DNA of 64,000 nucleotides from Acanthococcus lagerstroemiae (lineage: Eukaryota > Arthropoda > Insecta > Hemiptera > Eriococcidae): the NCBI GenBank assembly GCA_031841125.1, contig CM063106.1, forward strand, positions 15,624,001 to 15,688,000, written 5' to 3'. Positions 1 through 64,000 of this stretch are shown here, piece by piece (within the stretch, counting starts at the first letter, position 1; every line of letters begins with the position of its first letter). The notes beneath the pieces were generated by a model. It was not told the DNA's origin. It did not search any database and saw only the letters and a program-made list of their open reading frames with translations. A program made the position numbers and the translations under genes.

Positions 1-6
1 ATTCTT

Positions 7-58
7 AGAGAGATAGAGATAGAGAGAGAGAGGGAGAGAGAGAGAGAGAGAGAGAGAG
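7..58. repeat. (GA)n microsatellite
   Basis: Nearly pure GA dinucleotide run with a few GATA and GGGA interruptions. Confidence 0.95.
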
Positions 59-60
59 TG

Positions 61-1520
61 CTGAAATTCTGAAATCTCATTTACAGTGACGAAATGAGGT
101 CCGGATTCTGCGATAAGTTCAATCAAATTAGGAGACTACCGGAAGGCCAAAATGGTTTTTTAAAAAACTAAGATAATCACCTATTCTTACCCAAACAGAC
201 GATTTTATTAGCGCCCCACATAAGTGACAAAAAAATCTCACTATTTTGGGAGGGAGGTTAGCCGTAAGATGATTTTCCCGGGGATCTTATGTTACCGGTA
301 ATGTATATAATTAGTTAAACTACGTACATAACGCCACAAAATACTTACCAATTTGCTGCCCCTTCATCCTTTCTCTTATTGACAGATCGGGGTGAGATTC
401 AGAAGAATCTGCATCGTCATTTATATTCTTCTCATTTGGTATTTTAAGCCCTGTCGTCTTCAAAGACCATCACGCAGAGGCCAAAAACAATCAAAAGTCC
501 AGAATCCTCACAATTCATAGCCCTTGGTAAGCGTTCTTTGTAACCAGGCTAAAACTTTGAATTAGTATGTTAACAGACAAAAGTTAAGGAGTTTACAAAT
601 TTTCAGACAATTACTTCGTAAAAATAGGAATTCGGAGCCAGAAACTAGTGAGCATTTTAATGAAATTATACACTTTAACTAAGTTTCCCTAATAAAGGAA
701 TTGAAGATAAAAAATTTGTAATAACTATTATTGCTCAATAAGATATTTGATTTCAAATTAATGAATATCCAAGAAAAGAAATTATTATGAAAGTTAAAAA
801 TATTAATATTCCAGTTATTCATATATTTAAATTTATTAGTGTTTTAAATATTAAATTTCGTTTTAGATGGAATAAAATTAATTATACAGTTTAACAGTAA
901 CATAATACAAGAAGAAATGACATTATGTGACGGGGACTCTGCGATTGGCTGCTAGAATTTGACGAATTCCGACTTTTTCTAACAACATTGGGAATTGGGG
1001 TGAGACACCCTCTCATCATATCCTACATCGCTTTAGCCTTAACTGAATCGACGGTCTATATGTAATTTTCTCAAATAATTTGATGACTGGCTGGAAATAT
1101 TTTCCACCGCAGTTGAAGTCCACCCATACATATCTAAGGTTCTATTGACTTGACCAATAAAAGCACAGCTAATTCAAAATATTTTTGTATTTTTAATAAA
1201 CCATCCGTAACAATTTTTAAAATCAGTATTTGATAACAAAGTATTGTGTACGATATAATATAAGCGAGGGGGACAAAAATGATAGGATAGTATAAAAGTA
1301 CATATTATATACGAGTATATTGAGAATGGAACACGATGACTGGGATATTGCTTCGGAATGTAGTGGTCCGATATGTAAATTAAGTCGAGTATCGAGAGCT
1401 ATCGAAGGCTTTGCATTTTCTGACTCGTACTATGAGCATGTGAGCGAGGAGACGGAACTTACTCAGGGGCCGCAGTTCACGGAACTTTATTCAAAAATAA
1501 TGAGCTCGTTACCATATTAT
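61..1520. other. Non-coding host sequence, no gene seen
   Basis: No convincing exon or repeat. About 660-900 is notably AT-rich and full of stops on both strands. A 107-codon open frame starting at 1325 runs into the foldback repeat that follows and has no family features. Confidence 0.6.
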
Positions 1521-1741
1521 GCGCAAAGACCCGGCCAATTACCCGCGGAAAAGTTACCCTTTTGTAACCCTTCGATTACCCGGGTAACTGATGGGTTTCC
1601 GAGGGTAACTGGTAATCCTATAGTTACCCAAGTAGCCCTGTAGTCATCCGCCAGTTACCCTCGGAAACCCTTCAGTTACCCGGGTAATCCAAGGGTTACA
1701 AAAGGGTAACGTTTCGGCGGGTAAGTAGCGGGCTTTTGCGC
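1521..1741. mobile_element. Foldback element, GTTACCC family, copy 1
   Basis: Two arms of about 92 bp (1521-1612 and 1651-1741) are reverse complements with only a few mismatches, around a 38 bp centre. Both arms carry repeated GTTACCC/GGGTAAC units and end in GCGCAAA/TTTGCGC. It is non-coding and can fold into one long hairpin. Related copies lie at 2723-2869 and from 2867 onward. Confidence 0.85.
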
Positions 1742-2722
1742 ACCGGGTAAACGCTCCCTGCTTTCATTTCGAAATCGGTTGTGTGACTGACACCAGAGAG
1801 CTCTAATTTTTTCGTTAGCAAATGAATGAATGCGGTTCCGTTCCGCTCTTCAGCAGCACATTCGGTTCATCATTTATATTGCCGTACGTAGTTATCGATG
1901 CACACATTCTAAACTTCAGAAAATTGAACTAAAATACGCGAGGAAGGTAATCGATCGTAATGAATACGATAATATAAATTAGAGAGACATTTTCGATCCT
2001 CGTCGTCACGTACGATGCAGTCTCAATTTAAAAAAATTATTTAACAAGCGCGTTAACGTAAGGTATCAAAATCTTACGTCGAATCCGCGAAGAAAACTCG
2101 TAAAAATAAAATTCATCACAGATTTGTGAGAAATTTCGTAGCCGTCGTAACTCCGATAATCGTAGAACATGCGAAAACCAGTTTCACGTACGACTGGTAA
2201 TGCAAAGTGAGACTTCGGTTCGGTGACAGTTTAGTCGAATAGTTGGCTTTATTTGCGATATTACCATTATTTGGATAGTAAGAATATCCGTTGCTGTTCT
2301 CGTATTGACGATTATTGTATTTTTCCTCTAATTTTTCGTCGTATGCGGCGTTCGGATGCTGTGTGGGCCCCGGAATTTCTGCAACAGTTAGGAAAAGAAC
2401 AAATCATTAGTGGCTGAGTGAAAAGAACGAAGCCAACTGAGAAATGAACTAGTCAGATTATGAACAGTTTCGAAACAGGACAATTGAAGTGTTACGGTCA
2501 AAATTGGTGGTTAATACTCGCGGATAAAGTCTGTTGCAAACTTACACATACAATTTTGATACTACATTGTTCAATTTCTACGTTATTCCGGCTTCGAGTT
2601 GTCCGTGATATACGTATGAACTTAACGAGGTTCGGGCAAAATTCACTAGCGAACCAGATTAGGTAGAAGTAAGACCCAAGCAAGTGAAAATCGCTATGTC
2701 CAGTCTTACACGATCCACCTTT
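1742..2722. other. Non-coding host sequence, no gene seen
   Basis: No repeat or exon recognised. Short opposing frames near 2460-2680 are shadows of each other and carry no motif. Confidence 0.6.
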
Positions 2723-2869
2723 CCCGATACGCAGAATCCCGCCAGTTACCCGGGTAACTAAAGGGGAACCAATGGGAACTGATGAGTTTCTGGGTAATCT
2801 GAGAATAAGAGAGTTGAAAATGGGTAACTTTTCCGAGGGGAACTGGAGGGTAACTGATTGCGTATCGGG
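2723..2869. mobile_element. Foldback element, GTTACCC family, copy 2
   Basis: The ends CCCGATACGCAGAATC and GATTGCGTATCGGG are complementary. The interior has degenerate GTTACCC/GGGTAAC units like copy 1. A third copy starts immediately after (about 2867-2950) and is interrupted. Confidence 0.75.
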
Positions 2870-4622
2870 ATGCGCAAAATCCCGCCAGCAGTTACCCGGC
2901 TAACTCCAGGGAAACCAAGGATAACTGATGGGTTTCTGGGTAAGATGAGGGCAGTGTTGGGCAGTATCTATACACATTTTGTATTCGTAACTACAGATAC
3001 AATATTCGAATACAGCTACTAAGTACTGTATCTGTATAGTTGTATCCGTTTACAATCGTACAACTACTGTATTTGTAGTTGAATTCGTTCACAAATACAA
3101 CTACTGTATCTGTAATTGTATTTTTTTTTTCAACATATCCGAAAATTTTCTCACCTCAAAGAACACATGATAGAAAAATTTTCAAAAATTGGGAAAAAAA
3201 AAATCAGAAACTTCATAATTTTCAGAATTCGGAAAATATCAAAAATTTAAAGTTCACAACTATTTTTCACTCAATTTTTTAAGCCGTGTTCAAATTCGTT
3301 GTTCAAATTTGGCGGCGACGCTCCGTTTCCGAGGATCCGAGCATTCAAAAACGTTGGCGAAATTGTTCAAAATGACTGTATAGCTCAATTTTGACGACGG
3401 ATTTTAATTTATCACCATAAATGAAGTAATTAGCACCATTCTTGAGGCCGAGGCTCTCCGAAAATTTTTTCGTCCCAAAATATACAACACGGTAGAGAAG
3501 TTTTCAAACTTGGAAAAAATCATATTTGAACAACAAATTTGAACTGAGCGTTAAAAATTGAGTGGAAAACAGTCGTGAACTTGAAATTTTTGATTTATTT
3601 TCAATTTTGAAAATTTTTTGTCATGTGATTTTTGGGGCGAAACATTTTCGGAGAGCTTCGGCCTCAGAAATGGTGCTAGTTACTTTACAAATATTTCTCG
3701 TGACAAATTCAAATCCGTCGTCAAAATTGAGCGACGGTCATTTTTTGATCAATTTCATCAACATTTTGGAACGTAAACTCGAAACGGAGCGTCACCGCCA
3801 ACTTTGAACTCGGCGTGAAAAACTGAGCTAAAAACAGTCGCGAACTTGGAATTTTTGACTTTTTTCCAATTTGGAAAATTTCTCCATCATCTAATGTTTT
3901 TTGGGGTGAAAAAATTATCGGGGGGCTTGGCCTCGGGAATGATGCTAATTACTTCATTTCTCGTGACAAATTCAAATCCGTTGTCAAAGTTGAGCTACAG
4001 TCATTTCTCGACCAATTTCACCTACATTTTGGCACGTATCTCTGAAACAGAGCGTCACCGCAAAATTTTATTTGAACTAAGTGTGAAGACGTAAACTTAA
4101 AAGTCTGATTTTTTCCAATTTTAAAAATTTTTCTATCATGTGATTCTTGAGGCATAACATTTTCGGAGAGCTTCGACCTCGAGAACGGTGCTAATTACTG
4201 AATTTCTCGCGACAAATTCAAATCCGTGGCCAAAATTGAGCCAGAGACATTTGTTGACCAATTTGACCAACATTTTGGAGGGACACCGCCAAATTTGAAG
4301 AACGAATTTGAACTCAGCGTGGAAAATTGAGTGGGCAGCATTCGTTAATTTACAATTTTTGACTATTTTTCAACTTTGAAAATTTCTCTATCATTTTTTG
4401 TGTTCTTTGGTGCGAAAAATTTTTTGGAAACCTCGGTCTCGGGAATGGTGCCAGTTACTTAAATTCAAATCCGTCATCAAAACTGAGCTGCAATAATTTT
4501 TTGTGAAAAAGTATCTGTATGCGTCTTCTTACGAATACAGCTACTCTATTTATATTCGCGAATATGAACGAATACAAACTACAATATTGTAGCTGTAAGG
4601 CTGTAACTGATTGCGCATCGAG
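2867..4622. mobile_element. Third GTTACCC foldback copy split by a satellite-bearing insertion
   Basis: The 5' arm (2867-2950) matches copy 2. A 20 bp piece of the matching 3' end (GTAACTGATTGCGCATCGAG) is at about 4603-4622. Between them is an insertion starting CAGTGTTGGGC at 2952 (a hAT-like start). It has TACAGATAC/GTATCTGTA-rich ends at about 2970-3120 and 4505-4600, and a tandem array in the middle. The reading as a nested insertion is inferred from order; no target duplication was confirmed. Confidence 0.55.
3150..4490. repeat. Satellite-like array, unit about 250-285 bp, one block inverted
   Basis: Degenerate units share 'TTTTCGGAGAGCTTCGGCCT', 'CTCGTGACAAATTCAAATCC' and 'GGAGCGTCACCGCCAA'. 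Three to four units run in one direction from about 3555 to 4490. The stretch 3150-3520 carries the same motifs on the opposite strand. Short open frames here (about 3562-4094) repeat the unit and are not genes. Confidence 0.8.
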
Positions 4623-4935
4623 TTAGGAGCTCACACAAAACCCCTCACCCCACCGGGTATTCTTTCCCTCACTGTTGCCACTCTACAGTCACAACTGCGG
4701 ACAGTTGAAATTACCCTGAGCCATGTTGCCAACTCGAGATTCACAAAGGTCCTAAAAACATGGAAAACAGCTGACAAAAATTGCTAGATATACTTTCGGT
4801 TTTCAAAAGCTGCTTGATAATATTCAAATTTGTTTTAAAAAATGCCTAATATTTTGTTAAAGAGTGCGAATTGAAGAAATATGTGGTAAATTTTTCTGAA
4901 AAGATGGTACTAGCCACTCAAAAAAATTTCCAAAT
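4623..4935. other. Non-coding sequence, no gene seen
   Basis: About 310 bp between the foldback complex and the MULE remnant; nothing recognised. Confidence 0.5.
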
Positions 4936-5290
4936 TCAACACCGTGGTTGGTAAAGGGTCATTTTCTCGAGCAGTTTCCCGACAGACTGTTTTCCCGTCC
5001 CCGACAAACAATTTTCAGACAGCTCGAATCCCGACAGGTCAGGATGATGTTTTGCTACAAGCACTCTGAACCTGTTGTGCCAACCTTCACTAACATTGTT
5101 AGTTCTGTGAGAATTAGCCAATATCACATCACGCTAATTCCATATTTACGGTTTGCACCTGGGTGGCACAGTTCGTCGTTGACCTCTAGCGGGTGTTCCG
5201 CGTATGTAATTGGTGTCGAAGTAGTTGTACAAAGGAAGAATTTCCATTGCTGCATCGTCAACCCACACAACTTCTGCCACTAGGACGTCA
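4936..5290 (-). pseudogene. Mutator-like (MULE) transposase C-terminal remnant
   Basis: Read on the minus strand, a 63-residue frame contains HRTNNVSEGWHNRF followed by a VAKHHPDL stretch. This is the pattern at the end of the MULE transposase domain in insect FLYWCH/MULE proteins. Upstream in the same direction (about 5130-5290) lies a further fragment with YFDTNYIRGTPARGQRR, also typical of the segment just before that motif. A stop and frame change separate the pieces, so the gene is dead. It abuts the LINE remnant on its upstream side. Assignment rests on motif memory. Confidence 0.6.
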
Positions 5291-5329
5291 GCAAAAGCTA
5301 ATGCCGTGTGGGTGTATGTCTGGATACTC

Positions 5330-7050
5330 CGGTCGTCCTCATCTTTGTACCTCTGCTGTAATCCCAGCGCCCGTACGTGCCAGTAAACGTTCTCTGTACA
5401 GAGCGCAATCTCCGCTCCCTCTAGAAGAAAGGAAAAGGGTTGTACCGTCGACAGCGTCTGTCTTCTCGGCTGCTAGGCACAACCCTGCCGACTCGATCCA
5501 ACGACTCACTGCCTCCAGTTCCGCGTTCACCTTGCTTTCAAGGGTGGCCACGTCGTCTTCGACTGCGACCACCAGGGTGTCATCGGCGTAGCAGATGACG
5601 TTCACCCCTGGTGGTACCTTTGCTCGCAGGATGCCGTAAAACGCGATGTTCCATAGGAGTGGACCGAGGACTGATCCCTACGGAACACTGCACGACATCT
5701 CCCGCTGCACCACACCCGTAGGGGTTTCCGCGTGAATTCTCCGCCCACGGAAATAGTCCTGGATAATTTCGCGTACGTACACGGGTACTGATGCGTTCTC
5801 CAGTGCCTCCAGTACGAGTATGCGTGTCCATGGCATCGTATTGAACGCATTCTGTATGTCGGAGCTGACGGATCCACCGAATTGGAGCTTTTGGATCGCT
5901 GACTGTGCCAGTTTCTTCAGCTTCCCGGCGGAATTAATTGTTGAACCCATACTGGTTGGCCTCAATGCCCCCCTCCCCCGAAAGTGTTTCTCCTGCCTGT
6001 TTGCAATGGTAGACTTGAAGATCTTGCCCATGGTATCAAGCAAACCCAACGGTCTGGATGAAGCTAGCCTGCCAACTGGTTTCCTGGCTTTTACAACAGC
6101 ACTAGGTAAGTTATCTTCCATCGGACTGGGAATACTGCTTCGCGTAACGTTGCATTGAAGACTACAGCCAGTATTCCCGGGCCCGCCTGATGAATGAAGT
6201 ACCACGCACTGTTTGGTATTCCATCTGGTCCTGGCACTTTCTTTGCTTTCCTTCGTATTCGGTCCACTGCCGTGTCGATTTCGGCTGCTAACAGTGCCAC
6301 TGGTGCTGGGCGCTGCGGAAAAAGGTGGTCCACAATCCGTTCCACAGCGCTCGACTCCATACGCTCGGTTATGGGAGGGCCTCCATCTTTTTCATCACTA
6401 TCCGATAAGGTTTTCCAAAGGGATCCTCCTCCACCTGGCTGCACAGCTCTCCCCAGCATCTCAACTGGCTCTGTCGGATTGCAGTCTTCAGGCTTCTCCG
6501 TGCGCGCTGGTATTCCTCGGTCACCTGTTGCGTCTCCTCACGGCCACATGTACGCTGATATCTTCTGCGTAATTGGTTTGCCTCAGACTTCAGATGGGAA
6601 ATGTCCACGGTCCGCCAGTATGTTTCTCCTTTCTTCCTTGGTGGACCACGGCGGGGAATTGCGGCATCGCAGGTGGTGGCTGCTCTTCGATGTAGCTTCT
6701 CTGCCGCCTCTTCCACGTCCGCACTCTCTTCTGCCTTTTCTCTGCCCCAACTGCTGACTAGCAAGGCTGACTCCAGCATGTCTTTGTCCAGCTTACTAGT
6801 CACCTATCTTCTCAGCTTCCTTGGAGTAGCGACCACTATCTCCCTTGTCACAGCAAAAGAGATGTAGTTACGATCGCTTCCCGACTCCTCTTCCAGCACC
6901 GCCCAGCCTTGGATCTATCTGGCTAGGCATTCTGAGGCAAACATCACGTCGATGTTCGACCCATATCCTTGATGGAAGCGGATATAGGTGGCGCTGTTGT
7001 TCATCGGCACCAAGCAGTGGCTCGTCGCAAACTCGCCCAGCAGCGCCATA
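5330..7050 (-). pseudogene. R1/Jockey-type non-LTR retrotransposon ORF2 remnant (endonuclease end plus reverse transcriptase)
   Basis: On the minus strand the order is the end of an APE-like endonuclease (about 6850-7050, including NYISFAVTR), a linker rich in Arg and Glu, then reverse transcriptase. RT blocks seen are VPGPDGIPN (about 6250), SSDIQNAFNTMPW (about 5830-5870), a GSVLGPLLWN block (about 5650-5690, in a shifted frame behind a stop) and the catalytic YADD (about 5590). The reading frame changes at least three times and contains stops, so no protein is made. Everything 3' of the early thumb region is missing. RT converts the element's RNA to cDNA at the insertion site; APE-type LINEs nick the target first. 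Clade placement between R1 and Jockey is uncertain. Confidence 0.85.
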
Positions 7051-7161
7051 GTATACTTGAAGAAGTATTTAGAAAAATGGACTGGTAGAGGAAAGGATTG
7101 AAGGTCGATGGTGAGTACTTAAGCAACTTGAGATTCGCGAATGACGTAGTAATAATTGCTA
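7051..7161 (+). pseudogene. RTE/CR1-like LINE reverse transcriptase, 5' piece of a split copy
   Basis: The plus-strand frame reads LEEVFRKMDW, then (after a stop) GEYLSNLRFANDVVIIA. This is the RT catalytic region in which the usual FADD has become FAND. The frame is cut at 7161 by a DNA transposon and resumes at 11942. Joining the two sides across a single TA restores a continuous frame, so this is one retroelement copy with a later insertion. The stop and the altered catalytic Asp show it was already dead or dying. Confidence 0.8.
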
Positions 7162-8526
7162 CCCTATTGACCAAATCCACTGAAATTTCGCTTACTCAGT
7201 TGCGGAAAGTTCAAATTTCCGCAAAAAATTCGAGGCAGATGCAGAATTCGGGAGCAGAACGTAGCGATTTTTCTGATTTTTCCGCTGCAGTATCTGCAGC
7301 GTCTCCAGAATTCCTGTCCATTATGTTGCGTTACGCTGCGATTATCTAACCCGCGGCGGGCGCGGATTTTACAATTACGCTGCATTCAGCAGCTTAAAAT
7401 AAAGCCGCAACTGATGCGTAATTTAAATATTGAGGCGTTCAGCTGCGAATAATGAACGTGCCTCAGTAGCGGACATTGCGGAATTTCTGTTCTGCCGCGA
7501 CTTTATCTGTTCCGCATCAATAGTGGCTGACGCAGAATAAAAGTTGAGGCGTTGTACCGCGACTATTCCACATTCCGCGGCAGTAACGATTAGTGCGAAA
7601 TATGAAAGTCGACACGTTCTACTGCGATCCTAATAACTGCTGCTGATCCAGAATTTTTTGGCCAGTAGCGTTTAGAAGCTGCAAATACAAAGCAGTGGCT
7701 GATGCGGAATTCAATATTGGAAGTGCTCCATTGTGACTGTGTATTCAATCTGCTGCACAGAATTTTTCTTAATATAGGCTAAAGGTACCGCAAAATTCAA
7801 TAATAAACAATAAAGGATCTGTAGTAATAATCCTCCCTTTAAACCTCCCTAAACCTCCCTTCCATCCTCATTGTCACCAAGAAAACATACCTGTAGAACA
7901 AATTTTTTTCTTGTGTCTCAAAAAATTCAAATCGTTTTGAATTTTTATTGACGCTCGGATCATTTTTATGGTCTCTGATCATTATAATGACGTTGTTCTG
8001 TGTACACGTTCTTTATTATTGACGCAGCGCTCGAAATGATTGACCATGTATAAATTCGCGTAAGTTGATTGGGTTGATATCAGTACATTTCAATGTTCTT
8101 TTTCGACTCCATTGTGATTTTCAAGATTCTCGCCGATTTCTACATTCTACATGACCAATCACAAGCCCCCAGTCAAAATATAGGCGACATACTAATAACG
8201 TAATTAATACGAATTAGCTATTTTACTGAACGTTTCTCCTTTCTCTTACAGTTATCCTGACTTCGATAACAAATAGTTACTGATAACAAACTAGTGACAC
8301 TAGCACGCCACCGTCCTGAAGAGTCCGAGATTATCTTTGTTTTTTTCCTGCCGCATGATCAAATAATGGTCCTGACCGTTCGAACATTCATAAAAAATAA
8401 GTTATTGCGGTGTCAGCACCACCATAGAAAAATAAACCATAATTATTAAATGAAACGATACTAGCGCACCACTGCAACTACTGCAGCTTTTATTTATTTA
8501 TTTTGCTCTGACGGTTGGGAATTTTC

Positions 8527-8590
8527 AGTTGAGTCAGTTGGGATTTTCACAATTTTTGACCCCCCCCTCCAGGAAAAACAGTACATCCCT
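8527..8590 (-). repeat. Fragment of the GGGACGTACCGA repeat family
   Basis: On the minus strand this matches the left end of the elements at 45331-46271 and 55541-55764 (TGTACTGTTTTTCCTGGAGG, then AAATTGTGAAAATCCCAACT). It is only a terminal fragment. Confidence 0.65.
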
Positions 8591-10007
8591 GCATATTCGG
8601 AGCCTTTCCAATAATACGACGAATATCCCGATGAACAGTTTCATTGTGGTTGCCTTGAAGTTGCGAAAGAGGAGATATTATATTGAACTACCCAAAACCA
8701 CAAAAATAACGGAAAATCGATTTTTTGACAGACCACGTTTCACCAGTTTCACCTTTCATGTACGAATGTAAATGTAGCGCAGTGCGCGATGATTTGGTTT
8801 CCCTATGTAGTCCCGTATGAATAATGCAGTTATAGGGGGGAGAATTCCGGAGCCCCATCAGTTGATGACAGACAGAAAAAATAGTAGGTAACGGTATAGC
8901 AAAAATTTTCCTAGCATTTCATGTAATTTTCCATCTGTGTCCTCTTCCCCCTAGTCCGTCCCTAAAAGTAGACATATTTGTCCGAGGCACCCTGTTGTCG
9001 AGAGCGGACATTAAAAATTTGAAAACCTGAGTATAATACCTATTTTTACCAACTCGAGCACCCGTAACCCATTTGATAATTTGAATGTGTATAAATTGGA
9101 ACAAAATAACTGTCAAACGACCGTTTGCTATTCATTTTATTTTACTTATGGCAGTGAGGTGTCGTCAAATTATCAAATATTTGATAACTGGACGGAGAAA
9201 GTCATCCAAGACTGATACAATAAGACAATAAGACATTATGAAAATCGAAAATGTTGACAAAAATTAACGTCGGAATTGAAAGTGTATGTCAAACCCGGTG
9301 TGACCCGTGACCAGATCGAACAGAAATTTGTTTGAACGTAGAGAAAGGCCCTTAACATGGGAACGTTATATGCCTTTCTTTCTTTACTATTTTCCAATAC
9401 TGCAGGCTGCGTAGCTGTCGGTCACTTAGCGTCGCCGAAGGCTAACTCGTCGTGTGATGTGTCGGATCTCGGATGTGTCGGCCGCTGTCCCGCTGGCCGA
9501 TTTGAAATGATAACGGAAAGTTTCGTGAATGTGGTGCAAACTTATGAAATTAAAGCTTTAAAATTGTTGCAATTACTGTCGTTCATGGGAAGATTTTTTC
9601 ACAAGGTCGTTTCCTAATATCGGTTATTTGCTAATGAAGAGAGGAACAAGTGATCAATCTATTTGATGAACTTGGTAAGTATTTACATTACCGGTAGCTG
9701 GTAGTACATACTATCTGACATCAGTTTCATATTGCACTGACATTTGTGTATTTGCATGAACACAGATTTATGACGAATGTAATCGCAGTTCCAACGTGCC
9801 AATTGTCCACTATTCAGCGATCCAAGTCGTCAGTTCACTCGTAAGATTCATGTTTCAATAAAATGCACGTTCAAAGGCTCGAGTATGGTGCAGGAACTTT
9901 CTGCTTGACGACTATTTTGGCAAAATTGCACTCGTATGACGAGCGTGCACTAACGAATGTCACGCAACAAATTTCCTTAACGTATCCGCATTTAATCAAT
10001 GTACAGT

Positions 10008-10052
10008 ACCGTTGAATACGTTCATTCTGAATGTATGAACGTATTCAACGGT
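10008..10052. repeat. Perfect short hairpin
   Basis: The 18-base arm ACCGTTGAATACGTTCAT at 10008-10025 is repeated exactly in reverse complement at 10035-10052 around a 9-base loop. It lies inside the 4.8 kb transposon. No function can be assigned. Confidence 0.8.
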
Positions 10053-10665
10053 ATTCGGAAATGAGATGTCGCTACTGCAAGATGCAGCAGCGTACCGTTT
10101 TGTCAGATTCAAATTAGATTCTCATTTCGGCATCGGTTTTGATTAACAAAAAAACTGAAGCCAGTCTCAAGTTCATTATGAAATGTGGTACATGGTACAA
10201 TTGACTAGTTCATGGACAATTGCTATCAGTTATCCAGGCGAGCGTTGTAAAGAAATTTTGTGAAATAGCTGTGTCTCAAAATTGTTTAATTTGTATGTAC
10301 TTTGTGTTCATATTTCTTTTTGGAAATGAAATAAAACCGAAAATATCAGAACTCTAACTTCGCGAATGAAATATTGTGAAACTGATACAAATGAAGTCGG
10401 TGGCTGAATGAACGAACCTCTAGTATTTATCATTGGTAGCGCGAATAGTTTGTCGTTGATAGGATTTCGTTGAACTCATTGCGGTTTCTGAAGTCAGTGG
10501 GCGGGTGTTTTTCCCTTCATGTGAAATTTCCCGTACAGTAGCGTTAGAAAGGGTGAATTCCGAATTCGACATCGTGAAAATCAATCTGATCTTAAAGTTC
10601 CTGGTTCAGAGTATTTCTTTGGCTGCGTGTACATTTTCATAGAGGGAATCGATATGGTGATTATT

Positions 10666-11167
10666 AGGTCTGTTCAGGCAGCGTACAGAAATTAATCTTG
10701 ATGATTTTTCTGTAAGTTCTGTACAAACGTCTCTGTTCGTTTCTGTAAGTTTCTGTAGTGCTGTTGTGTAATCGTTTTAGCGTATGCTCAAACACTTTTT
10801 CTGCACTTTCTGTTGAAATTTCCGATCAACGTTCATTTTCATGGATAAATCTCCACATAAAATAAAATTGAACAATTGCAAATCACCTTCAACGTTCTTT
10901 TATGAAATTATTTAATTGTTAGCAAATTTTTTATAAGGAATAACCAAAGTTTTTTTCCGTTCCAACTGTTCGCAAAAAAGTTACAGAAACTTACAGTACC
11001 TCCAGAGGTACTGTAGTTCTGCAAGTACAGAAACTTACAGAAACTCCAGAAAGTTGGTGCTCGAACATTCTCTCTGCAGTTACAGAAAGTGCAGAAAAGT
11101 TGCCCGAACGCACTTTCTGTACATTTTGTCAATTTTGGTAGTTTCTGTATGCTGCCCGAACAGACCT
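10666..11167. mobile_element. MITE, 502 bp, nested in the larger transposon
   Basis: The terminal inverted repeats AGGTCTGTTCAGGCAGCGTA and, at the other end in reverse complement, AGGTCTGTTCGGGCAGCATA extend for about 27 bp. The 3 bp sequence ATT directly borders each end (10663-10665 and 11168-11170). The interior has multiple CAGAAACTTACAGAAA-type units and a palindrome near 10994-11015, and no coding frame. A 3 bp duplication and this terminal pattern suggest a PIF/Harbinger-like element; that is a guess. Confidence 0.75.
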
Positions 11168-11941
11168 ATTTTGCTTCAACAGACGCTAATATTTTTTCCT
11201 GACGTCTTGGCCGTATTATATGGGGTTAGCAGGGCGTCCATTTAGTCACTTTTTTCTACAAAGGTCACTTCTTGCCACTCATTCTGTATACATTTCACTT
11301 TTCAATAATCTGTTCTCATGCTGAAAATTAAATTTTCAGATTCCAGAAATGCAGCCACCCAGCACGCGAATACGACGCGAAATTTATCTGAAAAACTTGC
11401 ATAAATTGTTCGTTTATTTTCAAATAAAAATTGTTTTCTTTCATACTAGCATCAGAAATTAATGAAAGTCGTCGTAGTATGCAATTGAAGAATATTCTGC
11501 TTTGTACAGCAGTGAAATATTAGTCGCTCCTGAACGCTGCTGAATAAAATTTTCTGCGCAGTTCTGCTTCCAATATAGTCCGCTCCGAGACGCTCCAGAG
11601 AAATAATTATGTGGCAGAATATAATTGATGAAACGTAGTGGAACGCTGCGGAAAATAGATTTTGTTCGAAGCAGAACTATGCGGAAATAGATTTTGTTCG
11701 AGGCGGAATAATGCGGAAATATGATTTTTTCCGCGTCAGTAGAGGAACAGAATTCCGCAGCTGAACGTTGCGTGATAGGAATACCGTACAGGATTGCGGA
11801 AACGGATTCAGTTTCTTCGCGACTGAAGTTGCGGAAATTATTTTCCGTTTCAGTAGCGAGAAAAAAGTGTCTCATTTTGCAGAAATTTTGAGACGCTGCG
11901 GAATTTTGCGGAATTTAAATGTAAAAATGGTCAATAGGGTA

Positions 11942-12717
11942 ATTCATCAACAGAGTTAAATGAAATGGGAGAAGAATTTATTGCCAAGAGTAGGGAAGCG
12001 GGTCTAATTATAAATGGAGCAAAATCCGCAGTGCTGTCGAAAAAGAAAATAGGAAAATTCGAAATAAGCGGGGTAGAAAGTGAGGGGATAGAGGAAGTGA
12101 AATATTTGGGGCAATTAATTTCGTTCAAAAATAAAAGGAAAAAATATTTGAATAGAAGGGTACAAAAATGGTGGAAAAACGTTTGAGCATTAAAAAAAAA
12201 TTTTCCAAGGTAGGATAGGAATTAGCCTAAAAACCAAAATATGGAAAAATTGTACTCTGTCGGTGCTCGTGTATGGTGTCCAAACGTGGGCTTTAACAAA
12301 AGCCAATACAAAAAAACTACAAACAACTCAAAAAGCAATAGAAAGAAGTGGTCTTTTGACATAAAGAAAAGGATAGAATTGAGAGCAAAAAGATAAGAAG
12401 GGTAACAAAAGCAAAAGACCAACGGAATGTAATCAAAAAACAAGAATGGAAGTACACGGGTCATATCTTGAGACAAGAAGACAAGTGGACAAAAAAAGGG
12501 GAGGCTTGGATTGGGTGCCTTACAACGAGAAAAGGCATAAAGGTAGGCCGCTGACACGTTGGGGGGACGAATTCGGGAAGGAAATGGGCCCCATGTGGAG
12601 AAGAGTAGCTGCCAACAAATTCGAATGGAAAAGACGCGGGGAGGCATATGCCCTAAAACGGGCTACTGACGGCGATGGAGAGGAGACTCCCCCCAAGTCA
12701 CTGCTATAGTCGGATTG
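11942..12717 (+). pseudogene. RTE/CR1-like LINE reverse transcriptase, 3' piece of a split copy
   Basis: The frame continues from 7161 into NSSTELNEMGEEFIAKS, then GLIINGAKSAVL and a VKYLGQLISF block, the usual post-catalytic RT motifs. Downstream pieces in other frames read SVLVYGVQTWALTKANTKKL and KGRPLTRWGDEFGKE, which form the C-terminal region of RTE-type ORF2 proteins. Frameshifts and stops occur after about 12185. The 3' end near 12710-12770 ends in AT-rich sequence with AAATAGATAAAATAAA. Confidence 0.85.
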
Positions 12718-14040
12718 TAAGTAGCATAAGTTAAATCTGTCATCGCAGAAATAAATAGATAAAATAAACCTGAAAGCTCCACTCCAACTCTTGGAGAGCG
12801 ATTTGTGCTTATGGCTCAGGGCTAGAAATGGTTAAGGGAGATATTTCAGGATCGCACAGTCAGTTATTCTCTCTACGAAAGCATGAAATGTCAAGACAGG
12901 AAACTGTGACAGACTAAACTAACCAATAATGTTTGCTACTTCTTGCACTACGAGCTCTCCACTTAAACACGTCTCTTTCGCACATTCTGATAATATTATT
13001 ATATACCGCAGCTGCTGTTGAAAACTCCCATAAGCAAAATCAATTACCTATTTAGTATTTAATTCGTGCAACTTCGATAGAGCGGTGGATAACGATCCTT
13101 CCACAGACTGTGTGACACAAGAAGACGAATAATTATTTATTCATAAAAATTTCTAAAATTCGCACTGGGCTGTATATCCTCGCTCATTAATTATGCAACG
13201 AAAATTAAGCAAGAACAAGATTTCAAAATCGCGAAGTTAATTATAAAATTATAAAGCCATTCCGAAGAAACGTTTTCTATTAAATCGGTTGCGGGCAAAA
13301 AGAAATCATAAGACAGGAAATTTCTTATTTATAAAGCCACGCGGTACTTTCGAGACTCGAAAATCACGATGTTTTCTCGATAAGAAATATAATTTAAAGA
13401 TGCTACACCGAATCGCGAATCAAATTTGAGGAGTCTCGAGTGGCGTTTCATGAATTATGAATGCACGCCCGCGTGATCTATATTATCACGAGGGAGATGC
13501 CGAGGAGTGGGAGAGCTTAGTTTTTCTATCAGGTAAAATATAATTTGTGCATCGAATTTTACGCGGGCAACATTAACATAATTCATTAACATTATCGGCA
13601 TCGTCGAGTAAATTTATTATAAGCGTAATGCAACTAAATATGGTCGCATAAATTCGAACACCTTCCTACCTAAAGTGAGTTATAAGTTTCCTGACAGATC
13701 ATCAGATTACAAGCCTTACAAACCTCTGGAACGGTAGTTCTGTAGCGTTTACACGTTTATGTAAAGATTTACCTTGATTTCGAACATAAAGCTTTTTATC
13801 TCTTTTATTAGGTACGTGGGCAAAGGAAAAATGTCATAAATTTTGTGGGCAATTGTCAATAAAATTGTACGATGTAGTGGATCGTTTAGATTGAAGGAAG
13901 AATGAAAGAAGACGAAGAAAATAAGCAAACAAAAAAACAAAGTAAAAAGGGACAAAAGAAAATTCTTAATTTGTATGCGTGATTTTTCAAATCAAGTTCG
14001 AAAGCATTTCAATAATCGGGTGTCTCTTTCGCAATAACCC
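12718..14040. other. Non-coding host sequence, no gene seen
   Basis: No exon, TIR or tandem structure recognised. Confidence 0.55.
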
Positions 14041-14219
14041 CTTCCACTTGGTAAGCAGACAACCTACCGCGATGATATGTAGATATGTTTTCATACTCTT
14101 ACTTTCAAAGGGGCTGAGTTGTGGTCAAATTTTGAAACGTTTTCTGTCTTTGAAATTTTTTCTTCTTCTCACGACTGGAGATAGAAAAATGGCTCCAGTA
14201 GGTAATCGTAGAGGGCAGT
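14041..14219 (+). repeat. Dispersed repeat, one of an inverted pair
   Basis: CTTCCACTTGGTAAGCAGAC through AGGGCAGTT matches the reverse complement of 15828-16006 along its whole length at roughly 80% by eye. The pair lies 1.6 kb apart in opposite orientation. Confidence 0.8.
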
Positions 14220-14529
14220 TTTTCGATCTATACCAGTCATGATGCTTATTTGACGGGTGCTTAGCGTTAAACCTTCTCGGATCAAATCAAGTATCTGCTC
14301 GTCGTCATTCACAGGGTGATTGGTAGATCTCTCAACGATTGGGTGGTAGAAGCAACCAACTCTTTCACTTGGATAAAAATTTCGCTAAATACGTACTCTA
14401 CGGTGTGGGTGGTGCCGTTCTGGAAAATCTTTCGCATGACGTCGAGCTGCTTCCTTATTATTTCCTCCCCATGAACCACAGTAATAAACTATATCGGTGC
14501 AATCTGAGTTACAATATCTCCCAGGAATT

Positions 14530-14736
14530 GTCTGGTTGGCCGAGTGGATAGCGCGCTGGTCTCAGAAACCAGAGATCCCGAGATCGAACCCACGAAGCAA
14601 CTCGCTATATTTCGACCTAGGCCGGTTTTTTGGCAAGAAGGTGAGAGGGCTAAGACAGCCCCAACAGCCTCTCCGACGTCTCAGAGGTATTGCTCGAAAG
14701 GGTGGATTCGGGTTGAGAGCAAAATAAGGGAAAAAG
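14530..14736 (+). mobile_element. tRNA-derived SINE, family A, copy 1
   Basis: The head GTCTGGTTGGCCGAGTGGAT resembles a tRNA with an internal A box (TGGCCGAGTGG) and a mutated B box (AGATCGAACCC). The tail has AGAGGGCTAAGACAGCCCCAAC and a GGGTTGAGAGCAAAAT end. It matches 40301-40522 and 53544-53768. The head is a pol III promoter relic, not a working tRNA gene. Confidence 0.85.
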
Positions 14737-15128
14737 GGGTATCAATATACCAACTTACTTTTAAAAAAATGATTGAAATTGGAAATATTTTTAAAATTTT
14801 GGTTCACTAAATTCTTTGCAAAACAGGATAACTCTCTTTGAAACTGCAAGGGAGAAGAACAAAAATAAAACACCTTCTTCTCATCGATATGCGCCACAGT
14901 TCTGGGAATATGGCCAAAATGTTACCAAAACCCGAATTTAGCGACCTTTGGAACCAAACTCATGTTAAACTTTACAAAATACTAGAACATCCTCCCCTCA
15001 CTGTGTGAGCCTCACCTTCAAATATGGGGTAAATAGATGAAAGGAGGGAGGTGAATCAGCCCCATAAACGATATAACTCTGAGAAGTCGTAAAGTAGCTG
15101 AAGAAGATGATTATTATCTTCATACGGT
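14737..15128. other. Non-coding sequence between two SINEs
   Basis: No gene or repeat recognised. Confidence 0.5.
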
Positions 15129-15562
15129 CTCTTTTCATGTGCTCTCACCCGAGCCCTGGAACCGCCCCTTCGAGCATTACCTCAGGGACATCGGGGAGCC
15201 TCATAGAGCTGTGTTAGCCCTCTTCTCTTCTGGCCGGGAATCGGCCTAGGTGAACTGCGCTATCTTCCTGTCGAATACCCGTATCACTAGCCCCGTGGTT
15301 TATGACAGTGAGTTCGACGAGCACCAGCAGGTAGCGCCTTACCCACTTACAGCTTTCAGATACTGGCGATCGATTACACACTTCTCAGAAGCCTCTGCTG
15401 TAAGTGGTTGTGCCTCTGTGTACGTTATCAGAATGCGGTGTTAGAATGTGAGACAAGTTCTTTCTTGCATTACTGATAACAATGCCGGCGTTGGGAATAG
15501 AACCCGGTGTCTTCGGGTTAGGAAGCCGAGTTCTTACCGCTACGCCATAGAGCCACGTCTTC
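15129..15562 (-). mobile_element. tRNA-derived SINE, family B, copy 1
   Basis: On the minus strand the head carries a CGTAGCGGTAAGAACTCGGC stretch (degenerate A box) and GGGTTCTATTCCC (B box). A spacer of about 270 bp follows, then the tail with AGAAGAGGGCTAACACAGC and GTGAGAGCACATGAAAAGAG. The whole unit aligns with 19905-20335. Target duplication not clear. Confidence 0.85.
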
Positions 15563-15827
15563 GTCCTTATAAGGTCTGTGCATTAACGGGGTATCTTGAA
15601 CTTCATTTTGAGTAGTTCTAATCCAGATACAAGAAAATTGCGAATGTCCTTTTTTATGGGAAATTTAATGTACAATCTATTGTAAATACAAAAACAGTAT
15701 CTTAAGAGTACAAGTCTCACGGGATATTGAAAAAATATGAAAGTTTACTGATATAATTTGTACTAAAATTGATTTTATGAACACCCTGTTGAACTGATTC
15801 CAACCTTTTTTTTTCTGTGGTTTCTCC

Positions 15828-16006
15828 AACTGCCTTCTACGACCTACTGGTACCATTGGTTTGTCGATCTCCAGTTGCGAGGGAAAAAAAATTTCGAAGA
15901 TAGAAAACTTTTCAAAATTTGACCATAACTCAGCCTTTCCGAAAGTAAGAGTATGCAAACATATCCACATATTGTCGGTGTAGGTTGCCTACTTACCAGG
16001 TGGAAG
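15828..16006 (-). repeat. Dispersed repeat, second of an inverted pair
   Basis: Reverse complement of 14041-14219. A short minus-strand open frame over this region comes from the repeat. Confidence 0.8.
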
Positions 16007-16040
16007 GAAGTCATTACAAAAGGGATATAACGACTACCTA

Positions 16041-16363
16041 TTGGTGTGGTGGGACGTATGGCGATGCACGCATGTCAAAGTGGTCCCTATGACACCGCAC
16101 CCCCGGCCCCAGAAACTACCCTTTCGAGTATCGCATCAGTGACTGGAGGGACGCCTTGGGGCCAAGCCCGAGCCCCCATTTCTCCTTGCCGCAACGGTGC
16201 GCGCGTCCTACCAGGGCCACCATGAGGTTCTCTACTGACCGTGGTCCGCACTCCCTGAGCGCTTGCCTGCAATTCAGGTCCCCCACGGCCGGACGCGGTG
16301 CCTCTTCACTCGTCCCTCACCTCCTCGTCTTGGTCCGTGTGTCGACGCAGGCAGGAGGTGACG
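16041..16363. mobile_element. GC-rich retroposed insert with 12 bp target duplication
   Basis: A 323 bp GC-rich segment is bordered by the same 12 bases, AACGACTACCTA, at 16029-16040 and 16364-16375. Composition differs sharply from the surrounding AT-rich DNA. No tRNA boxes, poly-A tail or coding motif were recognised, so the source sequence is unknown. A duplication of that length is typical of LINE-mediated insertion. Confidence 0.7.
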
Positions 16364-16375
16364 AACGACTACCTA

Positions 16376-16741
16376 ATAGGATAATCCTTATTTTGATAAT
16401 TTTTTCGCGTGTACGCTTTCATCCCCGAAAATGTTTCCAAATCTTTAGGAAAATTATCAAAAAAATTGACTTCGATTCAATAGTATTGACCCGTGCCTCA
16501 TGGCAGTCAAACTTCAGTGTTTTTTGGTCAAAATCGGCGGTTCAGAATTAAAAATATCAAAAATCAACGAATTTCAATGAATATCGAAGGAGAGTGGTTG
16601 CCTATGGTCCCTACGTAATACATGCAAGGCCTTATTCATTAGTATAGAACAAATTTAAAGGCTGAAGACTGTATTTTTGGCGATGCAAAGTTTTTAAATT
16701 TCAATGTTCCTTCCCAGATCTACTGAGTTGGCCGTTTTGCA
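16376..16741. other. Non-coding sequence, no gene seen
   Basis: Nothing recognised. Confidence 0.5.
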
Positions 16742-16745
16742 TTAA

Positions 16746-17916
16746 CACATTGAGGCCGACGAACGTGTCCTCCACGCCATCAAGTATCAGCTGTTCCAAA
16801 CGGGCGCCTTTTTTACACGCGCTGTCCATGCTGACGAGTGACGTGTACTACACGTCATCTCCTGATTACCGTATCAGACGGAGGTTTTCTGGTAGTTTTT
16901 GAAGGGTTGTAAATCGGTAATGAAGAAGGGTAGAGAAAATGTAAGTTTACCATCGGAATGGGCCATCTCTGTACTACAATACCTAGTTTTGACCAATATA
17001 GTAGGTATTTTCCATAATTATTTACAAATTTTCGAAAATATGCTTTTTTGACTTCCAAAAAAAATTAGAACATGTCAGAAATTCGGTTTATTTATCAAAA
17101 TATTCGTCAGAAATTGGATTAATTTAAATCAAAATTTTCATATTTAGTGTTAAAAATAGAAAATGGACTTACAAATAATGTTGGGACTTCGTATGGAATA
17201 TAGTAAAGCACTCGGGTACACAAAGGGGAATGTTACATTGCGTACATTTGAACACAGTTTCTTTTCGAACGACTTTCTGGGCGTGCTTTTCTTTATCGGT
17301 ACATAATATGTGTACTTTGCAGCGTCTCGCAGGATGCTTTTTTTTTCACTTGCAATCCTTGAGGAAAAATGTCTTCCAATGAGACGACCAAAGAAAGCCG
17401 CGGGAGTATTTCTCCACCGTACTCAGGTGGGATATGGATGCAGTACTTTCAAGAACACTTCCAATGGCAAGAAATGCCTCCAATAAATCTTCATCTCGAA
17501 CTATCGTATTCTTTCTTACCTTTTTATCATAATGATGAACCATAACCACAGAAATCTAAAATTCCGGCATCAATTATTGCCTCTGAATTCATCACAGGGC
17601 ATAGAATTTGCATATAAACTAGACATTGCTCGTACCTCACTAATCACTGATAAGAAACCAGAGAAAATTGGGTAAGTATGGTTTCCTATGTAAAATTGAT
17701 CATAGAATTCGATTCTGTTGACGAAAAACGTGTAGGATACGTCGATTCTCATGAGATTGCATGCACAAACAAAAACGTATTGTACACGTCCTTCGTCTGC
17801 ACGGACAGTACTCTAATCAAAACGCCCGTCGAGAACAGCTGATACTTGATCACGTGTAGTACACTTCATTCGTCTGTAGGGACAGGCAGCACAAAAAAAC
17901 CTACGTCCTGACTGTG
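16746..17916. mobile_element. piggyBac-like element, non-autonomous, TTAA-flanked
   Basis: TTAA borders both ends (16742-16745 and 17917-17920). The termini CACATTGAGGCCG and CACAGTCAGGACG are inverted repeats with three differences. Subterminal inverted blocks follow: ATCAAGTATCAGCTGTTC plus ACGGGCG, and CTGTCC(A/G)TGC(T/A)GACGA with GACGTGTAC. TTAA duplication is specific to piggyBac-type transposases. The 1.17 kb interior has only short frames without recognisable transposase motifs. Confidence 0.75.
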
Positions 17917-17920
17917 TTAA

Positions 17921-18298
17921 ATAGAGCAAAACACATTAAAAGGTCGAGAAACCATTATTCTGGGGGAAAGCAATTCCGGAAAAACGAAAGATGTGTTCTA
18001 GAAGTGAACACCTCCATCAAAATTTTGAAATAAAAAAACAAAAACATAAATTTACTCATTTGGTTAAAAAATTGGTGTCTCCATGTGGTCCCATAGTTAA
18101 CTTGAGGATGGGGGACGAAAGATATTTCATCAAGCATGGTGCGGGGTTTTTGAATTTGTAAAAGAAGTGTTTAGTTCGGATCGTAACGAGCGCATTCGAA
18201 ATCACAGAAACGAGAGTTTGTAGAAAAAACGCGTGTATTTATCAATAAATGAAAACAAGAAGGACCAATAGTGTTAAAACATGAACTATGTCTAAAAA
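17921..18298. other. Non-coding sequence, no gene seen
   Basis: Nothing recognised. Confidence 0.5.
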
Positions 18299-18475
18299 CT
18301 AAACGAATGTCCTACCGGGCCAATCGAGGGAGAAAAAGGAGAATGAGTCATGAAAATAAGAAGAAGAACGTGGTTTTGGAAAAATCACGTACCGGAAGTA
18401 CAGGCGTACAGGAGACAAAAGACGTTTGTTAGACGAGCATCGTGCTACGCCGAATCTGGCCAGGTGGACTATATA
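18299..18475 (-). repeat. Dispersed repeat, copy 1 of 3
   Basis: On the minus strand it carries GTAGCACGATGC, AACGTCTTTTGTCTCCTG, CGGTACGTGATTTTTCCAAA and TCATGACTCATTCTCCTTTT in that order. The same order appears on the plus strand at 41935-42125 and 54940-55145. Confidence 0.8.
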
Positions 18476-18576
18476 TACAAATATATGAATTCGAGAAGAG
18501 AGGGTCGACGCAAGCACAAACTGTAGATGTTCACCAAATTTTACAGTTTAGAACGGCGTATTTTACAACGGAGTAG

Positions 18577-18583
<7 letters not shown>

Positions 18584-18609
<26 letters not shown>
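18584..18609. repeat. Poly-A run
   Basis: 26 consecutive A residues. The short arms TCTAGAAATGAAA and TTTCATTTCTAG just downstream (18610-18660) are complementary. Confidence 0.9.
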
Positions 18610-18610
<1 letters not shown>

Positions 18611-19428
18611 TCTAGAAATGAAACATTTAAACAATTAAAAATTCATCATTTCATTTCTAGTTGGGAAATAATATCTTTTGTCCAAATTCTCTATTTCCGA
18701 ACATGTTTTCTCAAATTTTTCTTTCAAATTACTCTGCTTCAAATTACACTATTCTAAATTTTGAAAATTTTGTTGAAATTAATTTTTCTTGTCCTATGAA
18801 ATTTCGTCCAGTTCTCATCCTCAAGTTGATTAGGAAAACCAAGCGAGGACCACAAATTTTCGCATACCAAAACATGACACATTTCTCGATGTTTAGCGTT
18901 AGACCAATGCCAGTGCAATGCAGATCTAGGTACAGACTTGATCGTGATCTCAGAACCATCTGGCCCGGCAGTCCTACAGGGGAGGCCGGTCGAACGGGGT
19001 CAACGGTACGTGGCCGCTTCGCGGTGACCGGAACGTGGCACAAATAGTCGACACACTGGTCTCATCGCGGAGCGTCATAGTTAAGCGGGGGTTGCGATGT
19101 AGAGTTTGAAATGCACGAATTACGCAGATTTAGGAATAATTCAAATTATTTAATACTTCTGTACACTATGATGGCTATGCGAAATACTCTCGCCACTTAA
19201 AAATAGTAATTACGTATGCATAAGTGAAAAAGTAAAAAAAAAAAAAACTAACAGGAGGGTGCCCAGTGGCACGAAATTATCGACACAGGAGTTCAAATTC
19301 GCGAACTAGCACTACCGGGCCACCGCGACGAGAGGCGACGATGCGGTCACGCGGTATAGCCGAACGATGGCCCTGCGTCCTAACTTCACGTTAGCTTGTT
19401 AGCTGTAGGGCCAGGGTTAGCAGGAGCT
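18610..19428. other. Non-coding sequence, no gene seen
   Basis: Overlapping opposing frames at 18661-19047 have no motif and are treated as chance. Confidence 0.5.
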
Positions 19429-19894
19429 CGCTTGCGACTGGGGCTTGGTCCAGTCTGCAAATGAGCTTTAGGCTACTTGTCTAGGTTTACAACCATTAGA
19501 CATCCAGTCCGGTACGTAGACTTAAGAAGCAAGTCAGCAAGGAGGAGTGATAGGCGGAAGTAGGTGTTAGACAGAAGTAGGTAGTTCGCTTGCAACCAGG
19601 CGGTTTCCGACCTCGGCACGCAGTCGAGCTAGTAGGCTACTTATTTAGGTTTACAACCAGTAGGCTTCCAGGTACGTAAACTTAAGCGCAAGTAGGCCAG
19701 AAGGAGAAGTAGATGTAGTATTGTGAGATAGCAGAGAGAACAGAGTTCGCTTGCAACTAGGCGGATTCCGACCCCGGTATGCAGTCGACCTGGGCTACTT
19801 GTCTAGGTTTACAACCAGTAGGCTTTCAGTCCGGTATATTAACTTAAGAGCAAGCAGGCAAGAAGACGTAGTGAAAGTTGAACACCCTCGCTGC
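19429..19894 (+). repeat. Tandem repeat, about 160 bp unit, three copies
   Basis: Units begin near 19429, 19587 and 19748. Each starts CGCTTGC(A/G)AC and carries CTAGGTTTACAACCAGTAGGC and a CTTAAG site. Copies differ by substitutions and short gaps. The array ends where SINE family B copy 2 inserted. Confidence 0.85.
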
Positions 19895-19904
19895 CGTCCG
19901 GTCG

Positions 19905-20335
19905 TGGTGGCTCTGTGGCGTAGAGGTAAGAACTCGTCTTCCTAACCCGAAGGCACCGGGTTCGATTCCCAACGCCGGCATCGTTATCAGTAATGTAAGA
20001 AAGAACTCGTCACACATTCTAACACCGCATTCTGATAACGTACACAGAGTCACAACCACTTACAGCAGAGGCTTCCGAGAAGTGTGTAATCGGTCGCCAG
20101 TATCTGCAAGCTGTAAATGGGTAAGGCGCTACCTACCGGTGCCCGCTGAACTCACCGTCATAAACTGCGGGGCTAGCGATACGAGTATTCGACAGGAAGA
20201 TAGCGCAGTTCACCTAGGCCGATTCCCGGCAAGAAGAGAAGAGGACTAAGGCAGCCCTAGAAGGCTCCCCAATGTCCCTGAGGTAATGCTCGAAGAGGCG
20301 GTTCCAGGGCTCGGGTGAGAGCACATGAAAAGAGT
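19905..20335 (+). mobile_element. tRNA-derived SINE, family B, copy 2, with 10 bp target duplication
   Basis: Bordered by CGTCCGGTCG at 19895-19904 and 20336-20345. The tRNA-like head has GGCGTAGAGGTAAGAAC (A box region) and GGGTTCGATTCCC (consensus B box). A spacer of about 270 bp carries CGCATTCTGATAACGTAC and other blocks shared with copy 1. The tail has AGAGGACTAAGGCAGCCC and ends GTGAGAGCACATGAAAAGAG. The perfect duplication marks it as a fairly recent insertion. Open frames across it are spurious. Confidence 0.9.
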
Positions 20336-20345
20336 CGTCCGGTCG

Positions 20346-20617
20346 CACAATTCCGAAAAACCTGTTTTCTGTAAATTAAGATTGCTATTTTCGCGTGAAC
20401 TGTCTGAATTAGTGGATCTGGGCAGCAACCCCTGGAGGGCTAAGTTAAAAGGGGTATGATTTGACAGGTTCTGCTACTCTCTACTCCATGCGTATTGGGA
20501 GAACTTTTTTTCTGTAATAGGTAATAGAATAAGTAGATTCAGTGCCGGTTTTACCTCTACTGCCACCCTAGGCAATTGATTTCATGCCGCACCCATAATA
20601 TAACTCCCCCCTCCGTC
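20346..20617. other. Left flank of the Polinton
   Basis: Short unannotated stretch between the SINE and the target duplication of the large element. Confidence 0.5.
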
Positions 20618-20623
20618 CCTACT
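20618..20623. other. Target-site duplication, left (CCTACT)
   Basis: CCTACT directly precedes the first base of the Polinton and is repeated exactly at 36534-36539. Six bases is the duplication length made by Polinton integrases. Confidence 0.95.
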
Positions 20624-20895
20624 AGTAGATACCTTATGTATGTTCTAGCGCAGTAATGATTTCTCTTACTTTTTCCCCCATTTTTCAGTTCTCAAGAAAA
20701 AATAAAAATTCTCTTAATTTCCGTATTGAATATTTAACTATTTTTAAGGATAATTTTAATCATTTCATCCTATTTTCTCATCTCCTCTAGTTTGAAAATT
20801 TTATAAATGTTGTATCCAAATTATATCAATTTCCTATCTTTCAACTCTTTCTCTTTATTAAAAATCAAATCAACAAAAATCAACACACAATCAAC
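20624..20895 (+). repeat. Polinton left terminal inverted repeat (272 bp)
   Basis: Reverse complement of 36262-36533. I read both through and found no mismatch. In protein-primed replication the terminal repeats act as origins; that role is inferred here. Confidence 0.95.
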
Positions 20896-21318
20896 CATTT
20901 TTTTCAAGACAACGCAACAATACTTACAGATTCATCCGCTTAACTATTCACTGAATAGGGTAGGTTATTTGATCGAATGTATAGCAAATTTGGTTTAATT
21001 AGGTCTCCACGAAATAGTAATGCTTCTTCAAATACTACCCAAAACGCTTATCGGTTTATCCGTTCAACTAGTCGTTGAATAATGAAGATTGTAAAAAGAA
21101 TCAATTGATGAAACAAACTTTTTGCATTGATTTACTCGATTTCTGAACCCTGATATTTCAACAAGGATAGTCCAATTTCTGATTTAAAAATAAATTAGGT
21201 AATAACACACAACGGTGAGTGACATTGTTTCGAGGTTTTTAATATTAATAAAAGGAATCTGAAAAAAGTGGACTGTATATTCTTTCCACAACGAAAACAT
21301 ACACTACTTATTAACTTA

Positions 21319-24300
21319 TTACTTTTTCCTTCGCTGATCCTGTCGACTTCTACGGGGTTTTCTTTCTGTGTAGCAGCTTCGGCTTCCAGATGGGCTTCGA
21401 GTACTACGTTGAGATCGGTTTTTTTTTCTGTAAAATTGGCTTCTACTGCGAGATCTTTTAACAGATGGGCTTCGGCTTCCAGATGGGCTTCGAGTTCTAC
21501 GTTGAGATCGCTTTTTTTTTCTGTAAGATTGTCTTCTACTGCGAGATCTTTCAACACCTCTCTGACGTGAGTATGATGACTGGCTAGAATTGTTTGAAAA
21601 AGCGGAACTGGTACGTTCATCACGATCAGAATATTCTGAACCAGAGGGAAATTTATCATAGTTTCGTATGAATGGGAACACTCTAAATTTCCGGACACTG
21701 ATCCCTGCTTCATTCGCCTTCAATTTTTCCAAACTCTTTATGATCTGAAACAGAAAATTATTTTTAAAATTAGTTTTTATCGAGTTTACTAGTTCATTAT
21801 AAGTTTTCCAAGTCTTACATCAGACACGATGCTCTCATTCATTGTATCAATACGGAAAAAAACTTCGTTTTTATAATCATTACTCCTGTTCAGCGGAAAG
21901 TAAAAGTTATTCATCATTTTACCGTGATTACAAGCCTGAAAAAAAGTTGAAATGATATTTATGTTAATGGTATAAATCATAGTAAATTTCTATTTTTGAA
22001 TTATGATAACGTTTACAAACCTCTTTCATTCTATTTATTACATCGACTTCCGAGGTCTCCGAAAGGTCAAGTTTGATATTACGAATTTGTAGAAAATAGT
22101 GTCCGGTTTCTTCAATAGAATCTGAAATAGAAATCAATATTTGAGTAGCTTATTATTATAAAAAGACTAATGTTTGTAGTTGTAGCGACAGAAAACAACG
22201 CACCGTATTTTTCCTCATTTATCTGTAAAGCGGTTTTCACCAATGGTACGTCGGTATCTTCCACTTTTGCGTATTGAAAGAAAATTTGAAGTTGTGCTTC
22301 ATTAAATAAGCGTGACTTAGACTCCATATGGGATACACTTCCGGATAAATTTTTGAAAATGTTTGCCATCAATTTTGACACTTTGCGAATTTGGTGATCA
22401 TTCTTGAATTCTTGTTGTAAAATGTATGCTGCCGGCGTCACTTGATACTTTAAACTCAAATACCATGCCTCCTCGCGCGGCAAATACGAAGCATTACGCA
22501 AGTAGGGTGGTACAATTTGTTTTTCTCGAACCTCGAAATATGGTCGTAAGTCCAATTTCGTTTCTTCTTGAAGAAGTCTTTCTTCAAGTATTTTCTAAAA
22601 AATATACAAAAATACATTGTTGAGTTCGATAAACGATACAAATCTGTTTTACAAAAATAAGCAGGGAAGTTCAATTACAGGTGGAAATAAAACGATGCCT
22701 TGAAATTCATCCACTTGCTACACAAATGGACGATCAAACAATGTACACTTTTTAATCAAAGAAGCTTATTTTTGAAACGAATCTCAACACAATAAATTGA
22801 AAAAATTAAAGCTCTACGATGAAAAATTTCCCTAGATTTAAAAAAAGGTAAGTCATTTTTCAATCATAGATCTCGGAAAATGGATTGATTCGATCGATAC
22901 GATGAATTTTGAACATGAAATTACCCATTTCCACAATCCTGACAATTTTGAACATGAAATTACCCATTTTCACAATCCTGATATCTTTTGAATGCTGTTC
23001 ATTCGTGGATTATTTCATGAAAAATGAGAAAAAAATCGACATACGCAGAATTTTTACCTCCCAATATGTTGTAGAGGTCTTGAAAACATTATCTCGAAAG
23101 ATATATTTTTTATACAAAGGCTATTAATAATCTGAAAATGGCTTTCGTATTTAGCTCATGATGACTCAAAAATAACTCGTACGTGAAAAAACTTATCAGC
23201 TACGAATTTTTACAGATAAATCAATCGACACACGATCTCAAGAAAATCTGAATGAATTTCGTAACCTGGAGAATATCACATGATATTTCGTCGACAAAGG
23301 GGAAAAATAAACGATACGATTCGATAAATAAATTGGTGACACGAGGAATCTGAAATGTGTTCGTATTCGGCATATTATGATTCGGAAATCAGTATTTAAA
23401 CACCCGTAAAAGAAACTAAGACCTCAGTTTTAGATACGAATTTTCACGAACATTGGACGGGTAAAACAATTTGGATCTCGAAATAATAAAAACAACGCTT
23501 TCAAATACTGCTCTAGCTTGTGTTTCAACTCAGATGTCTCGCATTCATATCAGAACGTTTACTGATTAGTTGCAAATAAGGAATACCTATTTCAAACACT
23601 ATTCTAGCTTGTCAGTTATCTCACGCTCATACTAGAACGCTTCGAAACATTCAACTACATATTATACACCGTTCGTTGAAACATAAGAGGTTCGTAAGTA
23701 TCGAGGTAGTAACGAATTCCTTGCAACTCTATTTCAAGTCCGAAAGTTCAAATCTGAATTACGAAAATCGTAATGAGACCGCTATTAAATTATTCCGTCA
23801 TTTTCAGCTACAGACAATGAGAAACTTAAATCTCAAAATAATAGGACGATGCATTGAAATTCATCAATCTCCTTCGAGAAAAGGTAAAAGTAAATGACTC
23901 GGTGAACTAATCTGTTTTACGAAAATAAAAGGTAGGAAAGCTCAATTTTGAATCGATTTCAACATATTAGATTGAGAAAGACAACCATTTCGCGAGAAAA
24001 TAATATTCGTACACGTTTCGATCATGCGTTTTGAAATATAAATTGAGTTCAAAACTAAACGTATGCTTATACAAATAAAAAGTAGATTACTTTTTTCAAT
24101 ATTTCTTTCTGATTTTCAACGATTAGTTCTTCGTTTTCCAATTCAGCGTCAATTAAGTTCTCGATTAATGCTTCAATTTTACCTCGCAGTTCCCCTCTGA
24201 TCTCTGCATCTGATACTTTGAGTAAGGTCTCACGGAATAGTGCATTTTTCTGAAATATCAGAAATAGTTGAAAATATGTGTATCTCAAAATGTATAAGTT

Positions 24301-24831
24301 AAGTAAATAATTACGTACTTCGTTTATGAGAACCATTCTGCCCTTTTTCTTTTTTGGCGGACTCGTAGATTCACTCTCACAGCCTACAGAAAACAAAATA
24401 TCAATAAGTTTCAAATAATGTAGCTACTCAAAACTGAAAGGTGATGATATGTTTTCCATCGACTAGGTATTTTTATGAATCATGACAGAACACAGTCGTG
24501 AACGAACTCGAACGACAATCAAGTACGTCTACAGCTCTTCTTTCAATCTTTCATAGTGAATTAAGAAAAGTTCCCGGGACCGGATATGTTAGAGATTTGT
24601 TCTTAGCTGGAGATCGAATTCAGTACTCAAACTAATAAAATGAAATGAAATAGAATTCCGTATATATATACCGAGTACGAACATAACAAACATTTCTGTA
24701 TTCGAGTTGTAAGGGAGCCACTTGATTAATGAATTAAGACTTGAACTACTGATGAATAGTGAGCAAATAAAATACGTAATATTTAATGAATGGAACTTAC
24801 TTTCATCGGGAATTTCCTTTACAGCATCCAT
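21319..24831 (-). CDS. Spliced seven-exon gene in the Polinton, 429 codons, Arg/Ser-rich C-terminus, function unknown
   Basis: The coding exons on the minus strand are 24801-24831, 24319-24383, 24091-24249, 22204-22594, 22021-22121, 21819-21935 and 21319-21744. Every intron starts GT and ends AG, phases agree at every join, and the sum is 1290 nt with one terminal stop, so the model is self-consistent and intact. The N-terminus has an NLS-like PPKKKKGR at about residues 20-27, then a Glu/Leu-rich coiled-coil-like stretch (about 33-100), a mixed central region, and from about residue 310 a Ser-rich then Arg/Ser/Lys-rich tail with two near-repeats of RSRS..YRKK and RTRSPSGSRS. An in-frame ATG at 24981 would add 50 residues with a hydrophobic start; I prefer 24831 because what follows is acidic and soluble. 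RS tails occur in nuclear RNA-processing proteins, but I do not recognise the family. Splicing implies nuclear pol II expression. Host-like base composition suggests capture from a cellular genome. Confidence 0.75.
22595..24090 (-). other. Intron 3 of the seven-exon gene (1.5 kb)
   Basis: Donor GTAATC after the 24091 exon end, acceptor TTTTTTAG before 22594. It contains a 38 bp tandem duplication (about 22902-22984, TTTTGAACATGAAATTACCC units) and no further convincing exon. Confidence 0.7.
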
Positions 24832-24993
24832 TATTCTCTTATAACGATATCGAGAAGTAGCAGTAGCAGTGTGCCTGTAGCAAACAACCGTATTATAAGA
24901 AAAGAATAGAAACATCAAAGGAACGAGAACACGAACATCAACACCAAGAGAAAAGAGAAATATACGCAGACTGTCGAACATTCCGAATAAGTG

Positions 24994-25001
24994 TGACGTC
25001 A
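24994..25001. promoter_or_regulatory. CRE-like palindrome TGACGTCA upstream of the spliced gene
   Basis: A perfect TGACGTCA lies about 165 bp upstream of the chosen start codon of the minus-strand gene. A second lies at 32984-32991, about 50 bp upstream of another minus-strand gene. CREB/ATF-type factors bind this octamer; use here is inference. Confidence 0.35.
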
Positions 25002-25163
25002 GATCAAAAGCGTAAACAATTTCAGTTTATCCGCATGGAGCGCTATCGTTAATTTTTTTTTTGGAATGAGCGCTAAGAGAGTAGCAGTTTCTCTTTCTTG
25101 TTTCTTCATTTTTAAAAATTCTGTTGTAACCTTGTGACTATTGTACATTACCAATTTTTAAAG

Positions 25164-25559
25164 CTATGAAAAAAACTTCTCATATTTTTTATTAAATTCA
25201 GTGAAATTTTTTATACTACCAGTACTTTTTCTATTTTGATGACTGTGGTTTACAGATTGGCTGGAAGATTGTTGTGTAGAACTAGTCTTATTTTTATTTT
25301 TAGTATCACTATTAGGTTGACTTGAATTTTGACAGGATTTATGAGTAACGTTATTTGTATCATTCTTAAATGTGTATTGACCAAGACAATTTCGGCTCAT
25401 TTCATAACTTATTTTCCTATTATTGTAGGGTATTTTATGCTCTTTTAAATATTTTAAAATAGTCTTTTCAGTTATTTTATATTTCAAAGAAAAACTTCTC
25501 ACGCTATTTTTCTTGAAGTTGTATTCTTTTAATATTTGAACCAGCTCGTTAGGAGTCAT
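25164..25559 (-). CDS. Small HTH protein, 131 codons
   Basis: Residues 1-45 form a homeodomain-like helix-turn-helix pattern: a first helix (NELVQILKEYNF), a second (VRSFSLKYKI) and a recognition-like helix (TEKTILKYLKEHKI). The remainder is low-complexity, rich in Asn, Ser, Gln, Thr and Lys, ending in a short basic segment (FTEFNKKYEKFF). It is AT-rich in all codon positions, unlike the spliced gene to its left. It is divergent to the coiled-coil gene at 25801, with a microsatellite between them. A DNA-binding or regulatory role for the element is a structural inference; no specific family recognised. Confidence 0.65.
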   Translation of the reverse strand: MTPNELVQILKEYNFKKNSVRSFSLKYKITEKTILKYLKEHKIPYNNRKISYEMSRNCLGQYTFKNDTNNVTHKSCQNSSQPNSDTKNKNKTSSTQQSSSQSVNHSHQNRKSTGSIKNFTEFNKKYEKFFS

Positions 25560-25629
25560 TTATTTATATAAAATTTTTATTTTTACCATACCATACTTCC
25601 ATACAATATTACCTTATTTCAATACCATA

Positions 25630-25770
25630 TTACTGTACCTTACCATACCTTATTACCTTACCTTACCTTACCTTACCATACCATACCATACCATACCATG
25701 ATACCATACCATGTATACCATACCATACCATACCATACCATACCATACCATACCTTACCTCACCATACAA
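25630..25770. repeat. Microsatellite (TACCA)n / (TACCT)n
   Basis: Degenerate pentanucleotide runs between the divergent HTH and coiled-coil genes. The purest run is at about 25672-25755. It occupies the likely promoter region of both genes. Confidence 0.9.
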
Positions 25771-25800
25771 TATAAAAAATATAAAATTTTATTCTAATAA

Positions 25801-26418
25801 ATGGAAAGCCAAATAAAAAGATACATGCCCTCAAAAGTCGAGCTAGAAGGTCTAGATAGAATAATTTCAAAAAATAAAGAATTAGAAGAATTGATAAGAG
25901 ATGAGGAAAGTAATTTAGAGAGAATAATTCAAGCTATTGATGGATTAAAAAATATAAATACCAATATGAAAATTATTATGAAACAGTTCTTTATAGCTCT
26001 ACAACAAACAAGTATGACTTCAGATATTTATAAGTATGCCAATTTTAAGAATCAAGAATTGATAGAGAATCTACTTGAGAGAGAGGAAAAATATAAAAAA
26101 ATTATAAAATCTCAAGCTGAAAAGCATAATGATAATTCTGGAATTGAAGAACTAAATAATGTCTTCTCAACAATTATTGTAGATTCTAAAGATAAAAAAA
26201 TATCAAAATATATGACGAAAACTTTGAAAGATATTAAATTTCATGATGATTTCAAGCCTATATTTTCAGAAATAGGAACTAAAGAATTAACTCGTGATGA
26301 ATTGAAACAAATGAAATCTGATCCTAGAAAAGGACCTAGATTTAATAATATCAAGAAAATTACAACTGTAAATGTTCCTAGTCTAAGTAATGATGCTACT
26401 ATCATACAACAAAATTGA
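25801..26418 (+). CDS. Coiled-coil protein of unknown function, 205 codons
   Basis: Very charged, rich in Lys, Glu and Ile. Residues about 15-65 and 85-105 have heptad-like spacing (KNKELEELIRDEESNLERII, then LLEREEKYKKIIKSQAEK). The C-terminal third contains a conserved-looking short basic segment, SDPRKGPRFNNIKK. No signal peptide or membrane segment. It is the first plus-strand gene of the AT-rich core and is followed 350 bp later by the zinc protein. Family not recognised. Many Polintons encode small coiled-coil proteins of unknown role, so nothing more specific is claimed. Confidence 0.7.
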   Translation: MESQIKRYMPSKVELEGLDRIISKNKELEELIRDEESNLERIIQAIDGLKNINTNMKIIMKQFFIALQQTSMTSDIYKYANFKNQELIENLLEREEKYKKIIKSQAEKHNDNSGIEELNNVFSTIIVDSKDKKISKYMTKTLKDIKFHDDFKPIFSEIGTKELTRDELKQMKSDPRKGPRFNNIKKITTVNVPSLSNDATIIQQN

Positions 26419-26771
26419 ATACATAGGTATGGATCTACTCATGCTAGTAACATTAATATTCTATTAAGATTTCATGTCGAATTTGAGAAGGTTTTATGTC
26501 TATTTTGTGAAGGTTTATTCATCAAATATAATTTGAACGTAATGCAGACATAATTTGAACCTAATTTGGATGTAAATTGAATGGAATGGAATTTTAATTC
26601 AGACATAATTTGAGTCTAATTTAGACGTATTTTAGGATGGTTTTAGGATGGTTTTATGCCTATTTTAGGAAGGTTTTTTCCTTATTAAATTCTTATTAAA
26701 ATTTATTTCTTTTAAATACCTAGTTGTATATAACCATCTTATACAAGTTGCTGTATTAGTTAAAGGTTAAG
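26419..26771. promoter_or_regulatory. Intergenic region with TTATTAAA motifs and degenerate short repeats
   Basis: Contains degenerate AGACATAATTTGAA and AGGATGGTTTTA units. A doublet CTTATTAAAT/CTTATTAAA lies at 26681-26700, about 72-91 bases before the next start codon. The same pair, order reversed, lies at 27232-27258 just before PolB. This could be the element's promoter motif. Confidence 0.45.
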
Positions 26772-27224
26772 ATGGAACTTGTTGATACACTCGCGTCAAC
26801 TAGTGATTATATTTTACGTGATACTTGTAAGTCAACTATGTCAGATTCAGAGAATAGTAAAGCTATTAACAAAATGTTAACAGAAAAAGGATCAACTTTT
26901 AAAGAATATAATGTTGATGAATTTTTACAAAAGTTAATGCTTACAATACATTTGCTTGAAAATGGAAAATATTGCACTAAATGTAAAAATAATAAAAATA
27001 TAGAAGAATTTGCTAGAAATCAAAACTGGTGTAAAGAATGTAAGAACACATTATTTAAAGAATACTATAACAGAAATCAAGAAAAAATGAAAGAAAATTT
27101 GAAAAAAGATTATGAAAAAAGAAAAAACCTAATGATATGTACTTGTGGTAAAGTCATAAATTCTGTATCTTACAAAGCACATTTAAAAACAAAATCTCAT
27201 TATAATCTTCTCAATGAAAAATAA
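26772..27224 (+). CDS. Cys/His zinc-binding protein, 150 codons
   Basis: Two metal-site patterns are visible. Residues about 74-96 have CTKCKNNKNIEEF followed by WCKECK, a CxxC...CxxC knuckle like that in endonuclease VII-type and giant-virus zinc proteins. Residues 118 to 145 contain CTCGKVINSVSYKAHLKTKS followed by H, a C2H2-like finger of the type frequent in large DNA viruses. A Lys/Glu-rich linker joins them. No catalytic HNH His-Asn set is evident, so nuclease activity is not claimed. It ends only 45 bases before PolB, as in compact viral genomes. Nucleic-acid binding is the likely role. Confidence 0.72.
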   Translation: MELVDTLASTSDYILRDTCKSTMSDSENSKAINKMLTEKGSTFKEYNVDEFLQKLMLTIHLLENGKYCTKCKNNKNIEEFARNQNWCKECKNTLFKEYYNRNQEKMKENLKKDYEKRKNLMICTCGKVINSVSYKAHLKTKSHYNLLNEK

Positions 27225-27231
27225 AAATATT

Positions 27232-27258
27232 CTTATTAAATTTTTTTCCTTATTAAAT
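27232..27258 (+). promoter_or_regulatory. TTATTAAA doublet before the polymerase gene
   Basis: CTTATTAAA at 27232-27240 and CTTATTAAAT at 27249-27258, 11 bases before the PolB start codon. A further copy is at 31480-31488 just after PolB. Recurrence at three gene borders suggests a transcription signal. Confidence 0.4.
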
Positions 27259-27269
27259 ACAATTTAAAA

Positions 27270-30200
27270 ATGAATTCTAAAAATCAAGTTTTAATAAGTG
27301 TTATACAAAATGAGAGTGGAAAAAGAGATACAAGTATTGCTCAATGGATTCAGTTTTTTAAAGTGCATAATTTCTATGCAAATAAAACAACAAGACAAAT
27401 AGAACACTATTTAAGAAAGTATAGAATTTTTATAGCTTTTAGAGGAAGAGAAGTAGTTGAAAAGTTAAATGAATTGTATTTCATATTATTACCAAAATTA
27501 ACTCAATCCAGATTACCTGATCCAAATATATTGGAAATTACTTTCACATTGACAAAGGAGGAAGTAAATACATGGCTTACTGGAACTCCATTCAAGTTTG
27601 AAGATAATAATGAAGATATATTTGGATCAAATAGGAGAGAGAATGATTTAAAAATTAGACCAAGGGTTGTAGATGAAAATTTTAGAAGTAGACATATACA
27701 ATTTGAAATTCAAAATGAATGGGAAATTCAAGACTTAAAAGAGTTTTTAGATATTATGAAAAAACCTACTTTTGGACTTCTTAAAAAATGGATACATTTA
27801 CATGATGGAATTAGAGCTAATTTTTGTGTAAGTGCAACCTATGAAAGAAGAGGTCATACAGAAACCATTGAGACTGATACAATGCATTTACAAACTACAA
27901 ATTACATATTTCTTCGTGAATCAAACTTGGATGAGATGTATGATAATGTTATAGACTATATAATAGGAAGACATGAAAATATACAGGATAATTTAGAGGG
28001 TACTCAATGGGTTTTAATATCAATTAATAGTTTTAGAATTAATATAAATAGGTATGATCCGCTTAGAGCTGGTTCTTACATTGAACTCCCCAAAATTCTA
28101 GCAAGTAAGAAAGCTATCATAAACATTAAAAATGAGAATGATAATAAATGTTATTTATGGTCCATTTTAGGCGGTCTATTTCCAGTAGATAAAGATCCAC
28201 AAAGAGTAGCTAAATATAAAAAATATGAACATATTTTTGATAAAGCTTTAGAAGGGATTGAATTTCCAATGAAAGTTCAAAATAATAATAAATTTGTGAA
28301 TAGAGTTAATAATCTCAATTTAATTGAAGGAGGTTTATCTATTAACATATATCATCATAATAATCAATACAAAATTCAACCTTTATCAGATATAACAAAG
28401 GATGAAAAGAAAAATCATATTGATTTACTATTTCTTAAAGATAATTCAGGAAATTCTCATTACTGTCTGATTAAAGATTTATGGAAATTAGTAGGGAAAC
28501 AAGTTACCCAAAATTGTAAGAAGAGATATCTTTGTAAAATGTGTTTAAATAGTTTTCTATGTGAAAAAATATTATCTGATCATAAAAATTATTGTGGATT
28601 GAATAAACCTGTCAAAGTAATTTTACCTAATAAAGCAGATAATATTGTTGAATTTAAAAATTATAATCATTCAATGAAAGCTCCATTTGCTATATATGCT
28701 GATTTTGAGAGTCTTATAAAGAAGCTTAATCAAGCAAGAGAATTGAATGTTAAGATTGAAAAACTAAGTAAAAAATTGAATAAAACTAAAGAAGAAGTTG
28801 AAAAGTATGAATCTTATACAATAAAACTTCAGAGACATTTTCCAATTAGTTTTGTTTATTATATTAAGTATTCTAATGGAGAAATTAAAGAGAATCTATT
28901 TGAATATTTTGGTTTAGATGCTCCAAAGAAATTATATGAAAAATTAAAAGAAGATGTATTATTTATTGCGAGGGAATATTTAGATAAGAAAATGAAAATG
29001 AAAGAATTATCTGAGACACAAAAGATGGAATATAAATACTCTAAAACATGTCATATCTGTGAAAGAAAACTTGAAGATACTCCACCTCTTGTGGAAAAAG
29101 AAATTCGAGTATGGAATAAAAAAATTGATATTATTTGTAGTATTTTATTGAAGATTGAAGATGAAGATAGAAAAAAAGAACTCAATGATGAACTTTCAAA
29201 ATTAAAACAGTTAGTTGATACTGCACGAGCAAGTGAGGTTTTAAATAAAATGAAAGTTCGAGATCATGATCATTTAACTGGGGAATATAGAGGAGCAGCT
29301 CATAGTAACTGTAATCTTAATTATAAAGTTCCCAGATTTATTCCTATTTATTTTCATAATTTTTCTGGATATGATGCTCATTTATTTGTTAAAGAATTTG
29401 GAGAGGATTATAATAATATTAAATTAATCCCAAATAATGAAGAAAAATATATATCATTTTCTAAAATTATAAAATATGATTCTGGGATAAGGAATACAAA
29501 AGGTGAAATAATTAATTATAATATTGAGTTGAGATTTTTAGATTCATATAAATTCTTATCAAGCTCCCTATCTGAGTTGGCTAAAAATTTAAAAAGATGT
29601 CACTTTAAAAACCTAAAGAGATGGTTTAATGAAAAAGTAGCTAAAAACCTATCTGAAATGGAAAGAAAATATTTGTTTAAATTATTAAGTAAAAAATTAG
29701 CTTATCCATATGATTATATGAATTCATTAGAAAAGTATAACAAAACAAAATTACCCTCGAAAGAAAACTTTTATAATCTATTAAATGATGAGCATGTTGA
29801 TGCTGGAGAATATTATTATGCAGAAGAAATTTGGAAGTATTTTAATATTCAAAGTATGAAAGAATTTACAATGTTATATAATATAATAGATGTACTCTTA
29901 CTAACTGATATTATGGAAAATTTTAGGGAAACATCACTTAGAATATATAAATTAGATCCAGTTTGGTATTACACAACTCCTGGATTTGCTTGGGATTGTA
30001 TGCTGAAAACTACTAAACAAAAATTGGAATTATTAACTGATGTGGATATGCTATTAATGTTTGAAAGGGCTAAACGAGGAGGAATTTCTCAATGTTCAAA
30101 TAGATATGCAAAGGCTAATAATAAATATATGGGAAAGAAATTTGATAAAAATAAGGATTCTGTATTCATTCAATATTTGGATGCAAATAATTTATATGGA

Positions 30201-31460
30201 TGGGCTATGTGTAAGTATTTACCTTATGGAGGATTTGAATGGAAGAATCCAGAATATTTTGATGAGAATAGAATTATAAAAATGAAAGATGATCAGAAAA
30301 TTGGATATCTTTTTGAAGTGGATTTGAAATATCCTAAAGAGTTACATGACAAACATTCTGATTTACCTTATTGTCCCGAGAATGTAATTGATAATAATCA
30401 ACTTCCAAAATTATTTACTACATTATATGATAAGAAGAAATATGTTCTGCATTACTTAAATCTTAAGCAGGCTCTTAAAGCAGGATTAAAATTGGAGAAA
30501 ATACATAGGGTTATAAAATTTGATCAATCTGATTGGATGAAAGTGTATATTGAAAAAAATACTGAATTAAGACAAAAAGCTAAGAATGACTTTGAAAAAG
30601 ATTTCTTTAAATTAATGAATAATTCTGTTTTTGGAAGAACAATGATGAATGTTAGAAAGCACGTAGATATAAAATTAATTTCTGAAGGTAATAAATACAC
30701 AAAATATGTTTCAAAACCAAATTTTGAGAAATCAACATTTTTTGGAAAAAATCTTGCAGCTGTACAAATGAGAAAAACTGAAATAAAATTCAATCAACCA
30801 ATTTATGTGGGAGTAGCTATTTTAGATATTTCAAAAACATTAATGTATGATTTTTATTATAGATTGAAGGAAAGATATGGAGATAGAATAAAACTATTAT
30901 ATACGGATACTGATTCATTAATCATTGCTGTAAAAACAGAAGACTTTTATGAAAATATGAAAGGAATGATTGATGAATTTGATACATCAGATTATAAAAA
31001 AGATAATATTTATGGTTTACCACAAGTCAATAAAAAGGTATTAGGTAAGTTTAAAGATGAGATGAATGGAAAAATTTTAGAGGAATTTATTGGACTAGCT
31101 TCAAAATTATATTCTAATAAAGTTTTTGCATCAAATGATGATCTAATGAAAAAAGCTAAAGGAGTAAAGAAAAGTATTGTTAAAAATCAGATAACTCATG
31201 ATGATTATAAAATATGTTTAGAAAAGAAAATAACTAAGACTATTAAACAGAAAATGATAAGGAGTACAAAACATAATATTTATACCATTGAACAGAATAA
31301 AAGAGGATTAAGTTCATTTGATGATAAAAGATGCTTGGTTGATGGGCAAACTGATACAATACCATGGGGTTATTGTAATACAATACCAAGAGATAAATTT
31401 ATTGAGCATTTGAAAAATCTTGGGAGAAAAGCAACTAGTAAATCAATTGTGACTACTTAG
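27270..31460 (+). CDS. polB: Protein-primed family B DNA polymerase of Polinton type, 1396 codons, intact
   Basis: Synthesises the element's DNA with its own 3'-5' exonuclease and, by family, starts from a terminal protein. Visible parts: an OTU/papain-like patch with NDNKCYLWS (Cys294) and SHYCLI (His397); a C2H2-like knuckle CKMC (422-425); exonuclease I as DFE (Asp478, Glu480); an inserted endonuclease VII/HNH-like segment with CHIC (594-597) and VRDHDHLTGEYRGAAHSNCN (from 663); exonuclease II as HNFSGYD (Asn697, Asp702); exonuclease III as YNIID (Tyr870, Asp874); polymerase motif A as LDANNLYGWAM (Asp971); motif B as KLMNNSVFG (1114-1122); motif C as YTDTDS (Asp1213, Asp1215); and a KxY-like SKLY (Lys1279). 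All catalytic Asp/Glu residues are present and there is no stop or shift, so it may be functional. Motif wording matches insect Polinton/adintovirus polymerases. The OTU and HNH labels are inferences from short motifs. Confidence 0.95.
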   Translation: MNSKNQVLISVIQNESGKRDTSIAQWIQFFKVHNFYANKTTRQIEHYLRKYRIFIAFRGREVVEKLNELYFILLPKLTQSRLPDPNILEITFTLTKEEVNTWLTGTPFKFEDNNEDIFGSNRRENDLKIRPRVVDENFRSRHIQFEIQNEWEIQDLKEFLDIMKKPTFGLLKKWIHLHDGIRANFCVSATYERRGHTETIETDTMHLQTTNYIFLRESNLDEMYDNVIDYIIGRHENIQDNLEGTQWVLISINSFRININRYDPLRAGSYIELPKILASKKAIINIKNENDNKCYLWSILGGLFPVDKDPQRVAKYKKYEHIFDKALEGIEFPMKVQNNNKFVNRVNNLNLIEGGLSINIYHHNNQYKIQPLSDITKDEKKNHIDLLFLKDNSGNSHYCLIKDLWKLVGKQVTQNCKKRYLCKMCLNSFLCEKILSDHKNYCGLNKPVKVILPNKADNIVEFKNYNHSMKAPFAIYADFESLIKKLNQARELNVKIEKLSKKLNKTKEEVEKYESYTIKLQRHFPISFVYYIKYSNGEIKENLFEYFGLDAPKKLYEKLKEDVLFIAREYLDKKMKMKELSETQKMEYKYSKTCHICERKLEDTPPLVEKEIRVWNKKIDIICSILLKIEDEDRKKELNDELSKLKQLVDTARASEVLNKMKVRDHDHLTGEYRGAAHSNCNLNYKVPRFIPIYFHNFSGYDAHLFVKEFGEDYNNIKLIPNNEEKYISFSKIIKYDSGIRNTKGEIINYNIELRFLDSYKFLSSSLSELAKNLKRCHFKNLKRWFNEKVAKNLSEMERKYLFKLLSKKLAYPYDYMNSLEKYNKTKLPSKENFYNLLNDEHVDAGEYYYAEEIWKYFNIQSMKEFTMLYNIIDVLLLTDIMENFRETSLRIYKLDPVWYYTTPGFAWDCMLKTTKQKLELLTDVDMLLMFERAKRGGISQCSNRYAKANNKYMGKKFDKNKDSVFIQYLDANNLYGWAMCKYLPYGGFEWKNPEYFDENRIIKMKDDQKIGYLFEVDLKYPKELHDKHSDLPYCPENVIDNNQLPKLFTTLYDKKKYVLHYLNLKQALKAGLKLEKIHRVIKFDQSDWMKVYIEKNTELRQKAKNDFEKDFFKLMNNSVFGRTMMNVRKHVDIKLISEGNKYTKYVSKPNFEKSTFFGKNLAAVQMRKTEIKFNQPIYVGVAILDISKTLMYDFYYRLKERYGDRIKLLYTDTDSLIIAVKTEDFYENMKGMIDEFDTSDYKKDNIYGLPQVNKKVLGKFKDEMNGKILEEFIGLASKLYSNKVFASNDDLMKKAKGVKKSIVKNQITHDDYKICLEKKITKTIKQKMIRSTKHNIYTIEQNKRGLSSFDDKRCLVDGQTDTIPWGYCNTIPRDKFIEHLKNLGRKATSKSIVTT

Positions 31461-31937
31461 GAAAGCGCAATAAAATTAACTTATTAAAGAGGATAAGACA
31501 CTATGTTGCATCACTAGAAAATTTTTTATTTTGAGACTAATTTTTGAGGTACTTTCAATCCTAACCTTTTAATTTTATGTTTCATAATATCAATAAAAAA
31601 TCTATTTGGAATGTTTTGAAATGCAATAATTAGGTACCTATATTTATATGGAAAATTATATTTTTAATCAGTCAAAAAAATTATTTTAAAAGTTAATTTG
31701 ATTACAAAAGGGGAAATTGAAAAAATAATTTATAATTTTGATACTTCATCCTTTTTAACATATAAAAATTTTGCTTTCTATACATTGGAATTTATTTCCT
31801 AAATGAAGATGAAATATGATGTACCTACTTCAACATAAAAATGCATTGATGGAATACTTTTTACAATATTAAGCATTTTTTAAAAATTATTTACCCACCT
31901 TTGTTCAAAATTTTAAAATAATATTCAGGAAGAAATT
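31461..31937. other. AT-rich spacer after PolB
   Basis: No gene seen. A CTTATTAAA motif is at 31480-31488 and several AATAAAA-like signals follow the PolB stop. Confidence 0.5.
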
Positions 31938-32225
31938 ATGTGTTGTGAAGATATTGAAATTACTATAGAAGATAACCCTGAAGAATTTTTTGAATTTATA
32001 AGAGTACTTAAAAATCTTGAAACTTTCTATGAAATATCAATTTTCAATAAAGAAAAAACAAAAGCGATTGAAAACTTGGAAAATTGCTTCCAATTACCAT
32101 TTTTCAAAGAAGAATTTAATTTTTACAATTCTCTTGATTATGATGATTTTGATTATGATTACAGAGGATATAATGAGGATGACGTATTTTATTTGTCTGA
32201 AGATTTTTATACATGGTTCCTTTAA
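31938..32225 (+). CDS. Small acidic protein, 95 codons
   Basis: Rich in Glu, Asp, Phe and Tyr, with an aromatic-acidic C-terminal half (SLDYDDFDYDYRGYNEDD). No signal peptide or membrane helix. Same direction as PolB and immediately before a second acidic gene of similar style (32312). Both have a D/E..N(N)PEE motif near the start (EDNPEEF here, NNNPEEY there), which suggests they are distant duplicates. Function unknown. Confidence 0.6.
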   Translation: MCCEDIEITIEDNPEEFFEFIRVLKNLETFYEISIFNKEKTKAIENLENCFQLPFFKEEFNFYNSLDYDDFDYDYRGYNEDDVFYLSEDFYTWFL

Positions 32226-32311
32226 GAAAGAAAAATTTTAATGTAAGTGCTGCATAACTTATACATAGCTACCAATAAAAACTGATTTTTTTAAAAATAA
32301 ATAAATACAAA

Positions 32312-32601
32312 ATGGAAAATGATAATGAAGATATTATAATTGATTATAATAACAATCCTGAAGAATATAATCTAGAAGATTTATATGATTTTGAATTTTA
32401 TGAACCCCTGATCCTGATTATGAAAGTGATGATTCTGGAAATGATTCAGACCCAGAAAATTATTTCAATAATTTAAATGAATGTAGACCTAAGTCATTTA
32501 TATATGGTTTTGATCCTGAAGATTTTATTTCTGACCCTGATTCAGAAGCAGAACCTGATGAGGGAATACAAGAGGATTTAATGGAAGATGATTCAGCCTA
32601 A
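32312..32601 (+). pseudogene. Second small acidic gene, broken by a frameshift in a C run
   Basis: The ATG frame encodes 31 strongly acidic residues up to a CCCC tract at 32405-32408, then turns into unlike sequence and stops at 32474-32476. From the same tract another frame stays open to 32601 and has the same Asp/Pro/Glu/Ser-rich style (DPDYESDDSG, then SDPDSEAEPDEG). The simplest reading is a single-base length change in the C tract of a gene of about 97 codons. Programmed frameshifting at the tract or an assembly error are alternatives. Confidence 0.65.
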
Positions 32602-32616
32602 AATTTCATTTAAATT

Positions 32617-32934
32617 TTAAACACCATTAGGTAAATAATTAATTTCAATGTCAGATTCTAAATCATTTTCTGGTATAGGTTTAACCTTATTTAAATCTTT
32701 AATCTCTTTTTCTATCATTTTTGATAAAACACTCAAATGAGCTACAATATTTACCATTAATTTTTTATACTTGACTTGTTTAGATTTAGATAAATGTTGA
32801 ATTTTATCTGAAAGTGGGTCCATTAGAGTTTCATAATTTGATTTTGTATAATCAATAGGTTGTTTGAAATATGGTATAAAGCTTTCAAAATCAAATTCTT
32901 TCAAGTCAATAGAAGAGTTCTTATACACTTCCAT
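32617..32934 (-). CDS. Small protein of unknown function, 105 codons
   Basis: Convergent with the acidic genes; the two stops are only 15 bases apart. The central helix-like segment LMVNIVAHLSVLSKMIEKEI is recognisably repeated in decayed form just upstream (32985-33118), so the family was duplicated in the element. Lys/Glu-rich, no Cys, no membrane segment. A TGACGTCA octamer lies about 50 bases upstream of the start. Family not recognised. Confidence 0.65.
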   Translation of the reverse strand: MEVYKNSSIDLKEFDFESFIPYFKQPIDYTKSNYETLMDPLSDKIQHLSKSKQVKYKKLMVNIVAHLSVLSKMIEKEIKDLNKVKPIPENDLESDIEINYLPNGV

Positions 32935-32984
32935 TTATGTAATAAAAAATTTTAATTAATACATTTTAAGGACTCCTTCAATCT

Positions 32985-33118
32985 GACGTCATGATTACGA
33001 GTAGTATTTTCTGGTATATTTAAATTTTTTATTTCATTTTCAACAATTCTGGAAAACTTTAAATGAGCAACGATATTTATCATACATTTAGAGAATAATT
33101 TATTCTGCTCCTTAGATC
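32985..33118 (-). pseudogene. Decayed paralogue of the 105-codon gene
   Basis: The minus-strand reading gives MINIVAHLKFSRIVENEIKN followed by LNIPEN. This aligns with VNIVAHLSVLSKMIEKEIKD and PIPEN of the neighbouring intact gene. No full open frame remains. Confidence 0.7.
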
Positions 33119-33207
33119 ACACAACATTAGCACTCCTACCTACAGAAATAATTCAGTGTTGCTACTTTATCTGCTTTGAACTATTAGTCGCTCTTAGATT
33201 ATCATGA

Positions 33208-33298
33208 CATGACTACTGCGTAACTAGCCTACGTTTAGTCTACGTGTTTGTGTTCCTCATGTTCGTTTAGTCTACGTGTTTGTGTTCCTCATGTCCCG
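33208..33298. repeat. 33 bp tandem duplication
   Basis: CGTTTAGTCTACGTGTTTGT followed by GTTCCTCATGT occurs twice in succession (from about 33230 and 33263). Confidence 0.8.
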
Positions 33299-33458
33299 AT
33301 CTGCGAATTTTTCAGAAAAAGTGCTCAAATGTGACATGATAATTTCAGCACTTTTTTGTACAATTTGTGACAATTAATTCCACCAATCAGAGACGAGAAC
33401 GGGTTTTTGTCAGTCTGCTGCCACCAGTGTCACAACTGGGCAGTTTTTAATACCATTT

Positions 33459-33521
33459 GTGACAGAAATGTGCTCATTTGTGACAGAAATGTGCTCATTT
33501 GTGACAGAAATGTGCTCATTT
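33459..33521 (+). repeat. 21 bp unit x3
   Basis: GTGACAGAAATGTGCTCATT plus T is repeated three times exactly. A further partial copy lies at about 33587-33608. Confidence 0.9.
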
Positions 33522-34380
33522 GTGTCAATTAAAAAAATGTCACATTTAAGCAGTTTTTTGCTTACTGGGCAGTTTTTAATGCCACTTGTGACAGAAATGT
33601 GCTCATTTGTGCCATTTTAATAAGTGTCACATTTACGCAGTTTTTTGCTCGCCTCTGCAGGCGCTGGTTATAGCCCCCGCTGCACCCTCAATTGTAAGCA
33701 TCGCATAGGTATATTACATATATTACAGAAATATATTTCTGCCATAAGAATAAATAAATACACGATACCGCAAAGCGAGTGTGGTAGGAGCGCGATAACA
33801 ATGTAAATAATGTAGTCAATATTTACAAAAAGCACGTAGAAAATGTATATTTTACATACATACAACAAAATAATAATTATAGATAGGTACTAAAAATAAA
33901 GTACAGGACTAAAAACAACCCCTGACTAAGTTGTTCAACTTAATTGGACGCTATATTCAGCGTCAAGGAACCAACCAACATTTGTAAACAAAATGAGTTA
34001 TTAGTATGTTTGGAAAGAGCGTAAAAAGTAGAATTTTTCAAAATTGGGCTGCCGATTCAAAAATGTGTACTCACATTGAAAAATGCTTATCAGTAAACGC
34101 TATGTCATATAGTTTCTACCAAAGTATTGAGTTCTTATTTATATGCACTTTTGGTTTTGGTTGATGTTGGAGCGCTCCTTCTCAGAATACAAACTGCCAG
34201 CAATTCCAAAATGCACGGATATTATTCTCTCAGCGCAGTGCAATCACAAAATACAGGTATCATGCAGCTATGTTGATTCCAGCTTATCTATCAGGTGAAC
34301 AAGCGTAGATACTTATAAAGGATGTTATTCTACAGAAAAATTCCGCCAGCAAAGATCATCCGGAGGAAGATTATTATATA

Positions 34381-34592
34381 CTTATCCTGTGTATTTTTTC
34401 CTCTTTCAGCCTGTTCTGTTATTTGGAGAGCTTCATTGTCTATATACGATCGAGTATTTTTTGAAATCACTGGTGAACAGCGTGAGGAACATACACGCGC
34501 TGTTTACCAGTGATTTTGAAATATATACTCGTATATATACTAAGAAGCTCCAAATAACAGAACAGACTGAAAGAGGAAAAATACACAGGATA
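34381..34592. repeat. Long imperfect hairpin, about 95-100 bp arms, 15 nt loop
   Basis: The left arm (34381-34482) runs from CTTATCCTGTGTATTTTTTC to GGTGAACAGCG. The right arm (34498-34592) runs from CGCTGTTTACC to GAAAAATACACAGGATAA. The arms pair along their length with scattered mismatches. A transcript would form a long double-stranded stem. Open frames over it are by-products of the palindrome. Confidence 0.85.
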
Positions 34593-35084
34593 ATAATTAT
34601 AATTAGGTAACTTACTCGTTTTCATTGTAGCCATGTATTTCATTCGCACACGTGGTGGTCAAGGAGCACAGCAACACACGAACGAAATATATTTAAATAT
34701 AAAATCATAAATTATAAGTAGTCGTCAAATTTCAAATTAAAACACAGAAATGAGAGCACAATCACAATCCCAGTTAGTACAAGACAATATATGTTCAAAG
34801 TTGAATTTAAGTATAACGATTAATTATTTAATTTCTAGGTTCTCTCAAATTGCCACAAATAAGCAGTTTTCTGCTTAAATATGACAACATAAACTGTCAC
34901 ACATAAGCATATTTGTGACACTTTAATGTCACGGAGGCCGTGTGACATATTTCCAGTGATAAAAGGGTCGGATCTAAATATTTGCCACACTTTTACCACA
35001 AATTTGCGAAATTTACAGACTTGAGCACTTTTTTTTGCCACAGATAGTGTCACAAGCTTAAAAACGCAGATCGGGGTTCGTGAG

Positions 35085-35798
35085 TTGGCAAAAATTTTTA
35101 ACTGGTTCAACATGACGATCGTGAATAACATTTCTCTTGAATCTTCTCTTAAGGAATTAAATTCTCTTGTTAAAATCTTTACTACTGCGTCTCAAAGTGA
35201 AGAAAAACGTAAAGAATTAGAATCGGGTGAGTTATGTCTTCCGAAAATGAAGCATACGAATAAAATATTGAAATCGATAACGAAACGAAAGTCTCGTTCG
35301 AGCAAGAAACTGTGCGGGCAAGATCTTCATTTGTATTTGATATCATTATTAATTCGTTATGTACCAAGTAAAAATGAGTTTCCACTTTATTCTGAGAATA
35401 ATTTTGATGAATTGAGTGAATTTCTTCGCGGTACAGGTAAGAAAATTTTGAAATTCAGCTCAAAGAAATTATTTTCCGATTACTGTGGGTACGGATATTT
35501 TTTGAATAAAGTTTTTCATCTGTATAGAGAAAAATTAGACAGAAAGGAGGTCAGTATACCATTTTCCATTTTTGTTGAAAAAGAATTTGGTATTTCAGAC
35601 CGTCATGCGTTAAGATTAAGACGTATAGGTGAAATCTGGTTTCAGTATAAGCGTCTAGAAAATCTAGCTATAACCATTGACGAGTTTTATCAACGTATCA
35701 AAGAAATTCAGTCATTAATGAATAATCATAGAAATTTAGCCGCATATTGGAAAGACGATTTAGCTTCCGATAGTGTGGATATAATTAAAGTTGAATAA
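35085..35798 (+). CDS. Unknown protein, 237 codons, next to the right terminal repeat
   Basis: Intact frame; an internal ATG at 35112 (start MTIVNN) would shorten it by nine residues. The protein is basic in its first third (KSITKRKSRSSKK at about 65-77, NLS-like). A C-terminal half reads FSIFVEKEFGISDRHALRLR and then RIGEIW. The 'GIS.RHA.RL..IGEIW' pattern looks like a helix-turn-helix of the kind seen in phage and large-virus DNA-binding proteins, but I cannot name a family. No membrane segment. Composition is less AT-rich than the PolB core and more like the spliced gene in the left arm. It is the only long gene in the right arm. A DNA-binding role is a weak inference. Confidence 0.68.
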   Translation: MAKIFNWFNMTIVNNISLESSLKELNSLVKIFTTASQSEEKRKELESGELCLPKMKHTNKILKSITKRKSRSSKKLCGQDLHLYLISLLIRYVPSKNEFPLYSENNFDELSEFLRGTGKKILKFSSKKLFSDYCGYGYFLNKVFHLYREKLDRKEVSIPFSIFVEKEFGISDRHALRLRRIGEIWFQYKRLENLAITIDEFYQRIKEIQSLMNNHRNLAAYWKDDLASDSVDIIKVE

Positions 35799-36261
35799 AA
35801 AATAATTAATTAAAATATTATATTGATCTATTATCTTCTATTCTCTTGTTCACTTGTACTATACGTCATGTTGAACCTTCTAATGTGAGCATTGGTGCGT
35901 CCCAACTCGCACATGAGAAACACAGAGGGAAAGGTTATTGTAACGGACGTCTATGCCTATTACATAGGTAACGGGTGATGGTGTTTGTTACATCTCATAA
36001 ACCGAAGAACAACGAGATTCGAAATCATTGATGACGTAGCAGACATGCATGTCTGGTCCGATTGAAAAGCAGTTCTTTAAATACGATTTTGATGACGTAG
36101 CAGACATATATGTCTGGTCTGGTTGAAAAGCAAAAGCAGTTCTTTAAATACGATTATCTTACATCAATATCAGATTTGTTGAAAGTTCGAAATAAAAAAA
36201 CTTCGATGTGTTTACATTTATTTTTTCATGAAAAACATAATAAAAATGATTAAAGTAGCTC
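35799..36261. other. Right subterminal region with duplicated palindromes
   Basis: Two 57-65 bp direct repeats (36030-36086 and 36091-36155) share GATGACGTAGCAGACAT and GCAGTTCTTTAAATACGATT. Each contains a 16 bp perfect palindrome: CAGACATGCATGTCTG at 36040-36055 and CAGACATATATGTCTG at 36101-36116. No gene. Confidence 0.8.
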
Positions 36262-36533
36262 GTTGATTGTGTGTTGATTTTTGTTGATTTGATTTTTAAT
36301 AAAGAGAAAGAGTTGAAAGATAGGAAATTGATATAATTTGGATACAACATTTATAAAATTTTCAAACTAGAGGAGATGAGAAAATAGGATGAAATGATTA
36401 AAATTATCCTTAAAAATAGTTAAATATTCAATACGGAAATTAAGAGAATTTTTATTTTTTCTTGAGAACTGAAAAATGGGGGAAAAAGTAAGAGAAATCA
36501 TTACTGCGCTAGAACATACATAAGGTATCTACT
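36262..36533 (-). repeat. Polinton right terminal inverted repeat (272 bp)
   Basis: Reverse complement of 20624-20895, ending GGTATCTACT. Short frames inside are the same chance frame found in the left repeat. Confidence 0.95.
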
Positions 36534-36539
36534 CCTACT
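36534..36539. other. Target-site duplication, right (CCTACT)
   Basis: Exact repeat of 20618-20623. Confidence 0.95.
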
Positions 36540-38245
36540 AACCATCCTCCACATTTTCTTTCACATGGTTATCAAGATATCTTGCTCTCTTAATATGAGA
36601 GAACTAACTTTCTGGATCCATTATAAAATAACGATGACTTTTTAAGTCATGCACGTTTACTTTTAACGAGCTTAACTGATGTGGTTTTAAAAATGGTGCT
36701 TAATGACTACTGTAGTCTCTTACTCTGTCTGAAATAATTCGTCGCTATTTTCTCTAAAAAAAAATCTTCACCTCAATGTCCTTGATTCTCAACTCATTTT
36801 CTCCTTGAGATTTGATTTAATTTTATTTCCATTCATTCATTGCCCTTTCTAAATCAGGCCACCTAGTCGGCCTCGTGGGGGAATCGGCAGAGAGTTGATT
36901 AGAGCGAAATACTTCAAAGTTTTCAACGATTTCTGATCGTCTCGTTATTGACGTTAAGAATTATTAGAAATTTTAATGTTCATCACAATACTATTGTGGA
37001 TGGGGAGCGGTCTTCAAGACTAGGTAACAAAGAATCCTCACGCTTTATTGTGGGAAGTAGGGATCTTGTAGAATCTTTTAGACTTGTTTAAAACTCCTTA
37101 ACGCTTTTCAAAACTTGTTCAAATGACTTAGAATACTTTATAATTTCTGTAGGCTGAATCTATGGCCATTTGAGACATACTCTAGACACTCTAGAACCCT
37201 TGAAGGACTTTAAAACTCGTACGAGATTCTCAGATTACTTGAAGCTAACTGAAGCTCTTCAGTTCTCATTATTAAAGATTCTTTCAGATTGACTTAAGAA
37301 TCTGTAAAGCTCTTATTTATGATATACTGACTGCTCAAAACCCTCTGAAAACTTTTCACAACTCGTCTAGACTTTATTAAGATTCTTCATGACTAATAAA
37401 GATTCATTGACACGTGTTCAAGACAAGTAAACGTTCGTTAAAGCGTTTCCAAGACTAAAAAATACGCCAAAAATGTTCGAAACACGCGCATTGCGGTCGA
37501 AATTCTTTCAGACTTATTTAAGACTTACAAGAGACGCTTTGTGAAACTTGGTCATGATTTTGTAAGATTTCTTACGCTTCTTTCTGACTTTTAAGATTCA
37601 TTTAAAAGTCTTGAAAATTCGTCCGAGACTCTGTAAGTTTCTTCTGGACTTTGTTTCAAGACTCGCGGCGACTTTTCAAGACACATTCACGATTTCCGAG
37701 AATTCGTTCATATCTACTCCGTACTCCTTGAGAATTTTCAAAATTGTAACAGGATTCTTTGAAACTCGGTAGGACTAAGGGCTTTTGAAACCTTTTTAAT
37801 TTTAACTTTTCTTTCTGGAAGGGATCGCCACTCCGTCGCCTCCCCCGCCCGCTCCTGATTGGCCAACATGTGGACATATTTCCCCACGAAAAGGTATTAA
37901 ATGGCCCTATGATTCGTTTCACGACTACAGGGAGAAAAAATAAGGAAAATTTCGCGTTTATCAGCTTTATAGATACTCGCCGTTTATGTACCCGGATTCT
38001 CGCTATAAATTCTCAATCACTTTTTTATCCCTTCCGTTTTCCTCTTCTGTCTTCGTTTACGACGGACATAAAATTAAAAATTTACGCCGACAAAAAATCT
38101 AAACCGAGGAATGAACATTTTAACAAATATAAACGTGAATAAATCAAATGTATACTTTCTCTGAAACGCCAATTGAAGTATAAAATGCCGTAAATATTTC
38201 AGAGGTCCGCGCATTGACGTAAGAATAAATAACAAATGGACATAC
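36540..38245. other. Intron or flank with degenerate minisatellite
   Basis: From about 37000 to 37800 the sequence consists of loose 30-60 bp units with AGACTT, AAGATTCTT and TTTCAAGACT motifs. The same style recurs at 39170-39960 and 40540-40740. No exon recognised. Confidence 0.6.
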
Positions 38246-38416
38246 CGTACAGTCTGATGCTGCTTTCAACGTCACCAACCGAATTTTTGGCATTACATTT
38301 GTAGCTACCGGTATCTTGCGCTTGGAAATTTTTCACTTTTAACGTCATTTTCGTTTCGAACTGCGATCTCACCTCGGTTTTGGTTTCGTATTTTTCATTC
38401 GTGACCACCATTTCAC
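38246..38416 (-). CDS. Exon: second half of an Ig domain of a lachesin/DIP-type cell-adhesion gene
   Basis: 171 bp exon, acceptor TTCGCAG before 38416 and donor GGTATG after 38246, phase 1 at both ends. It encodes GEMVVTNEKYETKTEVRS (strands C'-D), MTLKVKNFQAQDTGSYKCNA (D.G.Y.C signature of the F strand) and KNSVGDVESSIRLY. Asp-x-Gly-x-Tyr-x-Cys plus AKNS.G..ESSIRLY is characteristic of the third Ig domain of lachesin, DIP and IgLON-like proteins, GPI-anchored or secreted neuronal adhesion molecules. It joins in frame to the exon at 57683-57802. Which member it is cannot be told from two exons. Later exons (linker and GPI signal) would lie at lower coordinates or outside the window. Confidence 0.9.
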
Positions 38417-40300
38417 CTGCGAAATCAGAAATACATCGTGAAGTAAGCACGTACTCGTATTAGAAAAAGAGCATTTCCCGTTTCCAGTAGTGGATTAATA
38501 AATTGAGTGGTTCAGCAATGCCGTAGACAGTTCGCCAAGACAGGAAGGAATTTCAGAGTCGAAACATAGATGAAAATCTATTTTTGAGGGAAATGAAATA
38601 AAATTCCTGGAATTTTCATAAAATTTATGGAAGAAGAAGATAGCTTTGCTCTCTGCTGGGATATGATATAAACTCCTTATCGATATATGCAAACTAAAAC
38701 TAAATGTAAAGAGATTGGGGGCGGAGGAATTGAAGAAAAAAAGGAGGAAAGGTAGAAGATAGTAGATTTACGTTCTCGGAAAAAAGAGGAAGGAGTAATT
38801 TATTAAATAGAAATATACTAAGGGGTGGGTAGATTCTAAGCAATTAGAGAAATAAGACCCTCTACTAGTAAAATGTCAAATAACTCCCTTTATGTACGTC
38901 AAAGGTTTTGCCTGCGGGCAAAATCTAAAAATTGAGTGCACTTTGTTCTCTTTTGTGTCTTCACCTCAATTTTTTACATGAATTATTTTATTTCTTCTCT
39001 TTTTCAAATGCTTCCAATTGGGATTAGTGAAAAATTTACATTTGGACTTAGAATTCTGAAGTTGTTAAATCCGGATATCACCATTATTCTTCCCGAAAAA
39101 CATACTTCGATTAGTCTTTCCATGTCTGAAATTCATCTCAAAGTGTCTGAACAAGTCTTGAAAAGTCTAAAGGAATACTAACGAATCTGAAGTCATTTTC
39201 TAACAGTCCTAATGAGCATAAAATGAATCTGAGACAGTGACAAAGTGTCCTATAACTGGTCTTAATCAATTCCAGATGGATCTAAAGATGTTTTAAATAA
39301 CCACTGAAACTTATTAAGAATTCCTGAACAAACTTGGAAGAAAATTATTCATGAAGTAATCTTCAAAGGGTCCGAGAGCAATTCAAACTGTCTCCAATTT
39401 GTCGAGTCCAGCATGATTTGAAAGAGTTTTACTCAAAGCTGAAGAGTAGAAGTAGAATCTGAACAAGATCAAAGGAAACTCAAAACAGTCCAAATGGATG
39501 CTAAGGAGTCTTAATTTCCAGGAAAAATAAGAAAAAAGTTCGCCGAAGTTCTAAAGAACCTTTAATAAGTTGAAAGGCCTGAGTATAAGCCTTCACGAAT
39601 TTCTCACCGAACTCGGAAACTCCCTTTTTATTCATGTACTTAGAATATTCACTAGCCCTCACAATGGTAATTGACCGAATTATTTGTACATTAGACTGTT
39701 CTTTATTGACTTTAAACATGAAAACATCTTCCAAAATGTAATGTCAAATTCTTCCAACTCCCTGGTTAACAATTGAGCGATGATTTTTGGAAGATTTTCA
39801 ATTGTATCTCAAAATATTATCCAATTTTCCTCCACACCGAGAAAAGTAGAGCAGTCCTCAAGACTAATAACAGAAGAGACACCCTAAACCCTAATGAATC
39901 TTCAAAGTCAGGATTTTGGACCAGCAGTCAGCAAATCACGAATATTGTAAAATAGTTCATTCGTTGACTATTTTTTTCTTTCTTTACACTGATGAAAAAT
40001 TTTTGTTTAACAGAATCGATATATTGAATGTCAGGCAAATTTTTTTTTTTTTTTGCCTGAAATAATAATTTTTGATTTCTGTGTCATTTACCTATTGAGT
40101 CATTAGTTTTTTTTTGTGCGTTTACAAGAAAATTTTTGCTGCAAGTTATCATCTTCGACTTATTTCCACCTCCCCCCTCCGCCAAGCGAGCTCGCAGCTC
40201 ACTCCGTCCCTATAGTTAGCTTCAATTCGCATGTAAGAATATTTTTTAGAATCCTCAAAAGCGTTAAGGTTTTTCCAAACTTATTTAAGACTTGCTATGG
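38417..40300 (-). other. Intron of the Ig gene, first part
   Basis: Non-coding. From 39170 to 39960 there is degenerate minisatellite with TCTGAAG/AGTCTTGAAA units. T-runs near 40040 and 40108. No exon seen. Confidence 0.65.
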
Positions 40301-40522
40301 AGGTCTGGTTGACTGAGTGGATAGCACGCTGGTCTCGGAATCTGGAGGTCCCGGGTTCGAGTCCACGTAGCAACTCACTAGATTTCGACCTAGGCTGGTT
40401 TTTTTGCAAGACAAGAAGAGGGCTAAGACAGCCCTAACAGCCTCCTCCCTCGAAGTCTCTAAAGTAATGCTGGAAAGGGCGGATCCCAGGGCTCAGGTTG
40501 AGAGTAAAATTAGAAAAAGAAA
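40301..40522 (+). mobile_element. tRNA-derived SINE, family A, copy 2
   Basis: The head GGTCTGGTTGACTGAGTGGA has an A box. GGGTTCGAGTCC is a consensus B box. The tail has GAAGAGGGCTAAGACAGCCC and ends TTGAGAGTAAAATTAGAAAA. Inserted within minisatellite sequence; target duplication unclear. Confidence 0.88.
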
Positions 40523-41934
40523 AGAACTGTTGAAAACTTGTTTTTGACTGTCTATGACTCTTTCGGCTTGATTACAGCTCTTTGAGGCGTGCTAAAGACT
40601 TTTTAGGACTTTCAGAGCTGTTTAAAGCTTGTAAAGACTCTCTAAAAGCCTCCTTTAAACTTAGTCTCAGTGCTGATTTAAAACGTTCTTAATGTTATTT
40701 AAGATTTTTTAGTGCTCTACTATAAGTCCAGGCACCCAGAGCTCAAACTCGAAGCCCCGGTGTCGAGAATTTTCCAAGGAGGTATAATGAGCCTGAGCCA
40801 TAAATTAATTGCAAAAAACGGAACCCCCCCCCCCTCAAAAATGGTTTACTGATGCCGAACCGCAGCCGGACCCAGTACCAGAAAAACAGAAATGGTTGAA
40901 TTGAATGAAATAGGATCTCATTCCGTTATTTTGATCCTTCAAATTCTGTTCCATTCCGAACCATTTACTTCCAATTTGATGGATTTTTATTGAAATCACT
41001 GACGCTTCCCCTTCGTTTGCCATTAAAAAGTAATAAAAATTTGGTAAAAAATGAGAGATTTTCGTATTATAAATAAGAAACTGTTTCAAGTAAGTGATCG
41101 ATTCCAGTTCCGTTCTATCAGTTCCATACGTTCTTTTGATCCTCCCTGAAGAACAGTTTATTTGCCAGAATTTCAGGTTGATACTCGGAAAAAATTATTT
41201 GCTGGACCCAAAGCTAATCTCAGACTTTGAGTAGAGCCGGAGCCGGGGCACTTAGCGTCCCCTTTTCCCCTTCCTTTTTCCCATTCCCGTTTCCCTCTCC
41301 TCATTCCCTTTCACTTTCCAATGCGCACTGCAACTATTTTCACTCCTCTTAAAAATAACCAGAGCCGGGGCAAGAAACCGCATTTTTGGTGGAGCCGAAG
41401 CTATTAAGAATTTTTTTTTGGAGTCGAAGCCGAGTCCGGAACCGTACGAAAATTATTCTCCGGAGGTAGAAAAAAATTACTTACGGGGAACTGGAGCCAG
41501 CTTGAAGAATTTCAGCCGGATTCGGAGCCAATTCAAACTATTTTATAAATTGGTTTTGGAGATGGAGCCAGCTCGGAGCGGATTCTGATACCGGCTCCAG
41601 GTTTTTGGTTAAGACTCACTGATTGTTTCAAATTCGTTTACTACTTCCTAAGGTTGTTTCTTTAAATTCCCTAACGAATCCAGATTCGCATAAGACTTCT
41701 GTCAACTGGATGAAAAAATTAACAAATGAAATATGGGAATCGTTTCTCAGGTTATTCAAGTAGCTAAAATCGTTTCCGGCATTTACTTGGTTGTATTTTC
41801 AAAAATGTGATATCAACGGGCAGGGAGAGAATTCAAAATTTGAAGAAAAAAAATCAACAAATGCCGCATGTGTCTTATTTCCTAGGTCCATGGTGACCAT
41901 CGCCTAGTTAATGTACATTTTTGTGTAAATCGTC
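40523..41934. other. Intronic sequence with GGAGCCG-rich degenerate repeat
   Basis: About 40850-41600 carries many GAGCCGGAGCC/GGAGCCAG units, a degraded minisatellite. A C-run lies near 40827-40835. No exon. Confidence 0.6.
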
Positions 41935-42125
41935 CAATCGTCCAGTCTGGTGAGTTTCTGCGTAGTACGATGCGAACGTCTCACAAATGTCTTTTGTCTC
42001 CTGCATTTCCAATCACCCGGTACGTGATCTTTTCAAAACCACGTTCTGCTTCTTCTTCTTCTCATGACTCACTCTTCTTTTTCTCTTTTGATCGGCCAGC
42101 CAAGACATCCGTTTAATTCAGTTAC
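41935..42125 (+). repeat. Dispersed repeat, copy 2 of 3
   Basis: Same block order as 18299-18475 (minus) and 54940-55145: GTAGTACGATGCGAACGTCT, TGTCTTTTGTCTCCTGCAT, CGGTACGTGATC, TTCTCATGACTCACTCTTC. Confidence 0.8.
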
Positions 42126-42669
42126 AGGTGAGTTACAGTCTATGTTCAGCACTCACGAAATCCGTTTTTTGTATCGATCGTTCAATACCGATGAATAAGA
42201 CGCCGTAGATTCGCCGCCGATAAGAGGTAAGAGGAGAAATAAGAGGGGGGGAGAAGAACTGTCTACCTCAAAGCGTTTCCCCCTATCCTGACGCAAGCTC
42301 AATCAGGGTAATTCCAGGATAGACGGTACAGTAACCCAGGACCGTTTTGGTGTACGTGCACCGCCATACGCCCCACCACTATCACTATTACTAATCAAAC
42401 TTCCAATTTTGTGCATAAGTTTACCTACCCATTCTAAAGAAACATGTATCTACCCGTCATTAAGTAGTTATTTATACCTGCAAATACAAAAAGGGATATC
42501 TGCGTAAATTAATACTCAGCCAGTCTCACGTCTGGAAATCAAATGTGAGAGAAAGTGAGCACCATATAAATCGTTTGATTAGTAATCACTTACGTGTTCT
42601 GCATTACAGAGCTAGAGATACCAATTAATTCACTTTTGGTCTAAATGAACCGCGAAGCGGGTCAGCTAG
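42126..42669 (+). mobile_element. Helitron-like 3' end (non-autonomous; 5' boundary uncertain)
   Basis: The sequence ends with a short hairpin CCGC-GAA-GCGG at 42650-42660, then CAGCTAG at 42663-42669 followed by T. This is the CTRR-T terminus with preceding hairpin expected of Helitrons. The 5' limit is not defined. About 42380-42590 holds a short inverted pair (TTACTAATCAAAC and GTTTGATTAGTAA). Confidence 0.5.
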
Positions 42670-44280
42670 TTATTTTATAAAACTTTTCATGACTGTGGTG
42701 TACTTATCATTACCCTGTCAAGGTGTTTTTTCCCCTTTCTCTTACTGGAAAATTGGTGCCAAAAATCAAAAATGAATGTCTGAGTGTAGATATCTAGTTC
42801 TAAGTATGTGAAAAATGATGACAAAAAATATTTAAAAAAGGTCAAAAGTTATTTTAATTATTGGAAGTTAGAAAATCCCTCCACTGGTAAAATCACCCAT
42901 AAAGGCTTAAAAATATTGTTCATGTTTTTTTTGTTTTTTTATTTTTATTTTTTACAAACCGTGTGATCTATTCAAGAGACGAAAACTTCGTACCTATGAA
43001 CTGCTAATTTGTAACTAAATTTTCTCTAAATTTATGATTCGTGAGCTGTAAATCGAAAAATCGTGAACAAGGGAAGTACATAACGAACCCAAAAAGGCTT
43101 CATTTTCCAAACCTATGCAATTCTATACACCTTTTCCTCTTACACGTTTCGGTCGACCAGAACTTTTTGCATTACGAAGGAAGGAAAAACAATTACTTAG
43201 ATCAAATAACAGGAATTACATTGAGTTTGAAGGGTGTGTACGAAAACAAGTTCACAACTTTCCTACGTGAACACGGTGCTCCGCTGCGGTTATTTTGGTT
43301 ACGAATTTTACGCTTCAAATTCGAGTCGCGAATACCACGCTCGCAGTTGAGTTAATTTTATTTAAACACGAACAATGGAGAAGAAAACTGTTCAGAACGG
43401 TGCCATAATTACTGACATTTCGTCACCAATCGCGCGCGAAAAATTGCCACTTATCTAAATTTCGAGTAATGCGAATATAGTAATTTAGTTTCGATAATGG
43501 GGCAATTTTTCTATGAATAAATTATCGTTCTCGCCTCCCATCACAACAGAGAGAATAAAGATCTCGTCAATATTTTCAATTTCTCGGCCCCGAAGAAAGC
43601 CATTTTATGGAAGCTACCTTCTCCGAATTACCCCGCCAGGCGGCGGCCCGCGTTCATTACGACGCCGAACAACGCTCGCAAAAATAATCACTCTCCATTG
43701 TAATCGCTTCCTCCATTTTAAATCCATAACGATTGCGATAAATGAACGCTAATTAATCCGAGATCGATGAGAACGGGGGGGAGGGGGGGAGAAAATAAAA
43801 AGAGAAGAAATCCGGAAAAATGCTCTGTGTCGTGAACATGGTCTTTTTTTCCAGACGGTGTTCGGTGTACGAAAAGTTCGGGCTCGATTCATAATTCGAT
43901 TTAATTAGACGACTGTATAGACACCGAGTGCCATTTGCTTTTGTAATTATATGCAAATCCTGGCTACAGAACGAATAGAGAGTCTACTTTCGTCGGGTAT
44001 GGCCCCCGGAGGGCATTTCCTACATAGCTTTACCGCGAAAGCAGAAAAAGACATTCAGCCATTTTATTTTGTCGCCGGCGTTCAGTTTTTTTTTTATTGC
44101 ACTAGGTCAGTTATCCGGCGGAAAAACATTTCCGAGGTCTGGCATTTTGTTCTACCGGCGTGAAATTAAAACAATAAATATAGAGGGCGCTGTATATTCA
44201 TTGCAGATATTAACGCACGGTTGTATTGGAGCTTCAGTTGGGTTGTTAATTAAAATAACCGGAAGGTTATTGGAGAGAGA
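42670..44280. other. Intronic sequence, no gene seen
   Basis: Nothing recognised apart from a G-run near 43774-43790. Confidence 0.55.
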
Positions 44281-44342
44281 AGGTACTGTAATTATCCGAC
44301 AGGTACTGTAATTACCCGACAGGTACTGTAATTATCCGACAC
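44281..44342 (+). repeat. 20 bp tandem repeat x3
   Basis: AGGTACTGTAATTATCCGAC occurs three times, the middle copy with one substitution (ACCCGAC). Confidence 0.9.
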
Positions 44343-44508
44343 CGTGGGTGAGGACTACTTCGAGTTGTCTAAATTATAAGGTACCTGGGTCTTGAGACAG
44401 TAGTACAAGCCCGTTGCTAGCCATTTGGGTAGGAGGTGCTGACTGTTTACCAGGGAGGCCTTGAAGATACACATACTCGTAATATATAATGTGAAGATTT
44501 CTACGAGG

Positions 44509-44775
44509 CAGTGGTGTAGCCAGGGGGTGAAAGGGGCTAATGCCTCCCAAGACACCTGAAATTGAATGTAAAATATGCAAAAATGAACGATTTTTCGCCT
44601 TTAAAACACGTTTTTTCGAAACATTTTCATTCGAGCAATAACTTTACCTTCATTTTTCTAAAATAGTCCTCCAATATCGGCGATTCGTAAAAAATACCTC
44701 AATTTTTGACTTTTTCTCCCTTAAAAATCTTACTTTGCTGGCCTCCCCCTTGGAAAAATCCTGGCTACGCCACTG
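44509..44775. mobile_element. MITE with CAGTGGYGTAGCCAGG ends, 267 bp
   Basis: CAGTGGTGTAGCCAGGG at 44509 pairs with CCTGGCTACGCCACTG ending at 44775. The interior is AT-rich and non-coding. No matching target duplication was found. Confidence 0.75.
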
Positions 44776-45330
44776 AATTATGTGTAAAACAGCTGGGCTA
44801 TATATTCAAATCATTCGATGAAACTGAAGGTTCGGTCTTCAGGCTCGAATTCGAAGAAGTTGGAGTTGAATCTTTTCGCCACATTTTTTGTAAATTTTTT
44901 CTGCCACTTATCCAATGTGTTTAAAATATATAAACCAAACATTTTGGAAGGAAATTAGCAAATTTACAGTGTTACAATAAGAAAATTGAATCTGGTCTCA
45001 TTGAAAAAAAAAAAATTGAACACATCGCGTGGAAAAAAATTAACGCTTTTACAACGATCAAAGTTTCGAAATTTTGGAAATAAAAAATACTATTTCTGTG
45101 GACTTATCACGTTATCAGTTCTCAAACAGTTATTCAGGCATTTAGCCAGCGATGTTCAATGTGAAGTGGATCGCGAGCCTACCACTGTGTTTTTGAATTA
45201 TACTCTGACACCAGAAAAAGGCCTGTTTGTCTGAAACTGCTGGATGGACACTCGTGCCCTTTTTTTGCGACACGTCACGAATAAAGAACGACAAACACAC
45301 GATTCGTCTATCTTTCAAAGCAAAGTCAGC

Positions 45331-46271
45331 AGGGACGTACCGAAGAGTTTTTCCTTTGGAGGAGGGGGGAGGCAAAAATTGTGAAAGTCCCAGGTAACTC
45401 AACTCAAAATTTCTAAGTATCAAAGCAAAAAAAACCAAAAAACAACAACTTTTTGACTTGTTAGATCTTTTCACCTTCTCAACTCGATTGCTAAGTGTCA
45501 AAACAAGTAAAAAAGAGAAAAAAAGAAAACTTCTGATTGACTTACTGGATTTTTCCAGCTGATGTTGACTCAACTTGAAATTCCCAAATATCTAAGCTAA
45601 AGAAAAAAACTTTTTGACTTGTTGGAATTTTCCATCTTTTCAACTCAATTCCCAAGTGTCACAGCGAGCAAAAAAAAAATTGATTGACTTATTGGAATTT
45701 TACAACTGATACTGACTCAACTAAAAATTCCCAAATATTAGAGCAAAATGAAAACCTTCTGACTTTTTGGCTTTTCCCAACTTCTCAACTCAATTCCCCA
45801 GTGTCAAAGCAAGTAAAAAAAACAAAAACAAACAAACAAAAAAAAAACTTTTGACTGACTTATTGGATTTTTCCAACTGATGCTGACTCAACTCAAAATT
45901 CCCAATTAATGAAGCAAAATGAAAACCTTCTGACTTGTAGGATTTCCCCAACTTCTCAACTCAATTCCCCAAGTGTCAAATCAAGCAAAAAAACAAACAA
46001 ACAAACAAACAAACAAAAAACTTCTGATTGACTTATTGGATTTTTCCAACTGATGCTGACTCAACTCAAAATTCCCAAATATTAAAGCAAAATAAAAACC
46101 TTCTGACTTGTTGGATTTTCCCAACTTCTCAACTCAATTCCAAAGTGTCAAAGCAAGCAAAAAAAATAATAATAAAAAGAACATTCGACTTGTTGGATTT
46201 TTCCAACTGCTGAGTGAAAAATTCCTATGGAGAGGGGGTAAGTTGTCCCCATCCCCTATCGGTACGTCCTT
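45331..46271 (+). mobile_element. GGGACGTACCGA-ended element with internal tandem repeat
   Basis: The ends AGGGACGTACCGA and TCGGTACGTCCTT are complementary. Between them about six degenerate units of 150-160 bp repeat 'TTGGATTTTTCCAACTGATG', 'CTCAACTCAAAATTCCCAAA', 'AACCTTCTGACTTGTTGG' and 'CAATTCCCAAGTGTCAAAGC', with A-runs. The smaller relative at 55541-55764 has only one or two such units, so the interior has expanded here. Confidence 0.8.
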
Positions 46272-46479
46272 GAAAATCAGTGTTGCCAAGTTTATAAATA
46301 TTAAAGTCTGTAGGAAAGAAAAGTTTTGAACAAAACTAGCGAAAAAAATAAAAAGAATTCGTGTTCACGAAATTTTGCCAAAGAGGCTCCGGTAAGTGCT
46401 AAGGGATGCTGAGCACGCCCTAGCACCCCTCTGGCTACGGGCGTGTAGTAGTACCAGTAGTAACGACCCCCTCTGAGTG

Positions 46480-47450
46480 GGCTACCTTGGCATAGTGAGG
46501 AGACTTACAGACGAACTATAGGCACATAGAAGAAGGAAACTTCAACAGATAAATATCGTCTCTAGCGAATTCATCGACGACAGATAACTAATACACAGGC
46601 AGGACAGAGATTACATAGGAAGAGATCAAAGCAGAGGTGGTGGTGTATTCATTGCAGTGCGTAAGAAACTTCAATCAAGCAAAATAGCACTTATGGAAAA
46701 TGAGCAATTAGGAGACCAAAATGCAACCGAAGTGGTGTTGGCTAAATTGAAATTGCAATTTGACTCACATCCACTCAACATAGGGACAATATATTTCCAC
46801 CCTAATTCCAAACGTAGTTCTTACCAAATCCTATAATATATAATCAATCAACTGATAGGTATCCCCGAGGTAACTCAAGGCACATTTCTGCTGTTGGGAG
46901 ATTTTTACCACTAATCCAAAGCACATCGAGTTGAATGGTCCAATTAATTACGTTGACCTGACACAATATAATATAATTATTACGAATGAGCAAAGCAAAA
47001 CTCTTGATTTGGTATTAAGTAATACAAGCGTCGAAGTATCTTTAGGATGCTCACTAGTCCCAAAAGTGGATACTTTTCACCCACCTCTGAAGGTAGAACT
47101 TGTCATAAATAGGAGATTGAGTTCTACAATAAATAACTTCGGGGAAAATAATGAAAAACTGAACTTTGCTACAGTTGATTTCAGAAAATTGTATGAAGAG
47201 TTTGCAAACATAGACTGGAGCAGATTATATAGCCTTCAAGATTGCAATGATGTTGGACTGGTGTTCAGTTCTAAAATACCGATAATAATTTCACAATCTA
47301 TCCCTAAAACAAAATTGAAAAAGCAAAGAACCTACCCTATATGGTTTACAAAATATATAGTCTCTCTTCTGCTCAGCAAAGAAGGTTATCGGAAGAAATA
47401 TAAGAAAACTGGAGACCAAGCGCGTTTGGAACAATTCACGACGCCATGAT
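46480..47450 (+). pseudogene. Non-LTR retrotransposon endonuclease remnant (CR1/Jockey-like ORF2)
   Basis: Successive plus-strand pieces read SSEFIDDR, RDYIGRDQSRGGGVFIAVRK and TFLLLGDFYH (the APE GDFN site). An open 172-codon frame (46931-47449) follows with SKTLDLVLSN, a degraded DHxPL region (DTFHPPLKV) and the linker toward the missing reverse transcriptase (YPIWFTKYIVSLL). Stops lie at about 46574, 46832 and 46912. The copy is truncated before the RT. APE-type endonuclease nicks the target during retrotransposition. Confidence 0.8.
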
Positions 47451-47717
47451 TTTCTAGTCATAAGACGTCTTTCTCCAAATTAGTCACCATGTTTTCTCCA
47501 TTCAAATGTAGAAAAATCCCTGAAACATTTTGATTTTTTTTTTAAACCTATATAACGACACTAATGAATACTAACTCACATCAGGATGAGTAGGCCAAAG
47601 TACTGGTTTAGCCGGCAGGATCCAGAATACGTCGTTCAACCTGGTGCACAGTAAAAACCAAAAGGTGAGCACGCTTGTTCAACTATCTTAACTGCTTATC
47701 GTATCTAAGATCATACA

Positions 47718-48310
47718 CAGTGTTGGAAGAACGCAAAAATCATATCGTTCCCGTTCTCATTCGTTCTTCTCTAACTCTGCATGGTTCTCATTCATGTTCT
47801 TTGTTCTCCTTACCTTAAGATTGCACGCTCCGGTTCTCGTTCTTGTTCCCTTTTAATATTGTTCCCGTTCCCATTCCCGTTCTTGTGCCACCCTTGGTCC
47901 TTTGTTCCCGTCCCCCATTCTCGTTCTTATCCTCATCCTGAGCACAAGAACGAGAACATGCCGATGTCGTATGTCGATTTTCTTCTCATTCTCGTTCTTT
48001 CTTCTAACACTGATGCAGTACTGCATTTGATTTTTCCATTTAAAAAATATAAAATTGGATTTATAAGCTTTCAGAATTTTATTTTCGCGCAAGCTGCAAA
48101 ATTGTTGGAAGAACGCAAAATTTATCTCATTCCCGTTCTCGTTCGTTCTTCTCCAATTGTATGGTTCCTCATTCTCCTTACCTTATAATTACCAACGTTT
48201 TCCCGTTCCCGTTTCCTGTTCTCGTTCTCATTCCCCTCATGTTCTTGTTCTCGTTCTCAGAACGAGAAAATGCCGCTTTTCTTCTTATTTGCTTCGTTCT
48301 TCCAACACTG
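47718..48310. mobile_element. CAGTGTTGGAAGAACG-ended MITE, apparently two nested or tandem units
   Basis: The outer ends are CAGTGTTGGAAGAACGCAAA (47718) and CGTTCTTCCAACACTG (ending 48310). An internal CTTCTAACACTG at about 48002-48012 and TTGTTGGAAGAACGCAAAAT at about 48102 look like a second pair. Interior units are TTCCCGTTCTCGTTC-rich. The hAT-type CAGTG start is suggestive only; no clean 8 bp duplication was found. Confidence 0.7.
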
Positions 48311-49290
48311 ATCGCTTTTTCGCATAGTCAGCCATGACGCATCTCAAAATACGCTAGATATTCACACCAGGTACAAATCTGGCACCTCTGGCCAATATCG
48401 TTCTGCTCCTCTGGCAAAGCTAACTTAAGGCGTAACGCGATGTCCCCGACAGCGGCAATAGTACCTCTGCCCCATCTGTCAACTGTGGAACCCCGCAAGG
48501 TATGCCCCGCAGAAGCATCCTATCCATAGTGTGTAAAACTTTGCGCAAGATGATCTCACTGCCCCCAGCGCTGATGAGTGATCAGCCCAGCGTCAGCTAC
48601 CACGTATAAGGAGTGTTCTCCCAGCTGCGAGTGCGACGCCCCTGAACTTCTGTTCAAGTTTTTCCAGCTCCGTACTCTAGCCCACCCAACTGGTAGTACG
48701 AGATGTCACTCACCTCCTTAGGTTAGCTTGGCGAGATGGAGTTATACAGGTTCCGATCCCAGCACCGAAGGAAGCCCCAGTACCGCCCAAGAGCATGCCC
48801 AGGTGGTCCTACCGACCACTCACCCATAGCGCCATCAATGCATGACAGTAGATCACCCCCAATGTTGACGCATCAACGCTAGCTGTGACGTGCAGTGGAG
48901 GCTAACACCTGACTCACCTCCGTGACACAGTGCTCCCTGACAAGGCCGCAGCCCCCAGTGCTACTAAACTGGCTACAGGTTTTGGAAGGCGCGACCCTCC
49001 CCCGTTGTGTCCCCAGACAAGTGAATCAAGCCCATCTGACTCACCCCGGCTCCGATCGTGATCCACTGACCCGCACACGAAACCAACTGTGGGAGTGCAA
49101 CGGACATCCCGCAGGACTGTCCCCCACCAGTGTCCATCTTCGATCACCACAAAACAACCGTTCGCCCCCAACTTCCGTTGGCTACAGGACAGCAGCGGGT
49201 ACTTGGGCTGAACTCCAAGACACCTCCCCTGTAGTACTCACTATCTGACAATGAACACTACCAAAGCCTTACTGAAGAGAAACCCTATCT
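48311..49290. other. GC-rich island of unknown origin
   Basis: Clearly richer in C and G than its surroundings, with stretches like CCCCCAGCGCTGATGAGTGA. The longest frame, 108 codons at 48922, has no domain and no convincing codon structure. No CpG-island gene or rRNA was recognised. Could be an old repeat or inserted DNA. Confidence 0.45.
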
Positions 49291-51386
49291 ATCGAACATT
49301 GCACCTGATTCGCTCGCTCTTTTTTGTTCGTTTCTCTCTCGCGTCAGGCTGCTTCTCGCCTCTAAGTACACGCACATAACTATATAAGTACGTAACCTAA
49401 GGTATTCTAAGGGCAAGAAATGCAGTGAAACTCACCAGATTCTCAAACTGGCTCAGATTACAAAACAATGCGAATGCGCACCCAATTAAGCCGAAAATAC
49501 ATAACATACGCGAACACAACCAAATCGCATAATGACAGCCCTTGTGTCATCCAAAAGGATCTCGACCGCTTTCACCAAGGATCATTCCCTTCTACTTTCT
49601 TATCTAATACGGCGTGTTTTTTTTGGTGTTTTTTACGTGGTTTTGTTTTCGTAAAACAGAGGCATTCTGCCTAATTCCAAGGCAATTGTTCTAGTCACAT
49701 TTCCAGTACCCGGTTCAGGGGTGATACAACACAGTTTTGTATATGACCTTCGACTTTTTTCTTTGTGAACTAGTTTCCAGGCAAGTGAATTCTACCAGCG
49801 AGCACACAGTTGTACTCATAAAATACTAAATGAAATTCGAAAAGACCAACCTTTCTTACACAAATGATATGGTAATTGTCCTATTTGAAGAATTAAATCG
49901 GTGGAATTTGTTGCAAATATTATAATGCAGCCCAAAATACCCTTTTCTACCCAAAAAAATAAATACGAAAGGTTGGGTTCAAAATTTGCTGGAACAGAAT
50001 ATTATCAGTTCTTGGAGAATGGCCCAGCTACTGTCCTGTGTATTGTTGCAGCGTGTTTACTGGATACAGTAATTATCATCATTTCTTGCTCTACTTTTTT
50101 AGATGAAATAAGGATAGTACACGCGCAGGGAAACCCGAATGATTTGCGATAAGATGTTTTATTGTGTTGCTATTCAACAAACGACATTAGGTTGGTTGAA
50201 AAGAAATTTATTTGAGAGCTTCCGGTATCGAATTTCATCTGTGGGATCAGAAACAGATATTCGTCTACACTATTGCAAACGTACGACAAATTTATTTTAA
50301 AAGAAAATAAAAATAAAAATCTTTAACTCGATTCACTTCATTTATACAAAAAAGACGTTTGTTCCCTTCCGTTTCCCATTTCTCATCCCCTTGTCCAATG
50401 GAATTCCGCCTGTGTGTACACCACGCCGTGAAATACGTATTTTTCGCAACTTAGCACTAGCACTACATTTGTGCAGTCGTTGGAACTGCGAAGGCGAATT
50501 AAATTTCGCTGATTTTCAAGAATAGAAAAGTTGGCGTTCGATTTCGACACGACGCTGTGATCGCCTGAAGAACATTACCGGTATCGGCAAATCGACTCCA
50601 CAACTTAGCGTATTGTCGTTCGAAGATATTTACTCTAGCATTAAATTTTCCTCGATGTATTTCTCATCGTTTTGTCATACTGTACGTCGTATTGACGTGC
50701 ATTCCGTACTGATTTCAGCCTTCGGTCGTACAGCCTGGTGAAATGCATTTTCAGTGTCACTTGGATTCGCTGTCAGGTCAGACAATCGAAATGCCCACTT
50801 TACAAATTGCATTGTATCATGTATATCCTTTCAAGAACAACTGACATCGCATATAGGCCATGTGGGAAGGGCGAATAGATAGAAGTACATAATTAAAGTT
50901 TTAATTAAATTTTTTCAGCGAGAAAATTGCTGAAAATGCTGGAGGCTGAGGGTTAATGGTTCGTGGTATTCATGAGAACGGACATTTTGAGAGTAATTTG
51001 CCTGTTCCGCTCATTTTCGAGTTCTGCGTTGAATTTTTTTTAAGTGCTTATTTGCTTACTACGGCCCGGATCTGCGACTTAACAAAAACCCAAACAACGA
51101 AACTCCAGTAAGTGCAATACACTATGTTACGGAACATTATTGAAATCAAACTAAAAATTAAAATTAGTACGGGAGAATGTTGTACCATGTGACCAAAAAG
51201 GTGTTTTTTATACTGGAACGTTGTAACATGGATTACAATATTTCGTTCTTGATACAGGGGTGTTGTGAGGTCAATTTCGTGAAGAAGATTCTTTGTATTC
51301 GATTTAGGGGAATGGGGGAAACTTTTTTTTCCTGGTCAGATCAGGAAATAGAAAATGTTTGTAGTACAACACGGAAAGTATACACG
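49291..51386. other. Intronic sequence, no gene seen
   Basis: An 83-codon frame at 49901-50152 has one hydrophobic stretch (VLCIVAACLLDTVIIIISC) but no other support and is not called a gene. Confidence 0.5.
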
Positions 51387-53398
51387 GTTAGTCGTTTTTC
51401 CTTCCGGTCATAGGAAAACTAGTTTTTCGCGAAATCAGGAGCACGTTGTTTCGCCAGGCGCGCAGTCTATTCGCCAAGAATTTCATGGGAAATATTCTGG
51501 GAAAGAAGGGACAATGTAAGAATCTCGGTTATCAAAAGAAAACTAAGACTCAGTAACAATGCAGTTTGGCAGATCAAAAGAATAAAATAGGGGTGGGCGG
51601 CACGCATCACTCGTCTCAGAGACGACCGATGGACCTACAGGGCCACCTTTGGGCACCCGCTGGATAGTAAAAGAAGAAGAGGTAAGCAAATGTTAAGATG
51701 GAAAGATGATATTAATAAATTTATGAAAAGTAATAACTTCCAAAGTATAGCGAGGAATAGGAATGAATGGGAGTGTCTACAGGAAACCTTTGCCCTGCAT
51801 GGGTCAGGAGAGGAACGAGTCCCACTTTGGGGCAGTTAAATCACTAAGTAAATATGTAGTAATAGGTATTAGGTACATACAATTACAAGGCCCTTAATAA
51901 AGGTTTTTTGAATTTGAATTGAATTCGGGGAAAAACTCCGATGGTTTTTGAAGAATTTTATCAAGAATATTCAGGAAACATTTTCTAAATCTCCAAAGAA
52001 TTTCATCGGAAATTTTCAAAAAAAAAATCTCCTATTCTGGAAAAATTTGCAATAATTTTCGGAAAACTTCATCGGACATCTTTGAGAAACATCTTCAATG
52101 ATTTCAGGTGAATTTTGTCAGAAATTTTATGAAAAATCTCCAATAATTCCGAACAATTGTATCAAGAATCATCGAGAGTATCTCTGATGATTTTGGAAGG
52201 ATATCCTTAGAAAAAATTTTGATGCTTTTCAGAAATTTTCGTCAAAAATGTTGGCGAAAAATCTTCAAGGATTTCTAAGGAATTAATTCAGAAATTTTGG
52301 AGAAAAAATGTGATGATTTCCGGCGAATTTCATCGGAAATATTCAGAAAAAATCCAGTGTTTCCAAAGAATTTCCTCAAAAATAGTCGGGAAAATTTTCT
52401 GACAATTTTTAAAGAATTTTCGGAAAACAACTCATAATTTCCGAAGAATCTCTTGAAAATTTTTAGAAAAAATTTCCAGTGTTTTCCAGGAAAGTTCTTT
52501 CTGAAGTAAACCTTCAAGAATCATCGATGAAGGTACTTCTCAATGATTTTCGATAAAATCCTTTGGATTAATATTGCAGAGTTTTCCGAAAATTTCCCAC
52601 AAATTTCTCCTCAAATCATCAGATAATATTATTCAATGATGTCCGATAAAATTCATTGAAAATGATCGGAAATTTACCCTTAATATTTTCGATAGAGTTC
52701 GTCGAAAATAATCTTTGAAAATCAAAGGAATCGTCCCGATATTTTTCATGGAATTCCTTGAAAATAATCGAAGATTTTTTCTGAAGATTTTCGGTGTAAT
52801 TCTTCAAAACTCTCGGTGTTATTCCCTGAGTGCTTTCTATAAAATTCACCAAAAATTATCAGGAAATTTCCGCGGAGAATTTTTATAAAATTTTTGGGAA
52901 AACATGGAAACCTTTTGGAAAACGTGGAAATTTTTTCTAAAAATTTACACTGAAAGTATTAAAAATCATCTGAGATTTTTTCCAAAGATTTACGATTAAA
53001 TTCTTCGGAGATTATCGAACATTTTTCCTGAGGATTATGAATGAAACTCATCAGAAACAATTGGAGTTTTTCTTCGAATATTTCATATATGAAATTTTTC
53101 GAAAATTGCCAGGAAATTTTTTCTAAAATTTTCGATGAGATTCTTTGAAAAATATCGGAGTTTTTATCCGAAAATTTCCAATTCAATTGTTTAAAAATTA
53201 TCACAAAATTTTCCCGAATATTTTCGATAGATAATGTTTCCCTGATGATTCTTGATAAAATTCATCAAAACCCATCGGAGTTTCCCCCGAATAGTTCCCA
53301 TGAAATTCTAGTCAAAAAGAACGCTCGCTTGGCAAAATAACGTGCACCTGGTTTCGCAAAAAACTAGTTTTTCTATGGCGGAAGGAAAACCAACTGAC
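51387..53398. mobile_element. 2 kb element bounded by about 70 bp inverted repeats, interior degenerate minisatellite
   Basis: The left end (51387-51465) reads TTTTTCCTTCCGGTCATAGG and then AAAACTAGTTTTTCGCGAAA. The right end (53315-53398) is its reverse complement with scattered changes. From about 51925 to 53310 the interior consists of loose 50-70 bp units with GAAAATTTTC, AAGAATTTC and TCATCGGAAA motifs. A LINE 3' end is inserted at 51545-51920. Short open frames within are repeat readings. Confidence 0.75.
51545..51920 (+). pseudogene. RTE-type LINE, 5'-truncated 3' end
   Basis: The plus-strand frame reads RWTYRATFGHPLDSKRRRGK, then MLRWKDDINKF and NRNEWECLQETFAL, the C-terminal tail of RTE-clade ORF2 proteins. 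A short 3' UTR follows with a TTGAATTTGAATTGAATT end, as in RTE elements. It belongs to a different subfamily from the copy at 11942-12717. Confidence 0.85.
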
Positions 53399-53543
53399 CC
53401 TCGAACCACAAGTGTCATTAAAATTCTAACTAATGAGAAACAGAAAAATTCCAGCTTTGATGTTTCAGTTTTGATGGCCAATTATTTTTTCTTTTTCTTT
53501 GCTGTTTCATGCACTGAAGTACAATTAATAGCATATGGGTTAT

Positions 53544-53768
53544 GCTAGAGGTCTGGTTGGCCGAGTGGATAGCGCATTGGGTCTCAGAATCCGGAGGTCC
53601 CAGGTTCGAGTCCACGTAGCAACTCGCCAGAATTTTTGACCTTGGCCGGTTTTTCGGCCAGAAGAGAAGAGGGCTAAGGCAGCCCTAACAGCTTCCCCGA
53701 CTTCTCTGAAGTAATGCTCAAAAGGGCGAATTCCAGGACTCGGGTGGAGAGTAAATTAGAAAAAGAGA
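53544..53768 (+). mobile_element. tRNA-derived SINE, family A, copy 3, with 11 bp target duplication
   Basis: Bordered by ATATGGGTTAT at 53533-53543 and 53769-53779. The head GGTCTGGTTGGCCGAGTGGA has a perfect A box; AGGTTCGAGTCC is the B box. The tail has GAAGAGGGCTAAGGCAGCCC and ends GAGAGTAAATTAGAAAAAGAG. The best-preserved family A copy in the window. Confidence 0.93.
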
Positions 53769-53779
53769 TATGGGTTATT

Positions 53780-54939
53780 CTTCGAAAATGTTGATACGGG
53801 CATTTTCTTTTCTGATATGACTCAATTCTATGTAGTTTTTTAAGCTTTCATAAGAAATTTTGATCCACTTTTAATGGGTCAAAATTATTGGACTAAAAAT
53901 GCTAAAATATCCGTTGACATGGCTGTCCTTCAAACAATTGGTACCTCACATTCTAAAATGCTATTTTTAATAGTGTAGGGGAGGTAACCGAACCTCCTCC
54001 CTTCCTACGCCGATGTTGCAAAGTACTTATGTTGCCGATCAAAAATAAGAGGGGTGATAATATTCGGACATCGTGGGGCATTAATAGAACCTCCAATTCT
54101 AAACAACAAGACGTTTATATGTCTATTCTGTAGTCGAAAGCCAAGTCTGGTTCCTGAAAGCTATCAGCTAGGTCTTTCCACGCAGTGCAAGTCCAAGAGT
54201 CGTAAAATATTCCCCACTTCGGAGCCAGAAGGAACGCGATAGAAATTTTAGTACTGAGATCTGACAAACCGGAAAAAAAATCTTTAATTTGTATAATATG
54301 TTACCAACTTGTTGCTCATTCCTCATTTTTAAAAAAGGCACAAAAAGTGAAAACTAACGATTTTTGCAGGAATCAACAAAGTTTTCATCTTTCTCTCCCC
54401 TCTTTTGGCGATCTAGGATGGTCCCGTATAAAATTTAGAAGGTTTAAAAATAAGGAACGCCGTAATATTCTCATTAAATTTCATTTTCTCATCGTATACC
54501 TATGAATTTCTCAAATTTCCTTACAATTTAGAATGGTCTAGCAACTGAGTGGCTGATGAACAGTTACTCTCTCAGGGACTAGGTTTGCCTTTCCTCCAAA
54601 ATTTAGTTTAACAATAGAACTGAGTAACGGGTGATCAGATTTCTAAAACTGACCTTTTTCACCGACTTTTTTCGAAGAAAAGGGAGGTAATATATTCGTC
54701 ACAGTTGTCGAGATGGGGGTGGAGGCAGTTTTTTTTTTTACTTTTCAGAGCGTATAGATTGCAATTAAAATGGGGACTAAATTTCAGGTTTCCTTTTTTT
54801 TAATTATTATTTTTTTTTTTGGTTCGTCAACTTTAGAAATAGATTCATGAACTTCTATAGTATACCCATCCTCATTTTGTTCTTGTTACGTTTGTATACT
54901 TTTAACAAATTTAAAACAAGTGCGGCAACCCTTTCCTCG
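53780..54939. other. Intronic sequence, no gene seen
   Basis: T-rich runs at about 54730-54830; nothing coding. Confidence 0.5.
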
Positions 54940-55145
54940 TGGAAGTACATTTTTGTATAAATCATTCTGTCTGGCTATTTCATGCGTAGCACGATGCGAA
55001 CTTCAAACAAACGTCTTTTGTCCCCTACATACTGGTACGTCCTACTTCACTAAACCACTTTCTTATTCTTGTCCTTATCTTTTTCTCTCTCAGTCGGCCC
55101 AGGCAGGACATTCAGTCTTAGTTTAGTTACAGTTCAGTTACAGTA
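54940..55145 (+). repeat. Dispersed repeat, copy 3 of 3
   Basis: Carries GTAGCACGATGCGAACTTC, AAACGTCTTTTGTCCCCTAC, TGGTACGTCCTACTTCAC and CAGTCGGCCCAGGCAGGACA, parallel to the copies at 41935 and (minus) 18299. Confidence 0.75.
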
Positions 55146-55540
55146 CAGTCATAGTTCTCTCTCTGAAGATCTGTTTTTACTCTCAGTCAATACATGCGCT
55201 TCTAACACACTCTCGGTTTTTGATTTCGTATCAGGGCTGTATACAAGGGGGGTTACCCTTGGGTACGGCCGTGCGCTTGAAAATTCAGGAAAATGCGGAT
55301 CTCAGAAACATTAGAAACCCCATATGTTAGGTCAACCCCCCCCCTCGCCATATGCCTGGGATACGGCACTGTTTCGTATGCCCTTGCTCTAGTGCGGACT
55401 AAACACTTCATTCTTTCCTGTACAATTTCCGAAAACCCCGGACAAGAAACATCGAGATTTCCAGGAAGAACTTGCACATGAAGTCCGTCAGATCTTGTGG
55501 AAATTCTGTTGTGAGTTTATCACCAATTTTCACTTTAACC

Positions 55541-55764
55541 AGGTACGTACCGAAGCGTTTTTCCTGGAGGGAGGGGGCAAAAACTGCCAACTGACTCAAC
55601 TCAAAATTCCCATTATTAAAGTAAAAAGAAAAAAAGAAAAACTCTTGATTTGTTGGATTTTTCCAATTCCGCCTAACTGAAATGGTGAATTTTCCCAACT
55701 TCTGAGTGAAAAATTCCTACAGAGGGGGTAAGTTTCCTCCCCCCCCCTCCTGTCAGTACATCCC
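55541..55764 (+). mobile_element. Short member of the GGGACGTACCGA family
   Basis: The left end GGTACGTACCGAAGCGTTTT and right end CTGTCAGTACATCCC match the element at 45331-46271. The interior has one and a bit of the 150 bp unit instead of about six. Confidence 0.75.
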
Positions 55765-57682
55765 CGACTTCAGGTTCACTAATCTGACGAAATACAGATT
55801 TTGAACATACTTATTCCTTGACAAGTAAGTTTCACTCTTTAAGCTTTCAATAATAATTGGGTTTTAGATGAAGAAATTTAATACTGATACATACGACAGA
55901 ATTAATTATAATTAAAACAATTAAAGTGAATGATAGAATACGTCTGGATATCACATGCGCCGGTTCATCACACATTATTCTTTATCACGAATTCTCTCTC
56001 TCCATACACACATGCGCGCACAAATCTTTGGATTATTATTATTATTATTATTATCATTATTTTTTTTCTTTTTTGTTGTTAATCCTGGCAAAATTGGTAT
56101 TTTTGCGTGTTACATCATTTTTTTTTAATGACTCTTGATTAATAAGTTGGCAACACGTGAAAATAAAATATTTTTTGTCTGTCAGACCTTGTCAGTAATT
56201 TCTTTCCCCCTCCCAGTTTCAAAGTGAGGAATACTTTATAACACCTGGATCAAAGTTGATCGGTAGTTTTCAGTGGTCAGAATTGGACTTTTACCACAAA
56301 GTAGACATACAGACTACCTGTTGTTCAGCTTTGCCTGTTCTAGTATTTCTAAATGGTGTCCGAATATTATCATCCTGCTTATTTTTTGGTCGGTAACATC
56401 AACTTTACTTTTCGGGAATAAAATCTCGTTTTAAATGTTCAAATTTACGCGTCAAAGCTCAAAATGTGTCAATGATATAAGCTGGATTCGGTTCTAATTA
56501 CACTTGGAAAATTTGCGAAGTTTTTTAAGTTTTATTCTCAAAACAGGCTATTCAAACAATATCCCACGCTATGTAAAACTTTACTCCTCTCGAAGCCGAT
56601 TCAAATTAACTCGATGACCTCGAAACTTTGCCCAAATTCTCAGCCCAATGTTAAGGGGATTTCTGAACAAAATTTCGACTTTTTCAAGAGTAGGTGTAAT
56701 TATCTATTCGAACAAATTAAAAATCAACGGCGGCTCGGTTTTCTAGATTTGATTGAAAATGTTGACCTATTACTTTGCTTATAAATTGCCGAAAAGTAAA
56801 AGGAGTGCGATTTTCAATCAAAAAAGTTGAGAGTAGGCCAAAAGTAGACTTTTTGTACGTGGTGGTTCAAGAAAACAGAGCATGCAAAACATGTCATTTA
56901 AATGACACGTAACCGTGAGTGCATCTCTGTGAATCACCCTGTATCTTGTATTCATTTACTTGAATAAGATGTCCATACCGGGACAAAACGTACATCAGTC
57001 TGTAGTCAATTTAGTTTCAATGTTTTCCAACATTTTAACAGGCCTACAACAATGTATTTTTTTCGAATGCCTCAATAAAAACCAATTTTTATCGGATTAC
57101 CTACACCAGGTAGCCAGTTTTAATTTCCGGCGTGTATATCTGCATGAAAATGAACGCGGAACATTTTATAATAGCGATGACAATGAATGAGCTTTGATGC
57201 TAAAAGTAGGCTTTCTGAAAGAGAGTCGAAAGCCGTCCTTACTGCATTAGCTGCTGATTACAGACTCGAAAAATAACGCAAAAAAAGACATCAATTCCTG
57301 TAAATGAATATTAAAATCCGTCGCCGTTTCTCTGTCACACTTACCTTTCGCTCTCGTTTTCTTTCTCCCTTATTTTCCTTCCAACACTATAAAGTTACAT
57401 TTTTTTCCATTTCATTCCCTTCTACTTTACTCTCTCTTTTCGGATTAACAGATTGCGAAGGAAAAAAGAATAAAATCTGAAATGGATATAAATTTCCATC
57501 CTTGAATTTTTGTACTTTCCCCCATTACCGTATTCTCGGAATAGATAGCCTTTCATTCCATTTATTTCCCAGCAAGCCATCAATAATCACGCTGCTTATT
57601 AGTAAATTATTATACATTTCATAGGCATCTTCTTCTTTCATAAATCGTTCACACGTTATAAGTTTGATAGAAATTATGTTAC
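55765..57682. other. Intronic sequence close to the Ig exon, no further exon seen
   Basis: (ATT)n microsatellite at about 56033-56054. Otherwise nothing recognised. Confidence 0.6.
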
Positions 57683-57802
57683 CTGTTTCTCTGACCCAGT
57701 AGATAATTGGTTTGGGATAGGCTTCGACATAACACTCCAGTGTGACGTTTGTTCCATTAGGTGCTCCAACCAGCTGGTTGGGAATTTGAATGACTGGGTG
57801 AA
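57683..57802 (-). CDS. Exon: first half of the third Ig domain of the lachesin/DIP-type gene
   Basis: 120 bp exon, acceptor TGTTGCAG before 57802 and donor GGTAAC after 57683. It encodes HPVIQIPNQLVGAPNGTNVT, then LECYVEAYPKPIIYWVRET (B-strand Cys and C-strand Trp of an Ig fold). 'P..IPNQLVGAP.GT.VTLEC.VEA.PK.I.YW' is the signature of the third Ig domain in lachesin/DIP proteins. NVT is a possible N-glycosylation site. It ends in phase 1, matching the start of the exon at 38416, so the two exons make one complete Ig domain. Exons for the first two Ig domains and the signal peptide should lie upstream, beyond 64000 or unseen. Confidence 0.92.
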
Positions 57803-58860
57803 CTGCAACAGAAATGAGTAACCAACTTCAGCTAAGGTCCACGAATGAGGCCCTTTTACAACTTTGATCTTACACTGCTCGACGTGTCTGAAACTTGAAA
57901 CATATTTTTGCAAACAGTGAGAAACAGACTTATCATGGATTCCGGTAAAAATTGGAATATTTTCGCTGACTGCAGATTAGCACAGAAAATCCAGATGGGC
58001 CTTATGTTACTGGTCTTCACCTGATTTGTTTCGTTATTTAGCTTGAATAAATGCACAATGGCAATAATGGCGAGCATTGAAGCAGAAATATATTCGTAAA
58101 TTAGCTGTTTCATTGTTTCCAAAAATTCATTGAAAACCAAACCTTGACGTTAGGGACAATTTTTTTGGTTTTGGATACATTCATAATTTTATCTACTTTT
58201 TACTACGTCATCGTCTTACTGTTTTTGGTATGGGCGTTCTTGAGCGATTAATTGATTTTGGAAAATTTCTTATGTAAGCCCGATGTTAAATATCAAAGCC
58301 GAAGCGGCTCGAATCGGTACAATTTTAAAATTCTGGAAAAGTTTTAGACCACAATGAAAAGATCGGAAGGGGATGGGGTCGTATCCCAATTCCAAAATTT
58401 CCCAATAAGAGGTGCTACTTCCAAAATCGAAATAAAGAAGAAAATCTAATATTTTTTAGTTTTTCCAATTGGTTGAGCTTCATTTTGTTAACCGAAGAAC
58501 AAATTTGCCGGTTCTTCCAACTGATCTCCCACTTCTTTCGGCAGGTTCCCATTATTTTTTTCCCCTTTTGACACCGATATGTCTAATAGCTCGGCACGCG
58601 AAACTAATAATTCCGCAGAAAACGTTCTGCAGAAAAATTTTCCGCAAAAAACATTCAGCAGAAAAACGTTACCATCGTGATGTAGTTGCGTATTTCTCTT
58701 TACACGGTCATTCGCTCCATCTTGTGTTTTGACTGTCTGACACGGAGAATGCCGAGCGAGGCCGAGAAGAGACGACTGGAGAAGACATAGGAATGTGGGC
58801 ATGCGCGTCAACGCAATCGCCGGAACAACATATCCATGTAATAATGTCCTTCCCTACAAT

Positions 58861-58908
<48 letters not shown>

Positions 58909-60690
58909 TTTATTCATCTTGTATAAATTCAATGCTGTTTTCACTGCTTTCATTAAAAAAAAAAACTCAATTCTTCGGAAAAGATTCAAACGAGGTTGAT
59001 AGATAAACTTCAGTCTTTCACCATTTATTATGTAGCATAGCACAACATTATTATTATTATTATTATTGTTGTTGTTGTTTTTGTTTTTTTTTGCTAGGTT
59101 GGAGCAGTTAGAATAAGGAAACCTGTTGTCTATTTCCGTACTAAGGTTTTGCTTATTTGACTGTCTCGAAAGTATATTTCATATACACGAAATTACTCAG
59201 TTCTCGTTAAAAGTTATGTAGGTACTTTTTCATCTCTGCCTCAATCTGCCAAAAGTGTTCCTGTTTGCCATTCTATTCCAGTGCATTCGACAGCAGACGA
59301 TACAAAATCAGTTCGACATTCTATTCTATCGCTCCAAACGATCTCAGGTTCGAAACAAAAAGCTTAAAAATATAAAAAACTTCGGGAGCGTCAAATTTCG
59401 ATAATTAATTTCACGTTTCACGAGTAAGGCGTCGCCCCGTGGCCCGAAAGCTTATGTTTATTAAAACTCGCGCACGTGATCGGTATCCGGAATTTCTCAT
59501 ATTTTCGGAATGAATTTTCTTCGCTCCGATACGTAAGAAAAGCAAATTCTACGAATGCCGTCATTTTGGTTCCAACTTTTAGAGAAGTTTGTGTGTTTGT
59601 TAAACGAGAGACGACAGGTCGAGTAAAACTTTTTTTATTTAACGAATTAAATCGCAATCGAGATCGGAGACGCGTAGGAACTCACTTTTCTCTCGACTCG
59701 ACTAATTTTTCTTCCGTTCTGATTGATTGATGTATTTAATAAGGAGCGAAGGCGGGTGCCAAGTTGGAATTTATTTTAAATTACAAAATGAAGTGTACGC
59801 GCACCTATTCTGTCTACCGGTACCTGATAGAAGAGAGATGAGGCTATAATCGAGTAATTAAACTTGACAAACGAATTTTTGGCTAATCTCGAACTCGATT
59901 TAACAAGTTTTGAGTTGGGAGAATAAAATATTTTCATTGTTTGAGAGCTTGAGCACTAGAGATGGCACTGAACTGTCTGAGATTCGACAAAAAATGGTAA
60001 ATTTTTCCCCCTTACGATTAATTACCCCTCACATGAGAACCTCCATATTCCCATTCTATTGACTATTTGCCTCCTTTGTAATGCAGATGGGGTCTGTAGA
60101 AATTTCCCCACTATCAAAATGCTGCCAATTTTGAAACCCTATGTGTATAACGATAGAAAAGTACAAAAGGCGCGCTAGGTATTCAGTTTCTCATCACGAT
60201 TACTTTCATTTTCATGTAGTACCAGTTTCTTTATCGCAGTTATTCAAGTTTACCTTATTACTGATCAAACTTTCAAAGGTAAGAGATGCACCGTGGACTA
60301 GATACTAAAAATCTGAGCATGTTATAAAGGAATAGTTCAGTATCAACATAAAGAAGTTCTTGAATATTAGTACTATGGTACTGCATACGTGCGAATCTAG
60401 CTATGGTCAAAATTTTTCATGGACAACTCCCCCTAAAATTCCTAAGAATTAATGAAATTCCAATCTCTTACGGAACCATCAGTTTGACCAAAAGAACTCA
60501 ACTTTGTTCCCTACAGCATAATTGAAAATAATCTATTTAACCTCAAAAGGTCTGAGACATTTCTATGGAATTACATATTTACTTATTGCAAAAGCGAGAG
60601 TGTTGATTAGAGAAAATTTTTAGTTTGATGCCGACGGTTTTTAAATTCATTCATTTAGAAATCAATAAACAACACCTCAATCAATTATAT
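57803..60690. other. Upstream intron sequence with microsatellites
   Basis: (CT)n at 58861-58904 and (ATT)n/(GTT)n at 59048-59080. No Ig-domain exon or other gene recognised. Confidence 0.55.
58861..58904. repeat. (CT)n microsatellite
   Basis: Pure CT dinucleotide run of over 40 bases. Confidence 0.95.
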
Positions 60691-61580
60691 AAAATGAAAG
60701 AAAGAAAATGAATTAAAATGAATTTGATATCAGAGATTGAAATGGGATCGTAAAGAAATCAAAATAAAATTGAAACGAAATTGAAATGAAATCGACATGA
60801 AATTGAAATAAAATTGAAACGAAGGTGAAAAAAATTGAAACAACATTAAACTATGTCAAAACGAAATCGACATGAAATCGAAGCAAAACTAAAATGAACT
60901 AGATATGAGATCAAAATTAATTGGAAAAGAAAAGAAATTGATAGGAAATAAAAATGAAATAGAAAGAAACTCGAAATGAAATCAAAACAAAACTGAAATG
61001 AAAATGAAACAAAATTGAAATAATATTAAAACAAAATTGAAGAAAATCGAAACAAAATTAAACGAAATTGAAATGAAATTGTATGGCACTGATATGGAAT
61101 CAAAATGAAATTGAATCAAATCAAAATAAAATGAAAACGAAATTGTCAAAGTCGAAACGAAATTGAAACAAAATTGAAGTGAAGTTGATATGAAGATGAA
61201 ATGAAATAGAAATAAAACCGAAATGAAATCAAAATGAATTCAAAATGAAATTGAAATGAAATTGAAATGAAATTGAAATGAAATTGAAATGAAATTGAAA
61301 TGAAATTGAAATGAAATTGAAATGAAATTGAAATGAAATTGAAATGAAATTGAAATGAAATTGAAATGAAATTGAAATGAAATTGAAATGAAATTGAAAT
61401 GAAATTGAAATGAAATTGAAATGAAAATGAATAATTGAAATGAAATGAATGAAATGAAATTGAATGAAATTGAATGACTAAATGAATTGAAAGAATGAAA
61501 AAATGAAAAATTGAAATAAATAAGTTGAATAAAAATGAAAATAATGAATAAATAAAGATCAAATAAAATGAAACAATGAA
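60691..61580. repeat. AAATTGAAATG satellite, pure core flanked by degenerate units
   Basis: From about 61245 to 61425 the 11 bp unit AAATTGAAATG repeats almost without error. On both sides it decays into GAAAT/GAAATCAAAATGAA variants. A minus-strand open frame of Phe-Ile-Ser-Ile repeats over it exists only because 11 bp repeats lack stops in that frame. Confidence 0.95.
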
Positions 61581-62149
61581 TAAATGGAATGAACATAAAA
61601 TGATAACTAAAAATACTACACCTTTTCATGAAATGCAGCTCGGATTTCAATTTAGACTGTCGCGAAACTCGGGCTATCCGGCCCAGTTGGTCCGCAGAGG
61701 AGGCTGGTCAGCTGTTGGGCAGCGGGACCCGGCGGTCACAGATCGTAAGTTCCTTCGTAAAGTAAGCCGGAAAAGGGCACAGCAGCACTTTGACCTGCAT
61801 TGGTTTCGGGAGGAACACAGACGATATTGGATTCGCGAAGGTGTATTATTAATTAGGCCGCGTGATTACCTGTGAAGGCATTCGGACAGTTCATTTTGCT
61901 AACTGAAAGATTTTAGCGCGACAAGTGTGTAGTCATTTCAAGATGATAGTTGTGTGCTCAATTTGATGTTCGCAGTCCCGGGTTTTTTCGCAATGATTTC
62001 GTGCAATTGTAGAAAATCGAATTTCATGAATATGGCGAAAAGGGTGTACAGGAATGTTTCACATTTCATTTTATTTTTCGTGAAACGCACCTTGAAACGC
62101 TGCATGAAATAGGAAATATGATTAGGGTGTAATCCCATTATATAGTCGA
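61581..62149. other. Less repetitive island between two satellite blocks
   Basis: Contains a GC-richer patch at 61630-61860 with a 99-codon open frame lacking any domain. Not called a gene. Confidence 0.5.
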
Positions 62150-62640
62150 AAAGAAATTCACATAAAACTGAAACGAAATTGAAACGAAATAGAAACAAAA
62201 TTGAAGTGTAATTGAAATGAAATTGGAATGAAATAATGGAAATGAAAGAGAAATAAAATTGATTCAAAATCAGAGTAGTGGAGTAGAAATGAAATAGAAA
62301 TGAACTCAGAATGAAATCAAAACGAAATGAAATTAAAATTAAATGTAAAACTGAAATGGAATTGAAATGAAGTAAAAAATAATATTGAAATTGAAATTAA
62401 AATGAAATGAAATCAAATAAATTGGAATAAAATCAAAATGAAATCAAAGTAAAATCGAAATAAATTAGAATGAAATCGAAATGAAATTGTATCAATGTGG
62501 AAAGAAAACTAAAACGAAATTGAAATAAAATTGAGTAAAATTGAAATTAACTTAAAGGAATTATGAATGAAATTGAAATGAAACTGGAATGAGATTGATA
62601 TGAAATTGAATAAAAAAATAAACAAAAATAGATACACGAA
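62150..62640. repeat. Second, degenerate GAAATTGAAATG satellite block
   Basis: Same unit family as 60691-61580 but without a pure core. Confidence 0.9.
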
Positions 62641-64000
62641 TAAATCAATAATTTTTTTTTTAAGTCACTAAACCATCCTGTGTAATTTTTCAGACTTTTG
62701 AAAATCAGCCCCTAGCATTATCCTAGATTCGAAAATTCAATCATCGGAAGCATAAGGTTAGGTTATGATGAAGAAATAATTTATGACGCATGAAAATGTC
62801 TGAAAGTAGACGAAATAAAAAATCACCCTTTATACGTTCAAGTTATTCGTTTCGGGATACAAAACGTAAGAACTTCAACTGAACGGCCACTGTCCACAGT
62901 TTGTCCATGATTCGGCACTAAGGACAAGCGTTCAATTTCAACAGTGTCTCAGATTTAACCTCGATTTTTGTCAGCAAGCGTTATACTTCAGACGGCAGTT
63001 TTGCCAACTACACACCCTTCCCCCGAAAAATATGCTATCTCCACCGCTTTGACTTCCATATTTAGAGTTCCGACAGCTCATTATTGGCAATGTCGATGAT
63101 AGTTCGGTCAACTTTGGATCCGATTACTCAAATTCATTTCCCTTTAAACACGAGTTAATGTTATTTCCGTTTTTCGACTACTGACTAACAATATTTTAGA
63201 ACAAGCACGCGATCAATAGTCAATTTCTAATTTCATAAACGTCAAGACTTAGAAGCAGAAATAACATAAAATAACATTGTACGTAATTAGACCCATTTCA
63301 GAATGTCAGAAATAGAATTCTTGTTACTGCTAATTACAAAGACGTTTTCGATTACCCGTTCACATACTTCAATGAACGCGAAAGCCCCTCGTGACCGAGC
63401 AGTGAACTAACCAATGTAAACATTACACAAAATGAGGAATGATTCCTGTTTTAATTATAAAATACACGTCAACGTTTTGTAGATTTTATTTGTTTTCCGC
63501 GGAAATGAAAAACTGGTTTTAAATGTAGCGGATGACGAAGCTCAAAAAGCTGATTTTAAAGGAGTCGCAGTCGACTGGATATTAAGCCTTTGATGAAAAC
63601 AAACTGTCGGAAATCTCAGAAATATCCACCGCTTAACGCGTAAGGTCCATTTTAATGTCTGGGAAAAAAACCGCGACTGGAAATTAGACGTATTATTATT
63701 CTTCTTCCCTTCACTCGACGTAATCAAAATTAACGCGGTCGGGTTCTTCGGCGACTTTAAGTCCCAAAGAATACGGAATTTGCATAATTCGCTAGACATT
63801 TTTTTAATAAGGCGTTAAAATTTTCTCCCTTTATTAAGACATCAGTACAGGTTCCGCGATCCAAAAAATTAAGATTAAATACCCCTTGCTTAACTTTTAA
63901 TTTGAACGCGTAAAAACGAAGCCAGAACGTAATTTATGTCATTTTATGTATAAATAATGAGCGAACTTGGAATATTTCTTTATCCACTTTTTTCTAATTA
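62641..64000. other. Non-coding sequence to the window end
   Basis: No exon, repeat or TIR recognised. Confidence 0.5.

Follow-up and report, generated by a model that had tools for sequence, protein, structure and literature searches.

The 64,000-nucleotide stretch of Acanthococcus lagerstroemiae DNA analysed here (the window, from contig CM063106.1) hosts a Polinton-like element with a family B DNA polymerase gene (PolB), a predicted spliced gene in its left arm, six further genes and a nested insertion (Table 1). The two terminal inverted repeats are identical at 272/272 positions and diverge at base 273. The exact ends described in the first-pass annotation, identical repeats together with a perfect CCTACT duplication, are both borne out. 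Like Polintons/Mavericks, the element has long inverted repeats bounded by AG..CT and a 6-bp target duplication, the latter in 10/10 copies (the window copy and nine fetched ones). In the nine fetched copies the duplications are all perfect, and each is unlike that of the window. The nested insertion lies outside the native element. It is missing in 7/7 other copies that have the right-hand arm concerned, and it is a later arrival in the window copy. The native element is therefore about 14.1 kb long; of the earlier description as a recent 15.9-kb insertion, the mobility stands and the size does not.

Table 1. Features of the element, given as positions in the window.
Feature	Position	Strand	Remarks
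Target duplication CCTACT, left copy	20618..20623		exact, 6 bp
Left terminal inverted repeat	20624..20895	+	272 bp, starts AGTAGATACC
Predicted spliced left-arm gene	21319..24831	-	seven coding exons (24831-24801, 24383-24319, 24249-24091, 22594-22204, 22121-22021, 21935-21819, 21744-21319); GT..AG junctions and open frame; 429 aa
Hinge (intron segment)	22803..23470		recognisable in copies with differing exon blocks
Conserved core	24959..33110		about 25% GC, CpG-poor; right border approximate
p131	25164..25559	-	open frame; found in 8/8 fetched full-size copies
p205	25801..26418	+	open frame; dN/dS 0.056 and 0.135 against two older families
p150	26772..27224	+	Cys-rich; weakly resembles endonuclease VII families of phages (best E 5.7e-5)
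PolB, predicted protein-primed	27270..31460	+	single open frame, 1396 aa
p95	31938..32225	+	acidic
p105	32617..32934	-	open frame
Nested insertion	33295..35075		1,781 bp, ends CCCGATCTGCG/CGCAGATCGGG, GT on each flank
p228	35112..35798	+	eight relatives in other contigs; frame intact in 4/7 other carrying copies
Right terminal inverted repeat	36262..36533	-	272 bp
Target duplication CCTACT, right copy	36534..36539		exact, 6 bp

The homology of PolB is firm: of 6847 candidates, 1356 are related to it at E<=0.001, and the motif residues are invariant across 17 sequences. Its N-terminus matches adintovirus and PolB models; against the PDB it is weakly Y-family-polymerase-like, with no match at E<=0.001. 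The claim that PolB is intact holds for the window copy and gains from 15 open full-length frames in the genome, 99-100% identical (33 of 773 candidates scored). The frame is disrupted in 4/8 fetched full-size copies. At the nucleotide level, the PolB of 11 copies departs from that of the window copy at 1-9 of 4188 nt.

The other genes are less easily characterized. To judge from dN/dS values below 1, the core genes are under purifying selection. Frame by frame, p150 alone fell below E 0.001 in PHROGs and Pfam gave no match, and searches of PolB and p228 against viral contigs and genome contigs yielded no lead. A partial paralogue of p105 adjoins it on the right (by eye, at about 32965-33110), with 50% identity over 42 aa in other copies.

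The same ends recur throughout the genome. The search for other copies sharing the terminus, proposed when the element was first described, returned 55 exact occurrences of the terminal 20-mer, which form 23 inverted pairs, 20 of them with a PolB match inside. Besides the window copy, the 13-16 kb class comprises 15 pairs of 13.4-14.9 kb; pairs of 19-43 kb are also present. The core was considered as a separate mobile unit and this was rejected, as the stretches read around two diverged cores showed no terminal repeats.

Complete Polintons, the candidate helpers, are abundant in the same genome. A Polinton integrase is matched at 150 places, 148 of which are free of stops, and helper termini form 12 pairs, 14.0-16.4 kb in length, ten of them enclosing an integrase match. 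Further helper families have integrases that are 57-61% identical to the aphid integrase, for example at C8:62797451 and C6:12608266. An integrase-bearing helper, as a satellite would need, is thus available within the same genome. In the helper copies read, Pfam names an ATPase, an integrase, a PLA2-like protein and a double-jelly-roll capsid protein, and a protease-like gene is also present. When set against the terminal sequence of the window element (AGTAGATACCTTATG), the ends of the one helper family read have only the five leading bases, AGTAG, in common with it; AG at the ends is general in Polintons. The helper PolB end is only 41% identical to the element PolB over 76 aa, so the element is not derived from the helper family read.

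None of the remaining Polinton core genes could be recognized. A six-frame Pfam search of the element (X at stops; listings at E<=0.1 and E<=1) gave no integrase, packaging ATPase, protease or capsid match, its sole match being a sub-threshold endonuclease VII inside PolB. No Pfam family for a Bidnavirus-type parvovirus capsid or NS gene appeared beside PolB in the six frames either. Pfam alone is a blunt test here, because it also misses the PolB domain in this group. The Polintons of this genome serve as a positive control, since the same library does recognize rve, A32 ATPase and double jelly roll in them. With eight helper Polinton proteins as queries, tblastn (E<=0.05) found no match to the window element or to any of 27 pieces fetched from related copies, and 0/33 PolB places have an integrase match within 12 kb. 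Of the genes that mark Polintons/Mavericks, the RVE integrase (for which the helpers served as a positive control), the packaging ATPase and the Ulp1/adenain-like protease were not found in the element; nor were capsid genes, also a mark of virophages and Polinton-like viruses, in sequence searches alone. PolB is the sole recognizable Polinton core gene, as first proposed, and the suggested check for hidden or degraded integrase or capsid genes, run by sequence, found none recognizable in 20624-36533.

The left-arm gene is modular. Its predicted product has an Arg/Ser-rich tail, and the gene can be divided into an N-block (exons 1-3) and a C-block (the final four exons). Three N-types and three C-types occur in 7/9 combinations across 13 copies, C2N1 and C3N1 being unseen. 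Within a type the blocks are 95-100% alike; between types they are mostly unalignable. Two copies, L044 and L047, might be taken for separate single-copy C types, which was rejected after re-reading past the hinge. L044 is counted as C1, since its sequence continues from the hinge into that block and then breaks off, and L047, which breaks off just past the hinge (nearest C2), was left out of the counts. By eye, the genes of different types looked like one diverged family, a view that was also rejected, given shuffle alignments with z of -1.4 to 1.8; the one pair outside this range was block C3 with the L023 frame (z 3.7, with 4/500 shuffles equally high). The 429-aa product matched no protein at E<=0.1 among the 7994 scored candidates that share most words, a weak negative since Arg/Ser-rich words may have crowded this list. 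PDB and Pfam gave nothing convincing, and a known host gene was set aside on the basis of these searches, the protein search being weak. The block combinations probably arose by recombination or template switching within the conserved intron, over which the N-block and C-block are joined in the predicted gene.

The window contains one copy of a recently mobile, PolB-encoding family without recognizable integrase, packaging or capsid genes, and we consider it probable that this family is a satellite integrated by complete Polintons. Since no integrase or capsid gene is recognizable, the element likely depends for both functions on complete relatives in the genome. PolB, which is predicted from sequence to be protein-primed, would start from a protein primer at either end of the linear element and so copy it. 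An integrase supplied in trans by a helper would recognize the ends and insert the element, creating the 6-bp duplication; packaging into helper capsids is possible. The first-pass annotation had offered two readings, a replication-competent element with an integrase in trans and a novel lineage, and both gain support from the open PolB frames, the mobile copies without an integrase and the abundance of helper integrases. It had overlooked the spread of the family through the genome, the nested insertion and the two-block structure of the spliced gene.

Could the family instead be autonomous? It is clearly mobile without a known integrase, and p228 and further uncharacterized proteins could be integration factors. 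The likeliest candidate for an integrase of unrecognized type is p228, which lies beside the right end and whose relatives are 61-76% identical over their full length; an older family has a diverged relative in its left arm. However, p228 is absent from L023/L024 and disrupted in 3/7 other carrying copies, and its structure model, of low quality (pLDDT 49), consists largely of helices and shows no RNase H-like fold. Furthermore, the 6-bp target duplications are a known mark of Polinton integrases. We regard this explanation as unlikely.

We give little chance to a further alternative, that an integrase-bearing member with the same ends exists outside the set of copies read and that the copies seen are internally replaced derivatives of it. 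Terminal pairs of 19-43 kb do lie outside the copies read, and two of these (C2:16527649-16557409, 29.8 kb, and C2:17520823-17539826, 19.0 kb) could hide such a member. However, the search for longer relatives with an integrase, another early suggestion, placed only one match inside a long pair (C6), and this integrase is identical to that of a helper. In two older families, too, the flanks read around the core contain no integrase. Finally, a lone decayed Polinton or an assembly artefact might be suspected from the missing core genes and the nested insertion, but is scarcely credible. The same anatomy is found in many near-identical copies, each with its own duplication, which led us to reject a single decayed locus, and the 23 inverted end pairs and distinct duplications in 9/9 fetched copies do the same for an artefact at the termini.

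A satellite of complete Polintons, the reading that we prefer, can be compared with several known systems. The element resembles Polintons/Mavericks (Polintoviricetes) and adintoviruses in its kind of PolB, its long inverted repeats starting with AG, its 6-bp duplication and its 13-16 kb size. It differs in that the copies read have no recognizable integrase, ATPase, protease or capsid gene, and in its six further conserved genes and modular spliced gene. In the excerpt of the report on capsid-less Polintons (PMC4028283), the MCP is lost along with the protease and ATPase; the element shares these losses and differs by that of the integrase, which this excerpt does not report. Virophages and Polinton-like viruses are small and thought to depend on helpers, as we propose for the element, but they encode capsid proteins, of which none is recognizable here. 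Like MITE-like non-autonomous derivatives, the element is likely mobilized in trans via its ends; unlike them, it is 13-16 kb long, its PolB is open and several of its genes are conserved, with dN/dS below 1.

A bolder version is possible and we advance it only tentatively: a self-replicating satellite of endogenous polintoviruses that relies on helpers for integration, and perhaps packaging, and that carries an intron-hinged combinatorial gene assembled from mutually unalignable cassettes, as part of an arms race against the host or the helper. Our guess is that the left-arm product is an accessory protein acting against one of these. The N- and C-block cassettes would be to an animal mobile element what host-range or immunity cassettes are to phages.

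Helper and satellite are found in one assembly, with many near-identical copies, and therefore mobilization in trans is directly testable. Several groups of eukaryotic viruses have Polintons placed close to their root. If our interpretation is true, a thriving lineage that keeps its polymerase and ends without integration and packaging genes separates these functions, and Polintons are able to support satellites. For an animal mobile element, reassortment of exon blocks as in the two-block gene would be unusual.

We compared the element in the window (G000:C1:15624001-15688000) with the whole assembly, G000 (658 Mb, 438 contigs). The first-pass annotation gave it exact ends, and comparison of the sequences agrees: the terminal repeats match at all 272 positions and diverge from base 273, with CCTACT on both sides. 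A terminal-repeat search of the genome returned at least 69 matches (best 40 of 120 candidates scored). The search for copies sharing the terminus that the annotation had proposed gave 55 exact occurrences of the terminal 20-mer AGTAGATACCTTATGTATGT, which form 23 inverted pairs spaced less than 50 kb apart; 16 of these span 13-16 kb and 20 enclose a PolB match. Perfect 6-bp duplications, each different, flank all nine other fetched copies, which were read in pieces. We call this family the putative satellite, or satellite for short. Near-matches to its end also occur in short pairs, possibly MITE-like derivatives, with the note that chance matches arise at two to three mismatches. Some left arms carry a tandem second copy of the terminal repeat.

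Features of the window and of related loci (L, fetched genomic pieces; C, contigs)
Feature	Location	Remarks
Inverted repeat	15129-15556 / 19907-20334	428 bp, 92% complementary, 4.35 kb apart, immediately left of the element; possible further terminal-repeat element
Satellite element	20618..36539	
Terminal repeats	20624-20895; 36262-36533	
Two-block gene	21319..24831 (-)	Predicted
Hinge	22803-23470	Intron segment
PolB	27270-31460	
Endonuclease VII-like insertion	29049-29324	PolB residues 594-685
Nested insertion	33295-35075	Ends CCCGATCTGCG/CGCAGATCGGG, GT duplication, TGTGACA-like repeats inside
Long tandem arrays	60706-62610	AAATGAAATTG/GAAAT
Satellite terminal pairs	C2:16527649-16557409; C2:17520823-17539826	29.8 and 19.0 kb; no PolB match among 33 scored
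Short near-match pairs	C4:65404966-65407155; C184:26743-28645; C5:66926872-66927685	0.8-2.2 kb
Satellite pair with helper integrase (L050)	C6:3968620-4011306	42.7 kb apart
Second terminal-repeat copy	L025 201-761; L021 201-760	About 80% identical
p228 relative	L040 576-1274	49% identical; left arm of older family
Shorter p228-like frame	L025 872-1066	By eye

The insertion was thought to be recent and its PolB intact. Both claims hold up, as the window frame is free of stops and PolB in 11 other copies is likewise stop-free, differing from that of the window at 1-9 of 4188 nt. A protein search returned at least 15 full-length frames that are open and 99-100% identical, together with broken and diverged copies (best 33 of 773 candidates scored). 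Among eight fetched full-size copies, PolB is open in four and not open in four, and PolB is missing from L027, a deletion derivative of 5.7 kb.

Residues of the exonuclease and polymerase motifs are invariant in a 17-sequence PolB alignment. A model of residues 1-500 (mean pLDDT 74.7) had nine viral matches at E<=0.001, led (E 8.4e-20) by an adintovirus protein whose sole annotation is C2H2-type and followed by PolB of a MELD virus and of an adintovirus. Against the PDB there was none at E<=0.001, the top matches being mostly Y-family polymerases, starting at E 0.004. The endonuclease VII-like insertion scores below the Pfam threshold, and its Cys/His residues are conserved among aligned relatives. 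Aphis, Planococcus, Uroleucon, a leafhopper and a spider are the named sources of PolB relatives, which suggests that the host is an insect and likely a sternorrhynchan. One frame (P0005, 79% identical) lies on a contig assigned to a Spiroplasma ixodetis genome bin and is likely insect contamination; dozens more (P0035-P0120, 40-51% identical), on long ENA contigs, are another large amplification elsewhere.

From left to right the element consists of a terminal repeat, the predicted spliced gene (-), a core, p228 (predicted proteins are named by length in aa) and a terminal repeat. The core holds p131, p205, p150, PolB, p95 and p105, has a GC content of about 25% and a CpG observed/expected ratio of 0-0.74, mostly below 0.5 (250-bp steps, 25751 to 33000); outside it the ratio is 0.75-1.54 (2-kb steps, 28 of the 32 in the window). 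All six core genes are present in 8/8 fetched full-size copies, partial matches counted, and two older families contain diverged versions of the core. Between families, dN/dS is 0.056 and 0.135 for p205, 0.32 for p150, 0.26 for p105 and 0.41 for p131 (from nine differences only), values in keeping with purifying selection. The p228 frame is intact in four of the seven other copies that carry it and absent from L023/L024. The nested insertion is a later arrival, because its site is uninterrupted in 7/7 other copies, with a single GT against two in the window.

Complete Polintons, here called helpers, occur in the same genome. An aphid Polinton integrase query found at least 150 matches (best 150 of 1304 candidates), 148 of them stop-free. 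Gene content was taken from two copies, L050 and L051 with its continuation L052. Besides a PolB end and two unknown frames, L050 and L051 hold an ATPase and an integrase, a phospholipase/pX-like protein and two further frames, one protease-like and one of 188 aa; L052 adds a capsid frame. Pfam matches on the helper are rve (E 1.1e-12), A32 ATPase (3.9e-7), PLA2-like (1.4e-5) and double jelly roll (7.4e-38), with a weak one for the protease frame (0.06); no Pfam family supports an identity for the 188-aa frame, which is penton-like by position only. Placing the helper end where the matches of many copies stop, we recognised 12 inverted terminal pairs of 14.0-16.4 kb, ten with an integrase match inside. 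The one helper family compared starts AGTAGTATAG and the satellite AGTAGATACC, sharing five leading bases. The satellite pair on C6 encloses a complete-type helper integrase; since its sequence and the L051 integrase are identical, it apparently belongs to a helper nested in a satellite.

Gene absence was judged by sequence searches (Pfam, seeds, tblastn). The first-pass annotation saw no integrase, packaging ATPase, protease or capsid genes and suggested a six-frame HHpred/structure search; a Pfam search of the six frames (X at stops) found none of these families in the element. Aphid integrase, protease and pX-like seeds gave chance-level matches only, and seeds from two IMG/VR elements nothing above that level. 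Helper proteins from the same genome provide a stronger test than Pfam or foreign seeds: the eight used do detect each other's copies by tblastn, and neither the window element nor 27 fetched pieces (satellite copies and older relatives) matched any of them at E<=0.05. Nor was there an integrase match within 12 kb of any of 33 satellite-type PolB places.

The annotation also placed a spliced gene where virion and integrase genes would be; the gene itself stands as a prediction, with 429 codons spread over seven coding exons that meet at GT..AG junctions. Its basic stretch and Arg/Ser-rich tail point, on inspection by eye, to a nuclear product. The hinge is recognisable in other copies (72-95% in best matches) and the exon blocks on either side differ. 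Of 16 left arms compared, two (L023 and L027) have no hinge, and L047, which carries N1, ends abruptly next to it. The other 13 fall into three N-blocks (first three exons) and three C-blocks (last four), combined as C1N1 (window), C1N2 (L011, L013), C1N3 (L044), C2N2 (L018, L025, L046), C2N3 (L020, L021), C3N2 (L015, L048) and C3N3 (L045, L049). Identity is 95-100% inside a type; blocks of different types gave no blastn match or short stretches only (68-80% over 9-15% of a block). Among the frames read, N-blocks end in phase 0 before GTA in 12/12 located cases (the ends in L020 and L045 were not located) and C-blocks start in phase 0 after AG in 12/12 located cases, so any pairing can be joined in frame. 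The presence of seven of the nine combinations shows reassortment of the halves.

Polintons are described in part of one source as coding for PolB and a retroviral-like integrase (PMC6431247), and a passage of another records nine in which MCP is missing along with protease and ATPase (PMC4028283). The literature surveyed by title and start of abstract, covering few subscription journals, yielded neither an integrase-less PolB Polinton family nor a Polinton gene of reassorted exon blocks. We consider it probable that the satellite is a PolB-encoding element that depends on a helper integrase, a reading whose directly observed parts are the element's boundaries and gene content, the number of copies and their recency, the presence of helpers and the block combinations. 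A linear element would be copied from its ends by PolB and inserted by a helper integrase, capsids may be common to satellite and helper, and the blocks may reassort via recombination or template switching within the shared intron.
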